Of a stretch of DNA of 64,000 nucleotides, positions 1-64,000 are shown one piece after another; the stretch's first letter is position 1, and every line of letters starts with the position of its first letter. The position numbers and the translations under genes were made by a program. Source of the DNA: Methanobrevibacter sp. YE315 (GTDB lineage Archaea > Methanobacteriota > Methanobacteria > Methanobacteriales > Methanobacteriaceae); NCBI RefSeq assembly GCF_001548675.1, contig NZ_CP010834.1:1523501-1587500 (forward strand). Reading direction: 5' to 3'. The notes below the pieces were generated by a model. The model did not search any database and was not told where the DNA came from. It was given only the letters and a program-made list of their open reading frames with translations.

Positions 1-269
1 AATCCCCCGTCTCTGTAAGTTACTTCACGGTAGTATCCTTCGCCGTTTTGTGCGTTAAATTTAATTTCCTCGCTTACAATATCACTATCATTATCTAGTG
101 AAGCGTTTGCATTATTTGAAGATGTCATATTATCACCTCTACCAACATCTGTTGAACTATTGTCTTTTTGTATGTCCGGACCATTATTCATTGAATTTAA
201 TGCAAAAGCACCGCCAACAATTAATAATGCCACGATTACTCCTAACAAAATTTTAATAGAGTTTTTCAT
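1..269 (-). CDS. Secreted or membrane-anchored protein, 3' end cut by window
   Basis: Reading leftward from an ATG at 269, the frame stays open to the window edge, so only the N-terminal ~89 residues are seen. It starts MKNSIKILLGVIVALLIVGG, a basic start followed by a hydrophobic stretch ending in GAFAL. This is a signal anchor or signal peptide. A low-complexity Asn/Ser/Asp-rich linker follows, then a more structured part starting near EEIKFNAQNGEGYYREV. An AGAGGTGAAAT ribosome binding site precedes the ATG. The same GAFAL ending occurs in the signal of the adhesin-like protein at 13871. Function is not recognisable; an extracellular protein is inferred. Confidence 0.75.
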   Translation of the reverse strand, partial: MKNSIKILLGVIVALLIVGGAFALNSMNNGPDIQKDNSSTDVGRGDNMTSSNNANASLDNDSDIVSEEIKFNAQNGEGYYREVTYRDGG

Positions 270-364
270 ATTTCACCTCTCTAAACTTTCATTAAACTTA
301 TGAATATGGCCCTTAAAATACTTTTCTATTACGTTTATATATGCCCTAAATTAATATTATATTT

Positions 365-565
365 ATGGAAATGAAAAACATCATGATTATCTTAATATTT
401 TCACTAGCTGTTTTGGGTTTAATCATTGGCGTTTACTATACTGAAGCAGAATCTAATGAGAAGATTACAAAAAATAGTAATGAAACAATTGATGAAGACT
501 CAGACAATGTAATAACCATCAATTTAGAGCCAAAAGAAAGAAATGATAACAAAAGTTTAACTTAA
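365..565 (+). CDS. Small single-pass membrane protein, hypothetical
   Basis: This is a 66-residue frame. A short N-terminus is followed by about 20 hydrophobic residues (positions ~5-25, IMIILIFSLAVLGLIIGVYY), then a hydrophilic, acidic and Asn-rich tail of 40 residues. This is the layout of a small membrane-anchored protein with an exposed tail. ATG codons at 365 and 371 are both possible and neither has a strong ribosome binding site, which lowers confidence. It is divergent from the secreted protein at 1-269 and converges on the symporter. No family recognised. Confidence 0.5.
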   Translation: MEMKNIMIILIFSLAVLGLIIGVYYTEAESNEKITKNSNETIDEDSDNVITINLEPKERNDNKSLT

Positions 566-604
566 TAAATTAATTAACTTTTTATATATCAAAGCAATTA
601 TCAA

Positions 605-636
605 AAAGAAGAAAATGTTATAGATTAAACTATAAC
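605..636 (-). terminator. Hairpin terminator after the symporter gene
   Basis: GTTATAG (617-623) pairs perfectly with CTATAAC (630-636). On the minus strand the hairpin is followed by a T/C-rich run. It lies just past the stop of the symporter gene. Confidence 0.5.
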
Positions 637-638
637 AC

Positions 639-2126
639 TCATATCCTATCCTCAGTTTTATCCCAATCTGGATTTTTAGCCGGAAGAATAGTGAATATCA
701 AAGAAGCCACCAATAAAAGAATTGCAGAGACAATTGTGAAGTTCAATTGATCCATAGTCCCATTATTGAAAACATCAATCATTCCGCCAATCCATATGAT
801 AGTTACAACGATTGGTAAAACATATTTTACGATAATAAGCCACCATTTACCAAGTTTAATGGTTTTGCTTTTACTGTTCAAGAAATTGACCAATTTTTCG
901 GCTTTAAATATCCAGGCAAAAACAATACACTCAACAATAACACCGAACAACAATGCAATCTGGTTGATGAATGTATCCACAAAACCAAGCAGTGACCCTC
1001 CGAATGATGTTGCATAAATCATTGAAATGGCTGCACCGACAGCACACAATATTGTCATTGTTTTTGACCTTGAAAGACCGAACTTATTTTGAATTGAAAA
1101 GGACAACGGTTCAACAGTAGATAATATACTTGTAAGGCCTGCAAGATAGACTGTCAGGAAGAATAATGGTCCTAAAACGACGGCCCATTGGCCCAATACA
1201 TTAAACACAGTAGGATAAGCAACAAATACCAGACCTGTTCCCTGAGTTACCAGTTCGGATACTGCAGTTCCTGATTGCAATGACATGTAACCTAAAATGG
1301 AGAACACTCCTAATGCCGCGAAGTTTTCAAACAATGAATTTGCAAGCGCAATTGAAATGGTATTTGTAATCAAATCGGCATCGTCCTTGGTGTAGCTTGC
1401 ATAGGTAAATGCGATTGACATTCCCAAACTTAGGGAAAATACGATTTGACCAAAAGCAGCCATCCATATTTCAAAATGGCCTAAAAGTGACCAATCGGGG
1501 TTGAATAGCTCCGCCAAACCTATTGAAGCACCAGGCAATGTAATTGAAAATCCAACAATGACAACCATGATGATAAAAAGCAGAGGAACCAGGAGTTTTG
1601 ATACTTTTCCTAAACCCTCTTCAAGGTCCCTGTGAGAAATAAACCAAATAATGACCCAACCGACAAGCATTGCAACAGCAATGAGAGGAATGAAATTGAG
1701 CAATCCCATATAAGATTCGGAAGATTGCAAAAGAGTAGTCGCAAAGAAAGTGTTCGGATCTGCTCCCCAACCTTTAGTGAAACTCAAAAGCATATAGATT
1801 CCATCCCAACCGAGAATAGCTGAGTAATAAATCATAATCATAAATACTGCAACCGGTAAAAACCATCCCAAATATTCGCATTTGGAATTGATCTTTCTGA
1901 TTGCCTTTGCAAAAGAAGATTTGAAATTATATCCAACACCATACTCCAAAATCAGGAAAGGCATTCCCATTAAGAGAATTGCAACAATATAAGGGATGTA
2001 GAATGCTCCCCCACCGTTAGAATAAAGCACATATGGATATCTCCAAATGTTTCCAAGACCAACTGCAGAACCAATCATTGCTAAAATAAATGAAAGGTTA
2101 CTGCCCCATTCGTTTTTATCTGCCAT
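639..2126 (-). CDS. Sodium-dependent transporter, NSS/SNF family
   Basis: This 495-residue polytopic protein belongs to the neurotransmitter:sodium symporter family (LeuT fold), which imports amino acids or related amines with Na+. The N-terminal signature is clear: W8, GSAVGLGNIWRYPY (residues ~18-31) in TM1 with the unwound Gly-containing segment, then NGGGAF before TM2. About 11-12 hydrophobic segments follow, and the C-terminus is short and charged. Length is typical of prokaryotic NSS proteins. The gene stands alone, ends in a hairpin, and has no neighbour that indicates the substrate. Family assignment is firm; the transported compound cannot be told. Confidence 0.93.
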   Translation of the reverse strand: MADKNEWGSNLSFILAMIGSAVGLGNIWRYPYVLYSNGGGAFYIPYIVAILLMGMPFLILEYGVGYNFKSSFAKAIRKINSKCEYLGWFLPVAVFMIMIYYSAILGWDGIYMLLSFTKGWGADPNTFFATTLLQSSESYMGLLNFIPLIAVAMLVGWVIIWFISHRDLEEGLGKVSKLLVPLLFIIMVVIVGFSITLPGASIGLAELFNPDWSLLGHFEIWMAAFGQIVFSLSLGMSIAFTYASYTKDDADLITNTISIALANSLFENFAALGVFSILGYMSLQSGTAVSELVTQGTGLVFVAYPTVFNVLGQWAVVLGPLFFLTVYLAGLTSILSTVEPLSFSIQNKFGLSRSKTMTILCAVGAAISMIYATSFGGSLLGFVDTFINQIALLFGVIVECIVFAWIFKAEKLVNFLNSKSKTIKLGKWWLIIVKYVLPIVVTIIWIGGMIDVFNNGTMDQLNFTIVSAILLLVASLIFTILPAKNPDWDKTEDRI

Positions 2127-2317
2127 AATTTCAATTTTCCTATAAATTATAGTAGAGATTTTTGTACTTTAAATATTAAAAATGTTACTTTTTAGAAAAT
2201 ATGAAATATTAATTAAAAAAAAAGTTTTAAAAATTTCATTTTAAAAAACAATATTATATTCCTCTTCACTAAAATAAAATTGCACTATACTATAATGATT
2301 GTAAAATAGAATATTTT

Positions 2318-3139
2318 CTAATACTCACCAAAATCAATATCATGTAAATTATGCCAAAAGCGATCTTCTTCTGGAGGTAAAGTCATATAATCTCCATATA
2401 TCTGGCCCAATGTAGCATCTTGATTATTCGGAATTGTTGCTTGAATATCTTCAAATTGAACTACTTTAGAAGGTTCAAAATCAGATAATTTGAAATAAGA
2501 TAAGTAATTCAATGTTAAATCCGCATAATATTTACAATCTTTATTTTCATATTTCCTGAATAATTTAGGCAATTTTTTTTGGAAATAACTCGGTGTTAAA
2601 CCAATAACATTAAAGATTGGATGCAATGTATTGACAATCAACTGAACAATCTTAGATCCTTCATCAAATTTGATTGTGGAAATTGCATAAAATTTACATA
2701 ATATTAAACATATACGCATGAAGAAAAATCTTTTGATATTATTATTAGGAAGTTTATCGAGAATGAATAAATCTATATGCATGCCCAAATCAAATGATAC
2801 AAATTTATCCCAGAATTCAACCCAATGAGTCCCATTTAAAGACAATCTACCAAATTGGAAGAAATATTCTTCATTATATCTAGAATCTAAAACCGTGTAT
2901 TTTTCACAGTTTTTTTCTTCCATTATTTTTAAGAATTTTTCATAATCTTCTCTAAACATTACAATATCAATATCATCATCCCATGGAATAAAACCTTGAT
3001 GTCTGACAGCTCCAATCTCTGTTCCAAACCATAAATAATATTTTAAGTTATTTTCTTCGCAAATTTCCTTAAAATCTTTTAAAATTAAAAGGGTTACATC
3101 TTTGATATGTTGGAGTGTTTCATCATCATGAGCTTCCAT
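2318..3139 (-). CDS. LicD family phosphotransferase
   Basis: LicD proteins transfer a phospho-alcohol (phosphocholine, ribitol-phosphate or similar) from a CDP-activated donor to a surface glycan. This 273-residue copy has the family core GAVRHQGFIPWDDDIDIVMF at residues ~43-62, in which the DDDID aspartates bind metal, and the C-terminal LPPEEDR motif. The start is supported by GGTGAT 5 bases upstream. It is the last gene of a minus-strand operon behind a cytidylyltransferase fusion, an aminotransferase and a methyltransferase, which fits use of a CDP-linked donor made by these neighbours. A paralogue lies at 6594-7427. The exact transferred group is unknown. Confidence 0.9.
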   Translation of the reverse strand: MEAHDDETLQHIKDVTLLILKDFKEICEENNLKYYLWFGTEIGAVRHQGFIPWDDDIDIVMFREDYEKFLKIMEEKNCEKYTVLDSRYNEEYFFQFGRLSLNGTHWVEFWDKFVSFDLGMHIDLFILDKLPNNNIKRFFFMRICLILCKFYAISTIKFDEGSKIVQLIVNTLHPIFNVIGLTPSYFQKKLPKLFRKYENKDCKYYADLTLNYLSYFKLSDFEPSKVVQFEDIQATIPNNQDATLGQIYGDYMTLPPEEDRFWHNLHDIDFGEY

Positions 3140-3151
3140 TAAATCACCAAA

Positions 3152-4480
3152 TCAATATTTTTTAATGATATTTAATTCTTTATTTTCAAAATCTTCCATT
3201 ATTTTACAGATGGCCTTTGACACCTCTGGAGATACATAACCAATTAATTTTCCAAGTTCAATGGATTTTGCAAAAGCCACAAGCTCATATCTGATACCTT
3301 CACCATCTAACTGATAGAAATATTTCTTATTTTCCTCCTGATTTTCATATCTTAACTCAAAATAATCAGTTTTCCACCATGGTGCTGGCACATAGGCATA
3401 TCCTTCACTTCCAGAAATTATCAACTCACCTTCTGATTTAACACTATTCCCCACTTTAATAGATGCAACAGCATTTTTATATTTAAAATCAATTTTAGTA
3501 AACAAATCAAAATTATCTTTTCCTTCTAAAAGTAATGAATTTATATGTTTTTCATCATAATCTGTCCCAAGAATCTGAAATACTGGTAATAACGCAACTG
3601 GACCCCATGCAGAAATACTATTCCAAGAATTTTCATTAAATTGTCTTATACTAGTACAAGTTGAATCAACAGAATAAACATCACCAATATTTCCACCTTT
3701 AATTAATAATAATAACCTATCATAAGCGGTAGAATAAGCAGTTTTAATTGATTCCATTAAAATTAAATTATTTTTCTGAGATAAACCCAGAAGTTCTGAA
3801 AATTGATTTTCATCCAGTGTAATTGGAGATTCACAGAGAACATGGACATCATTTACCAAAGCTTTTTTAATATGCTGATAATGCATTGAAGGATGTGAAA
3901 CAATAAAAACTGCATCAACATTTCCTAATAATCTATCATAATCATCAATTATACTCACATCTTCATTTTCATAACATTTCTTCTCTTCATCGTTATAAAT
4001 ACAAATTTCAGTTACTTCAATCCCATTAACATATTTTGACTCGTCATAAAATTTTTTTAATACTGTTCCATCTCCAACTAAACCCAAACTAATGTTTCTT
4101 TTTTGAGATCGGATATCTGAACTTGAAACACCTTCAGTCCTTGGTAAATAAACCACATCACAATATTCTTTTAGATAATCGAAATGACCAACCCAATCAG
4201 AGCCTACTGTAAAAATATCTACATCAAACCTTTTTATATCATCAATTTTCTGACCTTCGTATTCTTCAATAATTATCTCGTCAGCCAGGCCAGTTGCACG
4301 TACAGATTCTATTCTTTCCATCAAGGACTGGTGAACATTAATTTTCCCTCTTTGTTTATCAAAATCATCTGCAGTAACACCTACAATAAGATAATCTCCT
4401 AAATCCTTTGCTCGTTCTAAGAGTCTTTGATGACCATAATGGAATAAATCATAAGTCCCATAAGTAATTACTTTAATCAT
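3152..4480 (-). CDS. Fusion: CTP-transferase-like cytidylyltransferase + Gfo/Idh/MocA oxidoreductase
   Basis: Residues 1-130 are a nucleotidyltransferase of the glycerol-3-phosphate cytidylyltransferase (TagD) type: GTYDLFHYGHQRLL with the HxGH motif (HYGH), and the later EGVSSSDIRS motif. From ~131 a second Rossmann domain begins (LGLVGDGTVLKKF) and continues through a Gfo/Idh/MocA dehydrogenase fold (VSHPSMHYQHIKKAL, CESPITL) to residue 442. The protein could therefore activate a phosphorylated alcohol with CTP and oxidise or reduce its precursor. The start overlaps the stop of the aminotransferase gene by one base (TAATG), implying translational coupling. The fusion is visible in one uninterrupted frame; the substrate is inferred only. 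Confidence 0.88.
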   Translation of the reverse strand: MIKVITYGTYDLFHYGHQRLLERAKDLGDYLIVGVTADDFDKQRGKINVHQSLMERIESVRATGLADEIIIEEYEGQKIDDIKRFDVDIFTVGSDWVGHFDYLKEYCDVVYLPRTEGVSSSDIRSQKRNISLGLVGDGTVLKKFYDESKYVNGIEVTEICIYNDEEKKCYENEDVSIIDDYDRLLGNVDAVFIVSHPSMHYQHIKKALVNDVHVLCESPITLDENQFSELLGLSQKNNLILMESIKTAYSTAYDRLLLLIKGGNIGDVYSVDSTCTSIRQFNENSWNSISAWGPVALLPVFQILGTDYDEKHINSLLLEGKDNFDLFTKIDFKYKNAVASIKVGNSVKSEGELIISGSEGYAYVPAPWWKTDYFELRYENQEENKKYFYQLDGEGIRYELVAFAKSIELGKLIGYVSPEVSKAICKIMEDFENKELNIIKKY

Positions 4481-5556
4481 TAAAATAAGCCTCTTTTTTG
4501 TATATCTTTAAGTGCATCGATTAGTTTATCATTGTCTTCACTTGTTAAATCGCCCATATGACCTACTCTAAATATCATATCTTTTGAAAGGTCATCACGT
4601 GCGGTACTAACCCAAATATCATATTCATTTTTTAATATTTCAACAAGATTAACATCAAGAATTTCCTTTGAATGAACGGTAGTGACTGCATTTGATAAAC
4701 ATTTACATCTAACTTCAAATGGAAATTGTTCTATTTTTGTTCTAAAATCACAAGCTAAATCAGATATTCTTTTTATTTCTGCTTCTGATCCACCATCATC
4801 TTTAATCTGTTTTAATCTGGCATTAAGTTGTAATATAATTGTAATTGCAGGAGTGTATGGTGTTTGACCCCTTACACCATTAATCAACATGTCTTCAAAA
4901 TCAAAATACATTGATTTACAAGTATTATTATTAACTCTTTCAATTGCTTTAGGTGATAGAACTATAATTGCAATACCTGGAGGGCATGCAAGAGCTTTTT
5001 GAGAACCAGTTATAATCACATCAACCTTATGGTCAACCATATTGATATAATCTGCTAAAAAAGAACTAACTGCATCAACTACTAATAAAAGATTGTTCTT
5101 CTCACAGAAATCACTTATCATGTCAATATCATAATGAACACCAGAACTTGTCTCACAAATATTAACTATAAAAGCAGTGTAATCCTCATTATCATATTCA
5201 TATAACATCTCTTTTGTAAGGCAAGATCCAAAATCAACTTTAATGTCATCACAAGGTATATTGTGGAGTTCGCATAAATCAACAAATCTTTGGCCAAATC
5301 CACCACCATTTACAATTAAAACCTTATCATTTTCATTGAAGACATTCATCACAGTGGATTCCATACCTGAAGTCCCAGATCCTGTTAAAAAAATAGCTCT
5401 CGCATCTTCATCAGCAAAAACTAATTCTTTCATCAATTGTTCATTTTCCAGATTAATTTTAGAAAATTCAGGTGTTCTAAAATAAGGAGTTTGTTGAGCT
5501 CCTATATTAAGAATTAAATCACTGCTCATAACTGGACCTAATGCAAAATTTAACAT
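4480..5556 (-). CDS. Class V aminotransferase, PhnW/AGAT-like
   Basis: This 358-residue PLP enzyme has the alanine-glyoxylate / 2-aminoethylphosphonate aminotransferase layout: LTGSGTSGMES for phosphate binding (~residues 58-68), DAVSSFLAD for the PLP aspartate, and GSQKALACPPG with the Schiff-base lysine. The start at 5556 is chosen because AAAGGAG lies 6-8 bases upstream; a longer frame from 5583 would overlap the previous gene and has no such site. In bacteria, related enzymes are paired or fused with cytidylyltransferases for aminoethylphosphonate decoration of polysaccharides. Here it is followed by a cytidylyltransferase fusion. No PEP mutase is visible, so an amino-alcohol phosphate is as likely as a phosphonate. 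Confidence 0.88.
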   Translation of the reverse strand: MLNFALGPVMSSDLILNIGAQQTPYFRTPEFSKINLENEQLMKELVFADEDARAIFLTGSGTSGMESTVMNVFNENDKVLIVNGGGFGQRFVDLCELHNIPCDDIKVDFGSCLTKEMLYEYDNEDYTAFIVNICETSSGVHYDIDMISDFCEKNNLLLVVDAVSSFLADYINMVDHKVDVIITGSQKALACPPGIAIIVLSPKAIERVNNNTCKSMYFDFEDMLINGVRGQTPYTPAITIILQLNARLKQIKDDGGSEAEIKRISDLACDFRTKIEQFPFEVRCKCLSNAVTTVHSKEILDVNLVEILKNEYDIWVSTARDDLSKDMIFRVGHMGDLTSEDNDKLIDALKDIQKRGLF

Positions 5557-5575
5557 GTAAAAATCTCCTTTAACC

Positions 5576-6283
5576 CTATTCAATTACAAAAAACATGTAT
5601 TTAGTTTCAGTATGGTCACTTAAATCATCAAAAAGGTAATCTGAAAAGATATTATCACAATTTAATTTATTAAATATTTCTCGATATTCTTGTTCAGTAC
5701 GATAAATAGCATTATAATCCGCTTCTAAACCTTCGGAATAAAAATCTTTAAGAGTTAATCTTGATTCCATGCAAGAAATCGGCTCCATTGCAAAAACTTT
5801 TTTATCCTCTCCACAAACAGAGTTCACTTCATCCATGATAATTTCCAAATCAGAATCATTAATATACATTAAAAATCCGCTGAAGATAACTATATCAAAT
5901 GGCGGTTGAATAACTAGCTCATCTACTTTAATATCGGTAGCAGACATTAATTGAAATTTACAATTTTCATAATCATAAGATTCTTCAGCTATTTTTAAAA
6001 GTTCTTCTGAAAAATCTAAACCTAAATATGATTCACATTTGTCATGTAATGCTTCAACCCAACGGCCAACTCCACATCCAATTTCTAAAATTTTTTTACC
6101 AGAAGAGTCAATATGTTCATAAAATAACTTTTTTTCTTCTTCGTGCCTTTGTGCGGAATTTTCTTTATCTTGAAACAAAACAATTGAAAATTCACTTTCC
6201 AAATCACGATTAGCCCTATCATTGAAAAAATCTTTTACTTTATTAGGACTAATATCTTCATTATTTCCATATAATCTAGACAT
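5576..6283 (-). CDS. Class I SAM-dependent methyltransferase
   Basis: This 235-residue Rossmann methyltransferase has motif I ILEIGCGVGRW (SAM-binding glycines), motif II YLGLDFSEELL, and an FDIVIFSGFLMYI strand. It is the first gene of the minus-strand operon leading to the aminotransferase, cytidylyltransferase fusion and LicD. It may therefore N- or O-methylate the group being activated, as in phosphocholine-like decorations. The target is inferred from position only; the sequence identifies just the general fold. Confidence 0.88.
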   Translation of the reverse strand: MSRLYGNNEDISPNKVKDFFNDRANRDLESEFSIVLFQDKENSAQRHEEEKKLFYEHIDSSGKKILEIGCGVGRWVEALHDKCESYLGLDFSEELLKIAEESYDYENCKFQLMSATDIKVDELVIQPPFDIVIFSGFLMYINDSDLEIIMDEVNSVCGEDKKVFAMEPISCMESRLTLKDFYSEGLEADYNAIYRTEQEYREIFNKLNCDNIFSDYLFDDLSDHTETKYMFFVIE

Positions 6284-6593
6284 AATAACAACTCACAAAT
6301 TAAATAATTATTATAATATATCTCTGAAATAATTTAAATAAATTATCATGAAATTAAATAAAATTCAAAAAAATTATTATCACAATCTTCTAAAATAAAT
6401 AGTTATCTTATTCATTTCTGCAATTTTTTAATTCAATATTTGTTATTCTTAGATGAAAATCAATAATATCCATCATGTTGACAGTTCCAATTATTTATAT
6501 ATTAATAATTTAAATAATTTAAATAACTATGATAAAAAATTTAAACAAGAAAAATAGCTTGTAAACTATAAATTTAATAGATGGAGAAATTTC
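6284..6593 (+). other. AT-rich divergent intergenic region
   Basis: This 310-base spacer separates the minus-strand methyltransferase operon from the plus-strand LicD gene and must hold promoters for both. It is extremely AT-rich with several TTTAAATAA-like stretches near 6500-6530 that could act as TATA boxes. GGAGAAATTTC just before 6594 is the ribosome binding site of the LicD gene. No repeat, small gene or structured RNA was recognised. Confidence 0.4.
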
Positions 6594-7427
6594 ATGTTCA
6601 AATCAAAAAGATATGATGATGAAACGCTTAAACATTTACAAAAAGTTCAAATAATGATGTTAAAAGACTTTGTTAAAATATGTGAAGAAAACAAAATAAT
6701 GTACTTTTTAATTGGAGGTTCTTTATTAGGAGCGGTCAGACATGGTGGATTTATTCCTTGGGATGATGACATTGATGTTATAATGTATAGAAGAGACTTC
6801 GAAAGATTAGATAACATAATGCAAAACAAAAAAAATGATAAATATGGGATTTTTAATGTTTTAAATGAAAAAAATTATCATCATACTTGGCCTCAATTTA
6901 TACTTAAAGGTACTGCTTTTATAGATTGGTGGGGGGACCAAGTAGATTATACTCCAAATATTTATATTGATATTTTTATTATGGATAATATCCCAGAAAA
7001 TAAAATTAAACGATTCATTCACAGATGGATCTCATTTACACTTAACCAAATGGTTATTTATTCAATAATTAAATATAAAAATGAATCTAAAATAAAAGAG
7101 ATTATACAACAAATAGCTCATTATATCTTAAAAATTATCCCCATTTCTTCCATGACACTTAAAAAAAGATGCATAAAAACATATAGAAAATATGAAAATA
7201 TTGAATGCAACGAATATTGCGATTTTCCATCAATGCACTTCATGCCAATTTATGAATCAAAAGATTTTTTACCTCCAAAAAAAGCAAAATTTGAAGACAT
7301 TGAAGTTAATATTCCAAACGATTATGATAAAATATTAACAAGACTCTATAATGATTATATGGAATTACCTCCAGAAGAAAAAAGATTCCGTCCAGCCCCT
7401 GAAAAAATTGATTTTGGAAAATATTAA
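6594..7427 (+). CDS. LicD family phosphotransferase, second copy
   Basis: This 277-residue protein is a paralogue of the LicD at 2318-3139, collinear over its length. The nucleotidyltransferase-like core GAVRHGGFIPWDDDIDVIMY sits at residues ~45-64 and the ending is LPPEEKRF...DFGKY, as in the first copy. The start has GGAG 7 bases upstream. It leads a plus-strand set with an IspD/TarI-type cytidylyltransferase and an SDR enzyme, so each LicD copy is paired with its own cytidylyltransferase. The two copies may use different CDP donors (inference). Confidence 0.9.
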   Translation: MFKSKRYDDETLKHLQKVQIMMLKDFVKICEENKIMYFLIGGSLLGAVRHGGFIPWDDDIDVIMYRRDFERLDNIMQNKKNDKYGIFNVLNEKNYHHTWPQFILKGTAFIDWWGDQVDYTPNIYIDIFIMDNIPENKIKRFIHRWISFTLNQMVIYSIIKYKNESKIKEIIQQIAHYILKIIPISSMTLKKRCIKTYRKYENIECNEYCDFPSMHFMPIYESKDFLPPKKAKFEDIEVNIPNDYDKILTRLYNDYMELPPEEKRFRPAPEKIDFGKY

Positions 7428-7571
7428 ACTTAATTTATAACTTAAATTAATAAATGATAAAGAAAAGATAAAAAGTCTTTTGAATAGTGAATTCATATGT
7501 TATTAATAATATTTAAATAATTTTAAATATAGATTTAAGAAACAAATAATTGCAAATTAATGTGTGATTTT

Positions 7572-8279
7572 ATGAATTATGTTATAATTTTGGCAGCAGG
7601 ATTTGGAACAAGAATCAAGAATCTAACAATTCCAAAGCAATATTATGAAATAAATGGAATCCCCATAATCATGTATACCATTAAAAAATTTATAGATGTG
7701 AATTGTTTTGATCATATTTACCTTACTGTAGATGATAGTTACAAAGATTTAATGATTCAACTTTTAAAAAAACATATTGATGATTATGAACAAATTAAAT
7801 TAGTTGAAGGTGGAAAAGAACGTATCGATTCTATTTGTAATGCTATTAAACAAATTGAGGAGAATAACATCTCAGATGACGATATAGTTGTTGTTCAAGA
7901 TGGTGTTAGGCCATTTGTAAGCGATGAAATAATCCTAAATAGCATTAAATGTGCTAAAAAATATGGCACTTGCGCTACATCTAGCCCCGTTAATGATACA
8001 ATATTCCAATCTGAAGATGGGGATACTGTAGACAATATTCCAGTTAGAAGTACACTCTTTTGTGGACAATCCCCAGATGCATTTAACTTAAAAAAATTTA
8101 TAAAAATGCTTTATGGTCTTAATGAAGAACAAAAGAGAAAAATTACTGGAACATCAGATATATGCTTATTCTATGATGTTCCAATTAAAATGATTAAGGG
8201 AAGTAATTTGAATTTTAAAATAACAACAGATGCTGATTTAAAAATAGCTGAATTATTATTAAAGGATATGGAATTCTAA
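7572..8279 (+). CDS. IspD/TarI-type cytidylyltransferase
   Basis: This 235-residue nucleotidyltransferase starts MNYVIILAAGFGTRI, the CTP-binding loop of the IspD / TarI family, and has KQYYEINGIPI (the conserved K-Q-x-Y), VQDGVRPFV and a C-terminal KITTDADLKIAELLL. Start 7572 is favoured over 7560 because GTGAT lies just upstream. Archaea make isoprenoids by the mevalonate route and do not need IspD. A TarI-like role, making CDP-ribitol or another CDP-alditol for the adjacent LicD protein, is therefore the better reading. The exact alditol is unknown. Confidence 0.88.
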   Translation: MNYVIILAAGFGTRIKNLTIPKQYYEINGIPIIMYTIKKFIDVNCFDHIYLTVDDSYKDLMIQLLKKHIDDYEQIKLVEGGKERIDSICNAIKQIEENNISDDDIVVVQDGVRPFVSDEIILNSIKCAKKYGTCATSSPVNDTIFQSEDGDTVDNIPVRSTLFCGQSPDAFNLKKFIKMLYGLNEEQKRKITGTSDICLFYDVPIKMIKGSNLNFKITTDADLKIAELLLKDMEF

Positions 8280-8309
8280 TTCTTAAATAACTAAAAATGC
8301 TGTGGGAAA

Positions 8310-9365
8310 ATGATATTTAATAAAATAATTGATGAAGATTTAAATCAAATCATTGAAGAAAATAATGGATTAAGAAAATTATATAACCAAACAGTTATGA
8401 TTACTGGAGCTTCTGGATTAATTGGAAGTTACTTTCTAAACACCTTAATAAAATTAAATGAAGAATATGGAGCTAATATCAAAATAATCCCACTGATTCG
8501 AAATTTGAATAGGTTAAACAAGGAAATAGTTAATAAAGAGTATATCAATCCAATTGTTCAAGATATCCTTAAACCAATAAAATATGATGGAGATGTAGAT
8601 TATATAATTCATGCAGCAAGTCCTGCAAGCCCACCCCTTATGAGAGAAAAACCTGTAGAAACAAATCTTGCAAATACTGTGGGAACAGCAAATGCATTAA
8701 CATTTGCAAAAGAACATAAAACAAAAAAATTTTTATTCATATCCTCACGTGAAGTTTATGGTCAAAATATTTCAAATCAAAAATATTTTAAAGAAGATGA
8801 TATTGGACTAATTAATCAATTAATACCTAGAAATTCATATGCTGAAAGTAAGAAAGCTGCTGAAAATATGTGTTTAGGATTCAATGAGGAATATGGACTA
8901 GATACAAAAATTGTAAGACTAGGGCAAACATTCGGTCCCGGAATGAACATTAACGGAGGAATGGTTCACACGGAATTTCTAAAAATGCTACTCAATAACG
9001 AAGATATTGTATTGCTTAGTGATGGATCTTCACTAAGAACCTATACTTATATCAGTGATGCCATAAGTGCAATGTTTAAAATCATTCTAGAAAGTAAAGA
9101 CATTGTTTATAATGCTGTAAATAACAAAAATGAAATTTCAATTAAAGAATTAGCTGAGACACTTATAACTTTATGTCCCGAAAAAAAATCAAAATTAGTG
9201 TTTGATATTGAAGAAGAAAAAGAAGGATACGATTATAAAACTTTTAAATTTTGTTTAATAACCTCAGAAAAAATTAGAGATGAACTGGGATGGAATCCTA
9301 AATATTCTATTAAAGAAGGATTTGAAAGAACAATTAACTATCTAAATAGTGATGTTGCACACTAA
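8310..9365 (+). CDS. NAD-dependent epimerase/dehydratase (extended SDR)
   Basis: This 351-residue extended short-chain dehydrogenase has the NAD-binding motif TGASGLIGSY (residues ~32-41), the HAASPASPP loop, the catalytic YAESK (YxxxK) after ISSREVYG, and VRLGQTFGPGM in the substrate domain. It is close in style to UDP-glucuronate decarboxylase/4,6-dehydratase-like sugar nucleotide enzymes. It follows the TarI-like gene by 30 bases in the same direction. It may make or reduce the sugar or alditol that is CDP-activated, or may supply a nucleotide sugar to the glycan. Family certain; substrate not. Confidence 0.88.
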   Translation: MIFNKIIDEDLNQIIEENNGLRKLYNQTVMITGASGLIGSYFLNTLIKLNEEYGANIKIIPLIRNLNRLNKEIVNKEYINPIVQDILKPIKYDGDVDYIIHAASPASPPLMREKPVETNLANTVGTANALTFAKEHKTKKFLFISSREVYGQNISNQKYFKEDDIGLINQLIPRNSYAESKKAAENMCLGFNEEYGLDTKIVRLGQTFGPGMNINGGMVHTEFLKMLLNNEDIVLLSDGSSLRTYTYISDAISAMFKIILESKDIVYNAVNNKNEISIKELAETLITLCPEKKSKLVFDIEEEKEGYDYKTFKFCLITSEKIRDELGWNPKYSIKEGFERTINYLNSDVAH

Positions 9366-9464
9366 CTTAAAAGTTAATTTTGTTCGCTCCTACTATTCAC
9401 TTTTTAACTAATTCCATGTGAAAAACAATTAAAGGTAAACTTCAAAAAATAAAAATTTAAGAGT

Positions 9465-10499
9465 TCACATATTAATTTTTCGTAAAATTTTACGGATTTT
9501 AGGTTTACTAAACATATATCCTAAAGTTCTTGACATTAATATAGCAACAGTGTAATGTTCATTAATAACAAAATAATTTAAAAAATCGAAAATAAAATTA
9601 TTAAACTTATTTATATTAAACTCTTTTTCTAAATTATTAATTACTTTAAAAAATTCTTTTCTTTTTTTATTAGTTACACCCGGCCTAATCATATAAACCT
9701 GATATAAGATGACCTTAATTTCTCTTTTTAATAGAAATTGTTTATTATGCGCACCATACTCCTCTAATAAATCATTAAATAAATGTATTGATCTCACTCT
9801 TGACCAAAACATTTTTTCATCTCTAACATTAGTGATTGATGGTTTTTCATCACTTTCACGTAATTTATTATAATATCCAAAATAATCTAAAAAAACAACT
9901 TTTTTAGCATGAAAAAATGAGTTTAATGAAAAATAACCATCTTCACCAAGTTCTTTATGACATTTAATATCGTTACTTATAACAAATTCTTTATTATATA
10001 TGGCAGCACACATACCGCCCCTATAATATTTATAATATTCTTTAATATTCTCCCCATTTTCAAAAGTAAATTCCTGTGTTTCACTTAAACATTGATGAGA
10101 CGTTTTTGAAGTTTTATCGCCTGCTACCCATGTCCAATTAGAATATACAAAATCAGCATTTGTTTCAACAATTTTATTGTAGAATACTTCACAAGCATCT
10201 TTTTCATATTCATCATCAGCATCCATAAACATTAAATATTTAGAAGAAGCGTTTTTTATTCCAATGTTCCTAGGAATGCCTGCACCGCCATTATTTTTAT
10301 CTAAAAAAATTCCTTTAACATTAGGATATCTTTTTTCATAATCGTTTATTACGTCTCTAGTATTGTCAGTAGAACAATCATCAACAACAATTAACTCAAT
10401 ATTTTCAAAACCAATTGTTTGATTAATAACTGAATTGATTGCATCGCTTATACAATCATCACTATTAAACACTGGAATAATCATTGTTAAATAATACAT
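9465..10499 (-). CDS. GT2 family glycosyltransferase
   Basis: This 344-residue family 2 (GT-A) glycosyltransferase has N-terminal LTMIIPVFNSDDCISDAINS, then IELIVVDDCSTDNT, the GGAGIPRNIGI segment and the metal-binding MFMDADDEYE. The C-terminal ~120 residues are basic and aromatic (KKRKEFFKVIN), without clear transmembrane segments. It lies convergent to the SDR gene and divergent from the flippase. It probably adds one sugar to the cell-surface glycan built by this island. Donor and acceptor cannot be deduced. Confidence 0.9.
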   Translation of the reverse strand: MYYLTMIIPVFNSDDCISDAINSVINQTIGFENIELIVVDDCSTDNTRDVINDYEKRYPNVKGIFLDKNNGGAGIPRNIGIKNASSKYLMFMDADDEYEKDACEVFYNKIVETNADFVYSNWTWVAGDKTSKTSHQCLSETQEFTFENGENIKEYYKYYRGGMCAAIYNKEFVISNDIKCHKELGEDGYFSLNSFFHAKKVVFLDYFGYYNKLRESDEKPSITNVRDEKMFWSRVRSIHLFNDLLEEYGAHNKQFLLKREIKVILYQVYMIRPGVTNKKRKEFFKVINNLEKEFNINKFNNFIFDFLNYFVINEHYTVAILMSRTLGYMFSKPKIRKILRKINM

Positions 10500-10801
10500 A
10501 ATACACCTTTTATATCATTATTTATTTTATATTTGTCTTATGAATAATTTATTTTTTTCTATTAGAAAGAATTCTTAAAAATTTAGATTTAAGTTTTTGA
10601 TAATTTATCAGATTTTTGTTCATAAATTATGTTAAAAACCATACGAAAATCAAAACATGCTCAAAAATAATAGTATAATGATAATGGAATTAATTAAATA
10701 ACTGTTTCCCTAAAAATCTTTAGATTTAAGAATGACTATGAAACCATTATATAAAATAAAAATAAATATTAAAATTGATACTATTTTTAAAAGAGGATTA
10801 C
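10500..10801 (+). other. AT-rich divergent intergenic region
   Basis: This 302-base spacer lies between the GT2 gene (minus) and the flippase gene (plus). It is very AT-rich and holds only poly-A/T tracts and TTTAAG/TTAAAT stretches of promoter type. AGAGGATTAC before 10802 is the ribosome binding site that sets the flippase start. No gene or structured element was recognised. Confidence 0.4.
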
Positions 10802-12232
10802 ATGAGTCAAGTACAAACAATATTCAAAAATATGAGTTGGTTGCTAATTTCACAAATTATTGCAAGTATTTGTGGTTTTATTTGGACAATTTTGATGGCA
10901 AGATACTTGGGAGTTAGTAATTATGGTATTTTTGGATTTGCTACTTCATTTACTGGGATTTTAGCAATCACAGTAGATTTAGGAATCAACACTCAGGTTG
11001 TCCGACATATCTCGACAGATTATGACTCTGCTCCAAAATATCTTGGAAATGCAATTCCTTTGAAAAGTATTTTTTCAATTGGATGTATGATATTGACATT
11101 AGTAATATTAATTTTAATGAAATCTGATGAACTTGTTATAACTGTTACCTTGCTTTTTACAATTGAAATGATTATTAAATCATACATTGGTCTACTAAAT
11201 GGATCTTTTCAAGCATTTGAAGAAGGAAAATATCAAGGAATTGGAAATACCATAGTAACTCTATTAACATTAATATTTATTTTAATCTCAATATTTGGTG
11301 ATTTAGGGCTTATTGGAATTGCTATTTCATATATTATTGCAAATTTTGTTGCATTATTATATGAATATTATGTTCTAAATAAACACATTGTAAAACCAAA
11401 ATTTGAATTAGATAGAACATTTTGTAAAAGTATTACATTAATTTCAATACCATTTGCAATCACAGGTTTATTATACACAATATATTACTCTATAGATGTA
11501 GTAATGCTAACAAACATGGTGGGAAGTTATGCTACAGGAATTTACAATGCAACATATAAATTAATCGCAGTTTTGAACTTATTTTACTCAGTTTATATAG
11601 CAGTAATTTTCCCAGTTATGAGTAAGTTCTTTAAAAACGATGAATCAATGCTTTTAATAAGCTTTGAAAAATCAATAAAATATTTAATGCTTATAATTAT
11701 TCCACTCGCTGTTGGAACTGTATTTTACTCAACCGATATTATAAATTTGATTTATGGAAATAAATATGATGCTGCTTCATCCGTTTTATCCATTTTAATT
11801 TGGACAGTATGTTTATTATTTATCAGTGGCGCAGCAAACACACTTTTAAATGCATCCCATAAAGAGGTAACAGTAACTAAAATTTATGCAATTGCTGCAG
11901 TATTCAATATAGTCTTAAACTTCTTTATGATTCCATATTTATCATATAATGGGGCAGCCATTACTACTGTCTTAAGTGATGTCTTAATCGTTATTATGCA
12001 AGCATATGCAATTTATAAACTTGGACACAGACCTAACAAGAAATTATATTCTGATTTAATTAAAATCATTATTGGATCAGGCATTTTAGGAATTGCACTT
12101 TACATGTTAAACTTAAATATGTGGGTTGCAATCCCTGTTGGTATAATAATTTATTTTGCAGTTGTTTATCTATTAAGACTCTTTGATGATAGTGATAAAT
12201 ATATAATAAACGAAATTTTAGGAAAAAATTAA
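10802..12232 (+). CDS. Polysaccharide flippase, Wzx/MOP superfamily
   Basis: This 476-residue integral membrane protein has about 14 hydrophobic segments. It begins with the Polysacc_synt-type N-terminus (MSWLLISQIIASICGFIWTI, then MARYLGVSNYGIFGFATSF). Wzx-type flippases move lipid-linked oligosaccharides across the membrane. Start 10802 is chosen because AGAGGA lies 5-6 bases upstream; a longer frame from 10775 lacks this. It sits between a glycosyltransferase and a UDP-GlcNAc 2-epimerase. It is thus the likely exporter of the glycan made by the 2.3-13.7 kb genes. Confidence 0.9.
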   Translation: MSQVQTIFKNMSWLLISQIIASICGFIWTILMARYLGVSNYGIFGFATSFTGILAITVDLGINTQVVRHISTDYDSAPKYLGNAIPLKSIFSIGCMILTLVILILMKSDELVITVTLLFTIEMIIKSYIGLLNGSFQAFEEGKYQGIGNTIVTLLTLIFILISIFGDLGLIGIAISYIIANFVALLYEYYVLNKHIVKPKFELDRTFCKSITLISIPFAITGLLYTIYYSIDVVMLTNMVGSYATGIYNATYKLIAVLNLFYSVYIAVIFPVMSKFFKNDESMLLISFEKSIKYLMLIIIPLAVGTVFYSTDIINLIYGNKYDAASSVLSILIWTVCLLFISGAANTLLNASHKEVTVTKIYAIAAVFNIVLNFFMIPYLSYNGAAITTVLSDVLIVIMQAYAIYKLGHRPNKKLYSDLIKIIIGSGILGIALYMLNLNMWVAIPVGIIIYFAVVYLLRLFDDSDKYIINEILGKN

Positions 12233-12417
12233 AAATAAAAAACATTCACCCCTTATATTACATGGGGGGACAGCAATATCATAAAAAATCCTAAAAATTT
12301 TACTGTTTCTTTAATTTTAAACTAGATACATATATAAAATTAAATTATCTAAATTAAATTATAACATTAAGATATATCAAAGAATTGTTTTAACCAATAA
12401 TACCTGAAGTGATAATT

Positions 12418-13746
12418 ATGAAAATTGCAACAATATTAGGGACACGACCAGAAATAATTAAAATGGCTCCAATCATCGATGAGATTAATAAGAACGGCAT
12501 TGAACAAATAATTATACATACTGGCCAACATTATGATAAAGAAATGTCAGATAATTTTTTTAGAGATTTGGAAATTCAAACTCCTGATTATAATATCCAT
12601 GTTGGATCTGGCACTCATGGTAGACAAACTGGGCGTATGATGGAAGGTATTGAAGAAATATTGTTGAAAGAAAAACCAGATATTGTCCTTGTTCAAGGCG
12701 ATACAAATGCAGTTCTTGCAGGCGCTCTTGTTTGCGGTAAATTACATATTGCAGTAGGTCATGTTGAAGCGGGATTAAGATCATTTGATATGACAATGCC
12801 TGAAGAAATTAATAGAAAAGTTGCTGACATCTGCTCAACAATGTATTTTATTCCAACAGAAAATTCTGCAATTAACTTATTATCTGAAGGTTTTTCCAGG
12901 AAAAACTTAATCATAACTGGGAATACAGTTGTAGATGCATGTTTTAGACATCTAGAAATTGCTAAAAAGAGAGGATTTGAAGAGGAATCTCTTAAAAACT
13001 TAGATATGGAAAATATGGAAAATATTTTAACACTAACAATGCACCGAGCAGAAAATGTAGACTTTAAAGAAAGAGTGGCTGAAATCATTGCAGCTTTAAA
13101 AGAATTAACTGATATGAATGTTATTTTTCCAATTCATCCAAGAACAAAAAATATGCTAGAAAAATTTGGGTTATTTGATGATTTGAAAAATTTAGAACAT
13201 ATCCATATTGTAAAACCCATTGGATATCTTGATTTCTTACTTTTAATTTCTAAATCAACATTAATATTAACTGACTCTGGAGGTCTACAAGAAGAAGCAA
13301 TAACATTAAATGTACCTGCATTAACATTGCGATATAACACTGAAAGACCCGAAACAGTGACTGCTGGAGGAAATATCCTAGTTGGGTCAGATAAAAAAGT
13401 AATCTTAGAGAATGCAAATAAAATTTTAAATGACAAAGATTTTGCGGAAAAAATGAAAAATGCCGTGAACCCATATGGTCAAGGAGATGCTGCTAAAAAA
13501 ACTGTTTTAGCTATTAAAAACTACTATGATGAAGGTGTTTTAAATATTACTGCACCAGAAGAAATAATGACTTCATTTACAAGAAAAATGACTCAAATAA
13601 ATGAAGATATTACTGTAAATGAATTTGAATTAAATGAAAATGCATTAATCCATATGGTATTTGATGGAGATAAAATGAGATTTCCGCTAGATGAATTAAA
13701 CTTAAATGGAATGATAATAATTTATGATAAATATGATGATAACTAA
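12418..13746 (+). CDS. wecB: UDP-N-acetylglucosamine 2-epimerase (non-hydrolysing) with C-terminal extension
   Basis: The enzyme interconverts UDP-GlcNAc and UDP-ManNAc. N-terminal [55 protein letters not shown] and [10 protein letters not shown] are all canonical. Start 12418 follows GTGAT at a proper distance. The family normally ends near residue 375. Here about 65 extra residues (from ~378, starting VLNITAPEE) form a Glu/Asn/Met-rich tail of unknown role. It supplies ManNAc or ManNAcA precursors for surface glycans and closes the glycan island; a hairpin overlaps its stop codon. Confidence 0.92.
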
Positions 13747-13763
13747 GTTATCATAACATTTTT
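13736..13763 (+). terminator. Hairpin terminator after wecB
   Basis: ATGATAAC (13736-13743) and GTTATCAT (13747-13754) form a perfect stem with the wecB stop codon TAA as the loop. A short T-rich run (13758-13763) follows. Confidence 0.5.
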
Positions 13764-13870
13764 CTAGAAATAACTCAATTAAATGATTGGAAAAATTAAT
13801 CTAGATAGAAAACTAACAATACAATTTAAACATAGATATCCTTAAATACAATATTAGAGTTATTATTTTC

Positions 13871-15397
13871 ATGAACAAAAAATACCTCATTGCAATTATT
13901 GCAATCCTATTAATAGTTTGTGCTGGCGCTTTCGCACTCACAAATTCATCCAGCAATGCTTCAACAAGCATTGATGCAAATGCACTGGAGGACAGAGGAA
14001 ACCTTGTTGTTGACTCTGAAAGCTTAGATGAAAATAATGGCTTATATCACACAGACAGTGCTGATTTAAATGCCATTCTTGTTAAAAATAGTGGAACATT
14101 AAAACTTGCTAATTCTATAATAAACAAAACAGGAGACACTGCATCCACAGGCGATGACGCGGACTTTTACGGAATCAATTCGGCCATTCTGGTCAATACC
14201 AACGGTACTTTAGACATTTCAAATGTTGAAATCAATACAAACTCAAAAGGATCCAACGGTATTTTTGTAACCAATGCCAATGCAAGCAGCGGTTCATCAC
14301 AAGGCGGTGAAGGAGGCCAACCACCTGAAGCAATGGGCAACGGCGCAGAAGGCCAAGGCGGAGACGGCGGACAACCACCTGAAGCAATGGGCAACGGCGC
14401 AGAAGGCCAAGGCGGAGACGGCGGACAACCACCTGAAAAACCTGACGGAAACGGCGGAGGCCCTGGTGAAGCTACAGTTGCAGGAAACACACAGGCTACA
14501 ATTAAGAATGTTAAAATCACAACACATTCCGATAAATCAAGAGGCCTGGATGCAACCTATAACGGAATAATCAATGCGGAAAATGTCATTATCAACACCG
14601 ACGGCCAAAGCTGTGCCGCTCTTGCAACAGACAGGGGTGAAGGCCAAGTGCATGTCAAAAACTCAGACATAAACACAGGAGTCAGCAAATCAAGCGGAAG
14701 GGGTTCACCTTTAATCTACTCAACAGGAAACATTACCCTGGAAAATACCAAAGGTACATCTTATGTATCCCAGATAGCCTGTATTGAAGGTAAAAACTCC
14801 ATTGAACTCGAAGATTGTGACCTTAAAGGATACGGAGAAGGAAACCGTCAGGATGGAGATGCATACGTTGACTTGGGTGGAGTATTCATCTATCAAAGTA
14901 TGAGTGGAGATGCTAGTGTTGGAACAAGCCACTTTAAAGCTTCAAACTCCAAATTGACAATCCCTAATGAATCATCAGTTAACAGTGAAGCACCTATGTT
15001 TCATGTAACAAACACCGCTTGCGTTATTGATCTGGACAATACCGAATTGAGCTTTGGCAGCGGAGTATTTTTAGAGATAACCGGCCAGAACCAATGGGGA
15101 AATGAAGGATCAAATGGCGGTGTGGCTGAAGTCAACACAAACAACGAAAAAATAAGCGGAAACGTTATTGTTGATGCAATAAGCTCCCTTAACTGGACCA
15201 TGAAAAACACTGAATTTAAAGGTGTCATCAACTCAACCGGAAACACAACAGTAAATGTTGCTGACGGCTCAACCTGGACATTGACCGGCGACAGTGCCGT
15301 TTCCAACCTAAAAGTTTCAGGAAACATCGATTATGGTGACCATACCCTAACAGTCAATGGCCAAAAATACGATAAGTCAAACCCTTTTAAAGGATAG
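13871..15397 (+). CDS. Adhesin-like secreted beta-helix protein with Gly/Pro-rich repeats
   Basis: This is a 508-residue extracellular protein. A signal or anchor segment (residues 1-22, IAIIAILLIVCAGAFALT) precedes an Asn/Ser/Thr-rich body with recurring short strands such as NVKITTHSDKSRGLDATYNG, typical of right-handed parallel beta-helix surface proteins. Residues ~148-190 are two perfect-type 18-residue repeats GGQPPEAMGNGAEGQGGD plus a partial third. The composition resembles the bacterial Cthe_2159-type carbohydrate-binding beta-helix proteins (family resemblance from memory). GC content is clearly higher than in the glycan genes before it. Likely role: binding to sugars or surfaces. 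Confidence 0.8.
   Translation: MNKKYLIAIIAILLIVCAGAFALTNSSSNASTSIDANALEDRGNLVVDSESLDENNGLYHTDSADLNAILVKNSGTLKLANSIINKTGDTASTGDDADFYGINSAILVNTNGTLDISNVEINTNSKGSNGIFVTNANASSGSSQGGEGGQPPEAMGNGAEGQGGDGGQPPEAMGNGAEGQGGDGGQPPEKPDGNGGGPGEATVAGNTQATIKNVKITTHSDKSRGLDATYNGIINAENVIINTDGQSCAALATDRGEGQVHVKNSDINTGVSKSSGRGSPLIYSTGNITLENTKGTSYVSQIACIEGKNSIELEDCDLKGYGEGNRQDGDAYVDLGGVFIYQSMSGDASVGTSHFKASNSKLTIPNESSVNSEAPMFHVTNTACVIDLDNTELSFGSGVFLEITGQNQWGNEGSNGGVAEVNTNNEKISGNVIVDAISSLNWTMKNTEFKGVINSTGNTTVNVADGSTWTLTGDSAVSNLKVSGNIDYGDHTLTVNGQKYDKSNPFKG
14312..14437 (+). repeat. In-frame 54-bp tandem repeat (2.5 copies)
   Basis: Two copies (14312-14365 and 14366-14419) differ only in a few third-codon positions. 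A third partial copy ends at about 14437. The unit encodes GGQPPEAMGNGAEGQGGD. Being a multiple of three, changes in copy number would keep the reading frame. Confidence 0.9.
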
Positions 15398-15428
15398 GAA
15401 AGATTAATTCTTTCCTAATTTTCTATTT
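15396..15428 (+). terminator. Hairpin terminator after the adhesin-like gene
   Basis: AGGAAAGA (15396-15403) pairs perfectly with TCTTTCCT (15409-15416), followed by a T-rich tract. It separates this gene from the convergent toxin gene. Confidence 0.6.
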
Positions 15429-15815
15429 TTATGATAATCTAATCAGATTATCCACTTTATCAAAATCACTATCAAAACTAGCAATCTTAAGAATATCTTC
15501 TTTTTTCATTATTGCTACATACATTGCATCAAAAAATGAAATCGTAGAATCATATCTTACAAATTCATTCATTGCTTCATCATATAACGAACTATCATCA
15601 ACTACATAAAAAAAATTTGGAAGATTTCTGTAGATTTCTAAAATATCTTTTGTTTTGAGTTTATTTTTTAATATTGTGACTGTTTCGGCAATGACTAAAT
15701 TAGATATTACCAGTTTTTCATTCTTTATCTCATCATAGACCTTAACTGCAGATTCATGCCAATCATCATTTGATACAAATAACCCCACAACAAAAGTAGT
15801 GTCTAAAAAAATCAT
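15429..15815 (-). CDS. vapC: PIN-domain ribonuclease toxin, VapC family
   Basis: This 128-residue PIN domain has the complete acidic active site: D5 in IFLDTTF, E in VIAETVT (~residue 44), D in SFFDAMYVA (~residue 96), and SFDSDFD (~residues 114-117). VapC toxins cleave tRNA or rRNA when released from the antitoxin. The start codon overlaps the stop of the short upstream gene at 15815 by one base, the usual coupled antitoxin-toxin order. It sits in an accessory stretch between an adhesin-like gene and flavodoxins. Confidence 0.87.
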   Translation of the reverse strand: MIFLDTTFVVGLFVSNDDWHESAVKVYDEIKNEKLVISNLVIAETVTILKNKLKTKDILEIYRNLPNFFYVVDDSSLYDEAMNEFVRYDSTISFFDAMYVAIMKKEDILKIASFDSDFDKVDNLIRLS

Positions 15816-16000
15816 TAAAACACTCCCCTTTTAAAGTCTTTTTTTAAATCTACACTATTTATTTTCTCATTTGCCTTGAATTTTCCAACAAAATCGTCCA
15901 GGCATGTTTTATTTTGTGGTGTTTTTTTACGATACATTTTATGTTTTCCTGTAATTTTAGGTGAAGATATTTTTCTTTTTTTATAATTAAAAACATTCAT
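15815..16000 (-). CDS. Probable antitoxin partner of VapC
   Basis: This 61-residue basic protein reads MNVFNYKKRKISSP and ends DFVGKFKANEKINSVDLKKDF. AGGTGAT lies just upstream of the ATG at 16000, which favours this start over 16027. No DNA-binding fold is obvious in the N-terminal half. The last ~25 residues closely match the tail of the AbrB-type protein at 16054-16290 (KYSAVEDIDSVKLKHEF), so the tail is probably the toxin-binding element. Its one-base overlap with vapC supports an antitoxin role. Assignment is by position and by the shared tail. Confidence 0.7.
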   Translation of the reverse strand: MNVFNYKKRKISSPKITGKHKMYRKKTPQNKTCLDDFVGKFKANEKINSVDLKKDFKRGVF

Positions 16001-16053
16001 AGTATCACCTAACTTTATATTGAACACCTAACCACATAAATGTTTTCATGAAA

Positions 16054-16290
16054 TCAGAATCTGTTATTTTTAAACTCATGTTTCAATTTAACAGAATCAA
16101 TATCCTCCACTGCAGAATATTTACCAATCATTTCATCCAATGTTAAATCCTTAATAAAATCCAATTCGACTTTTCCATTATCATTTATTCTCCATTCAAC
16201 CTTATATGATTTGTCCAGATTAAATTCATTTCGGATTTCAAGAGGAATAACAGTTTGAAATTTGTCATAAATCTTTGTTATACTAACCAT
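16054..16290 (-). CDS. AbrB/SpoVT-type antitoxin or regulator
   Basis: This 78-residue protein begins MVSITKIYDKFQTVIPLEIR, a swapped-hairpin AbrB DNA-binding domain (residues ~1-47). A short helix-forming tail follows (DLTLDEMIGKYSAVEDIDSV). Such VapB-type antitoxins neutralise PIN toxins and repress their own operon. It lies 53 bases upstream of the second small antitoxin-like gene and shares its C-terminal tail. The three-gene order AbrB-like, short protein, VapC suggests one unit. Confidence 0.8.
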   Translation of the reverse strand: MVSITKIYDKFQTVIPLEIRNEFNLDKSYKVEWRINDNGKVELDFIKDLTLDEMIGKYSAVEDIDSVKLKHEFKNNRF

Positions 16291-16387
16291 TGAAACACTT
16301 CCTAACTATAATATAATTTCCTAACTTAATAAAAATAGTGATATGATCTGAAAAAATATCATTGAAAATAAAAAAAAGAAAAAAAGT

Positions 16388-16903
16388 TCAGCAGTCAAAT
16401 CCTGCTTCATAAACTTCTTTTAGCAGTTCAGGTTGGGATTTTGCATCACCGATTACTGTAAAGACTGCCTTTTCTGTTGGATTTTTGGAAAAGCTGATGA
16501 AATCCCTGATTCCGGTCAACGCATTTCCGTTTGAAGAACCTGCAGCGGTTATGATATAATAATCCTTGTTTTCAAGATGGTTGAATATCGGATAGCATCT
16601 GTCGAAGAACCTTTTAAGGGTTCCGCACATTGAATAATAGTATATTGGAGTTGCATATACGATTACGTCCGCTTCCATCATCTTGTCGAGGACTTCTGCA
16701 AGGCCGTCTTCCTGGAAACACTTCATTTCAGGGGTTTTGCATTTCATGCATGCCTTGCATGCGTGGAATCTGATTTCTTCAAGGTTGTATTTTACAACCG
16801 CATTATCCGCATCAAGCGCTCCTCTTACAAACTCATCGCATAATGTATCTGAGTTTCCCCCAATTCTTGGTGATGAACTTAACACAATAACTTTTTTAGA
16901 CAT
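16388..16903 (-). CDS. NADPH-dependent FMN reductase / iron-sulfur flavoprotein-like
   Basis: This 171-residue flavodoxin-fold protein starts MSKKVIVLSSSPRIGGNSDTL, the phosphate-binding loop of the NADPH-dependent FMN reductase family. CKACMKCK (~residues 50-57) is the compact cysteine motif of archaeal iron-sulfur flavoproteins. YATPIYYYSMCGTLKRFFDR is the FMN loop. Start 16903 follows AAAGTGTT. Such proteins shuttle electrons in methanogens. It is co-oriented with the flavodoxin at 16930 with a 26-base gap, so the two may be one operon. Confidence 0.88.
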   Translation of the reverse strand: MSKKVIVLSSSPRIGGNSDTLCDEFVRGALDADNAVVKYNLEEIRFHACKACMKCKTPEMKCFQEDGLAEVLDKMMEADVIVYATPIYYYSMCGTLKRFFDRCYPIFNHLENKDYYIITAAGSSNGNALTGIRDFISFSKNPTEKAVFTVIGDAKSQPELLKEVYEAGFDC

Positions 16904-16929
16904 GTTTAACACTTTCTTTTTAGTATTAT

Positions 16930-17394
16930 TTATTGGTTTTCAATCCATTCTTTTGCTTTTGAAGTGTCACCCCTGAACCTCATTCCTTTTTCAAAATTTA
17001 GTTCAGGATATGTGGCTTGCAGATCACTTACGCATTTGTCGATTCCGGATCCTCCTGAAGTGCAGAAGGCCTTGATTGTTTTTCCACTTAAATCTACACT
17101 TTCAATGAAGGTATTTATGATTGAAGGTGCAGTATACCACCATACCGGAAAACCGATGACTACTGTGTCATATCCGCTTACGTCACATGATTCGATGATT
17201 GGTGGCCTGAATTCCTTGTCGTTCATTTCAATGGTTGACCTGGAATTTTTGTCTGTCCAATCCAGGTCCTGAGGTGTGTAGATTTCTTCCGGAACAATTT
17301 CAAATATGTCATATCCGTTTTCATCAGCTATCTTTTCCGCTACTCCTTTTGTAACCCCGCTGGCTGAAAAATATGCGACTAAAACATTACTCAT
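16930..17394 (-). CDS. Flavodoxin
   Basis: This 154-residue protein has N-terminal MSNVLVAYFSASGVTKGVAE (flavodoxin phosphate loop S-A-S-G-V-T), IGFPVWWYTAP (FMN-stacking loop) and FCTSGGSGID near residue 110. It resembles the small flavodoxins used as low-potential electron carriers or with detoxifying reductases. It is the first of a two-gene flavoprotein operon; its translation is supported by AGGTGAT before the ATG. The redox partner is not evident. Confidence 0.9.
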   Translation of the reverse strand: MSNVLVAYFSASGVTKGVAEKIADENGYDIFEIVPEEIYTPQDLDWTDKNSRSTIEMNDKEFRPPIIESCDVSGYDTVVIGFPVWWYTAPSIINTFIESVDLSGKTIKAFCTSGGSGIDKCVSDLQATYPELNFEKGMRFRGDTSKAKEWIENQ

Positions 17395-17557
17395 AATATC
17401 ACCTATTTAAAGGTAGATTTTAATATCATATAATTGTTTATAGTTTCAAACATATCAAAAATTCCAACCAATTTTATAAAAAAAATCAAATTGACAAATA
17501 ATATAAACGAATTAAAACAAAATATAAAACATTATAAATTAATGAGGGTAATATAAA

Positions 17558-18322
17558 ATGTCAAAACCTGTCGTTGCAATAACAAGGCCGAAGGATAGGG
17601 CTCGAAAGGCTTGTGAAATTGTAGAAAAATTGGGAGGAATACCTGTTTTGGCACCAACACTTGATTTGGAGCCTGTAAACAGCGAATCCTTAAAAGAGTT
17701 AGTCAAAAGAAAAGATGAACTTGACTGGATTATATTCACATCCCCAACAACCATAGTTTCACTGAACAAGTTCTATCCTGATTTTCTAAAAAGCCTGGAT
17801 TGCAAATTGGCTGTTATCGGAAACAAAACAGGAAAGCTTGCTGAAAAAAACGGCCTGACCGTTGATTTGATGCCTGAGGATTTCACAGCCGAGGGCCTTA
17901 TTGAAGAGTTCAAAAAAAGGAAAATCACTAATCAGGTAATCGGAATTCCAAGAACCGCTTCCGCAAGACCTGTCCTTCCGGAAGAACTTGAAAAGCTTGG
18001 AAATGAGGTCATCCTGGCTGAAGCATACAAATCCCTGTTCCCGATGGATGATGATGCAGTAAAGGATTTGATTTCCAAAATCGAAAATAAAAAAATCGAT
18101 GCAATCACATTCACAAGCCCTTTAACTGTTGAAAACTTTTTCGAAATCGTTGACGACAAAGAAAAGATAGCCAAACTGCTTTCAGAAAACCTATTGACAG
18201 TCTGCATAGGTCCGATTACTGCAAGAGCTTTGGAAAAATATGACATTGACCACATTTACCCAGATACTTATACTGTTCCGGACATGATGGAACTATTATT
18301 TGAAACTTTAAAATCAAAGTAG
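17558..18322 (+). CDS. hemD: Uroporphyrinogen-III synthase
   Basis: HemD closes and inverts the D ring of hydroxymethylbilane, giving uroporphyrinogen III, the precursor of F430, corrinoids and siroheme. This 254-residue protein has the two-domain layout with VAITRPKDRARKA at the start, IIFTSPTTI (~residues 65-73), GIPRTASARPVLPEEL and ITFTSPLTVENFFE (~residue 187). Low sequence conservation is normal for the family, but the motif pattern is convincing. It is followed by srp19 and the RecJ-like gene in one direction with short spacing. Confidence 0.88.
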   Translation: MSKPVVAITRPKDRARKACEIVEKLGGIPVLAPTLDLEPVNSESLKELVKRKDELDWIIFTSPTTIVSLNKFYPDFLKSLDCKLAVIGNKTGKLAEKNGLTVDLMPEDFTAEGLIEEFKKRKITNQVIGIPRTASARPVLPEELEKLGNEVILAEAYKSLFPMDDDAVKDLISKIENKKIDAITFTSPLTVENFFEIVDDKEKIAKLLSENLLTVCIGPITARALEKYDIDHIYPDTYTVPDMMELLFETLKSK

Positions 18323-18331
18323 GTGTTAGAT

Positions 18332-18601
18332 ATGATTACCATATGGCCACAATATTTAAACGAGAAGTTATCCTTAAGTGAAGGTCGTAAAATCTCAAAG
18401 GCAGATGCCGTGAAAGACCCCACCTTAAATGAAATTGAAAAAGCATTGAAAAGGCTTGGCCTTTCCTATAATATCGACAAAGAACGTGCATACCCTGGAA
18501 AATGGTATGAAAAATCAGGAAGAGTGCTTGTCGAATGGGAAGGAACAAAACTGGAATTAATAAGAGAAGTTAGTTCAAAAATTAAGGAAATAAGAAACTG
18601 A
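18332..18601 (+). CDS. srp19: Signal recognition particle 19 kDa protein
   Basis: This 89-residue basic protein starts MITIWPQYLNEKLSLSEGRK and contains GRKISKADAVKDPTLNEIE and PGKWYEKSGRVLVEWEG, the archaeal/eukaryotic SRP19 pattern. It binds helices 6 and 8 of SRP RNA and primes SRP54 binding. Start 18332 follows AGGTG with a good spacer; the in-frame GTG at 18323 is part of that site. The gene is sandwiched between hemD and the RecJ-like gene. Confidence 0.93.
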   Translation: MITIWPQYLNEKLSLSEGRKISKADAVKDPTLNEIEKALKRLGLSYNIDKERAYPGKWYEKSGRVLVEWEGTKLELIREVSSKIKEIRN

Positions 18602-18606
18602 TTAAT

Positions 18607-20013
18607 ATGCAAATACCACAATTGATGCACGAACAATACCTCCAGGCAAAAGAGATTATCGAAAACAGTGACGACATCAAGATTTACTCACATATCGACT
18701 GTGACGGTATCTGTTCAGGTGCAATACTATCAACCATACTAGACAGACAGAACAAAGAGCATGACATAGAATTCGTGAACCTGGATGTTCTGGACGATAT
18801 CGAGCTTGACCATGACCTGACAATATTTTCCGATTTGGGTTCAGGTCAAAACATTACCGGAAAAGCCAAAAAAGGCCAGAAGATAATTGTCCTAGACCAC
18901 CACCCTCCATTAAGGGATCTGGATTACAAGAATGACAAGGATTATACCTACCTGGAAATCAATCCGATGCACCACGGCATTGACGGATCATATTATGTCT
19001 GCGGCGGAGGATTATGCTATTTCCTTGCAAAGGAATTCGGATATACTGACTTGAGCTGGATTGGAGTTCTATCCGCAATTGGAGATATGCAGAATACAAA
19101 AACCGGACATTTCGAAGGCTTGAATAAAATCATCCAGCAGGATGCAATCGATGGAGGATATCTTGGAGTAATCAAAAGCGACATCAACATTTACGGAAGA
19201 AATACCCGACCGTTATTTGTTGCGCTTTCATACTTCAGCGATGTCAGATTGCCTATTACAAACAACACCACAGAAACCATGGCTATTTTAGAAGAGCTGG
19301 AAATTGATGAAAAACACAACAGGAAAACCTTGAATGAATTGACAATGGAAGAAAAGGCCAGACTTTACCAACGCCTTGTTGAAATGATTTCAAAAGTTGT
19401 TCCCGGAAGGTATGTCAGATACGTTCCCCAACTAATCATCGGCGATTCATATACTTTCCTAAAAGAAGATGAACACAGCTTTTTAAGGGACGGTTCAGAA
19501 TTTTCGACTGCAATGAATGCGTGCGGAAGAAACCATGAGGAAAAGATTGCAATGGAAGTCCTGAAAGGGGACAGATTCGAGTCCCTTGATGAACTTGAAG
19601 CTGTAAGCCTTGACCATAGGCGCAATTTAGCCCAAGCAATTGCCAAAGTGGCTGAAGGCGATGAAACCAACATTGTTGAGATGGACAATCTGCAGTACTT
19701 CGACGGTGATGGAATCAAACCTGAAATCGTTGGAACAATAACCGGAATGATTCTGGGCTATTGCGACTGGAAAAAACCTATCATAGGATTTACACAAACC
19801 GACAGCGACGGGATTAAGGTTTCGCTTAGATGTTCAAGATTGCTTTCCTATGACGGAATTCATTTCGGAAATATAATCCGTAAAATTGCCGGAGAAGTTG
19901 GAGGAACCGGCGGAGGGCACGCAATGGCTTGCGGAGCATACATACCAATTGATAAAAAATCAGATTTCCTTGAACGTTTTAACAATGAATTAGAAGGAAA
20001 AATAACAAATTAA
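18607..20013 (+). CDS. Archaeal RecJ-like DHH-family nuclease
   Basis: This 468-residue DHH/DHHA1 phosphoesterase has YSHIDCDGICSGAI (motif I), FSDLGSG (II), VLDHHPPLRD (III, DHH) and the C-terminal DHHA1 motif GGTGGGHAMACGA. Archaeal members are GINS-associated 5'-3' exonucleases in the replisome or related RecJ-like enzymes. All metal-binding aspartates and histidines are visible. It starts six bases after srp19 with a weak ribosome binding site, suggesting coupled translation. Confidence 0.9.
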   Translation: MQIPQLMHEQYLQAKEIIENSDDIKIYSHIDCDGICSGAILSTILDRQNKEHDIEFVNLDVLDDIELDHDLTIFSDLGSGQNITGKAKKGQKIIVLDHHPPLRDLDYKNDKDYTYLEINPMHHGIDGSYYVCGGGLCYFLAKEFGYTDLSWIGVLSAIGDMQNTKTGHFEGLNKIIQQDAIDGGYLGVIKSDINIYGRNTRPLFVALSYFSDVRLPITNNTTETMAILEELEIDEKHNRKTLNELTMEEKARLYQRLVEMISKVVPGRYVRYVPQLIIGDSYTFLKEDEHSFLRDGSEFSTAMNACGRNHEEKIAMEVLKGDRFESLDELEAVSLDHRRNLAQAIAKVAEGDETNIVEMDNLQYFDGDGIKPEIVGTITGMILGYCDWKKPIIGFTQTDSDGIKVSLRCSRLLSYDGIHFGNIIRKIAGEVGGTGGGHAMACGAYIPIDKKSDFLERFNNELEGKITN

Positions 20014-20069
20014 TATATATAATATAAAGATAAAATATAATAATAATCAATATACATTGAGGAATGAAT

Positions 20070-20876
20070 ATGATGAAGGCATTTAAAAAGAGAGGCGCAT
20101 TAACTCACTTTCAAATTTTGAGTGAAATATCAAAACAAGACCCTCACCTTAAACAAAAAGATTTGGCTAACAAACTAGGAATTACTATTCAAGCAGTATC
20201 CGAAAACATCAAAACACTAATCGAGTTGGGTTACATCACTTCAAAGGACGGCAGGTCCCCTTATAAAATCACTCAAGCAGGTATTGATAAAGTTAAAAAA
20301 GATGCTATAAGCTTAAGGAAATATTCAGATGCAGTTCTGGAAACAATGAACCATTATAAAACCATCTGGCCCGCAATTGCAAAAGAAGACCTCAAAAAAG
20401 ATGATGTCGTTGGTCTTTTTATGGAAGATGGTGTATTATACGCTCATAAAAAAGAGGAAAATGCAACAGGTATCGTTTTAGAGGATGCTGAAGCGGAAAT
20501 GGATGTCTCATTGACCAATCTTACCGGAATTATCGATATGAGCGTTGGCGAAGTTACAGTCATCAATGTTCCAACCATCAAAAACGGCGGATCCAAAGCA
20601 TGTGATTTGGAACTGATTAAAAATGTCTATGACAAAGGAACCAACAGCGGAGAAAAAATCGATAAGATTGCTGTAGCAGGTACAGTTTCACGTGCTGTAG
20701 TCAAAAAATTAGGCTTGCCGATAGATATCGAATACGCAGCGCCACAAGCAACAGCTAATGCGGCCCGTAAAGGATTGAATGTTCTTGCCATTTGCGTCGG
20801 TGATATGAGCAAAGCATTTACCCGCGAACTTGAAGCTGAAAAAATCAAATACAACATTATTGATGGTGGAAAATAA
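20070..20876 (+). CDS. Winged helix-turn-helix regulator with conserved C-terminal domain
   Basis: The protein has 268 residues. Residues ~5-75 form a winged helix (LTHFQILSEIS, LANKLGITIQAVSENIKTLI, YKITQAGIDKV). The rest is an alpha/beta domain (DVSLTNLTGIIDMSVGEVTV, AVAGTVSRAVVKKLG, AICVGDMSKAF) conserved in methanogens and of unknown ligand. GAGGAATGA upstream favours the ATG at 20070 over 20064. The gene ends exactly where the convergent DEAD helicase begins. DNA binding is clear; the regulated genes are not. Confidence 0.82.
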   Translation: MMKAFKKRGALTHFQILSEISKQDPHLKQKDLANKLGITIQAVSENIKTLIELGYITSKDGRSPYKITQAGIDKVKKDAISLRKYSDAVLETMNHYKTIWPAIAKEDLKKDDVVGLFMEDGVLYAHKKEENATGIVLEDAEAEMDVSLTNLTGIIDMSVGEVTVINVPTIKNGGSKACDLELIKNVYDKGTNSGEKIDKIAVAGTVSRAVVKKLGLPIDIEYAAPQATANAARKGLNVLAICVGDMSKAFTRELEAEKIKYNIIDGGK

Positions 20877-22160
20877 TTAATTTTCCCTTATCTTTTTTAA
20901 TAATCCCGCAGCTAATTCTTCAACACTAGAATCATTAGTTGCGCTGTTTTTTATTATTTCAACATAATTGTCCAAATCATCATTCTTTATGGACTTCTTG
21001 ACTTCCTCAATTATCAGTTTATTTTTAATGTCGTCTATTTGCCTAAGCGTGGGGACTTCCTTTTCAACAATATTTGTCTTGTCTGACTTCTGGATATTCT
21101 TAAATCTTGACATTTCGTCTGGAGCAACCAATGTAAACGCATAGCCTGTTTTTCCGGCACGTGCGGTTCTTCCTATCCTGTGGATATAGTCATCAAGGTT
21201 TTGTGGAACGTCATAGTTTACAACAAATCCCACATTATCAACATCAAGGCCCCGTGCTGCAACGTCTGTGGCAACCAGAATGTTTATGTTGCCGTTCCTG
21301 AACTTGTTCATCACCTTGTCCCTTGTCTTTTGGGTCATGTCCCCATGAAGGGCATCAACGGAATACTCCTCTTTTTTCAGGTGTTTTTTTACAAAATCAA
21401 CGCTTTTTTTAGTATTGCAGAATATTAATCCCAATTTAATGTCATATGCCTCAATCAATCGGGTCAGGTTTTCAAACTTATCCTTAGCATCACACCTATA
21501 TGAATATTGGGTGATTTTTGGAATATTCTGCTTTTTATTGGCTATCTTAATGAATTTGGGATTCTTCTGATATTTTTCAGCGATTTTTCTTATCTCTTTG
21601 GGTATGGTTGCTGAAAAAAGCAAGGTCTGTCTCTGGCGAGGAGTAGTTTCCAAAATCTCTTCAATATCCTCCCTAAAACCCATTTCAAGCATTTCATCCG
21701 CTTCATCCAGAACGACACTTTCAACACCAATCAAATCCAGGTTGCCTCTTTGAATATGGTCGATTACACGGCCGGGGGTTCCAACAACAATGTGAACTCC
21801 CTTTTTCAATACTCTTGTTTGCTTTCCGATTGGCTGGCCCCCATACACTGCCAATATCTTAAGTTTTTTAATATTTGCTCCAAGCTTTGTCATTTCATCA
21901 GCCACCTGCATGCACAATTCCCTTGTCGGACACAGGATAATGGCTTGGGGAGACTTGTCCGGAATAAAGATCTTTTCAAGCACAGGAACTGCAAAAGCTA
22001 TTGTTTTACCGGAACCGGTCTGTGCCTGTGCAGTTATATCAATGCCTTTTAAAGCCACAGGTATTGCCTTTTCCTGAATTGGGGTTGCCTTGTCAAATCC
22101 CATTTTGTCAATAGCTTTCCTGATATCATCTGAAATGTTCAAATCACTGAAATTCATCAT
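20877..22160 (-). CDS. DEAD-box ATP-dependent RNA helicase
   Basis: This 427-residue helicase has all motifs in order: Q motif (FDKATPIQEKAIP), AQTGSGKT (I), PTRELCMQ (Ia), TPGR, DEAD (II), SAT (III), FCNTKKSV (IV), ATDVAARGLDVD (V) and HRIGRTARAG (VI). A ~60-residue charged C-terminus ends the protein without an extra RNA-binding domain. It acts in RNA unwinding, ribosome assembly or decay. Two adjacent ATGs (22160, 22157) are possible starts. It overlaps no neighbour and converges with the regulator gene. Confidence 0.95.
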   Translation of the reverse strand: MMNFSDLNISDDIRKAIDKMGFDKATPIQEKAIPVALKGIDITAQAQTGSGKTIAFAVPVLEKIFIPDKSPQAIILCPTRELCMQVADEMTKLGANIKKLKILAVYGGQPIGKQTRVLKKGVHIVVGTPGRVIDHIQRGNLDLIGVESVVLDEADEMLEMGFREDIEEILETTPRQRQTLLFSATIPKEIRKIAEKYQKNPKFIKIANKKQNIPKITQYSYRCDAKDKFENLTRLIEAYDIKLGLIFCNTKKSVDFVKKHLKKEEYSVDALHGDMTQKTRDKVMNKFRNGNINILVATDVAARGLDVDNVGFVVNYDVPQNLDDYIHRIGRTARAGKTGYAFTLVAPDEMSRFKNIQKSDKTNIVEKEVPTLRQIDDIKNKLIIEEVKKSIKNDDLDNYVEIIKNSATNDSSVEELAAGLLKKIREN

Positions 22161-22192
22161 GTTAATATTTAAAAAACTAGATATTTAAAAAT

Positions 22193-23053
22193 TTACATCA
22201 GCGTGGATTGGACGGAATCCTGAGGAAAATCATGCAGATAATCGAAAATCTCATTGTGATTGTTTAAAATCCCATTTTCCTCGGTTCTCTTTTGAAAGAT
22301 TCTCATCAGCTTATCGTTGTTTGGAGACGAAATTGAATAGCTGTCACCATATCTCCGGATATATTCATCCTTCAAGCCTGGAAAACTTTCATCCAGCCTT
22401 TCATAAAAGTACTCGCGGTTGCCTTGCCTTAAAGTCATGCCCATTCCAAAACAGATTATTCCATAAACATTGGTCTCTATGCAATAGTCCAAGATCCTGC
22501 TGATGTTTTCCTCATCATCATTGATATGTGGAAGAATCGGGGAAAGCCAGACGACAGTTGGAATATCGGCCTCGTCAAACCTTTTTAGAACTTCAACCCT
22601 TCTTGATGTCGGACAGACATTGGGCTCCAGAATCCTGCACAGCCCATCATCGGCCGTTGTTATTGTCATCTGTACAACAACTTTCGATTTTTCATTTATT
22701 TTTTTAAGCAGGTCCAAATCCCTTAAAATCAAATCGGACTTTGTGATGCATGTAAATCCAAATCCGTATCTATAAATCAGCTCCAGGGATTTTCTTACAT
22801 ACTCCAAATTTTTTTCAAGCGGAACATACGGGTCTGTCATTGAACCTGTTCCTATCATGGATTTTGGGCGTTTTATGAGTTCCTTTTTAAGCAGCTCAAG
22901 GGCATTTTCCTTAACTTCAATGTCCTCAAAGCTATGGCCCATATTGTAGATGTCGCTTCTTGAATCGCAGTATATGCAACCATGAGTGCAACCCCTATAC
23001 AGATTCATTCCATTTTTAGCAGACAGCAGACTTTTAGATGTGACATAATGCAT
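22193..23053 (-). CDS. Radical SAM protein, SplB-like family
   Basis: This 286-residue protein has MHYVTSKSLLSAKNGMNLYR near its start, then CTHGCIYCDSRSD, a CxxxCxxC cluster for the [4Fe-4S]/SAM radical centre, and MIGTGSMTDPYVPLE. It belongs to the spore-photolyase-related radical SAM group (COG1533), common in archaea and without a settled function. The ATG at 23053 is chosen. An upstream TTG at 23098 would leave 14 bases to the divergent gene and has no ribosome binding site. It is divergent from the Cas4-like nuclease. Confidence 0.85.
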   Translation of the reverse strand: MHYVTSKSLLSAKNGMNLYRGCTHGCIYCDSRSDIYNMGHSFEDIEVKENALELLKKELIKRPKSMIGTGSMTDPYVPLEKNLEYVRKSLELIYRYGFGFTCITKSDLILRDLDLLKKINEKSKVVVQMTITTADDGLCRILEPNVCPTSRRVEVLKRFDEADIPTVVWLSPILPHINDDEENISRILDYCIETNVYGIICFGMGMTLRQGNREYFYERLDESFPGLKDEYIRRYGDSYSISSPNNDKLMRIFQKRTEENGILNNHNEIFDYLHDFPQDSVQSTLM

Positions 23054-23112
23054 AATTGGATATTGTATCTTTAAAGATAAGTAATTATAGTTTAACAAAC
23101 AAAGAATAGAAT

Positions 23113-23799
23113 ATGGAACAAAAAAATATAACCGGATTTGAAAAGGAATATGACATTAAACAGCACCCTTCAATAAAAGGTCTTCAAATAATTGAAGGGA
23201 AAAACAATTTCCCGATTAGCTGGCTGAACCAGCAAGGATATTGCGAGTACCAGCTATATCTCGAATACATGAAAGGCATTGAAACCGCGCCTACAGTGGC
23301 AATGACACATGGAAGCGAAATCCACCAGCAGCTGGAAGACATCTTCAAGCAGGATGCCACACCTGCAACATTTGAGGAAGCCGTTGAAGCGTCAAAGGAA
23401 AAGGCATCAATGTCTCGGGAATGCTTTGTAATATCTCCAAGTTACGGAATAAGAGGTTATATTGATGAAATCTGGATGAAACCTGATGAAATTGTAATAA
23501 TCGATGACAAGCCTGGAAGAACACCATACAATTCAACAATGAATCAGGTAAGAGCATACTGCCTTGCATACAAGGACATGACCGGCGATGAGCGAAAAAT
23601 CAAAGGTGCCTTAAGAGAAAGAGGAACTGAAAACCTGTTTTGGATTGAAATATTCACACCGGAAATAGAAAAGGAAATCAGATTCACAATAGAAAGAATG
23701 CAAGGGCTATTCGACGGGACAAAACCATTCATACCAACCAAAAATCCGAGAAAATGCAAATCATGCAGATTTAATGATGACTGTGAACATGCAAAGTAG
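23113..23799 (+). CDS. Cas4/RecB-like PD-(D/E)XK nuclease with Fe-S cluster
   Basis: The protein has 228 residues. MTHGSEIHQQLED supplies the helical His motif, GYIDEIW and VIIDDKPG form the D...DxK active site, and NQVRAYCLAY is the QxxxY motif. The C-terminal NPRKCKSCRFNDDCEHAK (C-x2-C-x5-C) with an N-terminal Cys in GYCEYQLYLEY forms the Cas4-type Fe-S cluster. These enzymes cut single-stranded DNA. No cas genes or CRISPR array lie in the window, so it is a solo Cas4, probably for repair. It ends 6 bases before an SNase-like gene. Confidence 0.88.
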   Translation: MEQKNITGFEKEYDIKQHPSIKGLQIIEGKNNFPISWLNQQGYCEYQLYLEYMKGIETAPTVAMTHGSEIHQQLEDIFKQDATPATFEEAVEASKEKASMSRECFVISPSYGIRGYIDEIWMKPDEIVIIDDKPGRTPYNSTMNQVRAYCLAYKDMTGDERKIKGALRERGTENLFWIEIFTPEIEKEIRFTIERMQGLFDGTKPFIPTKNPRKCKSCRFNDDCEHAK

Positions 23800-23805
23800 A
23801 TTAAA

Positions 23806-24270
23806 ATGAACAAAAAAACCATTTCAATAATACTGCTAATAGCTTTTATAATAACAAGCATACTGACAGTGGCAAATCTCTTTTTAGAAGATTCAAACAC
23901 ACAGGAAAACCAAACCGGAACATTGACAATCGACAACAGGACAGTCCACTATGAAAAGGCAGGAAAATGCCTAAGGGTAATCGACGGCAATACGATTGAG
24001 GTTTACGGCATCGGAAAGGTTCAGCTGACACAAGTCAACATAACAAACAGCGACCCCGGATTCAGCCAGGCAAAAAAATTCGTTGAAGACAAATGTCTTG
24101 GAAAAACAGTTTACCTGGACATCGACGACAAGCAGCCGCAAGACAAATATGGGCGCACAATAGCTATAGTATACACAGAAAACGCAGACATAAATAAGGA
24201 ACTAATAGCAAACAACCTGGCCAACATATCCTACTTTGAACCAAGCGAATTTAAAAAAGGAGAAGTTTAA
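23806..24270 (+). CDS. Membrane-anchored SNase-like (thermonuclease fold) protein, probably inactive
   Basis: The protein has 154 residues. An N-terminal membrane segment (residues ~5-27) is followed by an OB-fold of the staphylococcal nuclease type: CLRVIDGNTIEVYGIGKVQL and DKYGRTIAIVY. Only the last catalytic Arg (YGR) is kept. The calcium aspartate of IDGDT is Asn, the Arg of the usual VRL strand is Gln, and the GIDTPE segment reads QVNITNS. It is probably not a nuclease. It faces outside the cell and follows the Cas4-like gene closely. Confidence 0.75.
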   Translation: MNKKTISIILLIAFIITSILTVANLFLEDSNTQENQTGTLTIDNRTVHYEKAGKCLRVIDGNTIEVYGIGKVQLTQVNITNSDPGFSQAKKFVEDKCLGKTVYLDIDDKQPQDKYGRTIAIVYTENADINKELIANNLANISYFEPSEFKKGEV

Positions 24271-24909
24271 TCAGACAACTCTATTCAAACCCAAATAGAT
24301 TTTGTTTTTCTTATATACTTTTTCAAGTATCTCATTCCATTCGTCAACACTTATATGGCCCTTATTTGGAATTAGGTTATCAAGTGAAGATTCGTTTAAA
24401 TTTAAAATATCCGCCAAGACAAATGACAGCGCCCTGCCTGTCAAAGGCAGATCATAAGGGTCATAGCCGGTAACCGCCAGAACCCAAACATTATCTTTTG
24501 AAGAACTGCTATACTCTTTTTTAAGTGAATCGAACCAGCATGCAATCCTATTTCCTTCACATCCGATGCCCTCGCCGATGGAGATGTAATAGTCCTCACC
24601 GGAAAAATCAGTATTTTCTAAAGCATCTTTAATCTTATCATTAAGTTCGCTAGAGCCTATTTCCAATTCGAATTCATTATTGGTTATATAATCAGATACA
24701 AAATTCTCAATCTCTTTTTTGTTTTTGAAATAACCGACAGGCTCCAATCTATCAGGATCCCTATCGCATAAATCGTAGATTAAATCCTCGTCCACATCAA
24801 CTATCTCATAGCCTTCCAGCTTATGTGACTTATATTCCTTAAAATCTATGCAATAGTTTTCCAAATCCTCTTTGTTTAAATACCAAAGCACTTGAACTTT
24901 CTTAATCAT
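24271..24909 (-). CDS. Conserved-looking hypothetical protein, acidic
   Basis: This 212-residue soluble protein is rich in Asp/Glu and aromatic residues (YEIVDVDEDLIYDLCDRDPD, DNVWVLAVTGYDPYDLPLTG). I do not recognise the family. There is no membrane segment or signal. A possible beta-rich N-terminal half includes QVLWYLNKEDLENY; the C-terminal half carries SVDEWNEILEKVYK. An ATG at 24909 is preferred over the upstream TTG at 24918. It converges exactly on the SNase-like gene and lies 27 bases after the RDD gene, possibly in the hypE operon. Confidence 0.7.
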   Translation of the reverse strand: MIKKVQVLWYLNKEDLENYCIDFKEYKSHKLEGYEIVDVDEDLIYDLCDRDPDRLEPVGYFKNKKEIENFVSDYITNNEFELEIGSSELNDKIKDALENTDFSGEDYYISIGEGIGCEGNRIACWFDSLKKEYSSSSKDNVWVLAVTGYDPYDLPLTGRALSFVLADILNLNESSLDNLIPNKGHISVDEWNEILEKVYKKNKIYLGLNRVV

Positions 24910-24936
24910 CTTAATCAAAAAATGTTAATTGTGAGC

Positions 24937-25341
24937 TTATCTAAGCTCATCAATAACAACAGTTTTAGTAATAGTGTTTAATAATCTGTCAGTATTCAAT
25001 ATTTTACCAATTGCCCAGTCAAAAATAATTGGGAACCAATATATCTTTGTAATATTACGCACAATAGCTTGAGGCCATGAAATCCAAGCTCCGTTTCTGG
25101 ATCTAACCTGCAGATACATTATAGATTTACCAACGGTAGCGCCATAGATTTTTTCACACATGACAAAGTACACGAATATTAAAATTGGGACAACATAGGT
25201 GAATACCTGGAATATTGTGAAAGCATAACTAGACAATGCAAAATTCAATAAAAATGATATTATCCACATTACTGCTGAAACAACAAAGAAATCCATTACA
25301 TACGCAATAACTCTTCTTGTAAATATACTTACCACTTTCAT
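24937..25341 (-). CDS. RDD family membrane protein
   Basis: This protein of about 134 residues has RRVIAYVMDFFVVSAVMWII (RDD-type R...D pattern) at its start, three predicted membrane segments, and GATVGKSIMYLQVRSRNG between TM2 and TM3, as in RDD proteins. Function of the family is poorly defined; some act in ion transport. It starts four bases after the hypE stop. GGGTG lies very close to the ATG at 25341, so the GTG two codons later is an alternative start. Confidence 0.85.
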   Translation of the reverse strand: MKVVSIFTRRVIAYVMDFFVVSAVMWIISFLLNFALSSYAFTIFQVFTYVVPILIFVYFVMCEKIYGATVGKSIMYLQVRSRNGAWISWPQAIVRNITKIYWFPIIFDWAIGKILNTDRLLNTITKTVVIDELR

Positions 25342-25345
25342 CACC

Positions 25346-26365
25346 CTAACAAACTCTAGGAACAGGATCGGCAATAGGTGCTTCTAAAATTCTTTCACCA
25401 CCTATTGGAGTGTTAACAACAACATAATCTCCTTCAACAACTTCACCAATAATAGCCGCATTTTCACCATATTTTTCGCCTTTAATTGCTTCAAGGATTT
25501 CCTCAGCCTTATCGGCTTTAACTCCCATAACAACCTTACCTTCATTAGCTACTTCAAATGGATCAATACCTAACATTTCAGATACAGCATGAACTTCCTC
25601 TCGAATCGGAATCGCATCCTGTTCAAGCACAACCCCTACACCTGCTTTGGATGCCATTTCATTAATGGCGTTTGCAAAACCGCCTCGTGTAGGATCTTTC
25701 ATGGCTGTAACTCCGCCAATTTCCAAAGCTCTTTTGATTATATTCCACATAGGAGCAACATCTGATTTCAAATCGGTTTCAAAACCAAATCCTTCCCTAA
25801 ATGACATCAGACTCATTCCATGGTCTCCAAGGCTACCGGTGATAATAATCTTATCACCCACTTCAAGACCGGAATCACGAACCACTTCGCCTTTTTTAGC
25901 TATTCCTATACCTGTTGTGACCATGACAATGCCTTCAAGCTTATCCTGAGGCATTACTTTGGTGTCTCCGGTAATTACCGCAACTCCCACTTCTTCGCAA
26001 GCTTCATTTAAGGATTTCATGATTTTATCCAAATCTTCAATCGGAAATCCTTCCTGCATGATAATTGCATTTGAGATAGCTAAAGGCTGAGCACCCATTA
26101 CGGAAACGTCATTAATTGTTCCCGCTGCTGAAATTCTACCAATATCTCCACCTGGGAAAAACAATGGATCTATTGTGTGACCATCAGTTGTAAAAATAAT
26201 TTCATAATCCCCTAAAGGGATTGATGCTCCATCATCCAAGTCATCTAAGCTAATACCTCCATTCACACTTTTTTTAGTAATATTATCTAAAACTGTGCTA
26301 GCAATAAGGTTAGCCATGACTTCTCCGCCAGCTCCATGATTCATATTAATTTTATCTTCTGACAT
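25346..26365 (-). CDS. hypE: Hydrogenase maturation protein HypE
   Basis: HypE dehydrates the carbamoyl group on its C-terminal cysteine to the cyano ligand of [NiFe]-hydrogenases, essential in a hydrogenotrophic methanogen. The 339-residue protein shows MNHGAGGEVM, TTDGHTIDPLFFPGGDIG, AAGTINDVSVMGAQP, TGDTKVM and DPTRGGFANAINEM. It ends PVPRVC, the PR(I/V)C tail with the modified cysteine. AGGAGAT upstream fixes the start at 26365 rather than 26416. It is probably co-transcribed with the RDD gene. Confidence 0.96.
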   Translation of the reverse strand: MSEDKINMNHGAGGEVMANLIASTVLDNITKKSVNGGISLDDLDDGASIPLGDYEIIFTTDGHTIDPLFFPGGDIGRISAAGTINDVSVMGAQPLAISNAIIMQEGFPIEDLDKIMKSLNEACEEVGVAVITGDTKVMPQDKLEGIVMVTTGIGIAKKGEVVRDSGLEVGDKIIITGSLGDHGMSLMSFREGFGFETDLKSDVAPMWNIIKRALEIGGVTAMKDPTRGGFANAINEMASKAGVGVVLEQDAIPIREEVHAVSEMLGIDPFEVANEGKVVMGVKADKAEEILEAIKGEKYGENAAIIGEVVEGDYVVVNTPIGGERILEAPIADPVPRVC

Positions 26366-26463
26366 TTTATCTCCTAATTTCAATAATATATAACAAGATA
26401 ATTTATGTAATAACAAGTATTTAATAATAATGAAAAAAGTGATAAAAAGTGTTTAAAAAAATA

Positions 26464-26501
26464 GATAAAAAAAGAGAATTTAAAGAAAAATTCTTTAAAT
26501 T
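26464..26501 (-). terminator. Hairpin terminator of rps8e
   Basis: AATTTAAAGAA (26477-26487) pairs with TTCTTTAAATT (26491-26501), followed on the minus strand by CTCTTTTTTT. It overlaps the last codons of rps8e. Confidence 0.65.
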
Positions 26502-26869
26502 AAAATTCCGTTGATAACACCATCTTGACCCGGTCTGGATGTTACTTTTGCATTACCTTCAGGAGTTTCCACAATAGCACCTTTGGTAATGATGTTCCTT
26601 CTTACGTAGTTAGGGTTAGCGGTGTTTTCAATTACGTTGAGAATTTCTACAACTTGGGTTTTGCCGTTAGCGTCGGTTACGTTGATTTTATTACCGGTAG
26701 CTAATCTGAGTTTTTCGTTTCCGCCACGGGTTCTGATTTTTCTTAATTTTTTTTCATCTAATCTAGTTTCAGCTGGGTCTCTTCCTAATTCAGCTTTCCT
26801 TTTTCCACGGTTTGCAACATTTCTTGCACCGGATGGACTTCTAGTTGATTTTCCTTGAGAAATTGCCAT
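26495..26869 (-). CDS. rps8e: 30S ribosomal protein S8e
   Basis: This 124-residue basic protein matches archaeal S8e: MAISQGKSTRSPSGARNV, KRKAELGRDPAETRL, IRTRGGNEKLRLA, ENTANPNYVRRNIITKGAI and the ending GQDGVINGILI. It is a component of the small ribosomal subunit. AGGTGAAAT precedes the start. It is a single-gene unit with its own hairpin terminator. Confidence 0.97.
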   Translation of the reverse strand: MAISQGKSTRSPSGARNVANRGKRKAELGRDPAETRLDEKKLRKIRTRGGNEKLRLATGNKINVTDANGKTQVVEILNVIENTANPNYVRRNIITKGAIVETPEGNAKVTSRPGQDGVINGILI

Positions 26870-27062
26870 TATTTCACCTAATAAATATAAATTAATAAAT
26901 TAATAATCGCTGTCAATAAGGCCCTTTTCAATTAAACTATTTGCAAGATTTATAATAGCTTAATTCTTGAGAGCAAAAAAGAGTCTTAAAGAATAATGAT
27001 AATAAAATATTAATTTATCATTATATATAAATGTTTTATTTTTAAAGATAAAAATGGGGATT

Positions 27063-27302
27063 TTACCTTTTATTTTTCAAAATAAATTCATCAATCAACT
27101 TATCAAAATCCTCTTCGGTGATATTCTCATCTGAAGCGGCATCCAAAATTTTCTGGATGTCCTCCTGTGAAACATCATCGCCCAAAAGGTCAATCAATAA
27201 TTCCTTCAAATCATCATCATCGATATAGGCTTGCCCGTTTGAAGCGCTATACTCAACATTGCCCTCTTCATCCAAAGTATAATATGGAACTTCCTTATTC
27301 AT
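27063..27302 (-). CDS. Small acidic hypothetical protein
   Basis: This is a 79-residue, strongly acidic protein (DDDDLKELLIDLLGDDVSQE). Helical repeats resemble an EF-hand-like or Ca-free acidic bundle: EDIQKILDAASDENITEED. I see no metal-binding loop of full EF-hand type. It is directly downstream of the zinc-ribbon protein with a 10-base gap, so the two are probably co-translated. Function unknown. Confidence 0.7.
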   Translation of the reverse strand: MNKEVPYYTLDEEGNVEYSASNGQAYIDDDDLKELLIDLLGDDVSQEDIQKILDAASDENITEEDFDKLIDEFILKNKR

Positions 27303-27312
27303 TAAAAAACAC

Positions 27313-27777
27313 CTAATCTAATTTTGGAAATTCATAATAAACAATACCATAGGGATCATCATCAAAATGCCATTCATTAGCTTCATCGATGACCATTTCC
27401 CCGTTTACAAAAAAATCATTTGCATCATGAACCCCTTCAACCTGAACTATGATATTGACATCCTCATCCAAACTTTCAAAGTCAATTCCCAGTTCATTCA
27501 AATCAATTACTATTTCATCTTCATCATTATTTTCAGGAACAACAATCACTATTTCATCACCGGATTCCATATCGTTATCTTCCAATATGATTTCTGCACC
27601 ATCCATGATATCATTAATGTCTGTATCATGCATTTCTATGGAATTATCCTTCCTATTGCTTACAAGCAAATGGTTTCTGCCGAATAACTCCTCAATATCC
27701 AAGCTGCATGCCGGACAGATGAAGCTTCCTCCGGATAATTCATTCCCACAAGATGGACAATAATTAATTCTAACCAT
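27313..27777 (-). CDS. Zinc-ribbon protein with acidic body, hypothetical
   Basis: The protein has 154 residues. The N-terminus is a double-cysteine zinc ribbon, YCPSCGNEL...FICPACSLDI (residues ~6-27). The rest is very acidic (NDEDEIVIDLNELGIDFESL). It ends in an aromatic-rich segment. No family was recognised beyond the zinc ribbon. It precedes the small acidic gene at 27063, and both resemble host-lineage-specific cytosolic proteins. Confidence 0.75.
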   Translation of the reverse strand: MVRINYCPSCGNELSGGSFICPACSLDIEELFGRNHLLVSNRKDNSIEMHDTDINDIMDGAEIILEDNDMESGDEIVIVVPENNDEDEIVIDLNELGIDFESLDEDVNIIVQVEGVHDANDFFVNGEMVIDEANEWHFDDDPYGIVYYEFPKLD

Positions 27778-27839
27778 TCTATAACCTCAACAATTAGTAT
27801 TATAATATTATTAATAAGTCCTATATAAAGATAGTAACA

Positions 27840-28184
27840 TCAGTAGTTACTATCAATCACAAAATTAATGTTGGGAATTCCAAACCTGTTTTTACATTTT
27901 ACCGAAAAGATCTTCAAATCCTCGATGAACATGTTAAAATCCAAAAAGATGCTGTCGCAGTCAATGAAAATCTTAACATTGGAATTTTCCAGGATTTCCT
28001 TTGGAATGTCAAAGACCTTAGATGCCTCATTGACATATATTGAATTTGGAAAATGATTCTTGTCGATTCCCAAAAATATTCCATCAGCTATGCTGAAATC
28101 AGCAGATATGCCGTTTTCATTTTCAACTTTTCCTTTAAAAATGTCATTTATCTCATCATAACTTGAAATCAATGTCTTTTTCAT
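27840..28184 (-). CDS. Hypothetical protein
   Basis: This 114-residue protein starts MKKTLISSYDEINDIFKGKV and contains ADGIFLGIDKNHFPNSIYV and KIFIDCDSIFLDFNMFIEDL. It appears to be an alpha/beta protein without membrane segment. GAGGTTTGAT upstream supports 28184 rather than a GTG at 28199. It forms a minus-strand group with the two acidic genes at 27063-27777. I do not recognise it. Confidence 0.65.
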   Translation of the reverse strand: MKKTLISSYDEINDIFKGKVENENGISADFSIADGIFLGIDKNHFPNSIYVNEASKVFDIPKEILENSNVKIFIDCDSIFLDFNMFIEDLKIFSVKCKNRFGIPNINFVIDSNY

Positions 28185-28384
28185 GATATCAAACCTCACA
28201 CATAGTATATTTTATCTACTAGATATATAAGCCCCAAGAGCGTTTGAAAAGTAATTAAAAATGGTTATAATGTAATTAAAGCAATATCAAAGCAATAAAA
28301 TTGGATTTGATTTGAAAAAGTGATTTGGTAAAATATTATAACTAACAAAAACAAAATATTCATAACCACATTCAGGTGTCAAAA

Positions 28385-29068
28385 TTGATTGAAGAAACAA
28401 CCGAACAACTGGAACTTGAAGCTGAAATCAAAAGCCAAGCCCAAAAATTCTTAAAATACCTTAACTCCACACTTCCGGAAAGCATGGAATTGGAATATGA
28501 AGGGTTTTACAGAAGAGGATTCTTTGTAAGCAAAAAAAGATATGCCGTAATCGAAGACGGAGAGATTATAGCTAAAGGATTGGAACTGGTTAGAAGAGAT
28601 TGGGCTCCAATCGTCAAAAAGACACAGGAAGCAGTTTTAATGGCTATTCTAAGAGAAGGGGATTCTGATAAAGCTATTGAAGAAGTTAAAAAGGTGTTGA
28701 AAAGAATCAAAAAAGGCGATGTCGAGCGAAAGGAACTGATTATACACACCCAAATCACCAAGCCCCTTGACCAGTACAAGCAGGTAGGGCCCCATGTAGT
28801 GGCTGCAAGGAAAATAGAGGAGCACGGCATTAAAGTGACACGCGGAACCATCATCCAATATATAATCGTCAAAGGAAAAGGGTCTATCAGTCAACGTGCA
28901 GTACCTTACGAATACAGCGAAGGATATACATATGACAAGGACTATTACATCAACAATCAGCTGATTCCCGCCATTGAAAGGATAATGTATTCCTTCGGAT
29001 ATACAAAAAAGGACCTGGAAGACATGGCACGCGGTGAAGTCCAGCAAAGTTTGGATGCTTTTTTCTAA
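28385..29068 (+). CDS. polB2: DNA polymerase family B, small split subunit PolB2
   Basis: This 227-residue protein equals the C-terminal end of family B DNA polymerase: [15 protein letters not shown] contains the KKRY motif, then [15 protein letters not shown], then thumb-domain sequence ([36 protein letters not shown]). In Methanothermobacter the replicative PolB is split, the small subunit being ~223 residues, matching this length. Palm and exonuclease domains must be encoded elsewhere. AGGTG lies 6 bases before the TTG at 28385, which suggests a TTG start; the GTG at 28376 is an alternative. Confidence 0.9.
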
Positions 29069-29104
29069 AAATTTAAATAATTTTAAAGTAATAATAAATA
29101 GTAT

Positions 29105-29797
29105 ATGATAGACCATGATGACCGTGTTGTTTTCTTTGATATAGATGGCACATTACTAGATACTTCAGATTTTGCTGAAACTGCAAGAAAAGCAGCTATT
29201 GGATTGATGGTAGATAACGGATTACCTTTGGATAAGGATGAGGCATATGGTGTTTTAAAAACAATTATCCGTGAAAAAGGATCCAATTATGGAAAACACT
29301 TCAATGTTTTGACACAAGTTGTTTTAGGCCATGAAGACCCTATGCTTGTGGCACTTGGAATGATTACCTACCACAACGTTAAGATGGCGCTTTTAAGACC
29401 TTATGCAGAAACAATCGATACATTGATTTACCTCAAAAGCCAAGGATATCGTCTAGCAGTCATATCCAATGGAATTACCATCAAGCAATGGGAAAAACTA
29501 GTAAGGCTAAACGTACACTCATTTTTTGAGGCAGTAATCACATCAGAAGAGGTCGGTAAGGAAAAACCTGACAAACTGATTTTTGATGTTGCGCTTAGAA
29601 AAATGAAAGGAAACCCTGAAAAGTCAGTGATGATTGGAAACAAATTCAAAGCAGATGCACTGGGTGCAGTAAATGCTGGATTAAGTGCGATTCTCGTCAA
29701 TTCCGACGTTACTGAAGAAGACAGGGAATACATTAAAAGAGAACAGTTAGATATTACAGTTGTTGACGACATTGGTGATGTTAATACTATATTATAA
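29105..29797 (+). CDS. HAD superfamily hydrolase
   Basis: The protein has 230 residues. Motif I is VFFDIDGTLLDT (nucleophile Asp and acid Asp), motif II LAVISNG, motif III EVGKEKPDKLIF (Lys), and motif IV VMIGNKFKADALGA. The helical cap lies between residues ~20 and 95. It resembles the archaeal haloacid-dehalogenase/phosphatase group of subfamily IA. A phosphatase acting on a small metabolite is likely; the substrate is unknown. It follows polB2 by 36 bases. Confidence 0.9.
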   Translation: MIDHDDRVVFFDIDGTLLDTSDFAETARKAAIGLMVDNGLPLDKDEAYGVLKTIIREKGSNYGKHFNVLTQVVLGHEDPMLVALGMITYHNVKMALLRPYAETIDTLIYLKSQGYRLAVISNGITIKQWEKLVRLNVHSFFEAVITSEEVGKEKPDKLIFDVALRKMKGNPEKSVMIGNKFKADALGAVNAGLSAILVNSDVTEEDREYIKREQLDITVVDDIGDVNTIL

Positions 29798-29818
29798 TCA
29801 TCAATAACCACTATTTTT

Positions 29819-30592
29819 TTAAAATTCAAGTTCCAAAGTAACTGGACAGTGATCAGAACCGAAAATGTCAGATAATATTTCAGCTGACTTTACATTATCC
29901 CTAATTTCTTCGTTTACATAGAAATAATCCAGTCTCCAGCCGGCATTCCTTTCGCGTGCACGGGTTCTGTAGCTCCACCATGTAAAGTTGTTTTCACCCT
30001 CATCAAACATCCTGAAGGTATCGACAAAGCCCGCTTCCTCAAGCTGGTCAAGCCATGCACGCTCTTCAGGCAAATACCCGGATTTTCCTTCGCAGTTTTT
30101 AGGATTGTAAACATCAATCGGATTGTGTGCAATATTGTAATCGCCTGTAATAACCAGATTTTTGCCATCATTTTTAAGCTCTACAAGCTGTTCCAACAAT
30201 GCATCGCAGAAGGCAACCTTAAAATCAAGCCTTTTGGCTTCCATACCGCTGTTTGGGAAATAAATGTTGTATAAGATGAAATCAGGATACTCGATTCTTA
30301 AAACCCTTCCTTCCAAATCCAATTCATCAACGCCCAAACCTTTAACGACTTCAACAGGTTCGATTTTGGAATATGTGGAAACGCCGCTGTATCCTTTCTT
30401 TTCAGCCTCGTTATGGCATTTGTGAAATCCATCGACGTCAGCTAATTTCTTTGGAATCTTATCCTGGGTTGCCCTTACTTCCTGAAAGTTAATGATGTCT
30501 GCATCAGTATTTTCAAACCAGTCCCAAAATTCTTCCTTTTTGGAAACTGCCCTGATGCCGTTCACATTCCAAGAAACCAGCTTGATTGACAT
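29819..30592 (-). CDS. xth: Exodeoxyribonuclease III / AP endonuclease
   Basis: This 257-residue EEP-fold nuclease has KLVSWNVNGIRA, INFQEVRAT (catalytic Glu), YSGVSTYSK, ITGDYNIAHNPIDVYNPKNC (Asp, Asn), WWSYRTRAR, and GSDHCPVTLELEF (terminal Asp-His). It cuts at AP sites in base excision repair. The related Methanothermobacter enzyme Mth212 also nicks at uracil in DNA, so the same may hold here. The start overlaps the pheS stop by one base (TAATG). Confidence 0.95.
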   Translation of the reverse strand: MSIKLVSWNVNGIRAVSKKEEFWDWFENTDADIINFQEVRATQDKIPKKLADVDGFHKCHNEAEKKGYSGVSTYSKIEPVEVVKGLGVDELDLEGRVLRIEYPDFILYNIYFPNSGMEAKRLDFKVAFCDALLEQLVELKNDGKNLVITGDYNIAHNPIDVYNPKNCEGKSGYLPEERAWLDQLEEAGFVDTFRMFDEGENNFTWWSYRTRARERNAGWRLDYFYVNEEIRDNVKSAEILSDIFGSDHCPVTLELEF

Positions 30593-32136
30593 TATAACCT
30601 GACTCCTCTGTCAATAGGCAATTCACGAAGCCATTTGATATCGCTTTTGTAAAGCATACGGATGTCTTCCACATCATATCTAATCATGGCCAATCTTTCA
30701 ATACCTAAACCGAAAGCCAGTGCAGGTTGGTTGATGCCTAAAGGTTTCAATACTTCAGGCCTGAACATTCCAGCCCCTCCAAGCTCGATCCATGATTCCT
30801 TTTCTTCCAGATAGATTTCAGTTTCTGTGGATAGATAAGTGTAAGGGAAATAAGCCGGTCTGAACCTTACTTCAAATCCTAACTTCTTATAAAATTCCTT
30901 TAAGGTACCTAAAAGGTTCTGATAGCTGATTCCTTCATCACATACAAGACCTTCGACCTGATGGAATTCAGGCAAATGCTTGTAGTCAAAGGTTTCTCTT
31001 CTGAATACCCTTCCAACGGAAAACATCTTGATTGGAGGTTCATGATTGTATAAATGTTTGGTGGATATTCCGGTTGTATGTGTTCTTAAAACGCTTTGTC
31101 TTGCAATATCCTCGCTCCAGTCATATTGCCATCCGATAGAACCTGTATCCGCACCTGTTTCATGGGTTTCGGCAGTGAGCTTTACAAGATCCATATCAGG
31201 CAAATCGCAAGTCAACGGATTTTTGAGGTAGAATGTGTCCTGCATTTCACGGGCTGCGTGGTCCTGTGGCTGGAAAAGTGAGTCGAAGTTCCAGAATGCA
31301 GATTCCACAAATTCCCCGTTGTCTTCTGAAAATCCCATGTTCAAGAATATCTCCCTGATTTCGTCAATGATGACTCTCAAAGGATGTTTCTTACCTGCAA
31401 AAATAACTGGGGCTTCTGCATTAATATCATAAGGACGGTACTGTAAGTCTTTCCATTCGCCGTCTTTTAATTGCTGGTGTGTTAATTGAGTAGCTTGCTC
31501 TTTAATTGTAAAGCCTTCTTTAAGAATAGCTTCACCTTTATCTAAAAGTTTAAAAGAATGTGAGGTGTTCTTTTTAATATTTATAATATTCTTTCTGTCA
31601 TTCAGTTTTTTGAATCCGTCCAACAACTCGTCGGATAATCTGTCTTTGATGATTTTTCCAGCTTCAGTCAGGTGGTTCAGCAATTCTTCGTCTTCGCCTA
31701 ACTTGTCTTTGCTGTCTGCTCCGACATCTGTTACTTTGACTACGCCCTTATCGATTTGAGCCCAATTTTTACGGCGCAACCATCCGATGGCAATGTTGGC
31801 TTCTTTTTTGTCAACGCCTGTTTCATCGGACAAATCTTTCATGTGTATCTCTTTTTTATCGACCAATACATCAAGTATTCTGCGTTCAGGAAGCTTTTCT
31901 TGAGCAAATTTCAAACCTGCATCTGATAGGGAAATCTCCTCTTCAACATCCTTTTCAACTTCGATTATGTCCTTTGAGGCAAGAGATCCTGCCGCACTCA
32001 TGACAGCCTTGATGTCCATATTCTGATTTTCAGCTATTTCCTCCGGAGTTACATCCGGATTTGCCTCAAGCTCTTTTAAAACTTTCTTTTCATAAATATG
32101 CAATTCATTAATGGTTTTTTTAATATCCTCACTCAT
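30592..32136 (-). CDS. pheS: Phenylalanine-tRNA ligase alpha subunit
   Basis: This 514-residue archaeal-type PheRS alpha chain has winged-helix DNA/tRNA-binding modules in the first ~150 residues ([40 protein letters not shown]). The class II catalytic core follows with [60 protein letters not shown] (motif 2) and [13 protein letters not shown] (motif 3). GGTGTTTAA precedes the start. The beta subunit is not adjacent. Confidence 0.97.
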
Positions 32137-32273
32137 TTAAACACCATAAATTATAGATTAATAATATAATAATATATGTTTTAAGTGATTTATAAAAGTA
32201 GTGTAAAATTTAAAAAAAAATAGAAAAAAATCTAATTAGAATAATATTATGATACTTCAAATGCTAATTTACA

Positions 32274-32402
32274 TCAAAACATGATATAATTATTTTTACG
32301 AGGAATGATATCAATTATTTCGATTTTATGATTCTTTTCAGAGACAAAAAAGATTATCCTATAATTTCCTACTCTAGCCCGGTGGCATTTTGGACATTTA
32401 AC
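32274..32402 (-). pseudogene. Remnant of a RelE/ParE-type toxin (3' end only)
   Basis: On the minus strand, codons from 32402 to the TGA at 32274-32276 read as the C-terminal half of a RelE-family toxin: RARVGNYRIIFFVSEKNHKI, then EIIDIIPRKNNYI. The RVGxYRxxF strand and the closing xPRxxxY segment are typical. No start codon or N-terminal half is present. The frame runs directly on from the stop codon of the citG-like gene, so it is a decayed fragment. No antitoxin is visible. Confidence 0.7.
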
Positions 32403-32411
32403 GCTTAAAAT

Positions 32412-33290
32412 CTATTCAAAATTAGATTTCAGATAGCTTACGAATATTGAAGCTGCAGTCAAATCTGCAGTTGTTCCAGGATTGTACTTGTTTTTAAACA
32501 GATAATCATCAAATTCACTGAGTTTTTCTGCAAAATCAGGCTCATCTTTCAAATTAAGCAAATCCCTAGTCATCATGGATATCTTCAAGGCCTCATCTGA
32601 ACCGTATTTTCTTGAAATCAAAGTATCCGGAACCTGAGATAAAATTGTCAGGAATGTCAATACGCAAGCATCATTTTTGGATTTATCGCGAACCAATTCA
32701 TGATATGTGGGATATCCAATTTCAAATACTGCAGGCATGTCTGAAGTCATCTCACGTGCCAGCATGTCCCATGGAGCGGAAATCTTTAAAACATCATACA
32801 TTGTCTGGTTGTTTTCTCTAAGCTCGTTTTTGGCATTGTCACTTGCAACATCATACTCGTCCTGATCTCCCATACCTCCGGCATCTGCGATGTTGATTGC
32901 ATCATAGAGGTCACATGCATCATCAACTGAGGTATTTGCCATCAATACCTTAACGTTTTCACGGATTTCATCAAATGAATCGCTTATTGCAGCAGCAACG
33001 GCAATCGGTGTTGTCATCATGACGATTCCAAGGTTTGTGTTGTTTTTAATCCACCTATCAGTTTCGGCAACGGCCTGGAGGATGTATCTGCCAAGTTGAG
33101 GATTTTCAATATCGACATCAGTACATGCTTCACGGATTGTATCTCCGATTACAATTCCACTTATTACAAAGTCTTCAAAGACCATGTCATCATAATCACG
33201 GGTTCTGTGAACATTTCCAGGTTTTGGATATCCGCTTACCTCCAAAGCAGAGGCGATTTGTGCGATTTTTGCTATTTCTGATGCTTCCAT
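32412..33290 (-). CDS. CitG/MdcB-like triphosphoribosyl-dephospho-CoA synthase family protein
   Basis: This 292-residue all-helical protein shows EVSGYPKPGNVHRTRDYDDM and the later TNLGIVMMTTPIAVAAAI, KYNPGTTADLTAASIFVSYL, the ATP-binding pattern of the CitG family. Bacterial CitG makes the prosthetic-group precursor of citrate lyase from ATP and dephospho-CoA. Methanogens lack citrate lyase, so the archaeal substrate is uncertain. The ATG follows directly on the hemB stop codon with no gap, implying a hemB-citG operon. Confidence 0.85.
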   Translation of the reverse strand: MEASEIAKIAQIASALEVSGYPKPGNVHRTRDYDDMVFEDFVISGIVIGDTIREACTDVDIENPQLGRYILQAVAETDRWIKNNTNLGIVMMTTPIAVAAAISDSFDEIRENVKVLMANTSVDDACDLYDAINIADAGGMGDQDEYDVASDNAKNELRENNQTMYDVLKISAPWDMLAREMTSDMPAVFEIGYPTYHELVRDKSKNDACVLTFLTILSQVPDTLISRKYGSDEALKISMMTRDLLNLKDEPDFAEKLSEFDDYLFKNKYNPGTTADLTAASIFVSYLKSNFE

Positions 33291-34292
33291 TTATATCAAC
33301 TCATTCAATAGTAGATATGGTGCAAAATTAGTGATTATCAAGTCGGCTCCAGCCCTTTTAATTGAAAGCAAAGATTCTAAAATGGCACGTTCTGTCAAAT
33401 ATCCCTTTTCGATTGCTGCCATCAACATTGAATACTCTCCGCTTACATTATATGCTACCAACGGCAGCATGAACTCATCTTTTACCATGCGAACCACATC
33501 AAGGTATGGAAGTGCAGGTTTTACCATCAAAAAGTCACATCCTTCGATAACGTCAAGTTCACATTCGCGGATTGCCTCCACAGCATTGCCGGGATCCATC
33601 TGATAGGATTTCCTATCTCCTGCATGAGGTGATGAACATGCTGCAACCCTGAACGGTTCATAGAACGCGGAAGCGTATTTGGCTGAATATGACATTATCA
33701 TTACATTATAATAGCCGTTTTCATCCAATGTTTCACGAATTGCACCTACCCTTCCGTCCATCATGTCTGATGGAGCTACAATATCTGCACCCGCTTCAGC
33801 ATGGGACAATGCAACTTTAGCAATGTAAGGCAGGGATTCATCGTTTAGAATTTCAATTCCATCATCGGTATCATCGTTTTGCCTTATCATTCCGCAATGA
33901 CCGTGGGAAGTGTATTGGCATAAACAGACATCGCTGATAACCACCAAATCAGTTTCTTTCTTAAGTCTCCTGATTGCCTTTTGAACAATTCCGGTTGCTG
34001 AATAATCAGGAGATGCGATTTCATCCTTGGTTTCTTCTTTTGGTATTCCAAATACAATTATAGACTTCAATCCTTTTTCTTCAAGCTGTTTTGCAAATTC
34101 TACTCCGCTGTCTAGAGAATATCTGAATTCACCAGGAAGAGAAGAGATTTCTTCTTTCTCATCACCTTGAAGCTCTTCCTTAAAATAGATTGGATAAATC
34201 AGGTCTTCTTTTTGAAGTTTAGTTTCACGAACTATATCTCTAATCTTAGCATTTTTTCTAAGTCTTCTCATTCTTGTAGTTGGAAATTCCAT
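33291..34292 (-). CDS. hemB: Delta-aminolevulinic acid dehydratase (porphobilinogen synthase)
   Basis: HemB condenses two 5-aminolevulinates to porphobilinogen for tetrapyrroles including F430. The 333-residue enzyme has [13 protein letters not shown] (zinc cysteines), [29 protein letters not shown] (first lysine) and [14 protein letters not shown] (Schiff-base lysine). GTGAT before the ATG at 34292 fixes the start; the GTG at 34301 is part of it. It heads an operon with the CitG-like gene. hemD is 15 kb away. Confidence 0.97.
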
Positions 34293-34406
34293 AATAATCA
34301 CTAATTAAATATTTGACTTAAAAATATTTAAATTGATGTTAATCAAAAAAACTTAAAAATGATTTAAAAAATAATATTAACAATAGATATAAAAAAGAGG
34401 CTAAAA

Positions 34407-35501
34407 ATGTCAAATTCAATTGGGGAAAAATTTAGAATAACAAGTTTCGGGTCAAGCCATGGCATAGCAGTCGGCGCTATTGTTGATGGATGCCCCGCAA
34501 ACCTTGAACTAACAGCTGAAGATATTCAAAAAGAGCTTGATAAAAGAAAACCTGGAACCAGCAGCGTAACAACTCCAAGAAAAGAAGCTGATGAAGTTCA
34601 AATTCTTTCAGGAATTTTTGAAGGAAAGACCGATGGAACACCGATTACTGGAGTGATTTTTAACAAAAACCAACATTCCAAAGACTATTCCATGTTCAAA
34701 AACACCCCTCGTCCGTCCCATGGGGACTACGGCTGGATGATGAAATACGGAAACTACGACTACAACGGCGGAGGCCGTGGAAGCGGCAGGGTTACTATCG
34801 GACATGTCATCGGTGGTGCAATAGCTAAAAAGCTTCTTGAAACCCAAAACATTGAAATCATTTCCCACGTGACACAAATTGGAGACATTAAAGCAGAGCC
34901 TCAAGATTTTAATGCAATAAAGGAAAACATCGAAAAGAATCCGGTCAGATGTGCAGACCCTAAAGCAGCCAAAGAAATGGAAGAACTGATTCTATCCGAA
35001 AAACAGGAAGGAGATTCTGTCGGAGGCATTGTCGAAACAATAGCTGTAGGCATGCCTGCAGGTCTTGGTGAACCTGTTTTCGAAAGGTTAGATGGCGATT
35101 TGGCAAGAATCCTTATGAACATCGGCGCTGTCAAGGGTGTTGAAATCGGCCTTGGATTTGATGTGGCCAAAAAAACTGGCTCTGAAATCAATGATGAATA
35201 CCAAATTGAAGATGTTAAAATCACAACAAAAACTAATAATTCAGGCGGAATTATTGGTGGAATGAGCAATGGAATGCCAATAATCACACGAATAGCCGTT
35301 AAGCCTACTCCATCCATTTCAAAATGCCAGGATTCAATCAATTTAGAAAAAATGGAAAATGAAAAAATAGAAATTAAGGGAAGGCATGATCCCTGCATCT
35401 GTCCAAGAGTGACAGTTGTGGCCGAATCAAGCACTGCAATCATTCTTGCAGACCACATGATCCGCTCAGGATTCATCCATCCGACAAATCTTGAAATTTA
35501 A
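34407..35501 (+). CDS. aroC: Chorismate synthase
   Basis: This enzyme makes chorismate from EPSP using reduced FMN, the last shikimate-pathway step. The 364-residue protein has [92 protein letters not shown] and [17 protein letters not shown], all family signatures. Length is normal. Its 3' end overlaps the convergent MBL-fold gene by four bases. Confidence 0.97.
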
Positions 35502-36421
35502 CTTTTTTTTATTATTGAAAGCTCGTCAAACTCCTTATTTTTAAAAGAAGTTTGATATGAGTTTTTTCTTCCGCTATTAAACAATGCATGGCTGGTGCTG
35601 TGCATTGAGGATTCAACATCCTTAAGTGAAATTAGCCTGAATTTCTTCGGATTGTTATAATTAACATTGAATGACAAACCATCAAATGCAGCTATTGTCT
35701 TAACGCCAGTCTGTTTGGAAATCTTTTTGGCTTCAACTACAGGATTGTTGGAAATCATCTTAAGACCCAAATGTGTCATGACGGCCACTTTTGGCTTGAC
35801 CTCATTAATCAAATCGATGAAATTGCGGGAGCACATGTGTCCATGAATAGGCCGGTTGCCCGGTCTTAACACACTAGCAATCAGAATGTCTGCGCCTTCA
35901 TGATAATCGGCCAATTCATCAAAATAACCTGTATCAGAAGTATAAGACAATTTGAATCCGTTGTAATCTATTTGAAAACCGGCACCTGCAGGGTCGCCAT
36001 GTTCTGTTTTGGTACCTTTGATTTTAATAGCATCGACTTCATTTACAACATCCGGCTTTAAAACAACCTTATCTGATTTGGACTGATGGTATGATGAAAT
36101 GCATGGCCCCCATTTATCATAGCCTTCCAAAACACTTTCACTTCCAATAATGGTCCCATTATATTTAGTCATTCCTCGGGTCATTGCCTCAATGAGGATT
36201 TCCGCATCATTATAATGGTCTGTGTGTGCATGAGAAACAAAAATTCCACTTAAATTACGGGGATCAAATCCGAATTGATAAGTTCTGATAAGCGCTCCTG
36301 GACCAGGGTCAACATGATAATTCTTACCACCTACATTATCAAGCCTGAACCCTCCAGTCATTCTTCTTTGAGAAATGGCAGAAAAGCGTCCGCCACCACT
36401 ACCTAAAAATGTAATCTTCAT
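35498..36421 (-). CDS. MBL-fold metallo-hydrolase
   Basis: The protein has 307 residues. The metal-binding motif is [14 protein letters not shown], with D/H ligands later at TSDTGYFDE and MTHLGLK, and [20 protein letters not shown] at the start. It is a soluble metallo-beta-lactamase-fold phosphodiesterase or RNase-Z-like archaeal protein. Specific substrate unknown. GAGGGGAT lies before the start and the gene follows the DUF2121 gene by 12 bases, so they are likely one operon. Confidence 0.88.
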
Positions 36422-36433
36422 TTAAATCCCCTC

Positions 36434-37354
36434 TCATAATGAACATAAAATTATATCACATTTTAGAGAGGATTTATCTTTTTTAAGGCACAAATCTTCA
36501 TTTTCAATAACGACTTTGTCTCCGATCTTGACATTATCACTTTCAGTAAACATCAAAACGTTTTGGCCGGGAGCAGCCAATTGTTTCCAATTCCCATCCA
36601 TAGCCTGGGTTTTGTCATTTAGCTGAACATGCAACATGTTTCCATCAATGGAGACAACACGACCTACATCACCTTTACTGATGATTTTACTTGCCATGTC
36701 AATAGCCAAGCTCTGTTGAACCAATTGTTCTGTCAATTCTTGTCTGAATTTGGTCAATACCTTAATATCATTATCAATAGTAATGTTTAAGTGCTTTTGA
36801 GCCTCTGATACAGAAAATACCGGCTGTTGCATTAAAACATCAAATTTATCACCAACAGTAGGTGTTTTTGAAGCGACTTCAGCCAATATGGATTCGAACA
36901 CTTCGCCCATATACCTTAAGCTTTGTGATGCTTTCACTTTTCTTTTAATCAAAGGTTCTGCAAGCTGTTTTGCATAGACATTACCGAAAATGACAATGCC
37001 TTTCTCGCCAGCCTTACGTGATTCAGTTTCAGAACCTAATAACTCAATAATCTGATAACCGTTAGTTGTTCCATAAATCCTTCTTCTTCTAGTTTCAAAA
37101 GTTCCTTTAGTACTCACTTCACCACGGATAGTATTTCCAACAACTTTTAATTTATTCGCATCATCCGTAATCTTAATTGAAATCCCTAGTTCAGATGCCC
37201 TATTTAGAAAATCTTCATCGTTGTCAATAGCTCCACTGTAAAGTTCCTCTTCCAATGTCTTTAAATTTTGTTTATCACCGAAATAACCTATCTTTCTTTT
37301 ATCACTAGCCATTACACATCCTTTTTTTCCTATGTAAGCAATAATTAAGCTCAT
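36434..37354 (-). CDS. Methanogen-conserved DUF2121 protein
   Basis: This 306-residue protein starts MSLIIAYIGKKGCVMASDKR, similar in style to the N-terminal strands of proteasome-like Ntn folds. EKGIVIFGNVYAKQLAEPLI and a coiled middle (FRQELTEQLVQQSLAIDMAS) follow, and KGDVGRVVSIDGNMLHVQLN forms a C-terminal small barrel. I assign it to DUF2121, an archaeal family without known function, from remembered N-terminal similarity. AGGAGATATT supports the start. Probably co-transcribed with the MBL gene. Confidence 0.7.
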   Translation of the reverse strand: MSLIIAYIGKKGCVMASDKRKIGYFGDKQNLKTLEEELYSGAIDNDEDFLNRASELGISIKITDDANKLKVVGNTIRGEVSTKGTFETRRRRIYGTTNGYQIIELLGSETESRKAGEKGIVIFGNVYAKQLAEPLIKRKVKASQSLRYMGEVFESILAEVASKTPTVGDKFDVLMQQPVFSVSEAQKHLNITIDNDIKVLTKFRQELTEQLVQQSLAIDMASKIISKGDVGRVVSIDGNMLHVQLNDKTQAMDGNWKQLAAPGQNVLMFTESDNVKIGDKVVIENEDLCLKKDKSSLKCDIILCSL

Positions 37355-37683
37355 AATATCTCCTGAATTTGATATTTAAAAATATCAACTATTTATTAAT
37401 TGATATATATTTTTGTTTATCCTACATTATATAGTTTAAGAAGCAAAAATTAAATCATAGAAAAAAATTTAAATTTAAAGATTTTTTTTAATTCATTATT
37501 AATAACCTATTAAAGTAACAGAAACTATTTTTTTAATGAATTGACCAATTTAATATACTATAATTGAAAATATAAACAATATATTTAAATAATAACATAA
37601 CATATATTATATTATAATAATTGTTAATTATTTATCATTATAAATGATGATAATAAAAACAAAAATTATAAGGAGAAAAACTT
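37355..37683 (+). other. AT-rich regulatory region upstream of the acetyl-CoA synthetase
   Basis: This 329-base divergent spacer serves the DUF2121 operon (minus) and the ADP-forming acetyl-CoA synthetase (plus). It is almost pure A/T, with possible TATA boxes around 37580-37615. The strong AAGGAG ribosome binding site at 37670-37675 is for the plus gene. The long leader suggests regulation or high expression. No riboswitch fold or small gene was recognised. Confidence 0.45.
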
Positions 37684-39780
37684 ATGATCGATCTCAATAG
37701 AATGTTTAAACCCGAATCTGTGGCTGTTATTGGAGCATCCAACACCCCTGGAAAAGTAGGATACATCATTGTCGACAACCTTATAAACGACGGTTTTGAA
37801 GGCAAAATATATCCTGTCAACCCTAAAGGTGGAGAGATTCTTGGTAAAAAAGCATACGCAAATATAAAAGACATACCTGAAAAAGTAGACTTAGCAATTA
37901 TTACCATTCCAGTAGCATTTGTAAACCCAACCGTTAAAGAATGTGGTGAAGCAGGTGTAGAGAACATGGTAGTTATTACCGCTGGTTTTAAAGAAGTAGG
38001 TGAAGAAGGTGCTAAATTAGAAGCTGAATTAACAGCGCTTGGTGAAGAATACGGTATAAACATTATTGGACCAAACAGTTTAGGAATTACTGATTCACAC
38101 ACACCATTAAACGGATCATTTTCACAAATGATGCCACCAACCGGAAACATGGCATTTATTTCACAAAGTGGAGCTATGATGGTAGCTATCATCGATTGGA
38201 GTGTAACTTCTGGAATCGGATTCAGTAAAGTTATTAGTTTAGGAAACAAAGCTGGAGTAAGCGAAATCGAATTATTACAATATCTGGCTGAAGATGACGA
38301 AACCAATGTAATTATCTGTTACTTAGAATCCATTTCCGATGACGAGGACTTTGTAAGAACCATGAGAGAAACTGCACACAAAAAACCAATTATCGTACTC
38401 AAATCCGGTTCAAGTTCAGCAGGAGCTGCAGCAGCATCCTCCCACACAGGAGCGCTTGCAGGAAGTGACCTTGCATTTGATACAGCATTCCGCCAATCCG
38501 GAATTATGCGTGTAGAAACCATGGCAGAATTATTCGACTTAGGTTTAGCATTCTCCAAAGCACCACTCCCAAGAGGAGACAATGTGGCTATCATTACCAA
38601 CGCAGGTGGTGGAGGAGTGCTTACCGTAGACGCAATGGAAAAAGTGGGATTGCAACTTGTCCAATTCGATGAAGAAACCACTGCCAGATTAAAAGAATGT
38701 GTAACTGAAGAAGGAAGTGCTAAAAACCCTATTGACGTATTGGGAGACGCACCGGTAAGCAGATACAAAGAATCATTAGAAATCGTATTGAGCCAGGATG
38801 AAGTTGACAGTTTAATTGTTATGGTTTGTCCAACTGCATCAGCAGACCCTGACGGAATTGCACAGGCAATTTTAGAAGAAAGAAAAGAATTCAACAAACC
38901 AATTATTGTAGTGAACATGGGTGGTCCTTCATTTGAAGCTGCAAATGAAGCATTAAGAGAAAACGGTGTACCAACATACGTATTCCCTGAAACTGCAGTA
39001 ACCGCTCTTGAAGCAATGACAAGATATGCGAAATTAGAAGACAGAGTATATGACGATGTCGTTGATAACGTGGCAGATGTTGATAAGGATGCAGTAGCTG
39101 CAATCTTTGATAAAGTGAAAGCCGATGGAAGAGACACCTTGCTTGGTAGTGAAGCATATGCAGTAGCTGAAGCTTACGGAATTTCAGCAGCACCAATCAA
39201 ATTATCAACCAGTGCCGATGAAGCAGCAGAACTTGCAGAAGAAATGGAATTCCCAGTTGTGCTTAAAATCGCATCAGACAAAATTTTACACAAATCAGAT
39301 ATTGGTGGTGTAAAAGTTGGAATCAACAGCGCTGAAGAAGCAAAAGCAACATTCGATGAAATCATGGCAAATGCAAAAGCAGCACACCCTGATATTGTGC
39401 CTGATGGTGTGGAAGTGCAAAAAATGATGGATTCCGGTGAAGAAGTTATTGTTGGTATGATTCGTGACAAACAATTTGGACCAATGATTGCATTCGGTAT
39501 GGGTGGAATCTACGTTAACCTTATTGAAGACGTAGAATTCAATCTCGCAAAAGGAATGAGTTCACAAGAAATTGATGAACAAATCGAAAAGACCAAAGTA
39601 TCCAAATTACTTGCAGGATACAGAGGTGAAGCACCTTGCGATGTTGAAGAAGTTAAAGAAGCTATTAAAAGAGTAGCCAGATTAACTTTAGACTTCCCAG
39701 AAATATCCGAGCTTGACATCAACCCTATCTTCGTTTACGAAGAAGGCTCAAGTGCACTCGATATTAAAATCAAATTATAA
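37684..39780 (+). CDS. Acetate-CoA ligase (ADP-forming), fused alpha and beta subunits
   Basis: This 698-residue enzyme has alpha-type domains at residues 1-~460 (FKPESVAVIGASNTPGKVGY, NIIGPNSLGI, FISQSGAMMVAI and the phosphohistidine site in SSHTGALAGSD). An ATP-grasp beta part follows from ~470 (LLGSEAYAVAEAYGISAAP, FPVVLKIASDKILHKSDIGG, ELDINPIFV). It interconverts acetyl-CoA (or another acyl-CoA) + ADP + Pi and acetate + CoA + ATP. In methanogens it probably serves acetate activation. Strong Shine-Dalgarno and a hairpin terminator flank it, suggesting high expression. Confidence 0.93.
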   Translation: MIDLNRMFKPESVAVIGASNTPGKVGYIIVDNLINDGFEGKIYPVNPKGGEILGKKAYANIKDIPEKVDLAIITIPVAFVNPTVKECGEAGVENMVVITAGFKEVGEEGAKLEAELTALGEEYGINIIGPNSLGITDSHTPLNGSFSQMMPPTGNMAFISQSGAMMVAIIDWSVTSGIGFSKVISLGNKAGVSEIELLQYLAEDDETNVIICYLESISDDEDFVRTMRETAHKKPIIVLKSGSSSAGAAAASSHTGALAGSDLAFDTAFRQSGIMRVETMAELFDLGLAFSKAPLPRGDNVAIITNAGGGGVLTVDAMEKVGLQLVQFDEETTARLKECVTEEGSAKNPIDVLGDAPVSRYKESLEIVLSQDEVDSLIVMVCPTASADPDGIAQAILEERKEFNKPIIVVNMGGPSFEAANEALRENGVPTYVFPETAVTALEAMTRYAKLEDRVYDDVVDNVADVDKDAVAAIFDKVKADGRDTLLGSEAYAVAEAYGISAAPIKLSTSADEAAELAEEMEFPVVLKIASDKILHKSDIGGVKVGINSAEEAKATFDEIMANAKAAHPDIVPDGVEVQKMMDSGEEVIVGMIRDKQFGPMIAFGMGGIYVNLIEDVEFNLAKGMSSQEIDEQIEKTKVSKLLAGYRGEAPCDVEEVKEAIKRVARLTLDFPEISELDINPIFVYEEGSSALDIKIKL

Positions 39781-39817
39781 TTTCTCGCATGAGAAATTAT
39801 CTCTTTTTTCTTTTTTT
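39779..39817 (+). terminator. Strong hairpin terminator
   Basis: AATTTCTC (39779-39786) pairs with GAGAAATT (39791-39798) around a GCAT loop, followed by a long T-rich tract (39803-39817). It ends the acetyl-CoA synthetase gene. Confidence 0.8.
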
Positions 39818-39865
39818 GATTATAAAACTTATTTACTGTACTTATTTTAAAAAAAAGGGATTTGA

Positions 39866-40492
39866 ATGAATTACGATTTATCCAAACTTGGAATTGAAAA
39901 AGATCTGCAATATGAATGCATAACAACTACAATCAATAAGGACGGTGTTAAGAATGCCGGTGCCTTTGCATTTCAGTACTTGGGAGATGACAAGGTTCAC
40001 TGCCACATCTTTGAAGGGTCAAAAACATTGAAAAACATCCTAGATACTAATGAATATGTAGTTAACATCACACAAGATCCATTGGTTTTCACCTATGCCA
40101 CACTAGATTGTTTAGACGATGAATATTATACCAATGATGATGCAATAGCTATCATTAAAAACACCCCCGCTTACATTATTGTTGATGTTGTGGATGTGGA
40201 GATTAAAACCCCTGAAAATTTCCCAATCAAAGGCGACAACAAAATCTATTTCATAACCGGGAAAATCAGGAAAGTCGTCATAAACGACGAATACGTCCAG
40301 CCGTTCAACAGGGGAATGTCAGCACTAATTGAATCTTTAGTAAACTTCGCAAGGTACAAGATTGTGGATGAAAATCTAAGAAAAGCCTACATGGACCAGT
40401 TAATTGAAAATCAAAGAGTAATCAATAAGGTTTCAGATGAAAAAACCAAAAGAGCAATGGATTATTTGAAATCTGAATATGAAAAAAACTGA
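39866..40492 (+). CDS. DUF447 family protein (flavin-reductase-like split barrel)
   Basis: This 208-residue protein has YECITTTINKDGVKNAGAFA, YVVNITQDPLVFTYATLD and PFNRGMSALIESLVNFARY, the archaeal DUF447 pattern. Structures in this family adopt an FMN-binding split barrel, so flavin binding is plausible. GGGATTTG precedes the ATG. The gene is monocistronic between two hairpins. Function is not established. Confidence 0.82.
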   Translation: MNYDLSKLGIEKDLQYECITTTINKDGVKNAGAFAFQYLGDDKVHCHIFEGSKTLKNILDTNEYVVNITQDPLVFTYATLDCLDDEYYTNDDAIAIIKNTPAYIIVDVVDVEIKTPENFPIKGDNKIYFITGKIRKVVINDEYVQPFNRGMSALIESLVNFARYKIVDENLRKAYMDQLIENQRVINKVSDEKTKRAMDYLKSEYEKN

Positions 40493-40498
40493 TTTTAA

Positions 40499-40539
40499 AA
40501 AAAGAAAAAATTAAAGCATAGTTTAACTTAACTATGCTT
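40499..40539 (-). terminator. Hairpin terminator of the first substrate-binding-protein gene
   Basis: AAGCATAGTT (40514-40523) pairs perfectly with AACTATGCTT (40530-40539). On the minus strand it is followed by an extended T-rich run. The stem includes the stop codon of the gene. Confidence 0.75.
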
Positions 40540-41503
40540 CCCAGTAGATTTTATCGTGAGTAATAACTTTATCTAAAAGCCCAATATCTACTTCAAGTTT
40601 TTGGAATGCATCAACATTTGCTTTAAAGCTGTCATCAATACCTGAAATGAATGGGAAAGTAGCTAAAGATCTTGCTTCTAACGCAGGGTCTGAAACGATG
40701 TCTTCAGGTAAGAGTTTAACTATTTCACTAGCATTACCGTTTTTGACATTCTCATTGATGTAGTTGGTTGAATTTTCGTGGATTTCCACAATGAGTTTTG
40801 CTTCGTCTTTATGATTTTTGATGAAATCATCGGAAGCTGCAACTACACAACATGGGTGGTTAGGCAAGATTTGAGCTGAATCAGCCAATACATGAGTATT
40901 GTTTTGACTTGAAGCAATACTTACATATGGTTGGAAAGTACAAATACCATCAATTTGGCCTGTTTTCAATGCATCATTCATTGAAGGAACTTTCATAGCT
41001 GACACATTAACATCATCAATTGTTAAACCGTTTTTGGTCAGGTAGTATGAAAGCAAAGCATGTTGAATTGATGCTTCACCAGGAGTAGCAATTGATTTTC
41101 CTTTTAAATCCTGTGCAGAATGAATTCCTGATGCATCGGTTACAACAATACCTGATCCTTCAGTTTGAGCTGAAGAAATAACTTTAACCGGCACATCTTT
41201 TGCAATTGAAGATAAAACCGGAGTAATACCTACATATCCAACATCAACTTCTCCACTAGCCATAGCAGTCATCAAGTCACCACCATTGTTGAATTGAACT
41301 AGTTCTACAGTGATGTTATTGTCTTTATACATACCTTTAGCATCTGCAACGAATAATGCTGCATCATGGTCTGAAGGTAAGTAACCTATCTTTACAGTGT
41401 CGTCTCCCCCACCTAAAAAGTCAAAAAGACCTGCACTAGCTGAACCCATTACTAAAAATGCAGCGAGTGCTAACACTAAAATAAATGTAATCTTTTTATT
41501 CAT
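40532..41503 (-). CDS. Substrate-binding protein, NitT/TauT (SsuA-like) family, copy 1
   Basis: This 323-residue exported binding protein has a signal peptide of residues 1-~27 (ITFILVLALAAFLVMGSASA). A type II periplasmic-binding fold of the NMT1/SsuA group follows: IGYLPSDHDAALFVADAKG, FNNGGDLMTAMASGEVDVGY, GEASIQHALLSYYL, MKVPSMNDALKTGQ and ILPNHPCCVVAASDDF. This group binds nitrate, taurine, sulfonates or thiamine precursors. GGTGAAAATA fixes the start at 41503. No permease or ATPase gene is adjacent. A paralogue sits at 47403. The CC pair in the ligand region may be diagnostic. Confidence 0.9.
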   Translation of the reverse strand: MNKKITFILVLALAAFLVMGSASAGLFDFLGGGDDTVKIGYLPSDHDAALFVADAKGMYKDNNITVELVQFNNGGDLMTAMASGEVDVGYVGITPVLSSIAKDVPVKVISSAQTEGSGIVVTDASGIHSAQDLKGKSIATPGEASIQHALLSYYLTKNGLTIDDVNVSAMKVPSMNDALKTGQIDGICTFQPYVSIASSQNNTHVLADSAQILPNHPCCVVAASDDFIKNHKDEAKLIVEIHENSTNYINENVKNGNASEIVKLLPEDIVSDPALEARSLATFPFISGIDDSFKANVDAFQKLEVDIGLLDKVITHDKIYWEA

Positions 41504-41579
41504 TATTTTCACCGTTAAGTAATTAAATTAATTACAATTATTAATTATTCGAGTATTAATATAAATATATTACATTAAT

Positions 41580-41591
41580 TAACAATTGTTA
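41580..41591. promoter_or_regulatory. Palindromic operator candidate, copy 1
   Basis: TAACAATTGTTA is a perfect 12-base palindrome, followed by TAT. It lies 76 bases upstream of the first binding-protein gene. The same TAACWATTGTTATAT string occurs at 45541, 45683 and 47354, upstream of three other genes of the cluster. Confidence 0.65.
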
Positions 41592-41660
41592 TATTTTGAA
41601 TCCCTTACTTTTTTATTTAAATAGATTATTTATAAACCTTTTGATTTATCCGTAAAAGAG

Positions 41661-41861
41661 CTATCCACCATAAATGATTTGAACTAAATTTATTTCATCA
41701 CCATCTTCAATAACACTATCTTCAATAGTCAAATCCCCATTCTGTTTTGCAACAATGGTTTGAGCAGATAACTCCAAATCATCCAATAAATCTTTAATAG
41801 TATAATTCTCTTTTAAATCTCTTTGTTCATCGATTTGCTTAAATTTTAATGTAAATTCCAT
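41661..41861 (-). CDS. ThiS/MoaD-like sulfur-carrier protein
   Basis: This 66-residue beta-grasp protein starts MEFTLKFKQIDEQRDLKENY, has the middle IKDLLDDLELS and VIEDGDEINLVQIIYGG, and ends exactly in Gly-Gly, as needed for adenylation and thiocarboxylate formation. GGGGATAAT precedes the start. It is the last gene of the amidotransferase/ligase operon. Its likely activating enzyme is the ThiF-like protein at 45729. Target of the sulfur is unknown (inference). Confidence 0.9.
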   Translation of the reverse strand: MEFTLKFKQIDEQRDLKENYTIKDLLDDLELSAQTIVAKQNGDLTIEDSVIEDGDEINLVQIIYGG

Positions 41862-41879
41862 ATTATCCCCATAAATAAT

Positions 41880-43268
41880 TTAATTACCCACTAAAGCTAT
41901 AGGCAAATACTTTTTAAGTTTACTGCACTCATCTATGTCAATTTCATCCATTAACGCCTTACTAGTCTCTTTATTATTAATAGACAACTTCATATGAGCA
42001 TTGATGTAGCCTTCTTTTTCTATTAATTTCAACATCCTTTTTCCATAGGTCAGTTCATCATCTAAAATACGGTCATGCATTAATTTCAATGTATCAAATC
42101 CGCTAATTTCTAAAACTTCACACATCCCATACATTTCATTGATCAAATCAGATGCCCATTGTTTAAGAGTGATTTCCTCACCATCCTTCAATAATCTCAT
42201 ATTTTCATCATATGCCTTTTCAGCAGTCCTTTCTACATTGATATTGGCTTCTTTTTGCCAGTCAACATAATTAGATTCACCTTTAACAAGCATATAAATT
42301 AAAAACAAATGCAAAAATTTCATATCATGCTCTACAAGGCCACATTTATAAAATGGATTGATATCTAAAGTTCTGACCTCAATATATTCAATCCCATCCT
42401 CTTTAAGAGAATTCAATAAATCCTGTGGATTTTTAGGTTTTAGTCTTATCTGAGTATATAATTCCTTAGCTTCTGACAAATCACCATTTTCGATGAAATC
42501 ATTAACATCACGAGCAAATTCATCCACAGTGGTGTAGCTTGGATACAAATCCTTCAAATTTTTATAGCCACATGATGCATTTCTAAATGAAGGACCCTGT
42601 GTAGAATAAAAGCTTCCATACTCATCCTTTGCATCCATCAAGTGAATACAGTCAGCTGAAAAAGATTTGTGTGAGCCGATGGAACAACCAGTCAGATAAA
42701 TAATCAGCCAACAATATCTAAGATAGTTTCTAGTTATTTTCAAATAGATTTCATCTTTAAACAGCCTAAATGATAGATTTGAATCAGATGCTCCATATAA
42801 CTTCTCAATGAATTCATCACTGAATGAAAAATTAAAATGAACGCCTGAAATCATTTGTTTTTTAACACCATATTTGCAGGCAAGGTTTTCCCTATATTTT
42901 TGAGAATTTGCACCTTCTTTTGAATATTGAGCTATCGGAATCTGATTGGCATAAGGAAGAATACATGGAATTGATTGAAACCATAGATATTCATCATCAG
43001 GAAGGTATGAATTCACAATATCTGATAATAATGAAAATGTATCAAAGGCTTCTTCAATGCTATCAAAAGTGGGAGTTATTATTTCAATTTGGCTTTCTGA
43101 AAAATCTGTGGTAATAAAAGGATTAGTCAATTTATCGCCAAAAACAGAAGGGTGAGGACTTAACGCTAATCTGCCATCGGATTTAACCCTTAAACTTTCC
43201 CATTCAATACCGAATGATCCTTCCAATATTTCATCATCTGATAACCTAATTAAATTTTTTAAATCCAT
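41880..43268 (-). CDS. Glutamate-cysteine ligase-like enzyme, GshA/GshF type
   Basis: The protein has 462 residues. GSFGIEWESLRVKSDGRLAL, SPHPSVFGDKLTNPFITTDF and SESQIEIITP closely follow the proteobacterial GshA and GshF N-terminal domain (gamma-glutamylcysteine synthetase), with HFNFSFSD and IEYIEVRTLDINPF later. It should form a gamma-glutamyl amide bond, perhaps with cysteine. The start at 43268 follows GGGATGA. Such an enzyme is unexpected in a methanogen, whose thiols are coenzymes M and B. It lies between a second ligase and the ThiS-like gene. Confidence 0.88.
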   Translation of the reverse strand: MDLKNLIRLSDDEILEGSFGIEWESLRVKSDGRLALSPHPSVFGDKLTNPFITTDFSESQIEIITPTFDSIEEAFDTFSLLSDIVNSYLPDDEYLWFQSIPCILPYANQIPIAQYSKEGANSQKYRENLACKYGVKKQMISGVHFNFSFSDEFIEKLYGASDSNLSFRLFKDEIYLKITRNYLRYCWLIIYLTGCSIGSHKSFSADCIHLMDAKDEYGSFYSTQGPSFRNASCGYKNLKDLYPSYTTVDEFARDVNDFIENGDLSEAKELYTQIRLKPKNPQDLLNSLKEDGIEYIEVRTLDINPFYKCGLVEHDMKFLHLFLIYMLVKGESNYVDWQKEANINVERTAEKAYDENMRLLKDGEEITLKQWASDLINEMYGMCEVLEISGFDTLKLMHDRILDDELTYGKRMLKLIEKEGYINAHMKLSINNKETSKALMDEIDIDECSKLKKYLPIALVGN

Positions 43269-43282
43269 TTTCATCCCTTGAT

Positions 43283-44686
43283 TTAAATATTGATACTTCC
43301 ATAATCTTCAATTATTTTCTCTAATTTTTCTCCTTTGTGCAATGATTCAATGACAGTTTTTCCAGGATTCGTATGCTCTTTAATACGACCATATAATGGT
43401 TTTAAGAATAGTTCTTCACCAATTCCCCTTTCAATCAAACCGTCATTTGCCAAATCAACAATATCCTTTGACAATCCACATAAATCCTGCTTATTGATAA
43501 ATGCAGGTATTTCTTCTTGAATCAACAATTTTCTAAGTTCCGTTGCAGTATACCCTTTGTGATAAATCACATTATCATTGCTAATCAGCTCATCCAATTC
43601 ATCTAGCCTATTTTTAAGACCTAAATGAAATGCGGCCACAGTCATAGAATCCCTAATTGGCTGAGTACATACACTTCTAAACTCAACGGTTCCTCTAAAC
43701 GTTAAATTGATAAATTTAAATGGCCTTAAGTATTCAACATCATCAATAGATGGCTTTATGTCAATTTGTTCATACTTGCCGTCCAGATATATTTCCCCGC
43801 GGACCGATTCCTTTTTAAAATATTCCTGCAAGTTCATTGTCGGAAAATTAATGTAAGATCCATTTCTAATCACACAATAGATGTTTAATGATTCCAAGTA
43901 TGCTTCCAGATCATCAATATCCTTGAAATCAACATCATACATTCCAATATTGTGAGGGTTAATTCCATGAGTTGAGTATTCCCACAATGCATCCCTAAAG
44001 CAGGTTACATGCTTATTTTCATCGAACAATACGGAATTTGAAAACAGTAATGCCTTGATTGGTTCAATTTTTGAAAATACATTAATCGTTTTTACCAAAT
44101 CATCCTTGTAGACGTCCAATTGCACCTGTGATGCTGATGAGAACATTCCATATTCAGGGTAGTTATGGAAGTGCATTGGAAGATTTTTATATCTTGTAAA
44201 TGACTTTAAGTGATGATAAAGCATCAGATATCTTTCGGAAGGAATTGGCTTATCCTGATTGTATTTTCTATAAGGATTTATTCCCATTCCAGTTAATGTA
44301 TGATTATATTCTTCAAATGATTCCTTTACAAAAGAATAATAATCTATAAACCGCTCATTAATGCTAAACAAGTCCCTTTCACGACCCATAGCAAATTCAA
44401 TATTATTATATGAACAGTCATAGCAAACAATATCATCTGTTTTATCGTTTTTTAGGGAAAATACATTCCCGTCATAATCTACCCCATCTTCTTTAAAATC
44501 AGAATATTGTTTTTGAAATTTAGAAGTGACCTTGTGGACAATATCAAAATCCACAGCCTTTTTGTCAAGATTGATTATTGGAATTTCAATTTCAATTCCT
44601 ATGAAATTTTTCTTTTGATATGTTGGTTTAATAAATTGACTATGCAATCTGTCTCTTATCATCTTTTGAGTAATCTCTTCAACCAT
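43283..44686 (-). CDS. Glutamate-cysteine ligase-like enzyme, GCS2/EgtA type
   Basis: The protein has 467 residues. It starts MVEEITQKMIRDRLHSQFIK and continues FIGIEIEIPIINL, MGINPYRKYN, FHNYPEYGMFSSASQVQLDV and FRGTVEFRSVCTQPIRDSM. This is the carboxylate-amine ligase (GCS2/plant-type and EgtA-like) pattern, different from the GshA-like neighbour. Start 44686 follows GGGGATAAA and overlaps the amidotransferase gene by eight bases. It may ligate glutamate or another acid to an amine. The exact substrates are unknown. Confidence 0.85.
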   Translation of the reverse strand: MVEEITQKMIRDRLHSQFIKPTYQKKNFIGIEIEIPIINLDKKAVDFDIVHKVTSKFQKQYSDFKEDGVDYDGNVFSLKNDKTDDIVCYDCSYNNIEFAMGRERDLFSINERFIDYYSFVKESFEEYNHTLTGMGINPYRKYNQDKPIPSERYLMLYHHLKSFTRYKNLPMHFHNYPEYGMFSSASQVQLDVYKDDLVKTINVFSKIEPIKALLFSNSVLFDENKHVTCFRDALWEYSTHGINPHNIGMYDVDFKDIDDLEAYLESLNIYCVIRNGSYINFPTMNLQEYFKKESVRGEIYLDGKYEQIDIKPSIDDVEYLRPFKFINLTFRGTVEFRSVCTQPIRDSMTVAAFHLGLKNRLDELDELISNDNVIYHKGYTATELRKLLIQEEIPAFINKQDLCGLSKDIVDLANDGLIERGIGEELFLKPLYGRIKEHTNPGKTVIESLHKGEKLEKIIEDYGSINI

Positions 44687-45479
44687 AAAATTTATCCCCT
44701 TTTTTAAGCGAATCCATGAAATTTTGTATGTATTCCTCATGCTCTTTAGTTAAAATATACTCATTTTCATGTTCTTCACTTTCAAAAATTATATTCCCGT
44801 CAATTAATCCGAATAATTTATTGAGTTCCACCTGCATCCATCCCTCTTCGTCATTTACCGGCGTGGACGCAACCAGAAAACTGTCATCGCTTTTTAAATA
44901 ATAAAGAGACTCCTTCATGTTGGAATGAATATAAGTTAAATCCCCATCATAAATCATCAAATTGAGCTTGTTATTCTTTGATAAATCTGCAATAAGGTCT
45001 GACAGCAGATTGAATCTTTCTTTAATTGTTGATGGAGCTCCCTTATCCTTTTCAAATTCATTAACTTTATCGATTATATACAATAATATTCTTTCAGAGT
45101 CAGTATCCCCACTTTCGAATTCTTTATATTTATCTAATGGAGGATAATCGAATATTGTCCCGTTATGGATTAACATCCATGACCTATTGCTATCATCCAT
45201 CTCAATAAATGGATGGCAATTGGGAGATACAATTTCGCCCATTGTGGCTAATCTGATATGGGCAAAAACATTTTTACTTACAACAGGATTGGACAATATG
45301 TTTTTTAAGTGCTGACTACATGTGGCTTTAACAGGTTCTTTATCTATGACAAATCCATTGGATTGCATATTTGCTAAACCCCATCCGTCCGGATGTTGTT
45401 CAGAGTGATTATAAAAGCATTCAAGACATGTATTTAATTGTTTTGGCTTATTTGAATTAAAACAAAAAATCTCACACAT
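44679..45479 (-). CDS. Class II glutamine amidotransferase, EgtC-like
   Basis: The protein has 266 residues. Cys2 is the N-terminal nucleophile (MCEIFCF after removal of Met), followed by QHPDGWGLA, HIRLATMGEIVSPNCHPF and IHNGTIFDYP, the Ntn glutaminase pattern. EgtC, a relative, removes a gamma-glutamyl group in ergothioneine synthesis. Next to two gamma-glutamyl ligases this suggests a glutamyl protection/release step. GGGAGGAT is a strong ribosome binding site. It heads the operon and has an operator 61 bases upstream. Confidence 0.88.
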   Translation of the reverse strand: MCEIFCFNSNKPKQLNTCLECFYNHSEQHPDGWGLANMQSNGFVIDKEPVKATCSQHLKNILSNPVVSKNVFAHIRLATMGEIVSPNCHPFIEMDDSNRSWMLIHNGTIFDYPPLDKYKEFESGDTDSERILLYIIDKVNEFEKDKGAPSTIKERFNLLSDLIADLSKNNKLNLMIYDGDLTYIHSNMKESLYYLKSDDSFLVASTPVNDEEGWMQVELNKLFGLIDGNIIFESEEHENEYILTKEHEEYIQNFMDSLKKGDKFYG

Positions 45480-45540
45480 TGATTATCCTCCCATTCATAT
45501 TTAATACATTACAATGTTACTTGTAACTATTAAAAATATA

Positions 45541-45552
45541 TAACTATTGTTA
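45541..45552. promoter_or_regulatory. Palindromic operator candidate, copy 2
   Basis: TAACTATTGTTA, flanked by ATA and TAT to give an 18-base near-palindrome (45538-45555), lies 61 bases before the amidotransferase operon. It is identical to the site at 45683. A second palindrome GTTACTTGTAAC lies at 45516-45527 between the site and the gene. Confidence 0.7.
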
Positions 45553-45682
45553 TATAAATATTTCTAAAATGAACATCTTCCTAAATTTCAACTAACAAAA
45601 AAATCCTAATTTAATAAAAATTCAATGGAATTTTGAAAAAATTTATATATTTAACCATACTAATTGTATTTATAGAAAAAAA

Positions 45683-45694
45683 TAACTATTGTTA
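45683..45694. promoter_or_regulatory. Palindromic operator candidate, copy 3
   Basis: TAACTATTGTTA followed by TATAAT lies 34 bases before the ThiF-like gene. It overlaps a TATA-like GTTATATAAT, so binding would probably block transcription. Confidence 0.7.
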
Positions 45695-45728
45695 TATAAT
45701 TGATTAAACAAACGCAAATGGTGAAAAA

Positions 45729-46481
45729 ATGCCAACAAGATATATTGGAGACGGCTATTGGGAAATAGCTTCACGTCAAATGAGTATTGTAACAAGAGAA
45801 GAACAAGAGAAATTTAAAAATGCAAAAATTACAGTTATCGGCTGTGGCGGAATCGGTGGAGAAACAATAGAAATGCTTGCCAGAATGGGTGTGGGAGAAC
45901 TAGTTTTAGTAGACCAAGATGCATTCGATTTATCAAACTTAAATAGACAGACATTAGCGTCAATAACAGAATTGGGCCTTGACAAAAGTAGCGTAGCGGC
46001 AGAAAAAGTAAGATTAATCAATCCCTATGTCAAAACAACTACATTCAATGAGCATATAGATCAAAGAAACATTGAAAAAGTCATCAAAGATTCTGATATT
46101 GTAATAGATGCACTAGATAATGTTTTAACCAGAGTGATTGTATCAAGAAAAGCAGAAGAAAAAAGAATCCCATATATCCATGGTGCAATTCACGGAACCT
46201 TAGGGCAAATTAGCGTATTTTTACCAAATACTCCAAGTTATGAAGAAATGTTTAATTTACCTTCACTTGGAAAAGAGTTAAACGATGAAACAATCGAAGA
46301 ATTAAAAAATGTCACTTCAGGCGTTCCACCAGTAATCGGACCAACACCTAACTTAATTGGATGTCTTGAAGCTTTTGAAGCTTATAAAATTATAACTGGA
46401 ATTGGAAAAGTCACCGTAGCACCGAAGATTCTGACTTTTGATTTGTTAGACTTATCCACCTTCAGTTTTGATGAAATCTAA
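45729..46481 (+). CDS. ThiF/MoeB-like E1 adenylating enzyme
   Basis: This 250-residue protein has VIGCGGIGGETIEMLARMG (ATP loop), LVDQDAFDLSNLNRQ (metal Asp and adenylation Arg), DALDNVLTRV, and GPTPNLIGCLEAFEAYKIIT. These enzymes adenylate the C-terminal Gly of ThiS/MoaD-type proteins. The zinc-binding CxxC pairs of MoeB are absent, so it is a compact form. GGTGAAAAA precedes the ATG. It is divergent from the operon that ends with the ThiS-like gene and is the evident partner. Confidence 0.92.
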   Translation: MPTRYIGDGYWEIASRQMSIVTREEQEKFKNAKITVIGCGGIGGETIEMLARMGVGELVLVDQDAFDLSNLNRQTLASITELGLDKSSVAAEKVRLINPYVKTTTFNEHIDQRNIEKVIKDSDIVIDALDNVLTRVIVSRKAEEKRIPYIHGAIHGTLGQISVFLPNTPSYEEMFNLPSLGKELNDETIEELKNVTSGVPPVIGPTPNLIGCLEAFEAYKIITGIGKVTVAPKILTFDLLDLSTFSFDEI

Positions 46482-46509
46482 AAAGTGGATAAATTTAATT
46501 ATTTATCCA
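46481..46509 (-). terminator. Hairpin terminator between convergent thiF-like and fdhD genes
   Basis: TGGATAAAT (46486-46494) pairs with ATTTATCCA (46501-46509). On the minus strand CTTTTTAG follows. It overlaps the fdhD stop codon at 46499. Confidence 0.7.
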
Positions 46510-47329
46510 AATTTATCCTTTCGGGAGCAGTAAAAATCGTAAACCTGTTATCCCGAACAAAACCAACCATTGTGATGTTGCCCATTCGCGCCACATCAAT
46601 GCCTGACGATGCCGGTGCCGCATTTGATATGATTATCGGAATTCCAACGCGGATTACTTTAATCAGCATGTCAGCGGGCATCCTGCCACTATATGAAATA
46701 TAACATCTGGAAAAATCATACCCCTCTTTTGAAGCTGCACCAATCACCTTATCGACAGCAACATGACGACTTACATCCTCACGGATTATAATTTTATCCT
46801 CATATTTCAATTGGGCAACGTGGACTCCAGCTGTTTTCTGCCATATCCTTGCTTCGTCGGTTAGATGTTTGATATCCTTGATTATCTGTGTTGCATTGAT
46901 TGTAAAATCAGACACATTTGGTTCAATGCTTTTTAACTCGGATCTTATCCCTCCAGCATTGTCTGAGTTCACTCCCTGATATTCAAGTAATCTACATACA
47001 CAGGCATGTTCACAGTTTCCTTTTCTCTCCTGAACAATGCCCTCCTGTTCCCTATCCTCTTCAGGATTGTGTGTAAGTCTTGTTGAAACTAATACATTCG
47101 TACCATCAAGACTTATGGATTCAATATCAGAATAATCTTTAATTAATCCTTCACCCAAACAGTATCCTATGGCAAAATCCTCCAAATCCTTAGGATAAGT
47201 CGAAAACTTACGGGGAGGCAAATAATCAATGAACAAATATGTATACTCATCATCAACGCTATTTTCCTTTATTGTGAAATATTTACCATCCTTCCATTGA
47301 ATCACTTCAGTTTGTCTTAAAAAATCCAT
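46499..47329 (-). CDS. fdhD: Formate dehydrogenase accessory sulfurtransferase FdhD
   Basis: FdhD passes sulfur from a cysteine desulfurase to the Mo/W cofactor of formate dehydrogenase. The 276-residue protein shows PRKFSTYPKDLEDFAIGYCL, GNCEHACVCRLLEYQ (sulfur-carrying cysteines), KTAGVHVAQLKY, EDVSRHVAVDKVIGAA and ISNAAPASSGIDVA. GAGGTTG before the ATG at 47329 fixes the start. An operator candidate sits 24 bases upstream. It links the cluster to sulfur trafficking for molybdenum/tungsten enzymes. Confidence 0.93.
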   Translation of the reverse strand: MDFLRQTEVIQWKDGKYFTIKENSVDDEYTYLFIDYLPPRKFSTYPKDLEDFAIGYCLGEGLIKDYSDIESISLDGTNVLVSTRLTHNPEEDREQEGIVQERKGNCEHACVCRLLEYQGVNSDNAGGIRSELKSIEPNVSDFTINATQIIKDIKHLTDEARIWQKTAGVHVAQLKYEDKIIIREDVSRHVAVDKVIGAASKEGYDFSRCYISYSGRMPADMLIKVIRVGIPIIISNAAPASSGIDVARMGNITMVGFVRDNRFTIFTAPERINLDK

Positions 47330-47353
47330 TTTTACAACCTCAATAAAAAATAT

Positions 47354-47365
47354 TAACAATTGTTA
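47354..47365. promoter_or_regulatory. Palindromic operator candidate, copy 4
   Basis: TAACAATTGTTA followed by TATTT lies 24 bases before fdhD. It is identical to copy 1 at 41580 over 17 bases. Confidence 0.7.
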
Positions 47366-47374
47366 TATTTAAAT

Positions 47375-47410
47375 TTTAAAAAAAATAGTAGTTAAAATAG
47401 ATTTAACTAC
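47375..47410 (-). terminator. Hairpin terminator of the second substrate-binding-protein gene
   Basis: GTAGTTAAA (47388-47396) pairs with TTTAACTAC (47402-47410). A run of T follows on the minus strand. It separates this gene from fdhD. Confidence 0.7.
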
Positions 47411-48341
47411 CTTCCCAGAATATTTTATCTTGAGAAATCGGTTTCTTCAAGACGCCCAAATCGACTTCCAAATTCATAAAGTCCATAACATCCTGTTTAT
47501 ATTTATCATCTAAACCGGATATCAATGAAAATCCGGATAAAGCCTTTTTCTCAACTTCCACATCAGAAACTATATCCTTAGGCAAAAGGCCTGCAGCCTC
47601 ATCAGTATTATTGTTGATATAATCTGTTGCATTTTTATGGATTTCCAAAATAGTCTTGGTTTCATTTGTATGCTCATTTATAAACTTATCAGAAGCCACC
47701 ACTACACAACATGGATGATTTGGCAAGATTTCAGAAGAATCAACTAAAACATTAGCCCCGTTTTTCTCAGCAATTGATACATAAGGCTCAAAAGTAATCA
47801 TTCCATCAATCTTATCAGTTTTTAAAGCATCATTCATTGAAGGAACTTTCATGGCTGAAACTTTTACATCCTTAATATCCATTCCATTCTGTTTCAAGTA
47901 ATAAGTAAGCAACATGTGCTGAATTGAAGCTTCACCAGGTGTAGCTATTTTTTTACCCGCTAAATCGCTGACAGAACTGATGTCTGAGTTTTTAGCAACA
48001 ACAATTCCACTGCCTTCAGTTTGAGCAGCTGAAATTACCTTTACAGGAACACCTTTTTCGATTGATGATAACACCGGTGTGATTCCAACATAACCAACAT
48101 CAACATCACCACTAGCCATGGCAGTCATCAAGTCACCACCGTTGTTGAATTGGACTAACTTAGTGTTAATGCCGTTTTCTTGAAATTTGCCTTGTGCATC
48201 AGCAACAAAAAGTGCTGCATCATGATCTGACGGCAAATAACCTATTGTTACAGTATCGCTTCCCCCTCCCATAAGGAAAAATGCTCCAACAGCAACAATA
48301 GCTATAACTGCAATAATAATTCCAATAATTTTATTATCCAT
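47403..48341 (-). CDS. Substrate-binding protein, NitT/TauT (SsuA-like) family, copy 2
   Basis: This 312-residue paralogue of the protein at 40532 has near-identical blocks: IGYLPSDHDAALFVADAQG, FNNGGDLMTAMASGDVDVGY, GSGIVVAKNSDIS, GEASIQHMLLTYYL, MKVPSMNDALKTDK and ILPNHPCCVVVASDKF. It is anchored by one N-terminal hydrophobic segment (IIGIIIAVIAIVAVGAFFLM). GGTGATTTA precedes the start. Unlike copy 1 it lacks the TAACWATTGTTA site upstream, so it may be expressed under other conditions. No transport permease or ATPase is nearby. Confidence 0.9.
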   Translation of the reverse strand: MDNKIIGIIIAVIAIVAVGAFFLMGGGSDTVTIGYLPSDHDAALFVADAQGKFQENGINTKLVQFNNGGDLMTAMASGDVDVGYVGITPVLSSIEKGVPVKVISAAQTEGSGIVVAKNSDISSVSDLAGKKIATPGEASIQHMLLTYYLKQNGMDIKDVKVSAMKVPSMNDALKTDKIDGMITFEPYVSIAEKNGANVLVDSSEILPNHPCCVVVASDKFINEHTNETKTILEIHKNATDYINNNTDEAAGLLPKDIVSDVEVEKKALSGFSLISGLDDKYKQDVMDFMNLEVDLGVLKKPISQDKIFWEGS

Positions 48342-48390
48342 TAAATCACCAATTAATTATATATTACAAAATTAATTAAAGGTTTTGATT

Positions 48391-49005
48391 ATGGTAGCTG
48401 AAAAGATTGACCAATGTATGAAACCCCATGGCGATGAAGGAATTCAAACAATTGAAAACATGAATGAAAACCACAAGGAAATCTCTGAATTCGCTTTCAG
48501 CTTAGTGAATGTTAACAATGACGATGAAATATTGGATATCGGCTGCGGAGGAGGAGTCAATATTGAAAAATTCCTTAAGCTGACCTCCAAAAATGTGGAC
48601 GGCCTCGACTACTCTGAAGTTTCAGTGGGTGAAAGCATCAAAAGAAACAAGTCTGCAGTTGAAAGCGGAAGATGCAAAGTCATTCAAGCGGATGTCAGCG
48701 ATATGCCAATTGAAGATGAAAGCTATGACCTGGTTAGCGCTTTTGAAACAATCTATTTCTGGCCAGAGATTGGCGAAACATTCAAAGAAGTATATCGCAT
48801 AATAAGGCCTGGCGGACAGTTCCTGATTGGACAGGGAACAGACGGAAACCATCCCGACGATGAAAAATGGCTGGCAACAGTTGAAGGAATGAGCGTTTAT
48901 ACAGCACCCGAACTGGAGAAATATCTTCTCGATGCAGGTTTTAAAAGCGTTGAAAGCAACGTTAAAGAAAATGACTACATCATGGCCGTAATTGCACAAA
49001 AATAG
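48391..49005 (+). CDS. Class I SAM-dependent methyltransferase
   Basis: This 204-residue methyltransferase has ILDIGCGGGVNIEKFLKL (motif I), VDGLDYSEVSV (motif II), ADVSDMPIEDESYDLVSAF (motifs III-IV) and IIRPGGQFLIGQG, of the UbiE/Methyltransf_11 type. AAAGG lies 7 bases before the ATG at 48391. The TTG at 48385 is also open but less likely. It stands between the sulfur cluster and the NRPS group, and its substrate is unknown. Confidence 0.88.
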   Translation: MVAEKIDQCMKPHGDEGIQTIENMNENHKEISEFAFSLVNVNNDDEILDIGCGGGVNIEKFLKLTSKNVDGLDYSEVSVGESIKRNKSAVESGRCKVIQADVSDMPIEDESYDLVSAFETIYFWPEIGETFKEVYRIIRPGGQFLIGQGTDGNHPDDEKWLATVEGMSVYTAPELEKYLLDAGFKSVESNVKENDYIMAVIAQK

Positions 49006-49016
49006 GTATTGAAAGA

Positions 49017-49877
49017 TCAATCAATGAGTTTTAAAATTACATATCTTTCTAAGAAAATAAACAATACTTCGGCTTTCTGATTGTCCTCAATGAATTTGAT
49101 TTCACTGGCGCTTTTAACCCCGTCAATCAATGTATATGGACTATTTGCAACATAACCTATCTGCTCATCAGCCAAAAAGACACCTATTGCATCACTATCG
49201 TGCTCATTGTCCGGCTGCTTAACTAAATTCACTATAACTCCTTTTTCAAATGGTTCCAATCCCTTAAAAAAATTAGTTCCTGAAACAGTTATCAATACAT
49301 CCTCATTATCTTTTAAAAATTCCCTCTGGGTGGATATCTCATCAGCCTTTTCAAATTCGCCTTCAGCCTTCAGGTAATATATTCTTGTTTCAATGGGCTG
49401 GCCCAGGCTTTCAAATATTTCCGCTTTCAAAAACCAGTACTCGGATGCATCCTCATCATCAGGCAGACACTCCAAAGCTTCATCAATTAGACCCATAGCC
49501 TTTTCGTAATCCATATCCGGGAAAAATGTGATTTTGGCAAAATTGTATAAGGCATTCGCTTTATTTTTCCTTATAAAATCAGAATCATTGAGCCTTAAAG
49601 CATTATCAAAACATTTTACGGATTGTTCAAAATCGGATAAGCCGTTTAAAATAAGTCCTTTGACATTCCAATTCTCAAAATTCTTGGAATCATCTTTAAG
49701 AGCATCATCAATAAGGCTTAATGCCTCTTTTAACTTACCTTCTTCCTTTAATTTCAAGGCCTTATCAGACTTTGAGATTTCCTGTAACCTGAACGTGGTC
49801 TGAACGGTATTGCCTTCGATTGCATCCTGCGAATAATCCAAATAGTTCAGATCCTTATTGGGCTGATTTCCCATCAT
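49017..49877 (-). CDS. TPR protein with C-terminal HIRAN domain
   Basis: The protein has 286 residues. About four tetratricopeptide-like helical repeats fill residues 30-170 (LKEALSLIDDALKDDSKNFE, FEQSVKCFDNALRLNDSDF). Residues ~200-286 look like a HIRAN domain: TGTNFFKGLEP, VNLVKQPDNEHDSDAIGVF, DEQIGYVANSP. HIRAN domains bind 3' DNA ends or act in damage signalling. Combination with TPR is unusual. It follows the MATE gene by 13 bases on the same strand and may belong to the NRPS transcript. Confidence 0.78.
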   Translation of the reverse strand: MMGNQPNKDLNYLDYSQDAIEGNTVQTTFRLQEISKSDKALKLKEEGKLKEALSLIDDALKDDSKNFENWNVKGLILNGLSDFEQSVKCFDNALRLNDSDFIRKNKANALYNFAKITFFPDMDYEKAMGLIDEALECLPDDEDASEYWFLKAEIFESLGQPIETRIYYLKAEGEFEKADEISTQREFLKDNEDVLITVSGTNFFKGLEPFEKGVIVNLVKQPDNEHDSDAIGVFLADEQIGYVANSPYTLIDGVKSASEIKFIEDNQKAEVLFIFLERYVILKLID

Positions 49878-49890
49878 ATCACCAAAAATA

Positions 49891-51564
49891 TTAATTTGAA
49901 GGTGATTGCAACCATGTATAATACATTCCCATCAAATTATCCTGTTTAACATTATCCTTTTCAATAGTAGGCTGTTCTGCAATGCTTCTGATTCTAGCAA
50001 CGAAATCATCATCCTTTTTGATTTGTATTTCAAGACAGCCCTTCTTATTCTCTCCAGAACCATTAATGAATTCCAACATGTCTTTGATGATAACATCCAA
50101 ATCATCAATTACAGACTGATCTAAATTATTTTCCTCAATAAACTTAGCCATTTCACCTAAATCATCTTTACTGTATGTCTCATCGAAATTCACTATTTTA
50201 TTTACTTCATCTTCAACTTTTTCAACCAAAAAGAACCCTTCCAAATTAGGGGATTTTCTATCAATATACCAGTTAACGGCAATTATTCCAATTAATATCA
50301 GGAGTTCGCTAAGTGCAAATGAGACCCATAATGCATTAAGACCCATGAATGGAGCCAATATGTATGTCAGAATAATCAGCACAGCAAAACCATCCAGTAT
50401 ACTAAGTGAAATACTATAAATCTTTCTTCCTATAATTTGAGCATATGAAATGAACAATACGATTGTTCCTCTAAACAGGTATAATGCAGAAAATATTCTA
50501 AGCCCATTAACGGTCATGGCAGCTAAATTTGGTTCATAAACATTGAACATTGCCAATACTGCTTGCGGAAATAGTTCTAATAATAAAAAGAAAAGTATTG
50601 AAAAGACTATTTGAATTTTCATTCCCATATCCAAAATTGTTTTAATAGCATGAAAATCCTTTTGCCCATATAAAAATCCTACAATAGGTATTATAGTACT
50701 TACTAATCCAGAAACTATAATCCCAGTCATTGACATTGTTTGAATACAGACAGAAAAAGCAGTTACACCACTAATTCCTGCAAAAAATGAAGAAATATAA
50801 TTACCAAAAAATGTCTTAACTACAAATGACAGTTGTCCGATTGCAGAAGGCAACCCAATCAGGAATATTGGAATAAACAGACCCCAGTCAATATTGGAAA
50901 CTTTAGATGTTATGATGGATGCTTTTTTCATTTTGATTAACAAGATGATTATTATAGCACCTATAATATATCCAACAGTTGTAGCAAGGGCAGAGCCTTC
51001 AACACCCATTGAAAACCCACGAATAAATATGAAATCAAACATTAGGTTTATGATGTTGGAAACGGCAATAATCAATGTAGCATATTCCGGTTTTCCCGCA
51101 ACCGGCAGGAAATAGATGATTGATTGAGTTATAATTATAATGGGCGCACTTAAAAGCATTATCTTGACTAACAAATAATAATGCCCTCCATAATTGACGT
51201 TGCTGCTTAAAAAGTTAGAAACTTCCGTATTAAAAAAAACTGCCAATATAATGAAGATTAAAGAGACAACAACAGAATAAACTAAAGCAAGAGAAAAAAC
51301 TCCGCCGGCATTTTCCTTTTTTAATTCACCGATAAATGATGCATATTTAACACTGCCCCCAATTCCAACTACAATTGCAAACATTGCATATAAAAGCAAT
51401 ATGGGCATTGCTAGATTAAGCAATCCCAATGCATCATTTCCTAAAAGATTCGCCACTACAATCCCATCTACAAATTCGTTGAGTGAAATTGCAACGGCGG
51501 TCAATATTGAAGGAATTAAAAACTTCAGAAATATATTATTTAGATTTTTATTTTTGCTCATCAT
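49891..51564 (-). CDS. MATE family efflux protein with RsbW-like C-terminal domain
   Basis: The protein has 557 residues. Twelve membrane segments (residues ~10-440, NNIFLKFLIPSILTAVAISL) of the MepA/DinF-type MATE family are followed by a soluble tail from ~455. The tail (VDETYS-type start, KFIEENNLDQSVIDDLDVII, CLEIQIKKDDDFVARI) resembles the first half of an anti-sigma-factor/HATPase (RsbW) fold. The start overlaps the preceding ATP-grasp stop (ATGA). It is the likely exporter of the peptide made by the upstream NRPS. The regulatory role of the tail is inferred. Confidence 0.87.
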   Translation of the reverse strand: MMSKNKNLNNIFLKFLIPSILTAVAISLNEFVDGIVVANLLGNDALGLLNLAMPILLLYAMFAIVVGIGGSVKYASFIGELKKENAGGVFSLALVYSVVVSLIFIILAVFFNTEVSNFLSSNVNYGGHYYLLVKIMLLSAPIIIITQSIIYFLPVAGKPEYATLIIAVSNIINLMFDFIFIRGFSMGVEGSALATTVGYIIGAIIIILLIKMKKASIITSKVSNIDWGLFIPIFLIGLPSAIGQLSFVVKTFFGNYISSFFAGISGVTAFSVCIQTMSMTGIIVSGLVSTIIPIVGFLYGQKDFHAIKTILDMGMKIQIVFSILFFLLLELFPQAVLAMFNVYEPNLAAMTVNGLRIFSALYLFRGTIVLFISYAQIIGRKIYSISLSILDGFAVLIILTYILAPFMGLNALWVSFALSELLILIGIIAVNWYIDRKSPNLEGFFLVEKVEDEVNKIVNFDETYSKDDLGEMAKFIEENNLDQSVIDDLDVIIKDMLEFINGSGENKKGCLEIQIKKDDDFVARIRSIAEQPTIEKDNVKQDNLMGMYYTWLQSPSN

Positions 51565-52835
51565 TTTTTAATTGTAAATACTTTTTCTATATCCTCTTCT
51601 TCAATTTTCCGGATAACCTTAAGATCTTCCATTATTTTATCCTTGTTTCTGTTTGTCAGGTGAATTATGCCTCCTGATGTAGATAAATCAACAGTTTTTG
51701 GGTAAAATCTATTTTTTCCAAAATCAATGATTATATCTGCTGATTCCAATTGGCCCAAAACTTCTTCCATGTGGTTTTCAATGACAAAGCAGTCTTTAGG
51801 TACAATCAAATCTTTTTTGATATAATAGTAATCCCTTTTAAATTCTTTATTGAGTTTTTCATGGAATTCATCTAAGTCAAGGTATGCTTCAAGAGCAGCA
51901 CTTGCATGACTGTCTCCCCATGCCTTACGTTCCACAGAATAGACCTGCATTCCACCATTTACCCTGCCGTTTACTTCCATGAGGGCAGGTCCTTTCTCAT
52001 CCACTTTGTATTCTGCATGTATTGCTCCATATTCAATTCCAATGGCGGATATTACCTTTTTGTGATATTCCATAATTTCCTTAAACACAGGGTCATCATT
52101 ATCAACAGTTATTATGTATTCATATATTGGAGCTCCGCCTTCAAGTTCGATTTTCTTTTCTATATATCCAGTAACGATTCTGTTTACACCCTTGCATGAT
52201 ACGGAGTCAAGACCATACTCTTCACCGCCGATATATTCTTGTATAAGAATCTCATCGTTATCCAGCATGTGTATGTCTTTGTTGAGGTTTACTGCTTCAG
52301 CTATTTCTTCGTCGGTTTCACATATGCAAACTCCAACTGAAGCCTGACCAACACTAGGCCTTATGACTACCTTGGAACAGTCGGCTTCCAGCATGAATTC
52401 CTTTGCTTCTTCGAATGTTTTAATTGCTCTGCTTTTTATGTATCGTATGTTTGCCTTTTTAAGTGATTCCTGCATGCATCTCTTGTTCATCATTTTTTTA
52501 AAGAGGTTTGGATTATTGCATGGCAATCCTAATTCATAAGACATTTTATTCGCCCAAATGAGACCTACATCACAGCCAGGTATTATCAATATTGGATTGA
52601 GTTTTTTTATCATTTCAAATGTCTTTTCATAGCTTTCATCAGCAAAAAGAATATCAGGTTTTTTATCAGTCACTAATTCATACTGTGCATCATGCAAAAA
52701 CCTTTGCAGTTCCCTTTCTTCTTCCGGCTGGTATAATTCAACACAAACCGGATTATAGCCAAGCTCCCTAATTTCATGAATATAATTGACTCCAGATGAA
52801 ACGGCTTCTATAACCACAATATTTCCCTTTTCCAT
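51561..52835 (-). CDS. ATP-grasp ligase, paralogue 3 of 3
   Basis: This 424-residue ATP-grasp enzyme is of the amino-acid/dipeptide ligase (BacD-like) type: IVVIEAVSSGVNYIHEIREL (pre-ATP-grasp Rossmann), KKPDILFADESYEKTFEMIK, KVVIRPSVGQASVGVCICET (ATP-binding lysine and loop), LIQEYIGGEEYGLDSVSCKG, and GPALMEVNGRVNGGMQV (metal-binding Glu and Asn). GAGGTTTATATT supports the start. It is collinear with the two ligases upstream. It likely joins an amino acid or acid to the NRPS product; substrates unknown. Confidence 0.87.
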   Translation of the reverse strand: MEKGNIVVIEAVSSGVNYIHEIRELGYNPVCVELYQPEEERELQRFLHDAQYELVTDKKPDILFADESYEKTFEMIKKLNPILIIPGCDVGLIWANKMSYELGLPCNNPNLFKKMMNKRCMQESLKKANIRYIKSRAIKTFEEAKEFMLEADCSKVVIRPSVGQASVGVCICETDEEIAEAVNLNKDIHMLDNDEILIQEYIGGEEYGLDSVSCKGVNRIVTGYIEKKIELEGGAPIYEYIITVDNDDPVFKEIMEYHKKVISAIGIEYGAIHAEYKVDEKGPALMEVNGRVNGGMQVYSVERKAWGDSHASAALEAYLDLDEFHEKLNKEFKRDYYYIKKDLIVPKDCFVIENHMEEVLGQLESADIIIDFGKNRFYPKTVDLSTSGGIIHLTNRNKDKIMEDLKVIRKIEEEDIEKVFTIKK

Positions 52836-52847
52836 AATATAAACCTC

Positions 52848-54122
52848 TTATTTTTCAATCGTGAATATTTTTTCAATTTCTTCTTTTTCCATTCTCTGGA
52901 TAAAAGCAACATCTTCCATCAATTTATCCTTGTTTCCATGTGTTAGGTGAATTATGCCTCCGATGGTAGATAAATTTACAGTTTTTGGATAAAACCTATT
53001 GCCTCCAAATTCTATAGCCACATTAAATGATTCCAAATCCTTAAAAACATCATTTACATGAGATTCAAGAACAAAGCATTCTTTTGGCATGATTAGATAT
53101 TTTCTTACATAATAATTATTAATCTTTAATTCTTTATTTAATTTTTCATGGAATCTATCTGAATCCAAATACGCTTCAAGAGCCGCACACGCGTGACTTT
53201 CTCCCCAAGCCTTATCTTCAACCGAATATATCTGCATTCCGCCATTCACCCTGCAGTTTACTTCCATGAGCACAGGCCCTTTGCTGTCAAATTTGTATTC
53301 GGCATGTATCGCCCCATATTCAATTCCAATAGCTGGGATTACCTTTTTGTGATATTCCATAATCTCTTTAATATTAGGGTCATCTTCATCAACGCTTATT
53401 AAATAATCCCGTGTTGCAGCCTCACTTACATTTGGGACATTTTTATACTTATATCTTGCAATGGTTCTGTTGATGCCCTTGCATGAGACTGAATCAACAA
53501 CGTATTCTTCACCCTCAATATATTCCTGTATAATCATTTCATCATTATCAAACAGTTCAATGTCCTTGTTTAAATCTATTGCATGTTTTAACTCATCGTC
53601 ATTTTCGCATAAGCAAACTCCAACCGAAGCCTGACCGATGCTAGGCTTTATGATGACTTTAGAAAAATCATTTTCAGACATGAATTCCTTAGCTTCCTCA
53701 AATGATGTGATGGCTTTGCTTTTTATGTATCTCAAGTTTGATTTTTTAAGTGATTCCTGCATGCATCGCTTATTAGTCATTTTAATTAAAAGTTCTGGCT
53801 TGTTTCCAGGCAATCCCAATTCATATGCCATCTTATTTGCCCAAACAAGACCTGCATCAGAACCTGGAATTATTAATATTGGATCCAATTCTTTTATCAT
53901 TTCAAATGTCTTTTCATAGCTTTCATCGGCTGAAAGAATATCAGGATTCTTATCAGTTACCAGTGCATACTGCACATCATGCAAAAACCTTTGCATCTCT
54001 TTTTCCTCTTCACCACGATATAATTCAACGCAAACCGGATGATATCCTAACTTCTCTATTTCATGAATATAATTAATACCGGATGAAGTGGCTTCAATTA
54101 CCACAATATTCTTCTTTGCCAA
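52848..54122 (-). CDS. ATP-grasp ligase, paralogue 2 of 3
   Basis: This 424-residue copy is near-identical in layout to its neighbours: IVVIEATSSGINYIHEIEKL, KVIIKPSIGQASVGVCLCEN, MIIQEYIEGEEYVVDSVSCK, GPVLMEVNCRVNGGMQIYSV. It differs in the central loop (YKNVPNVSEAATRDYLISVD), where the other two have a Gly-Gly segment, suggesting a different acceptor. The start is a TTG at 54122 preceded by GAGGG. Gap to the next gene is 12 bases. Confidence 0.87.
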   Translation of the reverse strand: MAKKNIVVIEATSSGINYIHEIEKLGYHPVCVELYRGEEEKEMQRFLHDVQYALVTDKNPDILSADESYEKTFEMIKELDPILIIPGSDAGLVWANKMAYELGLPGNKPELLIKMTNKRCMQESLKKSNLRYIKSKAITSFEEAKEFMSENDFSKVIIKPSIGQASVGVCLCENDDELKHAIDLNKDIELFDNDEMIIQEYIEGEEYVVDSVSCKGINRTIARYKYKNVPNVSEAATRDYLISVDEDDPNIKEIMEYHKKVIPAIGIEYGAIHAEYKFDSKGPVLMEVNCRVNGGMQIYSVEDKAWGESHACAALEAYLDSDRFHEKLNKELKINNYYVRKYLIMPKECFVLESHVNDVFKDLESFNVAIEFGGNRFYPKTVNLSTIGGIIHLTHGNKDKLMEDVAFIQRMEKEEIEKIFTIEK

Positions 54123-54140
54123 TTATAACCCTCTATTTCA

Positions 54141-55424
54141 TTATGCATTATTTTCCGTCTTTATAGTGAAGATTTTATCAATTTCCTCTTTTTCCATTTT
54201 CCGAACAAAATTAACATCGTCCATTAATTTATTCCAATCCTTATTAGTTAAGTGAACTAAACCTGCAGCAGTGGACAAATCCACAGTTTTTGGATAAACT
54301 TTATTTTCTCCAAAGGATACAGAATAATTAAATGAATCTAACTCTTCAAAAACAGTTTCTACATGAGATTCCAGAACAAAACATTCCTCCGGCATGATTA
54401 AATCTTTATTGACATAATACTGATAAATTTCCAATTCATTATTTAATTTTTCCTGGAATTCATCCAAATTCAAGTATGCCTCCAGAGCAGCGCCGGCATG
54501 GTTTTCTCCCCAAGCCTTATTTTCCACTGAATAAAGCTGTAAACCTCCGGATACCCTGCAGTTTACTTCCATGAGTACCGGTCCCTTGTCGTCGACTTTG
54601 TATTCCCCATGTATTGCACCATATTCAATTCCAATTGCGGGAATAACTTTCTTGTGATACTCAATAATTTCATTAAACAAAGGATCGCTTTCATCTACTG
54701 AAATCGAATAATCATAAATTGCAGCTCCACCTTCAATTTGGATTTTTTCATATTTATATCCGGCAGTGATTCTATTCACACCATTGCATGAGACAGAATC
54801 GACAATATATTCATCACCACCGATATATTCCTGTATAATCATTTCATCGTTATCCAATACATCCAAATCTTTGTTGACCTTCATAGCTTCAATTATTTCA
54901 TCCATATTCTTACATATGCAAACACCAATTGAAGCCTGACCTATTCCAGATTTTATAACGTATTTAGAGGAGTCTGTTTCTGAAATAAATTCCTCAACCT
55001 CTTTAAGTGAAGTTACTGCTTTACTTTTTATGTATCTTAAGTTTGATTTTTTAAGTGATTCCTGCATACATCTTTTATTCATCATTTTTTGAAGGATTGC
55101 TGGATTATTGCATGGCAATCCTAATTCATAAGACATTTTATTCGCCCAAACAATGCCTGAATCAGAACCGGGAATTATTAATATTGGATCCAATTCTTTT
55201 ATCATTTCAAATGTCTTTTCATAGCTTTCATCGGCTAAAAGAATATCTGGATTATCGGTTATCAGCGCATATTGCAGATCATGTAAACCCCTTTGCATTT
55301 CCCTTTCTTCTTCATCGCAGTATAATTCAACGCAAACAGGATGATATCCTAACTTCTCTATTTCATGAATATAATTAATGCTTGATGAAGTGGCTTCAAT
55401 TACAACGATATTTTCCTTTTTCAT
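54141..55424 (-). CDS. ATP-grasp ligase, paralogue 1 of 3
   Basis: This 427-residue protein is the first of the three ATP-grasp genes after the synthetase. Motifs are IVVIEATSSSINYIHEIEKL, KYVIKSGIGQASIGVCICKN, MIIQEYIGGDEYIVDSVSCN and GPVLMEVNCRVSGGLQLYSV. In GIGQAS it carries SGIGQA where the others have PSIGQA or PSVGQA. It begins five bases after the NRPS stop, with AGGA just before the ATG. Family and tandem duplication are clear; the reaction is inferred. Confidence 0.87.
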   Translation of the reverse strand: MKKENIVVIEATSSSINYIHEIEKLGYHPVCVELYCDEEEREMQRGLHDLQYALITDNPDILLADESYEKTFEMIKELDPILIIPGSDSGIVWANKMSYELGLPCNNPAILQKMMNKRCMQESLKKSNLRYIKSKAVTSLKEVEEFISETDSSKYVIKSGIGQASIGVCICKNMDEIIEAMKVNKDLDVLDNDEMIIQEYIGGDEYIVDSVSCNGVNRITAGYKYEKIQIEGGAAIYDYSISVDESDPLFNEIIEYHKKVIPAIGIEYGAIHGEYKVDDKGPVLMEVNCRVSGGLQLYSVENKAWGENHAGAALEAYLNLDEFQEKLNNELEIYQYYVNKDLIMPEECFVLESHVETVFEELDSFNYSVSFGENKVYPKTVDLSTAAGLVHLTNKDWNKLMDDVNFVRKMEKEEIDKIFTIKTENNA

Positions 55425-55429
55425 GAGTC

Positions 55430-58400
55430 CTAACCCCCATAAATAAATTTTTTCATAGCGGGAACGATATATTCCAATGCGTCCTGAGATATAATGTCAT
55501 TGTGTTCTACTGGTATTTGAATTATTGATAGTTTATCCTCCGGTATTCTTCCGTCATAACCTCCTGCCCTTCTTGCTAATACATAATCGTACATTTTATC
55601 GGCTGCAATCGATAAATCCTCTTCAGGTTTTTTATTAGCTCTGAAATAGAGAACTTCACCGCCATAATAATAGCCCGGCTTATAATCAAGCCATATTTTT
55701 GTAGTCAATCTGACATTATAAACAATATCTTCCATGTTCTCATCATCGCTCACGAATTCATCATTTAGATATTCCCTTGCATGTAGAACTTGGTCTTGAA
55801 TTATTAACTTCTGAAGATTCTCATCAGCTATATTATGGGCATCCATTATGATGAGCTTTTCAACTTTTTCACCTTGCTCTGTAAGTTGAATCGCCATTTC
55901 ATAAGATACTGCACCTCCAAAACAGACCCCTCCTAAATAATAAGGCCCTTCTGGTTGAACACTTTTCATAATATCAATATATTTCTTAGCCAGCTCTTCA
56001 AGAGTGGTGATTTTATCTTCCTTATGAGTGATATTATAGTGTTCTATTACGAAAAATGAATAGTCATCCTTGATTTTCTCGGACATATGATAGAAGAATT
56101 CGCTTCCATAACTAGCTGGATGGATAAAGAATAAATTCTTTTTATCCGGATGATTTGAGAAAGAATGTATGTCATTTTCATAAATAATGTCTTTTTTATA
56201 ATATATGATTTCATCCAAAGCATTAGTGAATTCCTTTTTGAATTCAAGCATGGTCTGGTCGCTGAATCTTTGACTATTGTACTCCAATTCAAAATGAGTT
56301 TCATGGTTTAGAGAATAACCATTCAGATTAACATCTGAACCGTAATTATTTTCTGATCCGATAAAACCTGCCAGATTCTGTTGATAATTAGGAACGAACA
56401 TTTCACCGGTACTGACCTTATTCATTTCACCAAGATAATTGAAAGTGAATAAAGGTATTTTTTTGGTTCTGATGCCCTTTAAAATAGGAAAACCAAATCC
56501 ATTTTGCGGAATGTTCGATAGATTATCCCCAACATAATTAATAATGTCCTCCATATCTTCAGCATCGGATTTTAGGAATACAGGATAACATGTTGTAAAC
56601 CAGCCGACAGTCCTATCAATCAGCAAATCATCATCAAAGTATTCCCTTCCATGCCCTTCAACTCTAAATGAAAGTTCGTTTTCGCCCATGACTTTTTTCC
56701 ATGCTTTGAAAATAGCTGAAATAAATATTGCATTTATTGAAGTATTGAACTGTCTGGAACAATCGGACAAAATCATTAAACTTTTCTGTTTGTTGAATTT
56801 CAGAGCTAATTTTTTCATGACTCTCTTTGATGTGGTGTCAGTATATCTTCCTTTTTTAATTTGACTTATCACATTATCCCAATAACTTTCCTGTTTAATC
56901 AAATCTTCATTGGAAGCATATCTGTTAATAGCTAAAGCGTAATCCTGATAAGAGCCTGTCTTAATCGGTAATCTGATTTTTTCATCGTATAATATCTGTG
57001 CATAAACTAAGTTCAAATCTTCAGTAATTATCCTCCAGGAAATGCCGTCAACAAGAAGGTGGTGCATGGCAATGTACAATCTATCTTCATCTTCTTGCCT
57101 GAATATTGCCAATTTTATTAAAGGTCCATTGAATAGGTCTATTTCACGATTAATCCTTTCTGTTTCACTAGGATAATCAAGGGACTCACAAATTTCTATT
57201 GTGAAATACTCATGTTCATCAACATCATCAATGACCATTTTTCCATCTCTGATTACTGTCCTTAAAATGTCATGATGATCAACAATAGTCCGCATTGCCT
57301 CTTCAAGAATATCAACATCAATCCTCTGTGATGCAGAAAACAGCATTGCCTGATTGAAATAAGAAGGATTTTCAAGTTCCAAATCCCAGAAATACTTAAC
57401 AATAGGGGTTAAATCAACATCCCCCACATATCGTTCTTGTGATATCCTTTGAGCAGATACCTTATATCTGGCATTATCAGCGATTTTCCAGACTTTTTGA
57501 CTGTCTAAAACTTCCTTAACAGTAATGTCAATATTCATTGCCCTCAATGATACTATCAGCATCATTACACTGATTGAATCCCCACCTAATTTTGAAAATT
57601 CATCATTACGGTCAATAGGGTTAGTAATATTCAATACTTTTGAAAATGCATAAGCAACCGCTTTTTCAAATAATCCTTCAGGCGGTTCAAATTCTTTATT
57701 CTGTTCAAATGAAGGGTTCGGCAACAAATCCCGATTAACTTTGGAATTAATATTCAAAGGCAATTCTTCAAGTTGCTTAAAGTAACTAGGAACCATGTAC
57801 TCCGGCAGATTTTCAGATAGATATTTCTTAAATGATTCTTTGGAAATATGGAATTGAGAACAATAATAAATACACAATACATCATTTTTAACATCGGCTA
57901 CAACATCATCAATACCCGCAAACATTGATGCAGTCTCTTCAATCTCATCAAGCTCAATTCTGAATCCTCTCAATTTAACCTGTTTGTCATCCCTTCCAAT
58001 GAAAACGATATCACCATCTTCATTCAGGTATACTAAATCTCCACTTTTATATACTTTCAAATTAATCTCATCATTAGGATTGAAATTAATGAATCGTTCT
58101 TTATTAACTTCAGGCACATTTATATAACCTGCAGATACGCCATTTCCCCCAATCAACAGTTCACCAACCAGACCAGGGAGCAGAAGATTGTAATTCTTAT
58201 CTACAACAAACAGCTGATAATTTGATAACGGTTTTCCGATTATACTGCCGTCAGATTCACCAACAACATCATAACATGTGGAAAAGATACTGCATTCTGT
58301 CGGACCGTATCCATTTATAAACCTATAGTTTTCAACTTTAAGTGGATGCAACTTTTCACCGCCAGAAAGAACAACCCTAAGATTATGGTCCAAACCATTA

Positions 58401-60466
58401 AGCAGATAAGCTATTCTTGTTGTGAAAAAGCCAACAGTAATCTTATTTTCATTCAAAAATTCAAGGATTAGATTTATGTCTTTCCTTATTTCATCAGGCA
58501 TTACATAAACTGATGCTCCGCTAGTTAACGCAGCATAGATATCAATTAAATGAGCATCAAAACCAAATGAAGCAAAAGCGGATAATCTATCATTGGCATT
58601 TAATTCAAACTCATCCGTGATCCATCTGAAATAGTTAATAAGACCTTTATGTATCAGTTTTACGCCTTTAGGCTTACCGGTTGACCCTGAAGTGTATAGG
58701 ATAACTGCTCCGTCTTCATGTTGAATGTCCGGAGTGAATTCCTCAACGGCTTTATCAAATTCAAAATCATTTTCATCTAAAATAATATCATTAAACTCTC
58801 CAATATTTTTCCTTTCGATATCCGAATCGGCTATTATGGCTTTAACACCCGCATCTTTACACATTGTCTCGATACGTTTTTGAGGCAAATTAATATCAAG
58901 AGGCAAGAATATTGCACCAAGCTTCATTATTCCAAGCGGGTAAGTTATCATCCTCTCACTTCGTGAGATATAAACTCCAACCACGTCCCCTTTTTTGATA
59001 TTGGCCTTTTCAGCCAAAACAGAAGAAACCGCATTGGAAATATTGTCAATCTGAGAATATGTGAATTCATTGGAATCGTAATTGACTGCAACAGCATCCG
59101 GTTGTTTTATTGCATTTTGCTGAAATGCAGAAACTATATTATCATCCTTATCAATAGGCATCTCTTTTCCTTTGCCCAATTCAATAATTTCTTTTAGCAC
59201 ATCCTTGTTATCTAATGGAATCAGAGGTATCTCGCTTAATTCCGCATTAGGCAACATCATCATATTATGAATTACATTGGCAATTGATTCACTTAACAAA
59301 TTAAGCCCTCTTATAGGCAAAACATTTTCTCCAGATTCAACCCTTATTTCATAGTTGGAATCCCTTAAACCAATTTGAACTGTAATCGCATCGTTAGCAT
59401 CATTTCGTTTAAGATGTATTAACTGAAATTTATGATTTCCGATTAAAACATCATAATTCACATCCTTTTTAGCCACAAAATTAAAGAATAATTTAGGCCT
59501 TACCCCCATCTCTCCACAAAAATGGGTAAACGGATAATTGCTGTGCACCATGGCAGATTTCATTTCATTGTAGGAATCTTTTAAATAATCGATGACTTTA
59601 ACATTTTTTGAATTGACATTCTTTATAGGAATGCTTTTTGCATGCATTCCATAACAGCGCCATAATTTCGGATCAAAACGCCCATGATAAATTGTCCAAT
59701 AAGCAAAATCCTCATTTCTAGTAACTACAGACATTACATGGGAAAAAGCGGCCTGAAACAACATTATTGGTTTGATGCCGTTTTCCTTACACCAATTATC
59801 GCATTGCTCAATGTCAATATATGAGTGCGCCCATATCATTTCCCCAAAATTATCGGCAAGTTCATTTCCCAATGTAATGAAATTGGATTTTTCAAATTTC
59901 TTTAAAAGATAATCCTTTGATGACTTATATTCCTCGGTTAAGAATGATTCCTGTTCATCATTTACTGCATCATATAATGTGTACTCCTCTTCCGGCAGGG
60001 TCATTGTCTCATACAATTGTGAAAGGTCTTCCTGCAGTATTACTTTATTTATAACCGTATAATCTGAAATAATATGATGGATATCCCATAATAAATAAGG
60101 TCCCTTTTCCGTATTTACCAATTCAACTCTGGTTAAAGGTTCGCTCCCCAACAAGTCAAAGGGGCGAACAAAGTCATTTTCAATGTAATCCATTAATTCC
60201 TCATGGCTAGACTGCCTGATTTTAACAGGCATATCCATTTCATCATCAACAAACTGCAGAAAACGGCCATCATCATTAATCCTGAATCTTGTTCTGAATA
60301 CCGGTCTTAACAAAAACAATTTTTTCCAGGCTTCAGATAATCTTTCAAGGTCAATGTCTGAAGACAATTCCACAATAAAAGGCAAATTGTAATATGTTGA
60401 ATCAGGATACAGATTACAATAGGCCATGATTCCTAATTGGGATTGGAGCAACAAATATTCTTCCAT
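55430..60466 (-). CDS. Nonribosomal peptide synthetase: C-A-T-E-TE
   Basis: The protein has 1678 residues. Condensation domain ~1-440, with an altered active-site motif DIHHIISDYT instead of HHxxxDG. Adenylation ~450-920 (LYTSGSTGKPKGVKL, FGFDAHLID, NGYGPTECS, LPLNINSKVNR with the late Lys). Carrier ~930-1000 with KLGGDSIS (Ser964). Epimerisation ~1010-1440 (AMHHLLVDGISWRIITEDL, VGWFTTCYPVF, FNYLGE). Thioesterase ~1440-1678 with GGVCFGG. The start is at 60466, one base after the previous stop; GGTGGAT is the binding site. It should extend with one amino acid, convert it to the D form and release the product. Adenylation specificity is not deduced. Confidence 0.93.
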   Translation of the reverse strand: MEEYLLLQSQLGIMAYCNLYPDSTYYNLPFIVELSSDIDLERLSEAWKKLFLLRPVFRTRFRINDDGRFLQFVDDEMDMPVKIRQSSHEELMDYIENDFVRPFDLLGSEPLTRVELVNTEKGPYLLWDIHHIISDYTVINKVILQEDLSQLYETMTLPEEEYTLYDAVNDEQESFLTEEYKSSKDYLLKKFEKSNFITLGNELADNFGEMIWAHSYIDIEQCDNWCKENGIKPIMLFQAAFSHVMSVVTRNEDFAYWTIYHGRFDPKLWRCYGMHAKSIPIKNVNSKNVKVIDYLKDSYNEMKSAMVHSNYPFTHFCGEMGVRPKLFFNFVAKKDVNYDVLIGNHKFQLIHLKRNDANDAITVQIGLRDSNYEIRVESGENVLPIRGLNLLSESIANVIHNMMMLPNAELSEIPLIPLDNKDVLKEIIELGKGKEMPIDKDDNIVSAFQQNAIKQPDAVAVNYDSNEFTYSQIDNISNAVSSVLAEKANIKKGDVVGVYISRSERMITYPLGIMKLGAIFLPLDINLPQKRIETMCKDAGVKAIIADSDIERKNIGEFNDIILDENDFEFDKAVEEFTPDIQHEDGAVILYTSGSTGKPKGVKLIHKGLINYFRWITDEFELNANDRLSAFASFGFDAHLIDIYAALTSGASVYVMPDEIRKDINLILEFLNENKITVGFFTTRIAYLLNGLDHNLRVVLSGGEKLHPLKVENYRFINGYGPTECSIFSTCYDVVGESDGSIIGKPLSNYQLFVVDKNYNLLLPGLVGELLIGGNGVSAGYINVPEVNKERFINFNPNDEINLKVYKSGDLVYLNEDGDIVFIGRDDKQVKLRGFRIELDEIEETASMFAGIDDVVADVKNDVLCIYYCSQFHISKESFKKYLSENLPEYMVPSYFKQLEELPLNINSKVNRDLLPNPSFEQNKEFEPPEGLFEKAVAYAFSKVLNITNPIDRNDEFSKLGGDSISVMMLIVSLRAMNIDITVKEVLDSQKVWKIADNARYKVSAQRISQERYVGDVDLTPIVKYFWDLELENPSYFNQAMLFSASQRIDVDILEEAMRTIVDHHDILRTVIRDGKMVIDDVDEHEYFTIEICESLDYPSETERINREIDLFNGPLIKLAIFRQEDEDRLYIAMHHLLVDGISWRIITEDLNLVYAQILYDEKIRLPIKTGSYQDYALAINRYASNEDLIKQESYWDNVISQIKKGRYTDTTSKRVMKKLALKFNKQKSLMILSDCSRQFNTSINAIFISAIFKAWKKVMGENELSFRVEGHGREYFDDDLLIDRTVGWFTTCYPVFLKSDAEDMEDIINYVGDNLSNIPQNGFGFPILKGIRTKKIPLFTFNYLGEMNKVSTGEMFVPNYQQNLAGFIGSENNYGSDVNLNGYSLNHETHFELEYNSQRFSDQTMLEFKKEFTNALDEIIYYKKDIIYENDIHSFSNHPDKKNLFFIHPASYGSEFFYHMSEKIKDDYSFFVIEHYNITHKEDKITTLEELAKKYIDIMKSVQPEGPYYLGGVCFGGAVSYEMAIQLTEQGEKVEKLIIMDAHNIADENLQKLIIQDQVLHAREYLNDEFVSDDENMEDIVYNVRLTTKIWLDYKPGYYYGGEVLYFRANKKPEEDLSIAADKMYDYVLARRAGGYDGRIPEDKLSIIQIPVEHNDIISQDALEYIVPAMKKFIYGG

Positions 60467-60467
60467 A

Positions 60468-63400
60468 TTATCCACCTTCTTTGACTAAAGAAATAAACTC
60501 TTTATTCAACAATTCATGGAATTCAACTGCATTTTCCTTAGAGTACATGCTGGAACAATATTCAACACCCGTGAGAATCTCATCGTTTTCATCTTCCATT
60601 ACTGCAATAGCTACTCTCATCTTAGCTATATCACGTTCTCTAGGCACTTCCATCAATTCAGGTTTGAAATATTGGAATCCTTCGGAATTACGCAATTTTC
60701 CAAGGTAATTTACAAATAATGTATCAGTGGTAAATGATTCATAGTTTATAGACAAATATTCATAACTGCTGTTGGCAATACCGTTAATAACCTGATTTTT
60801 AATTTCTTTTAAGATTTCTTCATCATTTTCATAATCATTCAAGTCCAAACCTACCGGCAGGCTCTTGATTAAACATCCCATGGTATTGTCATAGTCATGG
60901 TTATTACGGTTATTGTATACCCAGTTAACAAGGACTTTGCTGTTACCTGATTGAGCACTTAATGCTTTAAGGCTTGCAACAACAGCAAGCACGTTTCTAG
61001 AAGTTTTGAATCTTTCTTCTGCCTTTTCAATATCCTCAACGCTCAATCCGGCAGGCCATATTCCTGTAATTTCAACACCATAACCTTCATCAGATAAATC
61101 ATGGCTAGGAGATAATGCCCAACTAGACAGGTCACCATATTTGCCCAAGTAATATTTTTCCGCCTTTTCATAGTCGGAAGATTCATGAATAATCTCCATG
61201 TCTTTAATAAATGAGAAATAATAATCCTCAGGCAGTTCCTCACCTCTGTATGCAGAGACAATGTCTTTATAGAAAATGTTTGAGGATGTTCCGTCGCCTA
61301 TCAAGTGATGGATATCCATGAATAGATAACAGGTTTTTTCTGTTTTGAATATTCTGAATCTGGCTAAAGGACCTCCAAAAATATTAAACGGAACTACCAA
61401 ATCAGGAAGAATGTCTTCCAGCTCTTTTTCTGTCATTTCTTCTATTGCAACTTTAGGCAATAAATTTTCAATATAACGTTGCTTGATATGGGCTTCCCCA
61501 TCAATTTCAAGAGTTGTGGACAGTACTTGGTGATTGTCTATTGTTTTTTGTAATGCTTCCCTGAGCCTTTCTGCATCAACCTCTTCATCTAATGAAAACA
61601 GGAAAGGAATATTCCAGACTGTTGAATTGAACTCACAGGATTGATCTATAAGCAAACGTCTTTGGAATGGAGTTAAATCATGAGATTTTGCCATTTCTTC
61701 TTTTTCCCTTGCTGATAGATTTTCCTTATTTTTTGAAGTTTTTGATTCGACAAGATTTACAATGCCTTTAATGGATTGTCCTTTAAAGATATCCATTGAA
61801 GAGATTTCATGCATTTTCAAATAATCCAATAACTCCATAGTAAGTACAGAATTACCTCCCAGGTCATAAAAGTTATCATTAATACTGATATCTTCGACAT
61901 CAATGCTTAAAATCTTGGAAAATGCATTTGCCAATAAAATTTCGAATTCTGAAGTAGGTTTTTCAAATTCTTCCTTATGTGCGGACACATCAATTTCCGG
62001 AAGATTGCTTCGGTCAATTTTTCCGTTGATGTTTCTTGGCAGTTTATCCAATTTTACAAAAATGGATGGAATCATATAATCAGGTAATTTTTCAGCGATT
62101 CTATCTTTAATAGCTGAAACAAATTCCTTTTCATCATCAATCGGGTGTTCTGTGGCGAAATAGCAAACTAAATTATCTCCACCATGGATGTTTTCAAGGG
62201 TGCAGACAACTTCTGAAATAGCTTTATCCTCCTGAATTACTATTTCAACTTCAGCCAATTCCACACGTATTCCATTAATGTTAACCATGAAGTCATTTCT
62301 ACCGTGATACTCAAAAAGACCATTTTCATCCAAGGACATCAGGTCTCCTGTCTTGAACATTATATCATCATCGCTAAACGGACAGTCAACATATTTCTCT
62401 TCGGTCGCTTCCGGAAGGTTCAGATATCCCTTGGATACTCCCTCACCAGAGACACACAATTCTCCTACAACACCGCTTTCAGTGATTTCATTTCCGTCTT
62501 CATCAACCAGATATGTCTTCCAAAACGGACCAGGTTTGCCTAAAACTCTCGGTGAATCATCCTCTTTCATCAGATTACTAAGCACATATCCGCACTCAGA
62601 GCAGCCATAATTCTCAAGAACTAAAAAGTTGTTTGTTTCAATGTTCTGGAGTTTTTCACCTCCACTATAAACAAATTTAATGCTCAAATCAGGATATGTT
62701 TTTGAAATGTATCTCAAGACCTTTGAAGGCATGGACATGACTGTAATGCCATGGTTTTGAATGATATTGACAATTTTCGGAATATCCAATTTTTCTTCTT
62801 CATCCAGAATATATGAAGTTGATCCGTTGATGATTGGTGTTAATAACTCAGAGTATACTATTGTAAAAGAGAATCCTGTCATGCATGCGAAATTATCATC
62901 TTTTGTATATTCATAAAAGTCCTGCCAACAATTAAGATTTGAAATGGAAAAGAATTTCTGTCTATGAACAACCCCTTTGGATACTCCAGTGGACCCTGAA
63001 GTATATGCAATCATCCCCTCATTTTCCAGATTTGATAAGTTTATAGGATCTTTAATATAATTTTCATCCTTTCCGATAATATCCTCAATATCGAAAATAT
63101 TGCCCTCAATGCCTGTTTTATCAATATCCAAAGAGGAGATTATGCATCTGCAATTAGAATCATGGATAATGTAATTTTTCCTCTGATTAGGAAATTCAGG
63201 ATTAACATTAACAACACAGCATCCTGCTTTAATAATACCCAATAAAGTAGCGACAAATAATTTTTTACGTGGAAGCAATATACCAATCCTTTCACCATCC
63301 TTTCCCGCTTCAATATTGGCTTCAAGGTCAATTCCTTGATTATTGCATTCATTAACAATGAAATGAGCTATACCATTAGAAATCATGTCAAGCTCATGAT

Positions 63401-63488
63401 AAGAATAAGAACCATATTTATCTTTTAAAGCAATTTTATCAGGATACATACGCACCATATTACTAAATAGATTTACTACTGATTCCAT
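60468..63488 (-). CDS. Nonribosomal peptide synthetase: A-T-C
   Basis: The protein has 1006 residues. Adenylation ~1-500 (IAYTSGSTGVSKGVVHRQ, YGCSECGYVL, LPRNINGKIDRSNLPE). Carrier at ~520-590 with DLGGNSVLTME (Ser547). Condensation ~620-1006 with DIHHLIGDGTS (intact HHxxxDG) and MGCLIKSLPVG. Having no leading C domain, it is the loading module. In the A4 region it reads GFSFTIVYSELL, with Thr where the usual amino-group-binding Asp occurs, so the substrate may not be a standard alpha-amino acid. AGGTGTTTATC before the ATG at 63488 sets the start. It is first in the operon. Confidence 0.93.
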   Translation of the reverse strand: MESVVNLFSNMVRMYPDKIALKDKYGSYSYHELDMISNGIAHFIVNECNNQGIDLEANIEAGKDGERIGILLPRKKLFVATLLGIIKAGCCVVNVNPEFPNQRKNYIIHDSNCRCIISSLDIDKTGIEGNIFDIEDIIGKDENYIKDPINLSNLENEGMIAYTSGSTGVSKGVVHRQKFFSISNLNCWQDFYEYTKDDNFACMTGFSFTIVYSELLTPIINGSTSYILDEEEKLDIPKIVNIIQNHGITVMSMPSKVLRYISKTYPDLSIKFVYSGGEKLQNIETNNFLVLENYGCSECGYVLSNLMKEDDSPRVLGKPGPFWKTYLVDEDGNEITESGVVGELCVSGEGVSKGYLNLPEATEEKYVDCPFSDDDIMFKTGDLMSLDENGLFEYHGRNDFMVNINGIRVELAEVEIVIQEDKAISEVVCTLENIHGGDNLVCYFATEHPIDDEKEFVSAIKDRIAEKLPDYMIPSIFVKLDKLPRNINGKIDRSNLPEIDVSAHKEEFEKPTSEFEILLANAFSKILSIDVEDISINDNFYDLGGNSVLTMELLDYLKMHEISSMDIFKGQSIKGIVNLVESKTSKNKENLSAREKEEMAKSHDLTPFQRRLLIDQSCEFNSTVWNIPFLFSLDEEVDAERLREALQKTIDNHQVLSTTLEIDGEAHIKQRYIENLLPKVAIEEMTEKELEDILPDLVVPFNIFGGPLARFRIFKTEKTCYLFMDIHHLIGDGTSSNIFYKDIVSAYRGEELPEDYYFSFIKDMEIIHESSDYEKAEKYYLGKYGDLSSWALSPSHDLSDEGYGVEITGIWPAGLSVEDIEKAEERFKTSRNVLAVVASLKALSAQSGNSKVLVNWVYNNRNNHDYDNTMGCLIKSLPVGLDLNDYENDEEILKEIKNQVINGIANSSYEYLSINYESFTTDTLFVNYLGKLRNSEGFQYFKPELMEVPRERDIAKMRVAIAVMEDENDEILTGVEYCSSMYSKENAVEFHELLNKEFISLVKEGG

Positions 63489-63660
63489 GATAAACACCTT
63501 ATAAAAAAGTCTATTTAACAAATATATTAAATTTATTGATTGAAACATAAACTAGAAAAAATAGTTGATTATGAAAGAATTGATTGTTTATGCCCTAATA
63601 TTTTACAATTCAAAAAAAATTAATAAAAAAAATTAAAAAAAGAAAATTTATCCAATTTTC

Positions 63661-63873
63661 CTATTGATTCATCAGATATGCGTCATAAGCAGCATACAAT
63701 GAAATTAGCAAGTTGATAATGCTAACAAACCAACTTCTGAATACTAAAGCTGCAAGAGCACCTACAACAATTGCTGCAACAAACAGGATTATACCTTTCT
63801 TTAAATCCCCGGAGATAGCTTGACCTAAACCAGGAATGAAAAAGGATAATATAGCTGCAATAATAGAATTCAT
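63661..63873 (-). CDS. Small membrane protein with IPGLGQ motif
   Basis: This 70-residue protein reads MNSIIAAILSFFIPGLGQAI, GDLKKGIILFVAAIVVGALA, then a third hydrophobic stretch ending YAAYDAYLMNQ. It has two to three membrane segments. The FxPGLGQ...G...KKG pattern is that of small TM2/DUF5683-like membrane proteins of unknown role. A strong GGAGG lies before the ATG at 63873. It lies 172 bases upstream of the NRPS operon, on the same strand, but the AT-rich gap suggests separate transcription. Confidence 0.82.
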   Translation of the reverse strand: MNSIIAAILSFFIPGLGQAISGDLKKGIILFVAAIVVGALAALVFRSWFVSIINLLISLYAAYDAYLMNQ

Positions 63874-64000
63874 ATTTTTCCCTCCATTTAACTTTGATAT
63901 ATTAATATTTGCATAAACTTTAATATATATGATTTGATTTATTAGGTCAAAAATGAAAGGAAATCTTAACATTTATATAATTATAAAAAATATAAAGTAT

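Follow-up and report, generated by a model that had tools for sequence, protein, structure and literature searches.

Two LicD modules in a low-G+C locus

We analysed a 64,000-nt stretch of the genome of Methanobrevibacter sp. YE315 (the window, whose positions are used throughout), in which seven genes form two divergent arms, each with a LicD-family phosphotransferase and a cytidylyltransferase. All seven open reading frames are intact, at the coordinates and on the strands given in an earlier note on this DNA. Arm 1, on the minus strand, comprises a SAM-dependent methyltransferase (MT, 5576–6283), a class-V PLP aminotransferase (AT5, 4480–5583), a fusion of a TagD-type cytidylyltransferase with a Gfo/Idh/MocA-fold domain (TagD::Gfo, 3152–4480) and LicD1 (2318–3139). 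A very A+T-rich intergenic region (6284–6593, 15.5% G+C) separates it from arm 2, on the plus strand, which comprises LicD2 (6594–7427), an IspD/TarI-type cytidylyltransferase (7560–8279) and an extended SDR (8310–9365). The genome (2.27 Mb, 99.96% complete) has no LicD genes other than these two, which lie adjacent, back to back, with one cytidylyltransferase each. With strong family matches throughout, the locus thus bears out the earlier description of two separate CDP-activation modules, each with its own LicD transferase.

Both LicD proteins match PF04991 over residues 1–227 at nearly equal scores (146.5 bits for LicD1 and 146.4 bits for LicD2) and retain the acidic PWDDDID motif, as GFIPWDDDIDI in LicD1 and GFIPWDDDIDV in LicD2. 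From family membership, both are predicted to transfer a phospho-alcohol from a CDP donor. The only credible solved relative of LicD2 is Fukutin-related protein. LicD1 follows TagD::Gfo in most Methanobrevibacter relatives, and LicD genes occur in the neighbourhood of AT5 at many loci. Donor and acceptor differ between members of the LicD family, which we count against the mechanism proposed below.

Downstream of arm 2 lie a GT2 glycosyltransferase (9465–10499, minus strand; PF00535, 122.8 bits), a Wzx-type polysaccharide flippase (10775–12232, plus strand; PF01943, 129 bits) and a WecB/MnaA UDP-GlcNAc 2-epimerase for UDP-ManNAc supply (12409–13746, plus strand; TIGR00236, 458 bits, above the cut-off). 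The genes up to WecB share a low G+C content (25–30%, compared with 35.5% in the remaining window), and the decoration locus probably reaches at least to the end of WecB at 13746. The positions of GT2, Wzx and WecB suggest that they belong to the same pathway, GT2 being a probable member of the same surface-glycan locus. The window contains no tRNA and no Rfam match. A phage origin was rejected, PHROGs matches being limited to the generic SDR and WecB.

The TagD fusion and its aminotransferase partner

The TagD::Gfo fusion is genuine, as dozens of bacteria and archaea have proteins with this domain arrangement. Its N-terminal part (residues 1–126; PF01467) has its closest solved relatives in the TagD family (1coz/2b7l, 123–125 bits) and keeps the TagD catalytic motifs HxGH, GxDWxGxFD and RTxxxSS (RTxGxSS) in alignments. 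It scores 116 bits against TIGR01518, below the curated cut-off of 165, so the choice of alcohol is not fixed by sequence.

The second part (residues 131–431; PF01408) had been described as an oxidoreductase. An AlphaFold2 model of TagD::Gfo reached a pLDDT of 90 with a 31-sequence alignment (36 when folded from the single sequence), and in this model the Gfo domain is an intact two-domain fold resembling Gfo/Idh/MocA enzymes (Foldseek, 3e9m, TMt 0.85). The fold is therefore real, but the canonical catalytic lysine of the EKP motif is replaced by serine (ESP) in the window protein. If the domain were nevertheless a working dehydrogenase, arm 1 would oxidize a glycerol moiety that AT5 then aminates, yielding CDP-serinol or CDP-aminopropanediol. 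The intact fold, the window protein's own GxxGxG loop and the EKP motif retained by a few relatives would fit such a role; across 85 AT5-linked relatives, however, the lysine position is serine in 65 and lysine in only three, and 63 also lack the glycine loop. We regard this route as doubtful, and activity of the domain as an ordinary dehydrogenase as unlikely. With fold and loop kept and the lysine lost, we read it as a putative cofactor-, ligand- or partner-binding domain.

AT5 (PF00266) carries the invariant lysine in an SQKAL motif and probably starts at an ATG near 5556 rather than at the TTG at 5583, because its homologues begin with MLNF. Its nearest solved relative is 3f0h (414 bits), an entry named just ‘Aminotransferase’, and it has distant similarity to PhnW. 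Our search of a genome contig database found 408 AT5 relatives. TagD::Gfo lies directly downstream of AT5 in 61 of the 80 that were fetched, and in another 10 the two are separated by at least one inserted gene. The inserted genes encode members of the octopine-DH or OCD family, GNAT and ATP-grasp proteins and, at one locus, a CDP-alcohol phosphatidyltransferase; these are families that act on amines or CDP-alcohols. In a gene tree, the clade of the window is nested among bacteria. The AT5 and TagD::Gfo core is a gut bacterial cassette, clearly borrowed from gut bacteria.

This pairing bears on the simplest alternative for arm 1, in which TagD makes plain CDP-glycerol from the sn-glycerol 3-phosphate of GpsA and the aminotransferase acts elsewhere, for example on an amino sugar of the glycan. 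TagD is indeed the closest solved family, the genome holds GpsA and, outside arm 1, no further strong TagD-like match. GpsA also lies immediately upstream of TagD::Gfo in several loci of one archaeal clade, where plain CDP-glycerol could be the product. However, direct pairing with AT5 is frequent across phyla, with amine-tailoring genes inserted at some loci; the tryptophan common to TagD and TarD gives way to varying residues in alignments of the TagD::Gfo family; and the neighbours of GpsA in this genome are another nucleotidyltransferase and two proteins of the glycerophosphotransferase family. Plain CDP-glycerol is, in our estimate, an improbable product of arm 1.

The methyltransferase (PF13649, 51.7 bits) is an accessory. 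It is present at 11 of the 23 AT5 loci in the family of the host, and several relatives lack it. Its best match in the PDB is a phosphoethanolamine N-methyltransferase, at 37.6 bits for a single domain; the top score sums two domains of one target, so only the single-domain value was counted. The ‘aminated and methylated, phosphocholine-like’ alcohol that the earlier note had read from arm 1 is thus partly supported: the two tailoring genes stand, but this weak likeness, the MT-free relatives and the genome-wide lack of matches to choline kinase (LicA; PF01633) and PEP mutase (PF13714) count against it.

Two known systems come closest to this arrangement. Lic1 (LicA-LicB-LicC-LicD) likewise combines a LicD-family transferase and a cytidylyltransferase around a small CDP-alcohol donor, whereas arm 1 has a TagD-type rather than a LicC-type enzyme, no choline kinase to draw on, and an aminotransferase that suggests de novo amine formation. 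The PntC 2-aminoethylphosphonate (AEP) cytidylyltransferase-transaminase (PDB 6pd1) also joins a nucleotidyltransferase to a class-V aminotransferase and has LicD nearby, as in arm 1 (PMC6697681); in arm 1, however, the nucleotidyltransferase is of a different family and the genes are separate. A classical Lic1 or AEP system could draw on the co-occurrence of LicD with a cytidylyltransferase, on the nearest relative of MT and on the distant likeness of AT5 to PhnW. We nevertheless rejected the Lic1 route for want of choline kinase and the phosphonate route for want of PEP mutase, both absent from a nearly complete genome; as the cytidylyltransferase is also of neither LicC nor PntC type, a system of either kind is highly improbable.

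A TarI paralogue beside an SDR

The cytidylyltransferase of arm 2 scores 220 bits against NF001183 (the NCBIfam D-ribitol-5-phosphate cytidylyltransferase subfamily; cut-off 166) and 165 bits against the TarI structure 6xhp. It aligns at 37% identity to the TarI of the same genome, a truer TarI that sits elsewhere with TarJ as its partner, whereas the arm 2 enzyme, a diverged paralogue, has an SDR in that place. The SDR (PF01370, 126 bits; GASGLIG, SREVYG and YAESK motifs) finds its best PDB matches among UDP-glucuronate decarboxylase-like proteins. In all six host-family relatives with an SDR match of at least 57% identity, an IspD-type gene lies within about 2 kb of the SDR, which makes the SDR a candidate reductase partner. 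Both arms occur together in five Bacillota loci.

Arm 2 might instead make CDP-ribitol, with the SDR serving an unrelated nucleotide sugar, as the subfamily score and the decarboxylase-like matches would allow. We consider this unlikely: the housekeeping CDP-ribitol route is not arm 2 but the full TarI-TarJ pair that the genome already has, and the SDR is co-localized with IspD-type genes in other genomes. The product of arm 2 is probably another alditol, by analogy with pneumococcal CDP-arabinitol (AbpA/Abp1 and AbpB/Abp2), and the ‘alditol-like’ product suggested earlier is plausible on the same grounds. AbpA was reportedly described by Wang et al. in 2012 as IspD-like, with a partner that is a reductase acting on CDP-xylulose. 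The pneumococcal abpA gene is 720 bp and encodes a cytidylyltransferase of about 240 amino acids (PMC10118250). We liken the two systems by description: each has a cytidylyltransferase of about 240 amino acids beside the gene for a second enzyme, but arm 2 is archaeal and has LicD as a neighbour.

A proposed decoration pathway and teichoic-acid-type genes

To our knowledge, no close homologue of either arm has a known product or substrate. We consider it reasonably likely that this gut Methanobacteriaceae archaeon carries a bacterial-style locus for surface-glycan decoration, with two CDP-alcohol donor modules that each end in LicD, resembling the way in which teichoic acids are made and modified in Gram-positive bacteria; gene content, strands and tight spacing count in support. 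In arm 1, the class-V aminotransferase would form a small phosphorylated amino alcohol, the TagD domain, judging from its conserved residues, would activate it with CTP, MT would N-methylate it in strains that have one, and LicD1 would move the phospho-amino alcohol onto the glycan. We favour as product a CDP-amino alcohol that is made de novo and resembles ethanolamine or serinol; it may have two carbons (ethanolamine type) or three (serinol or aminopropanediol type). In arm 2, the TarI-like enzyme would use CTP to activate a sugar phosphate or alditol phosphate, after which the SDR would reduce a keto group (an order taken from the pneumococcal pathway) and LicD2 would transfer the alditol phosphate. 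The location of Wzx suggests that the polymer it exports is the acceptor for both arms. The earlier proposals that the decorations are attached to pseudomurein and mimic gut bacteria to host lectins are unsupported, as the sequence is silent on both.

Teichoic-acid-like chemistry in an archaeon, by contrast, is supported by TarI-TarJ, GpsA and seven or eight genes of the CDP-glycerol/ribitol phosphotransferase family (PF04464), of which three proteins that we scored fall under the TarB/F/L equivalog cut-offs. It accords with the walls of Methanobrevibacter ruminantium, which contain as much phosphate as teichoic-acid-containing bacterial walls (PMC2812497). The idea was proposed for Methanobrevibacter in 2010 and hence is not new; we found no literature joining LicD with Methanobrevibacter, or Methanobrevibacter with pseudomurein and phosphocholine. 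The locus and its genome share CDP-activation enzyme families and PF04464 transferases with wall teichoic acid synthesis. In contrast to that system, TagD is fused here to a Gfo-like domain, and a canonical linkage unit is ruled out by the lack of any PF03808 match (TagA/WecG glycosyltransferase) in the genome.

A survey of bacterial phosphocholine genes noted species whose route is unexplained and suggested a pathway still to be identified (PMC10434233). The AT5 and TagD::Gfo cassette is a candidate for such a missing route or for that of a related amine. Tentatively, and as one possibility, it may be an undescribed, choline-kinase-independent route to CDP-amino alcohols that is widely distributed among gut Bacillota, Bacteroidota, Akkermansia and Treponema and was handed on to methanogens of the gut. 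Bacteria and archaea of one habitat would then bear the same zwitterionic decoration, with N-methyl, N-carboxyalkyl or N-acyl variants that differ between lineages. For the methanogens, the locus places a bacterial decoration module among archaeal glycan genes, in a genome that holds a wide range of precursor genes of the teichoic-acid type. Of 48 genomes sampled from the genus, 47 encode TarJ, so that genes could be assigned to the chemistry of the wall phosphate that was described in methanogens decades ago.

Layout and chromosomal setting of the LicD modules

The window (G000:C1:1523501-1587500; contig C1 of the host genome, G000) lies in the 2.27-Mb, single-contig genome of a Methanobacteriaceae archaeon whose named close relatives are Methanobrevibacter spp. 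and one Methanosphaera. Two divergent gene sets flank a 310-bp region of 15.5% G+C. Arm 1, tightly spaced on the minus strand, comprises a methyltransferase, a class-V aminotransferase (AT5), a TagD-type cytidylyltransferase fused to a Gfo/Idh/MocA-fold domain (TagD::Gfo) and LicD1; arm 2, on the plus strand, comprises LicD2, an IspD/TarI-type cytidylyltransferase and an extended SDR. The genes of both arms match their protein families strongly. This gene content confirms two LicD modules, each with its own cytidylyltransferase, and the genome has no LicD gene besides LicD1 and LicD2. Beyond arm 2 lie GT2, Wzx and WecB, all with a G+C of 25–30%, compared with 35.5% in the remainder of the window; both arms are presumably linked to this Wzx. 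The opposite flank, an SNF transporter and purC/purQ/cobA/glmS-type genes, recurs as a flank in relatives, which suggests a variable locus for surface glycans that occupies a fixed place in the chromosome.

Elsewhere the window encodes a secreted adhesin-like protein with GGQPPEAMGNGAEGQGGD repeats and no NCBIfam match (13871-15397), two NitT/TauA-like substrate-binding protein paralogues a few kilobases apart (40532-41512 and 47403-48341), and two NRPS-like genes with three tandem ATP-grasp-like paralogues and one MATE-like transporter (49891-63548), possibly a nonribosomal peptide locus in an archaeon.

The fusion protein and the probable product of arm 1

In alignments, the TagD domain shows the same catalytic motifs as glycerol-3-phosphate cytidylyltransferase; it scores below that family's cut-off, and a Trp common to TagD and TarD is a variable residue in the TagD::Gfo family. 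The AlphaFold2 model of the fusion (31-sequence alignment) has a pLDDT of 90, and its C-terminal part matches Gfo/Idh/MocA enzymes with a TM-score of 0.85 by target length. In the window protein, serine replaces the catalytic lysine of the EKP motif, as it does in 65 of 85 AT5-linked relatives; only three of the 85 keep the lysine. Since E217, P219 and other positions, the PWWKT block among them, are strongly conserved while this lysine is lost, the Gfo domain is under selection, though probably not as an ordinary dehydrogenase; the oxidoreductase of the earlier note thus stands as a fold. The retained GxxGxG loop may allow the domain to bind a cofactor.

The closest solved relative of AT5 is 3f0h, titled only 'Aminotransferase'; BhcA- and PhnW-type transaminases are more distantly similar. 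Amine-acting families (octopine dehydrogenase, OCD/mu-crystallin, GNAT and ATP-grasp) are inserted between AT5 and TagD::Gfo, as is, in locus L101, a CDP-OH_P transferase, which acts on CDP-alcohols. Such a pattern would be expected from a CDP-amino alcohol core that is variably N-tailored, and the methyltransferase would be one more tailoring enzyme; it is present in 11 of the family's 23 AT5 loci. Phosphocholine by the Lic1 route and aminoethylphosphonate are both disfavoured, because the genes that each requires are absent from the 99.96% complete genome.

Arm 2 and teichoic-acid-type genes elsewhere in the genome

IspD is not known to serve isoprenoid synthesis in archaea. Between the arm 2 IspD-type enzyme and the TarI of this genome, identity is 37%; the TarI gene lies directly before TarJ at L155:8928-10644 (G000:C1:677.4-679.1 kb). 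TarJ matches ribulose-5-phosphate reductase 1 (6xh9) with 371 bits; of the genomes sampled, 47 of 48 in the genus and 65 of 120 in the family have it. By sequence, the two genes are a genuine TarI-TarJ pair, for CDP-ribitol synthesis, in an archaeon. CDP-ribitol thus has genes of its own, apart from arm 2. In the SDR, GASGLIG and YAESK are extended-SDR signatures, and SREVYG stands at the position of DEVYG in dTDP-glucose dehydratases. Six family relatives have a close SDR, and in each of them an IspD-type gene lies within about 2 kb of it, although only two of these IspD-type genes are close orthologues. LicD, AT5, TagD::Gfo, an IspD-type gene and an SDR co-occur in five Bacillota loci, and other methanogens have LicD-GpsA-IspD as an alternative arm 2. 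The nearest described pair to the arm 2 enzymes is pneumococcal AbpA/AbpB (CDP-arabinitol).

For both arms, all substrates, products and acceptors are ones that we infer. The proposal that two CDP-alcohols decorate a glycan is partly supported; attachment to pseudomurein and mimicry of gut bacteria towards host lectins are unsupported.

GpsA, the sn-glycerol-3-phosphate dehydrogenase, is an unusual enzyme for an archaeon; here it is encoded at C1:1.1176 Mb in a row with an NTP_transferase and two PF04464-GT4 fusion proteins (L133:8637-15258, G000:C1:1117.6-1124.3 kb). The genome gives eight matches to PF04464, one of them adjoining rhamnose-type sugar-nucleotide genes, and none to TagA/WecG. 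A 363-aa TarL/TarF-like protein adjoins dTDP-rhamnose-type genes, glycosyltransferases and a probable sugar-phosphate transferase (L140:3358-11844, G000:C1:75.4-83.8 kb). A 2010 paper on M. ruminantium (PMC2812497) reported homologues of teichoic-acid genes as well as a high phosphate content of the wall; the idea that this group has teichoic-like chemistry is therefore not new.

Distribution of the arm 1 cassette

The cassette that makes up arm 1 is bacterial. Scanning the genomes of 84,980 species gave 408 AT5 relatives, and the best 80 of these, which were fetched, come from Bacillota, Bacteroidota, Verrucomicrobiota, Spirochaetota, Chloroflexota and archaea, many of them gut-derived. TagD::Gfo lies directly downstream of AT5 in 61 of these 80 loci and is separated from it by at least one inserted gene in 10 more. 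Near-identical copies of the locus on two contigs of one MAG (L053 and L054; G105:C103 and C118) reflect duplication or assembly redundancy. In a 99-row maximum-likelihood tree, whose bootstrap had not settled, the window's AT5 clade (29 archaeal rows) is placed among bacteria with fork support of 92/94, and a second archaeal clade stands apart from it. In a second archaeal clade (L021, L022, L024-L027 and L050), GpsA lies immediately ahead of TagD::Gfo and is itself preceded by UbiD and PurE-type genes.

LicD is present in 90 of 152 genomes of the phylum. Among 120 genomes of the family, about 18 have a TagD::Gfo of at least 49% identity and about 15 more a form 35–39% identical. The Methanosphaera copy is 65–89% identical across the whole neighbourhood, a sequence similarity that points to transfer between methanogen genera.
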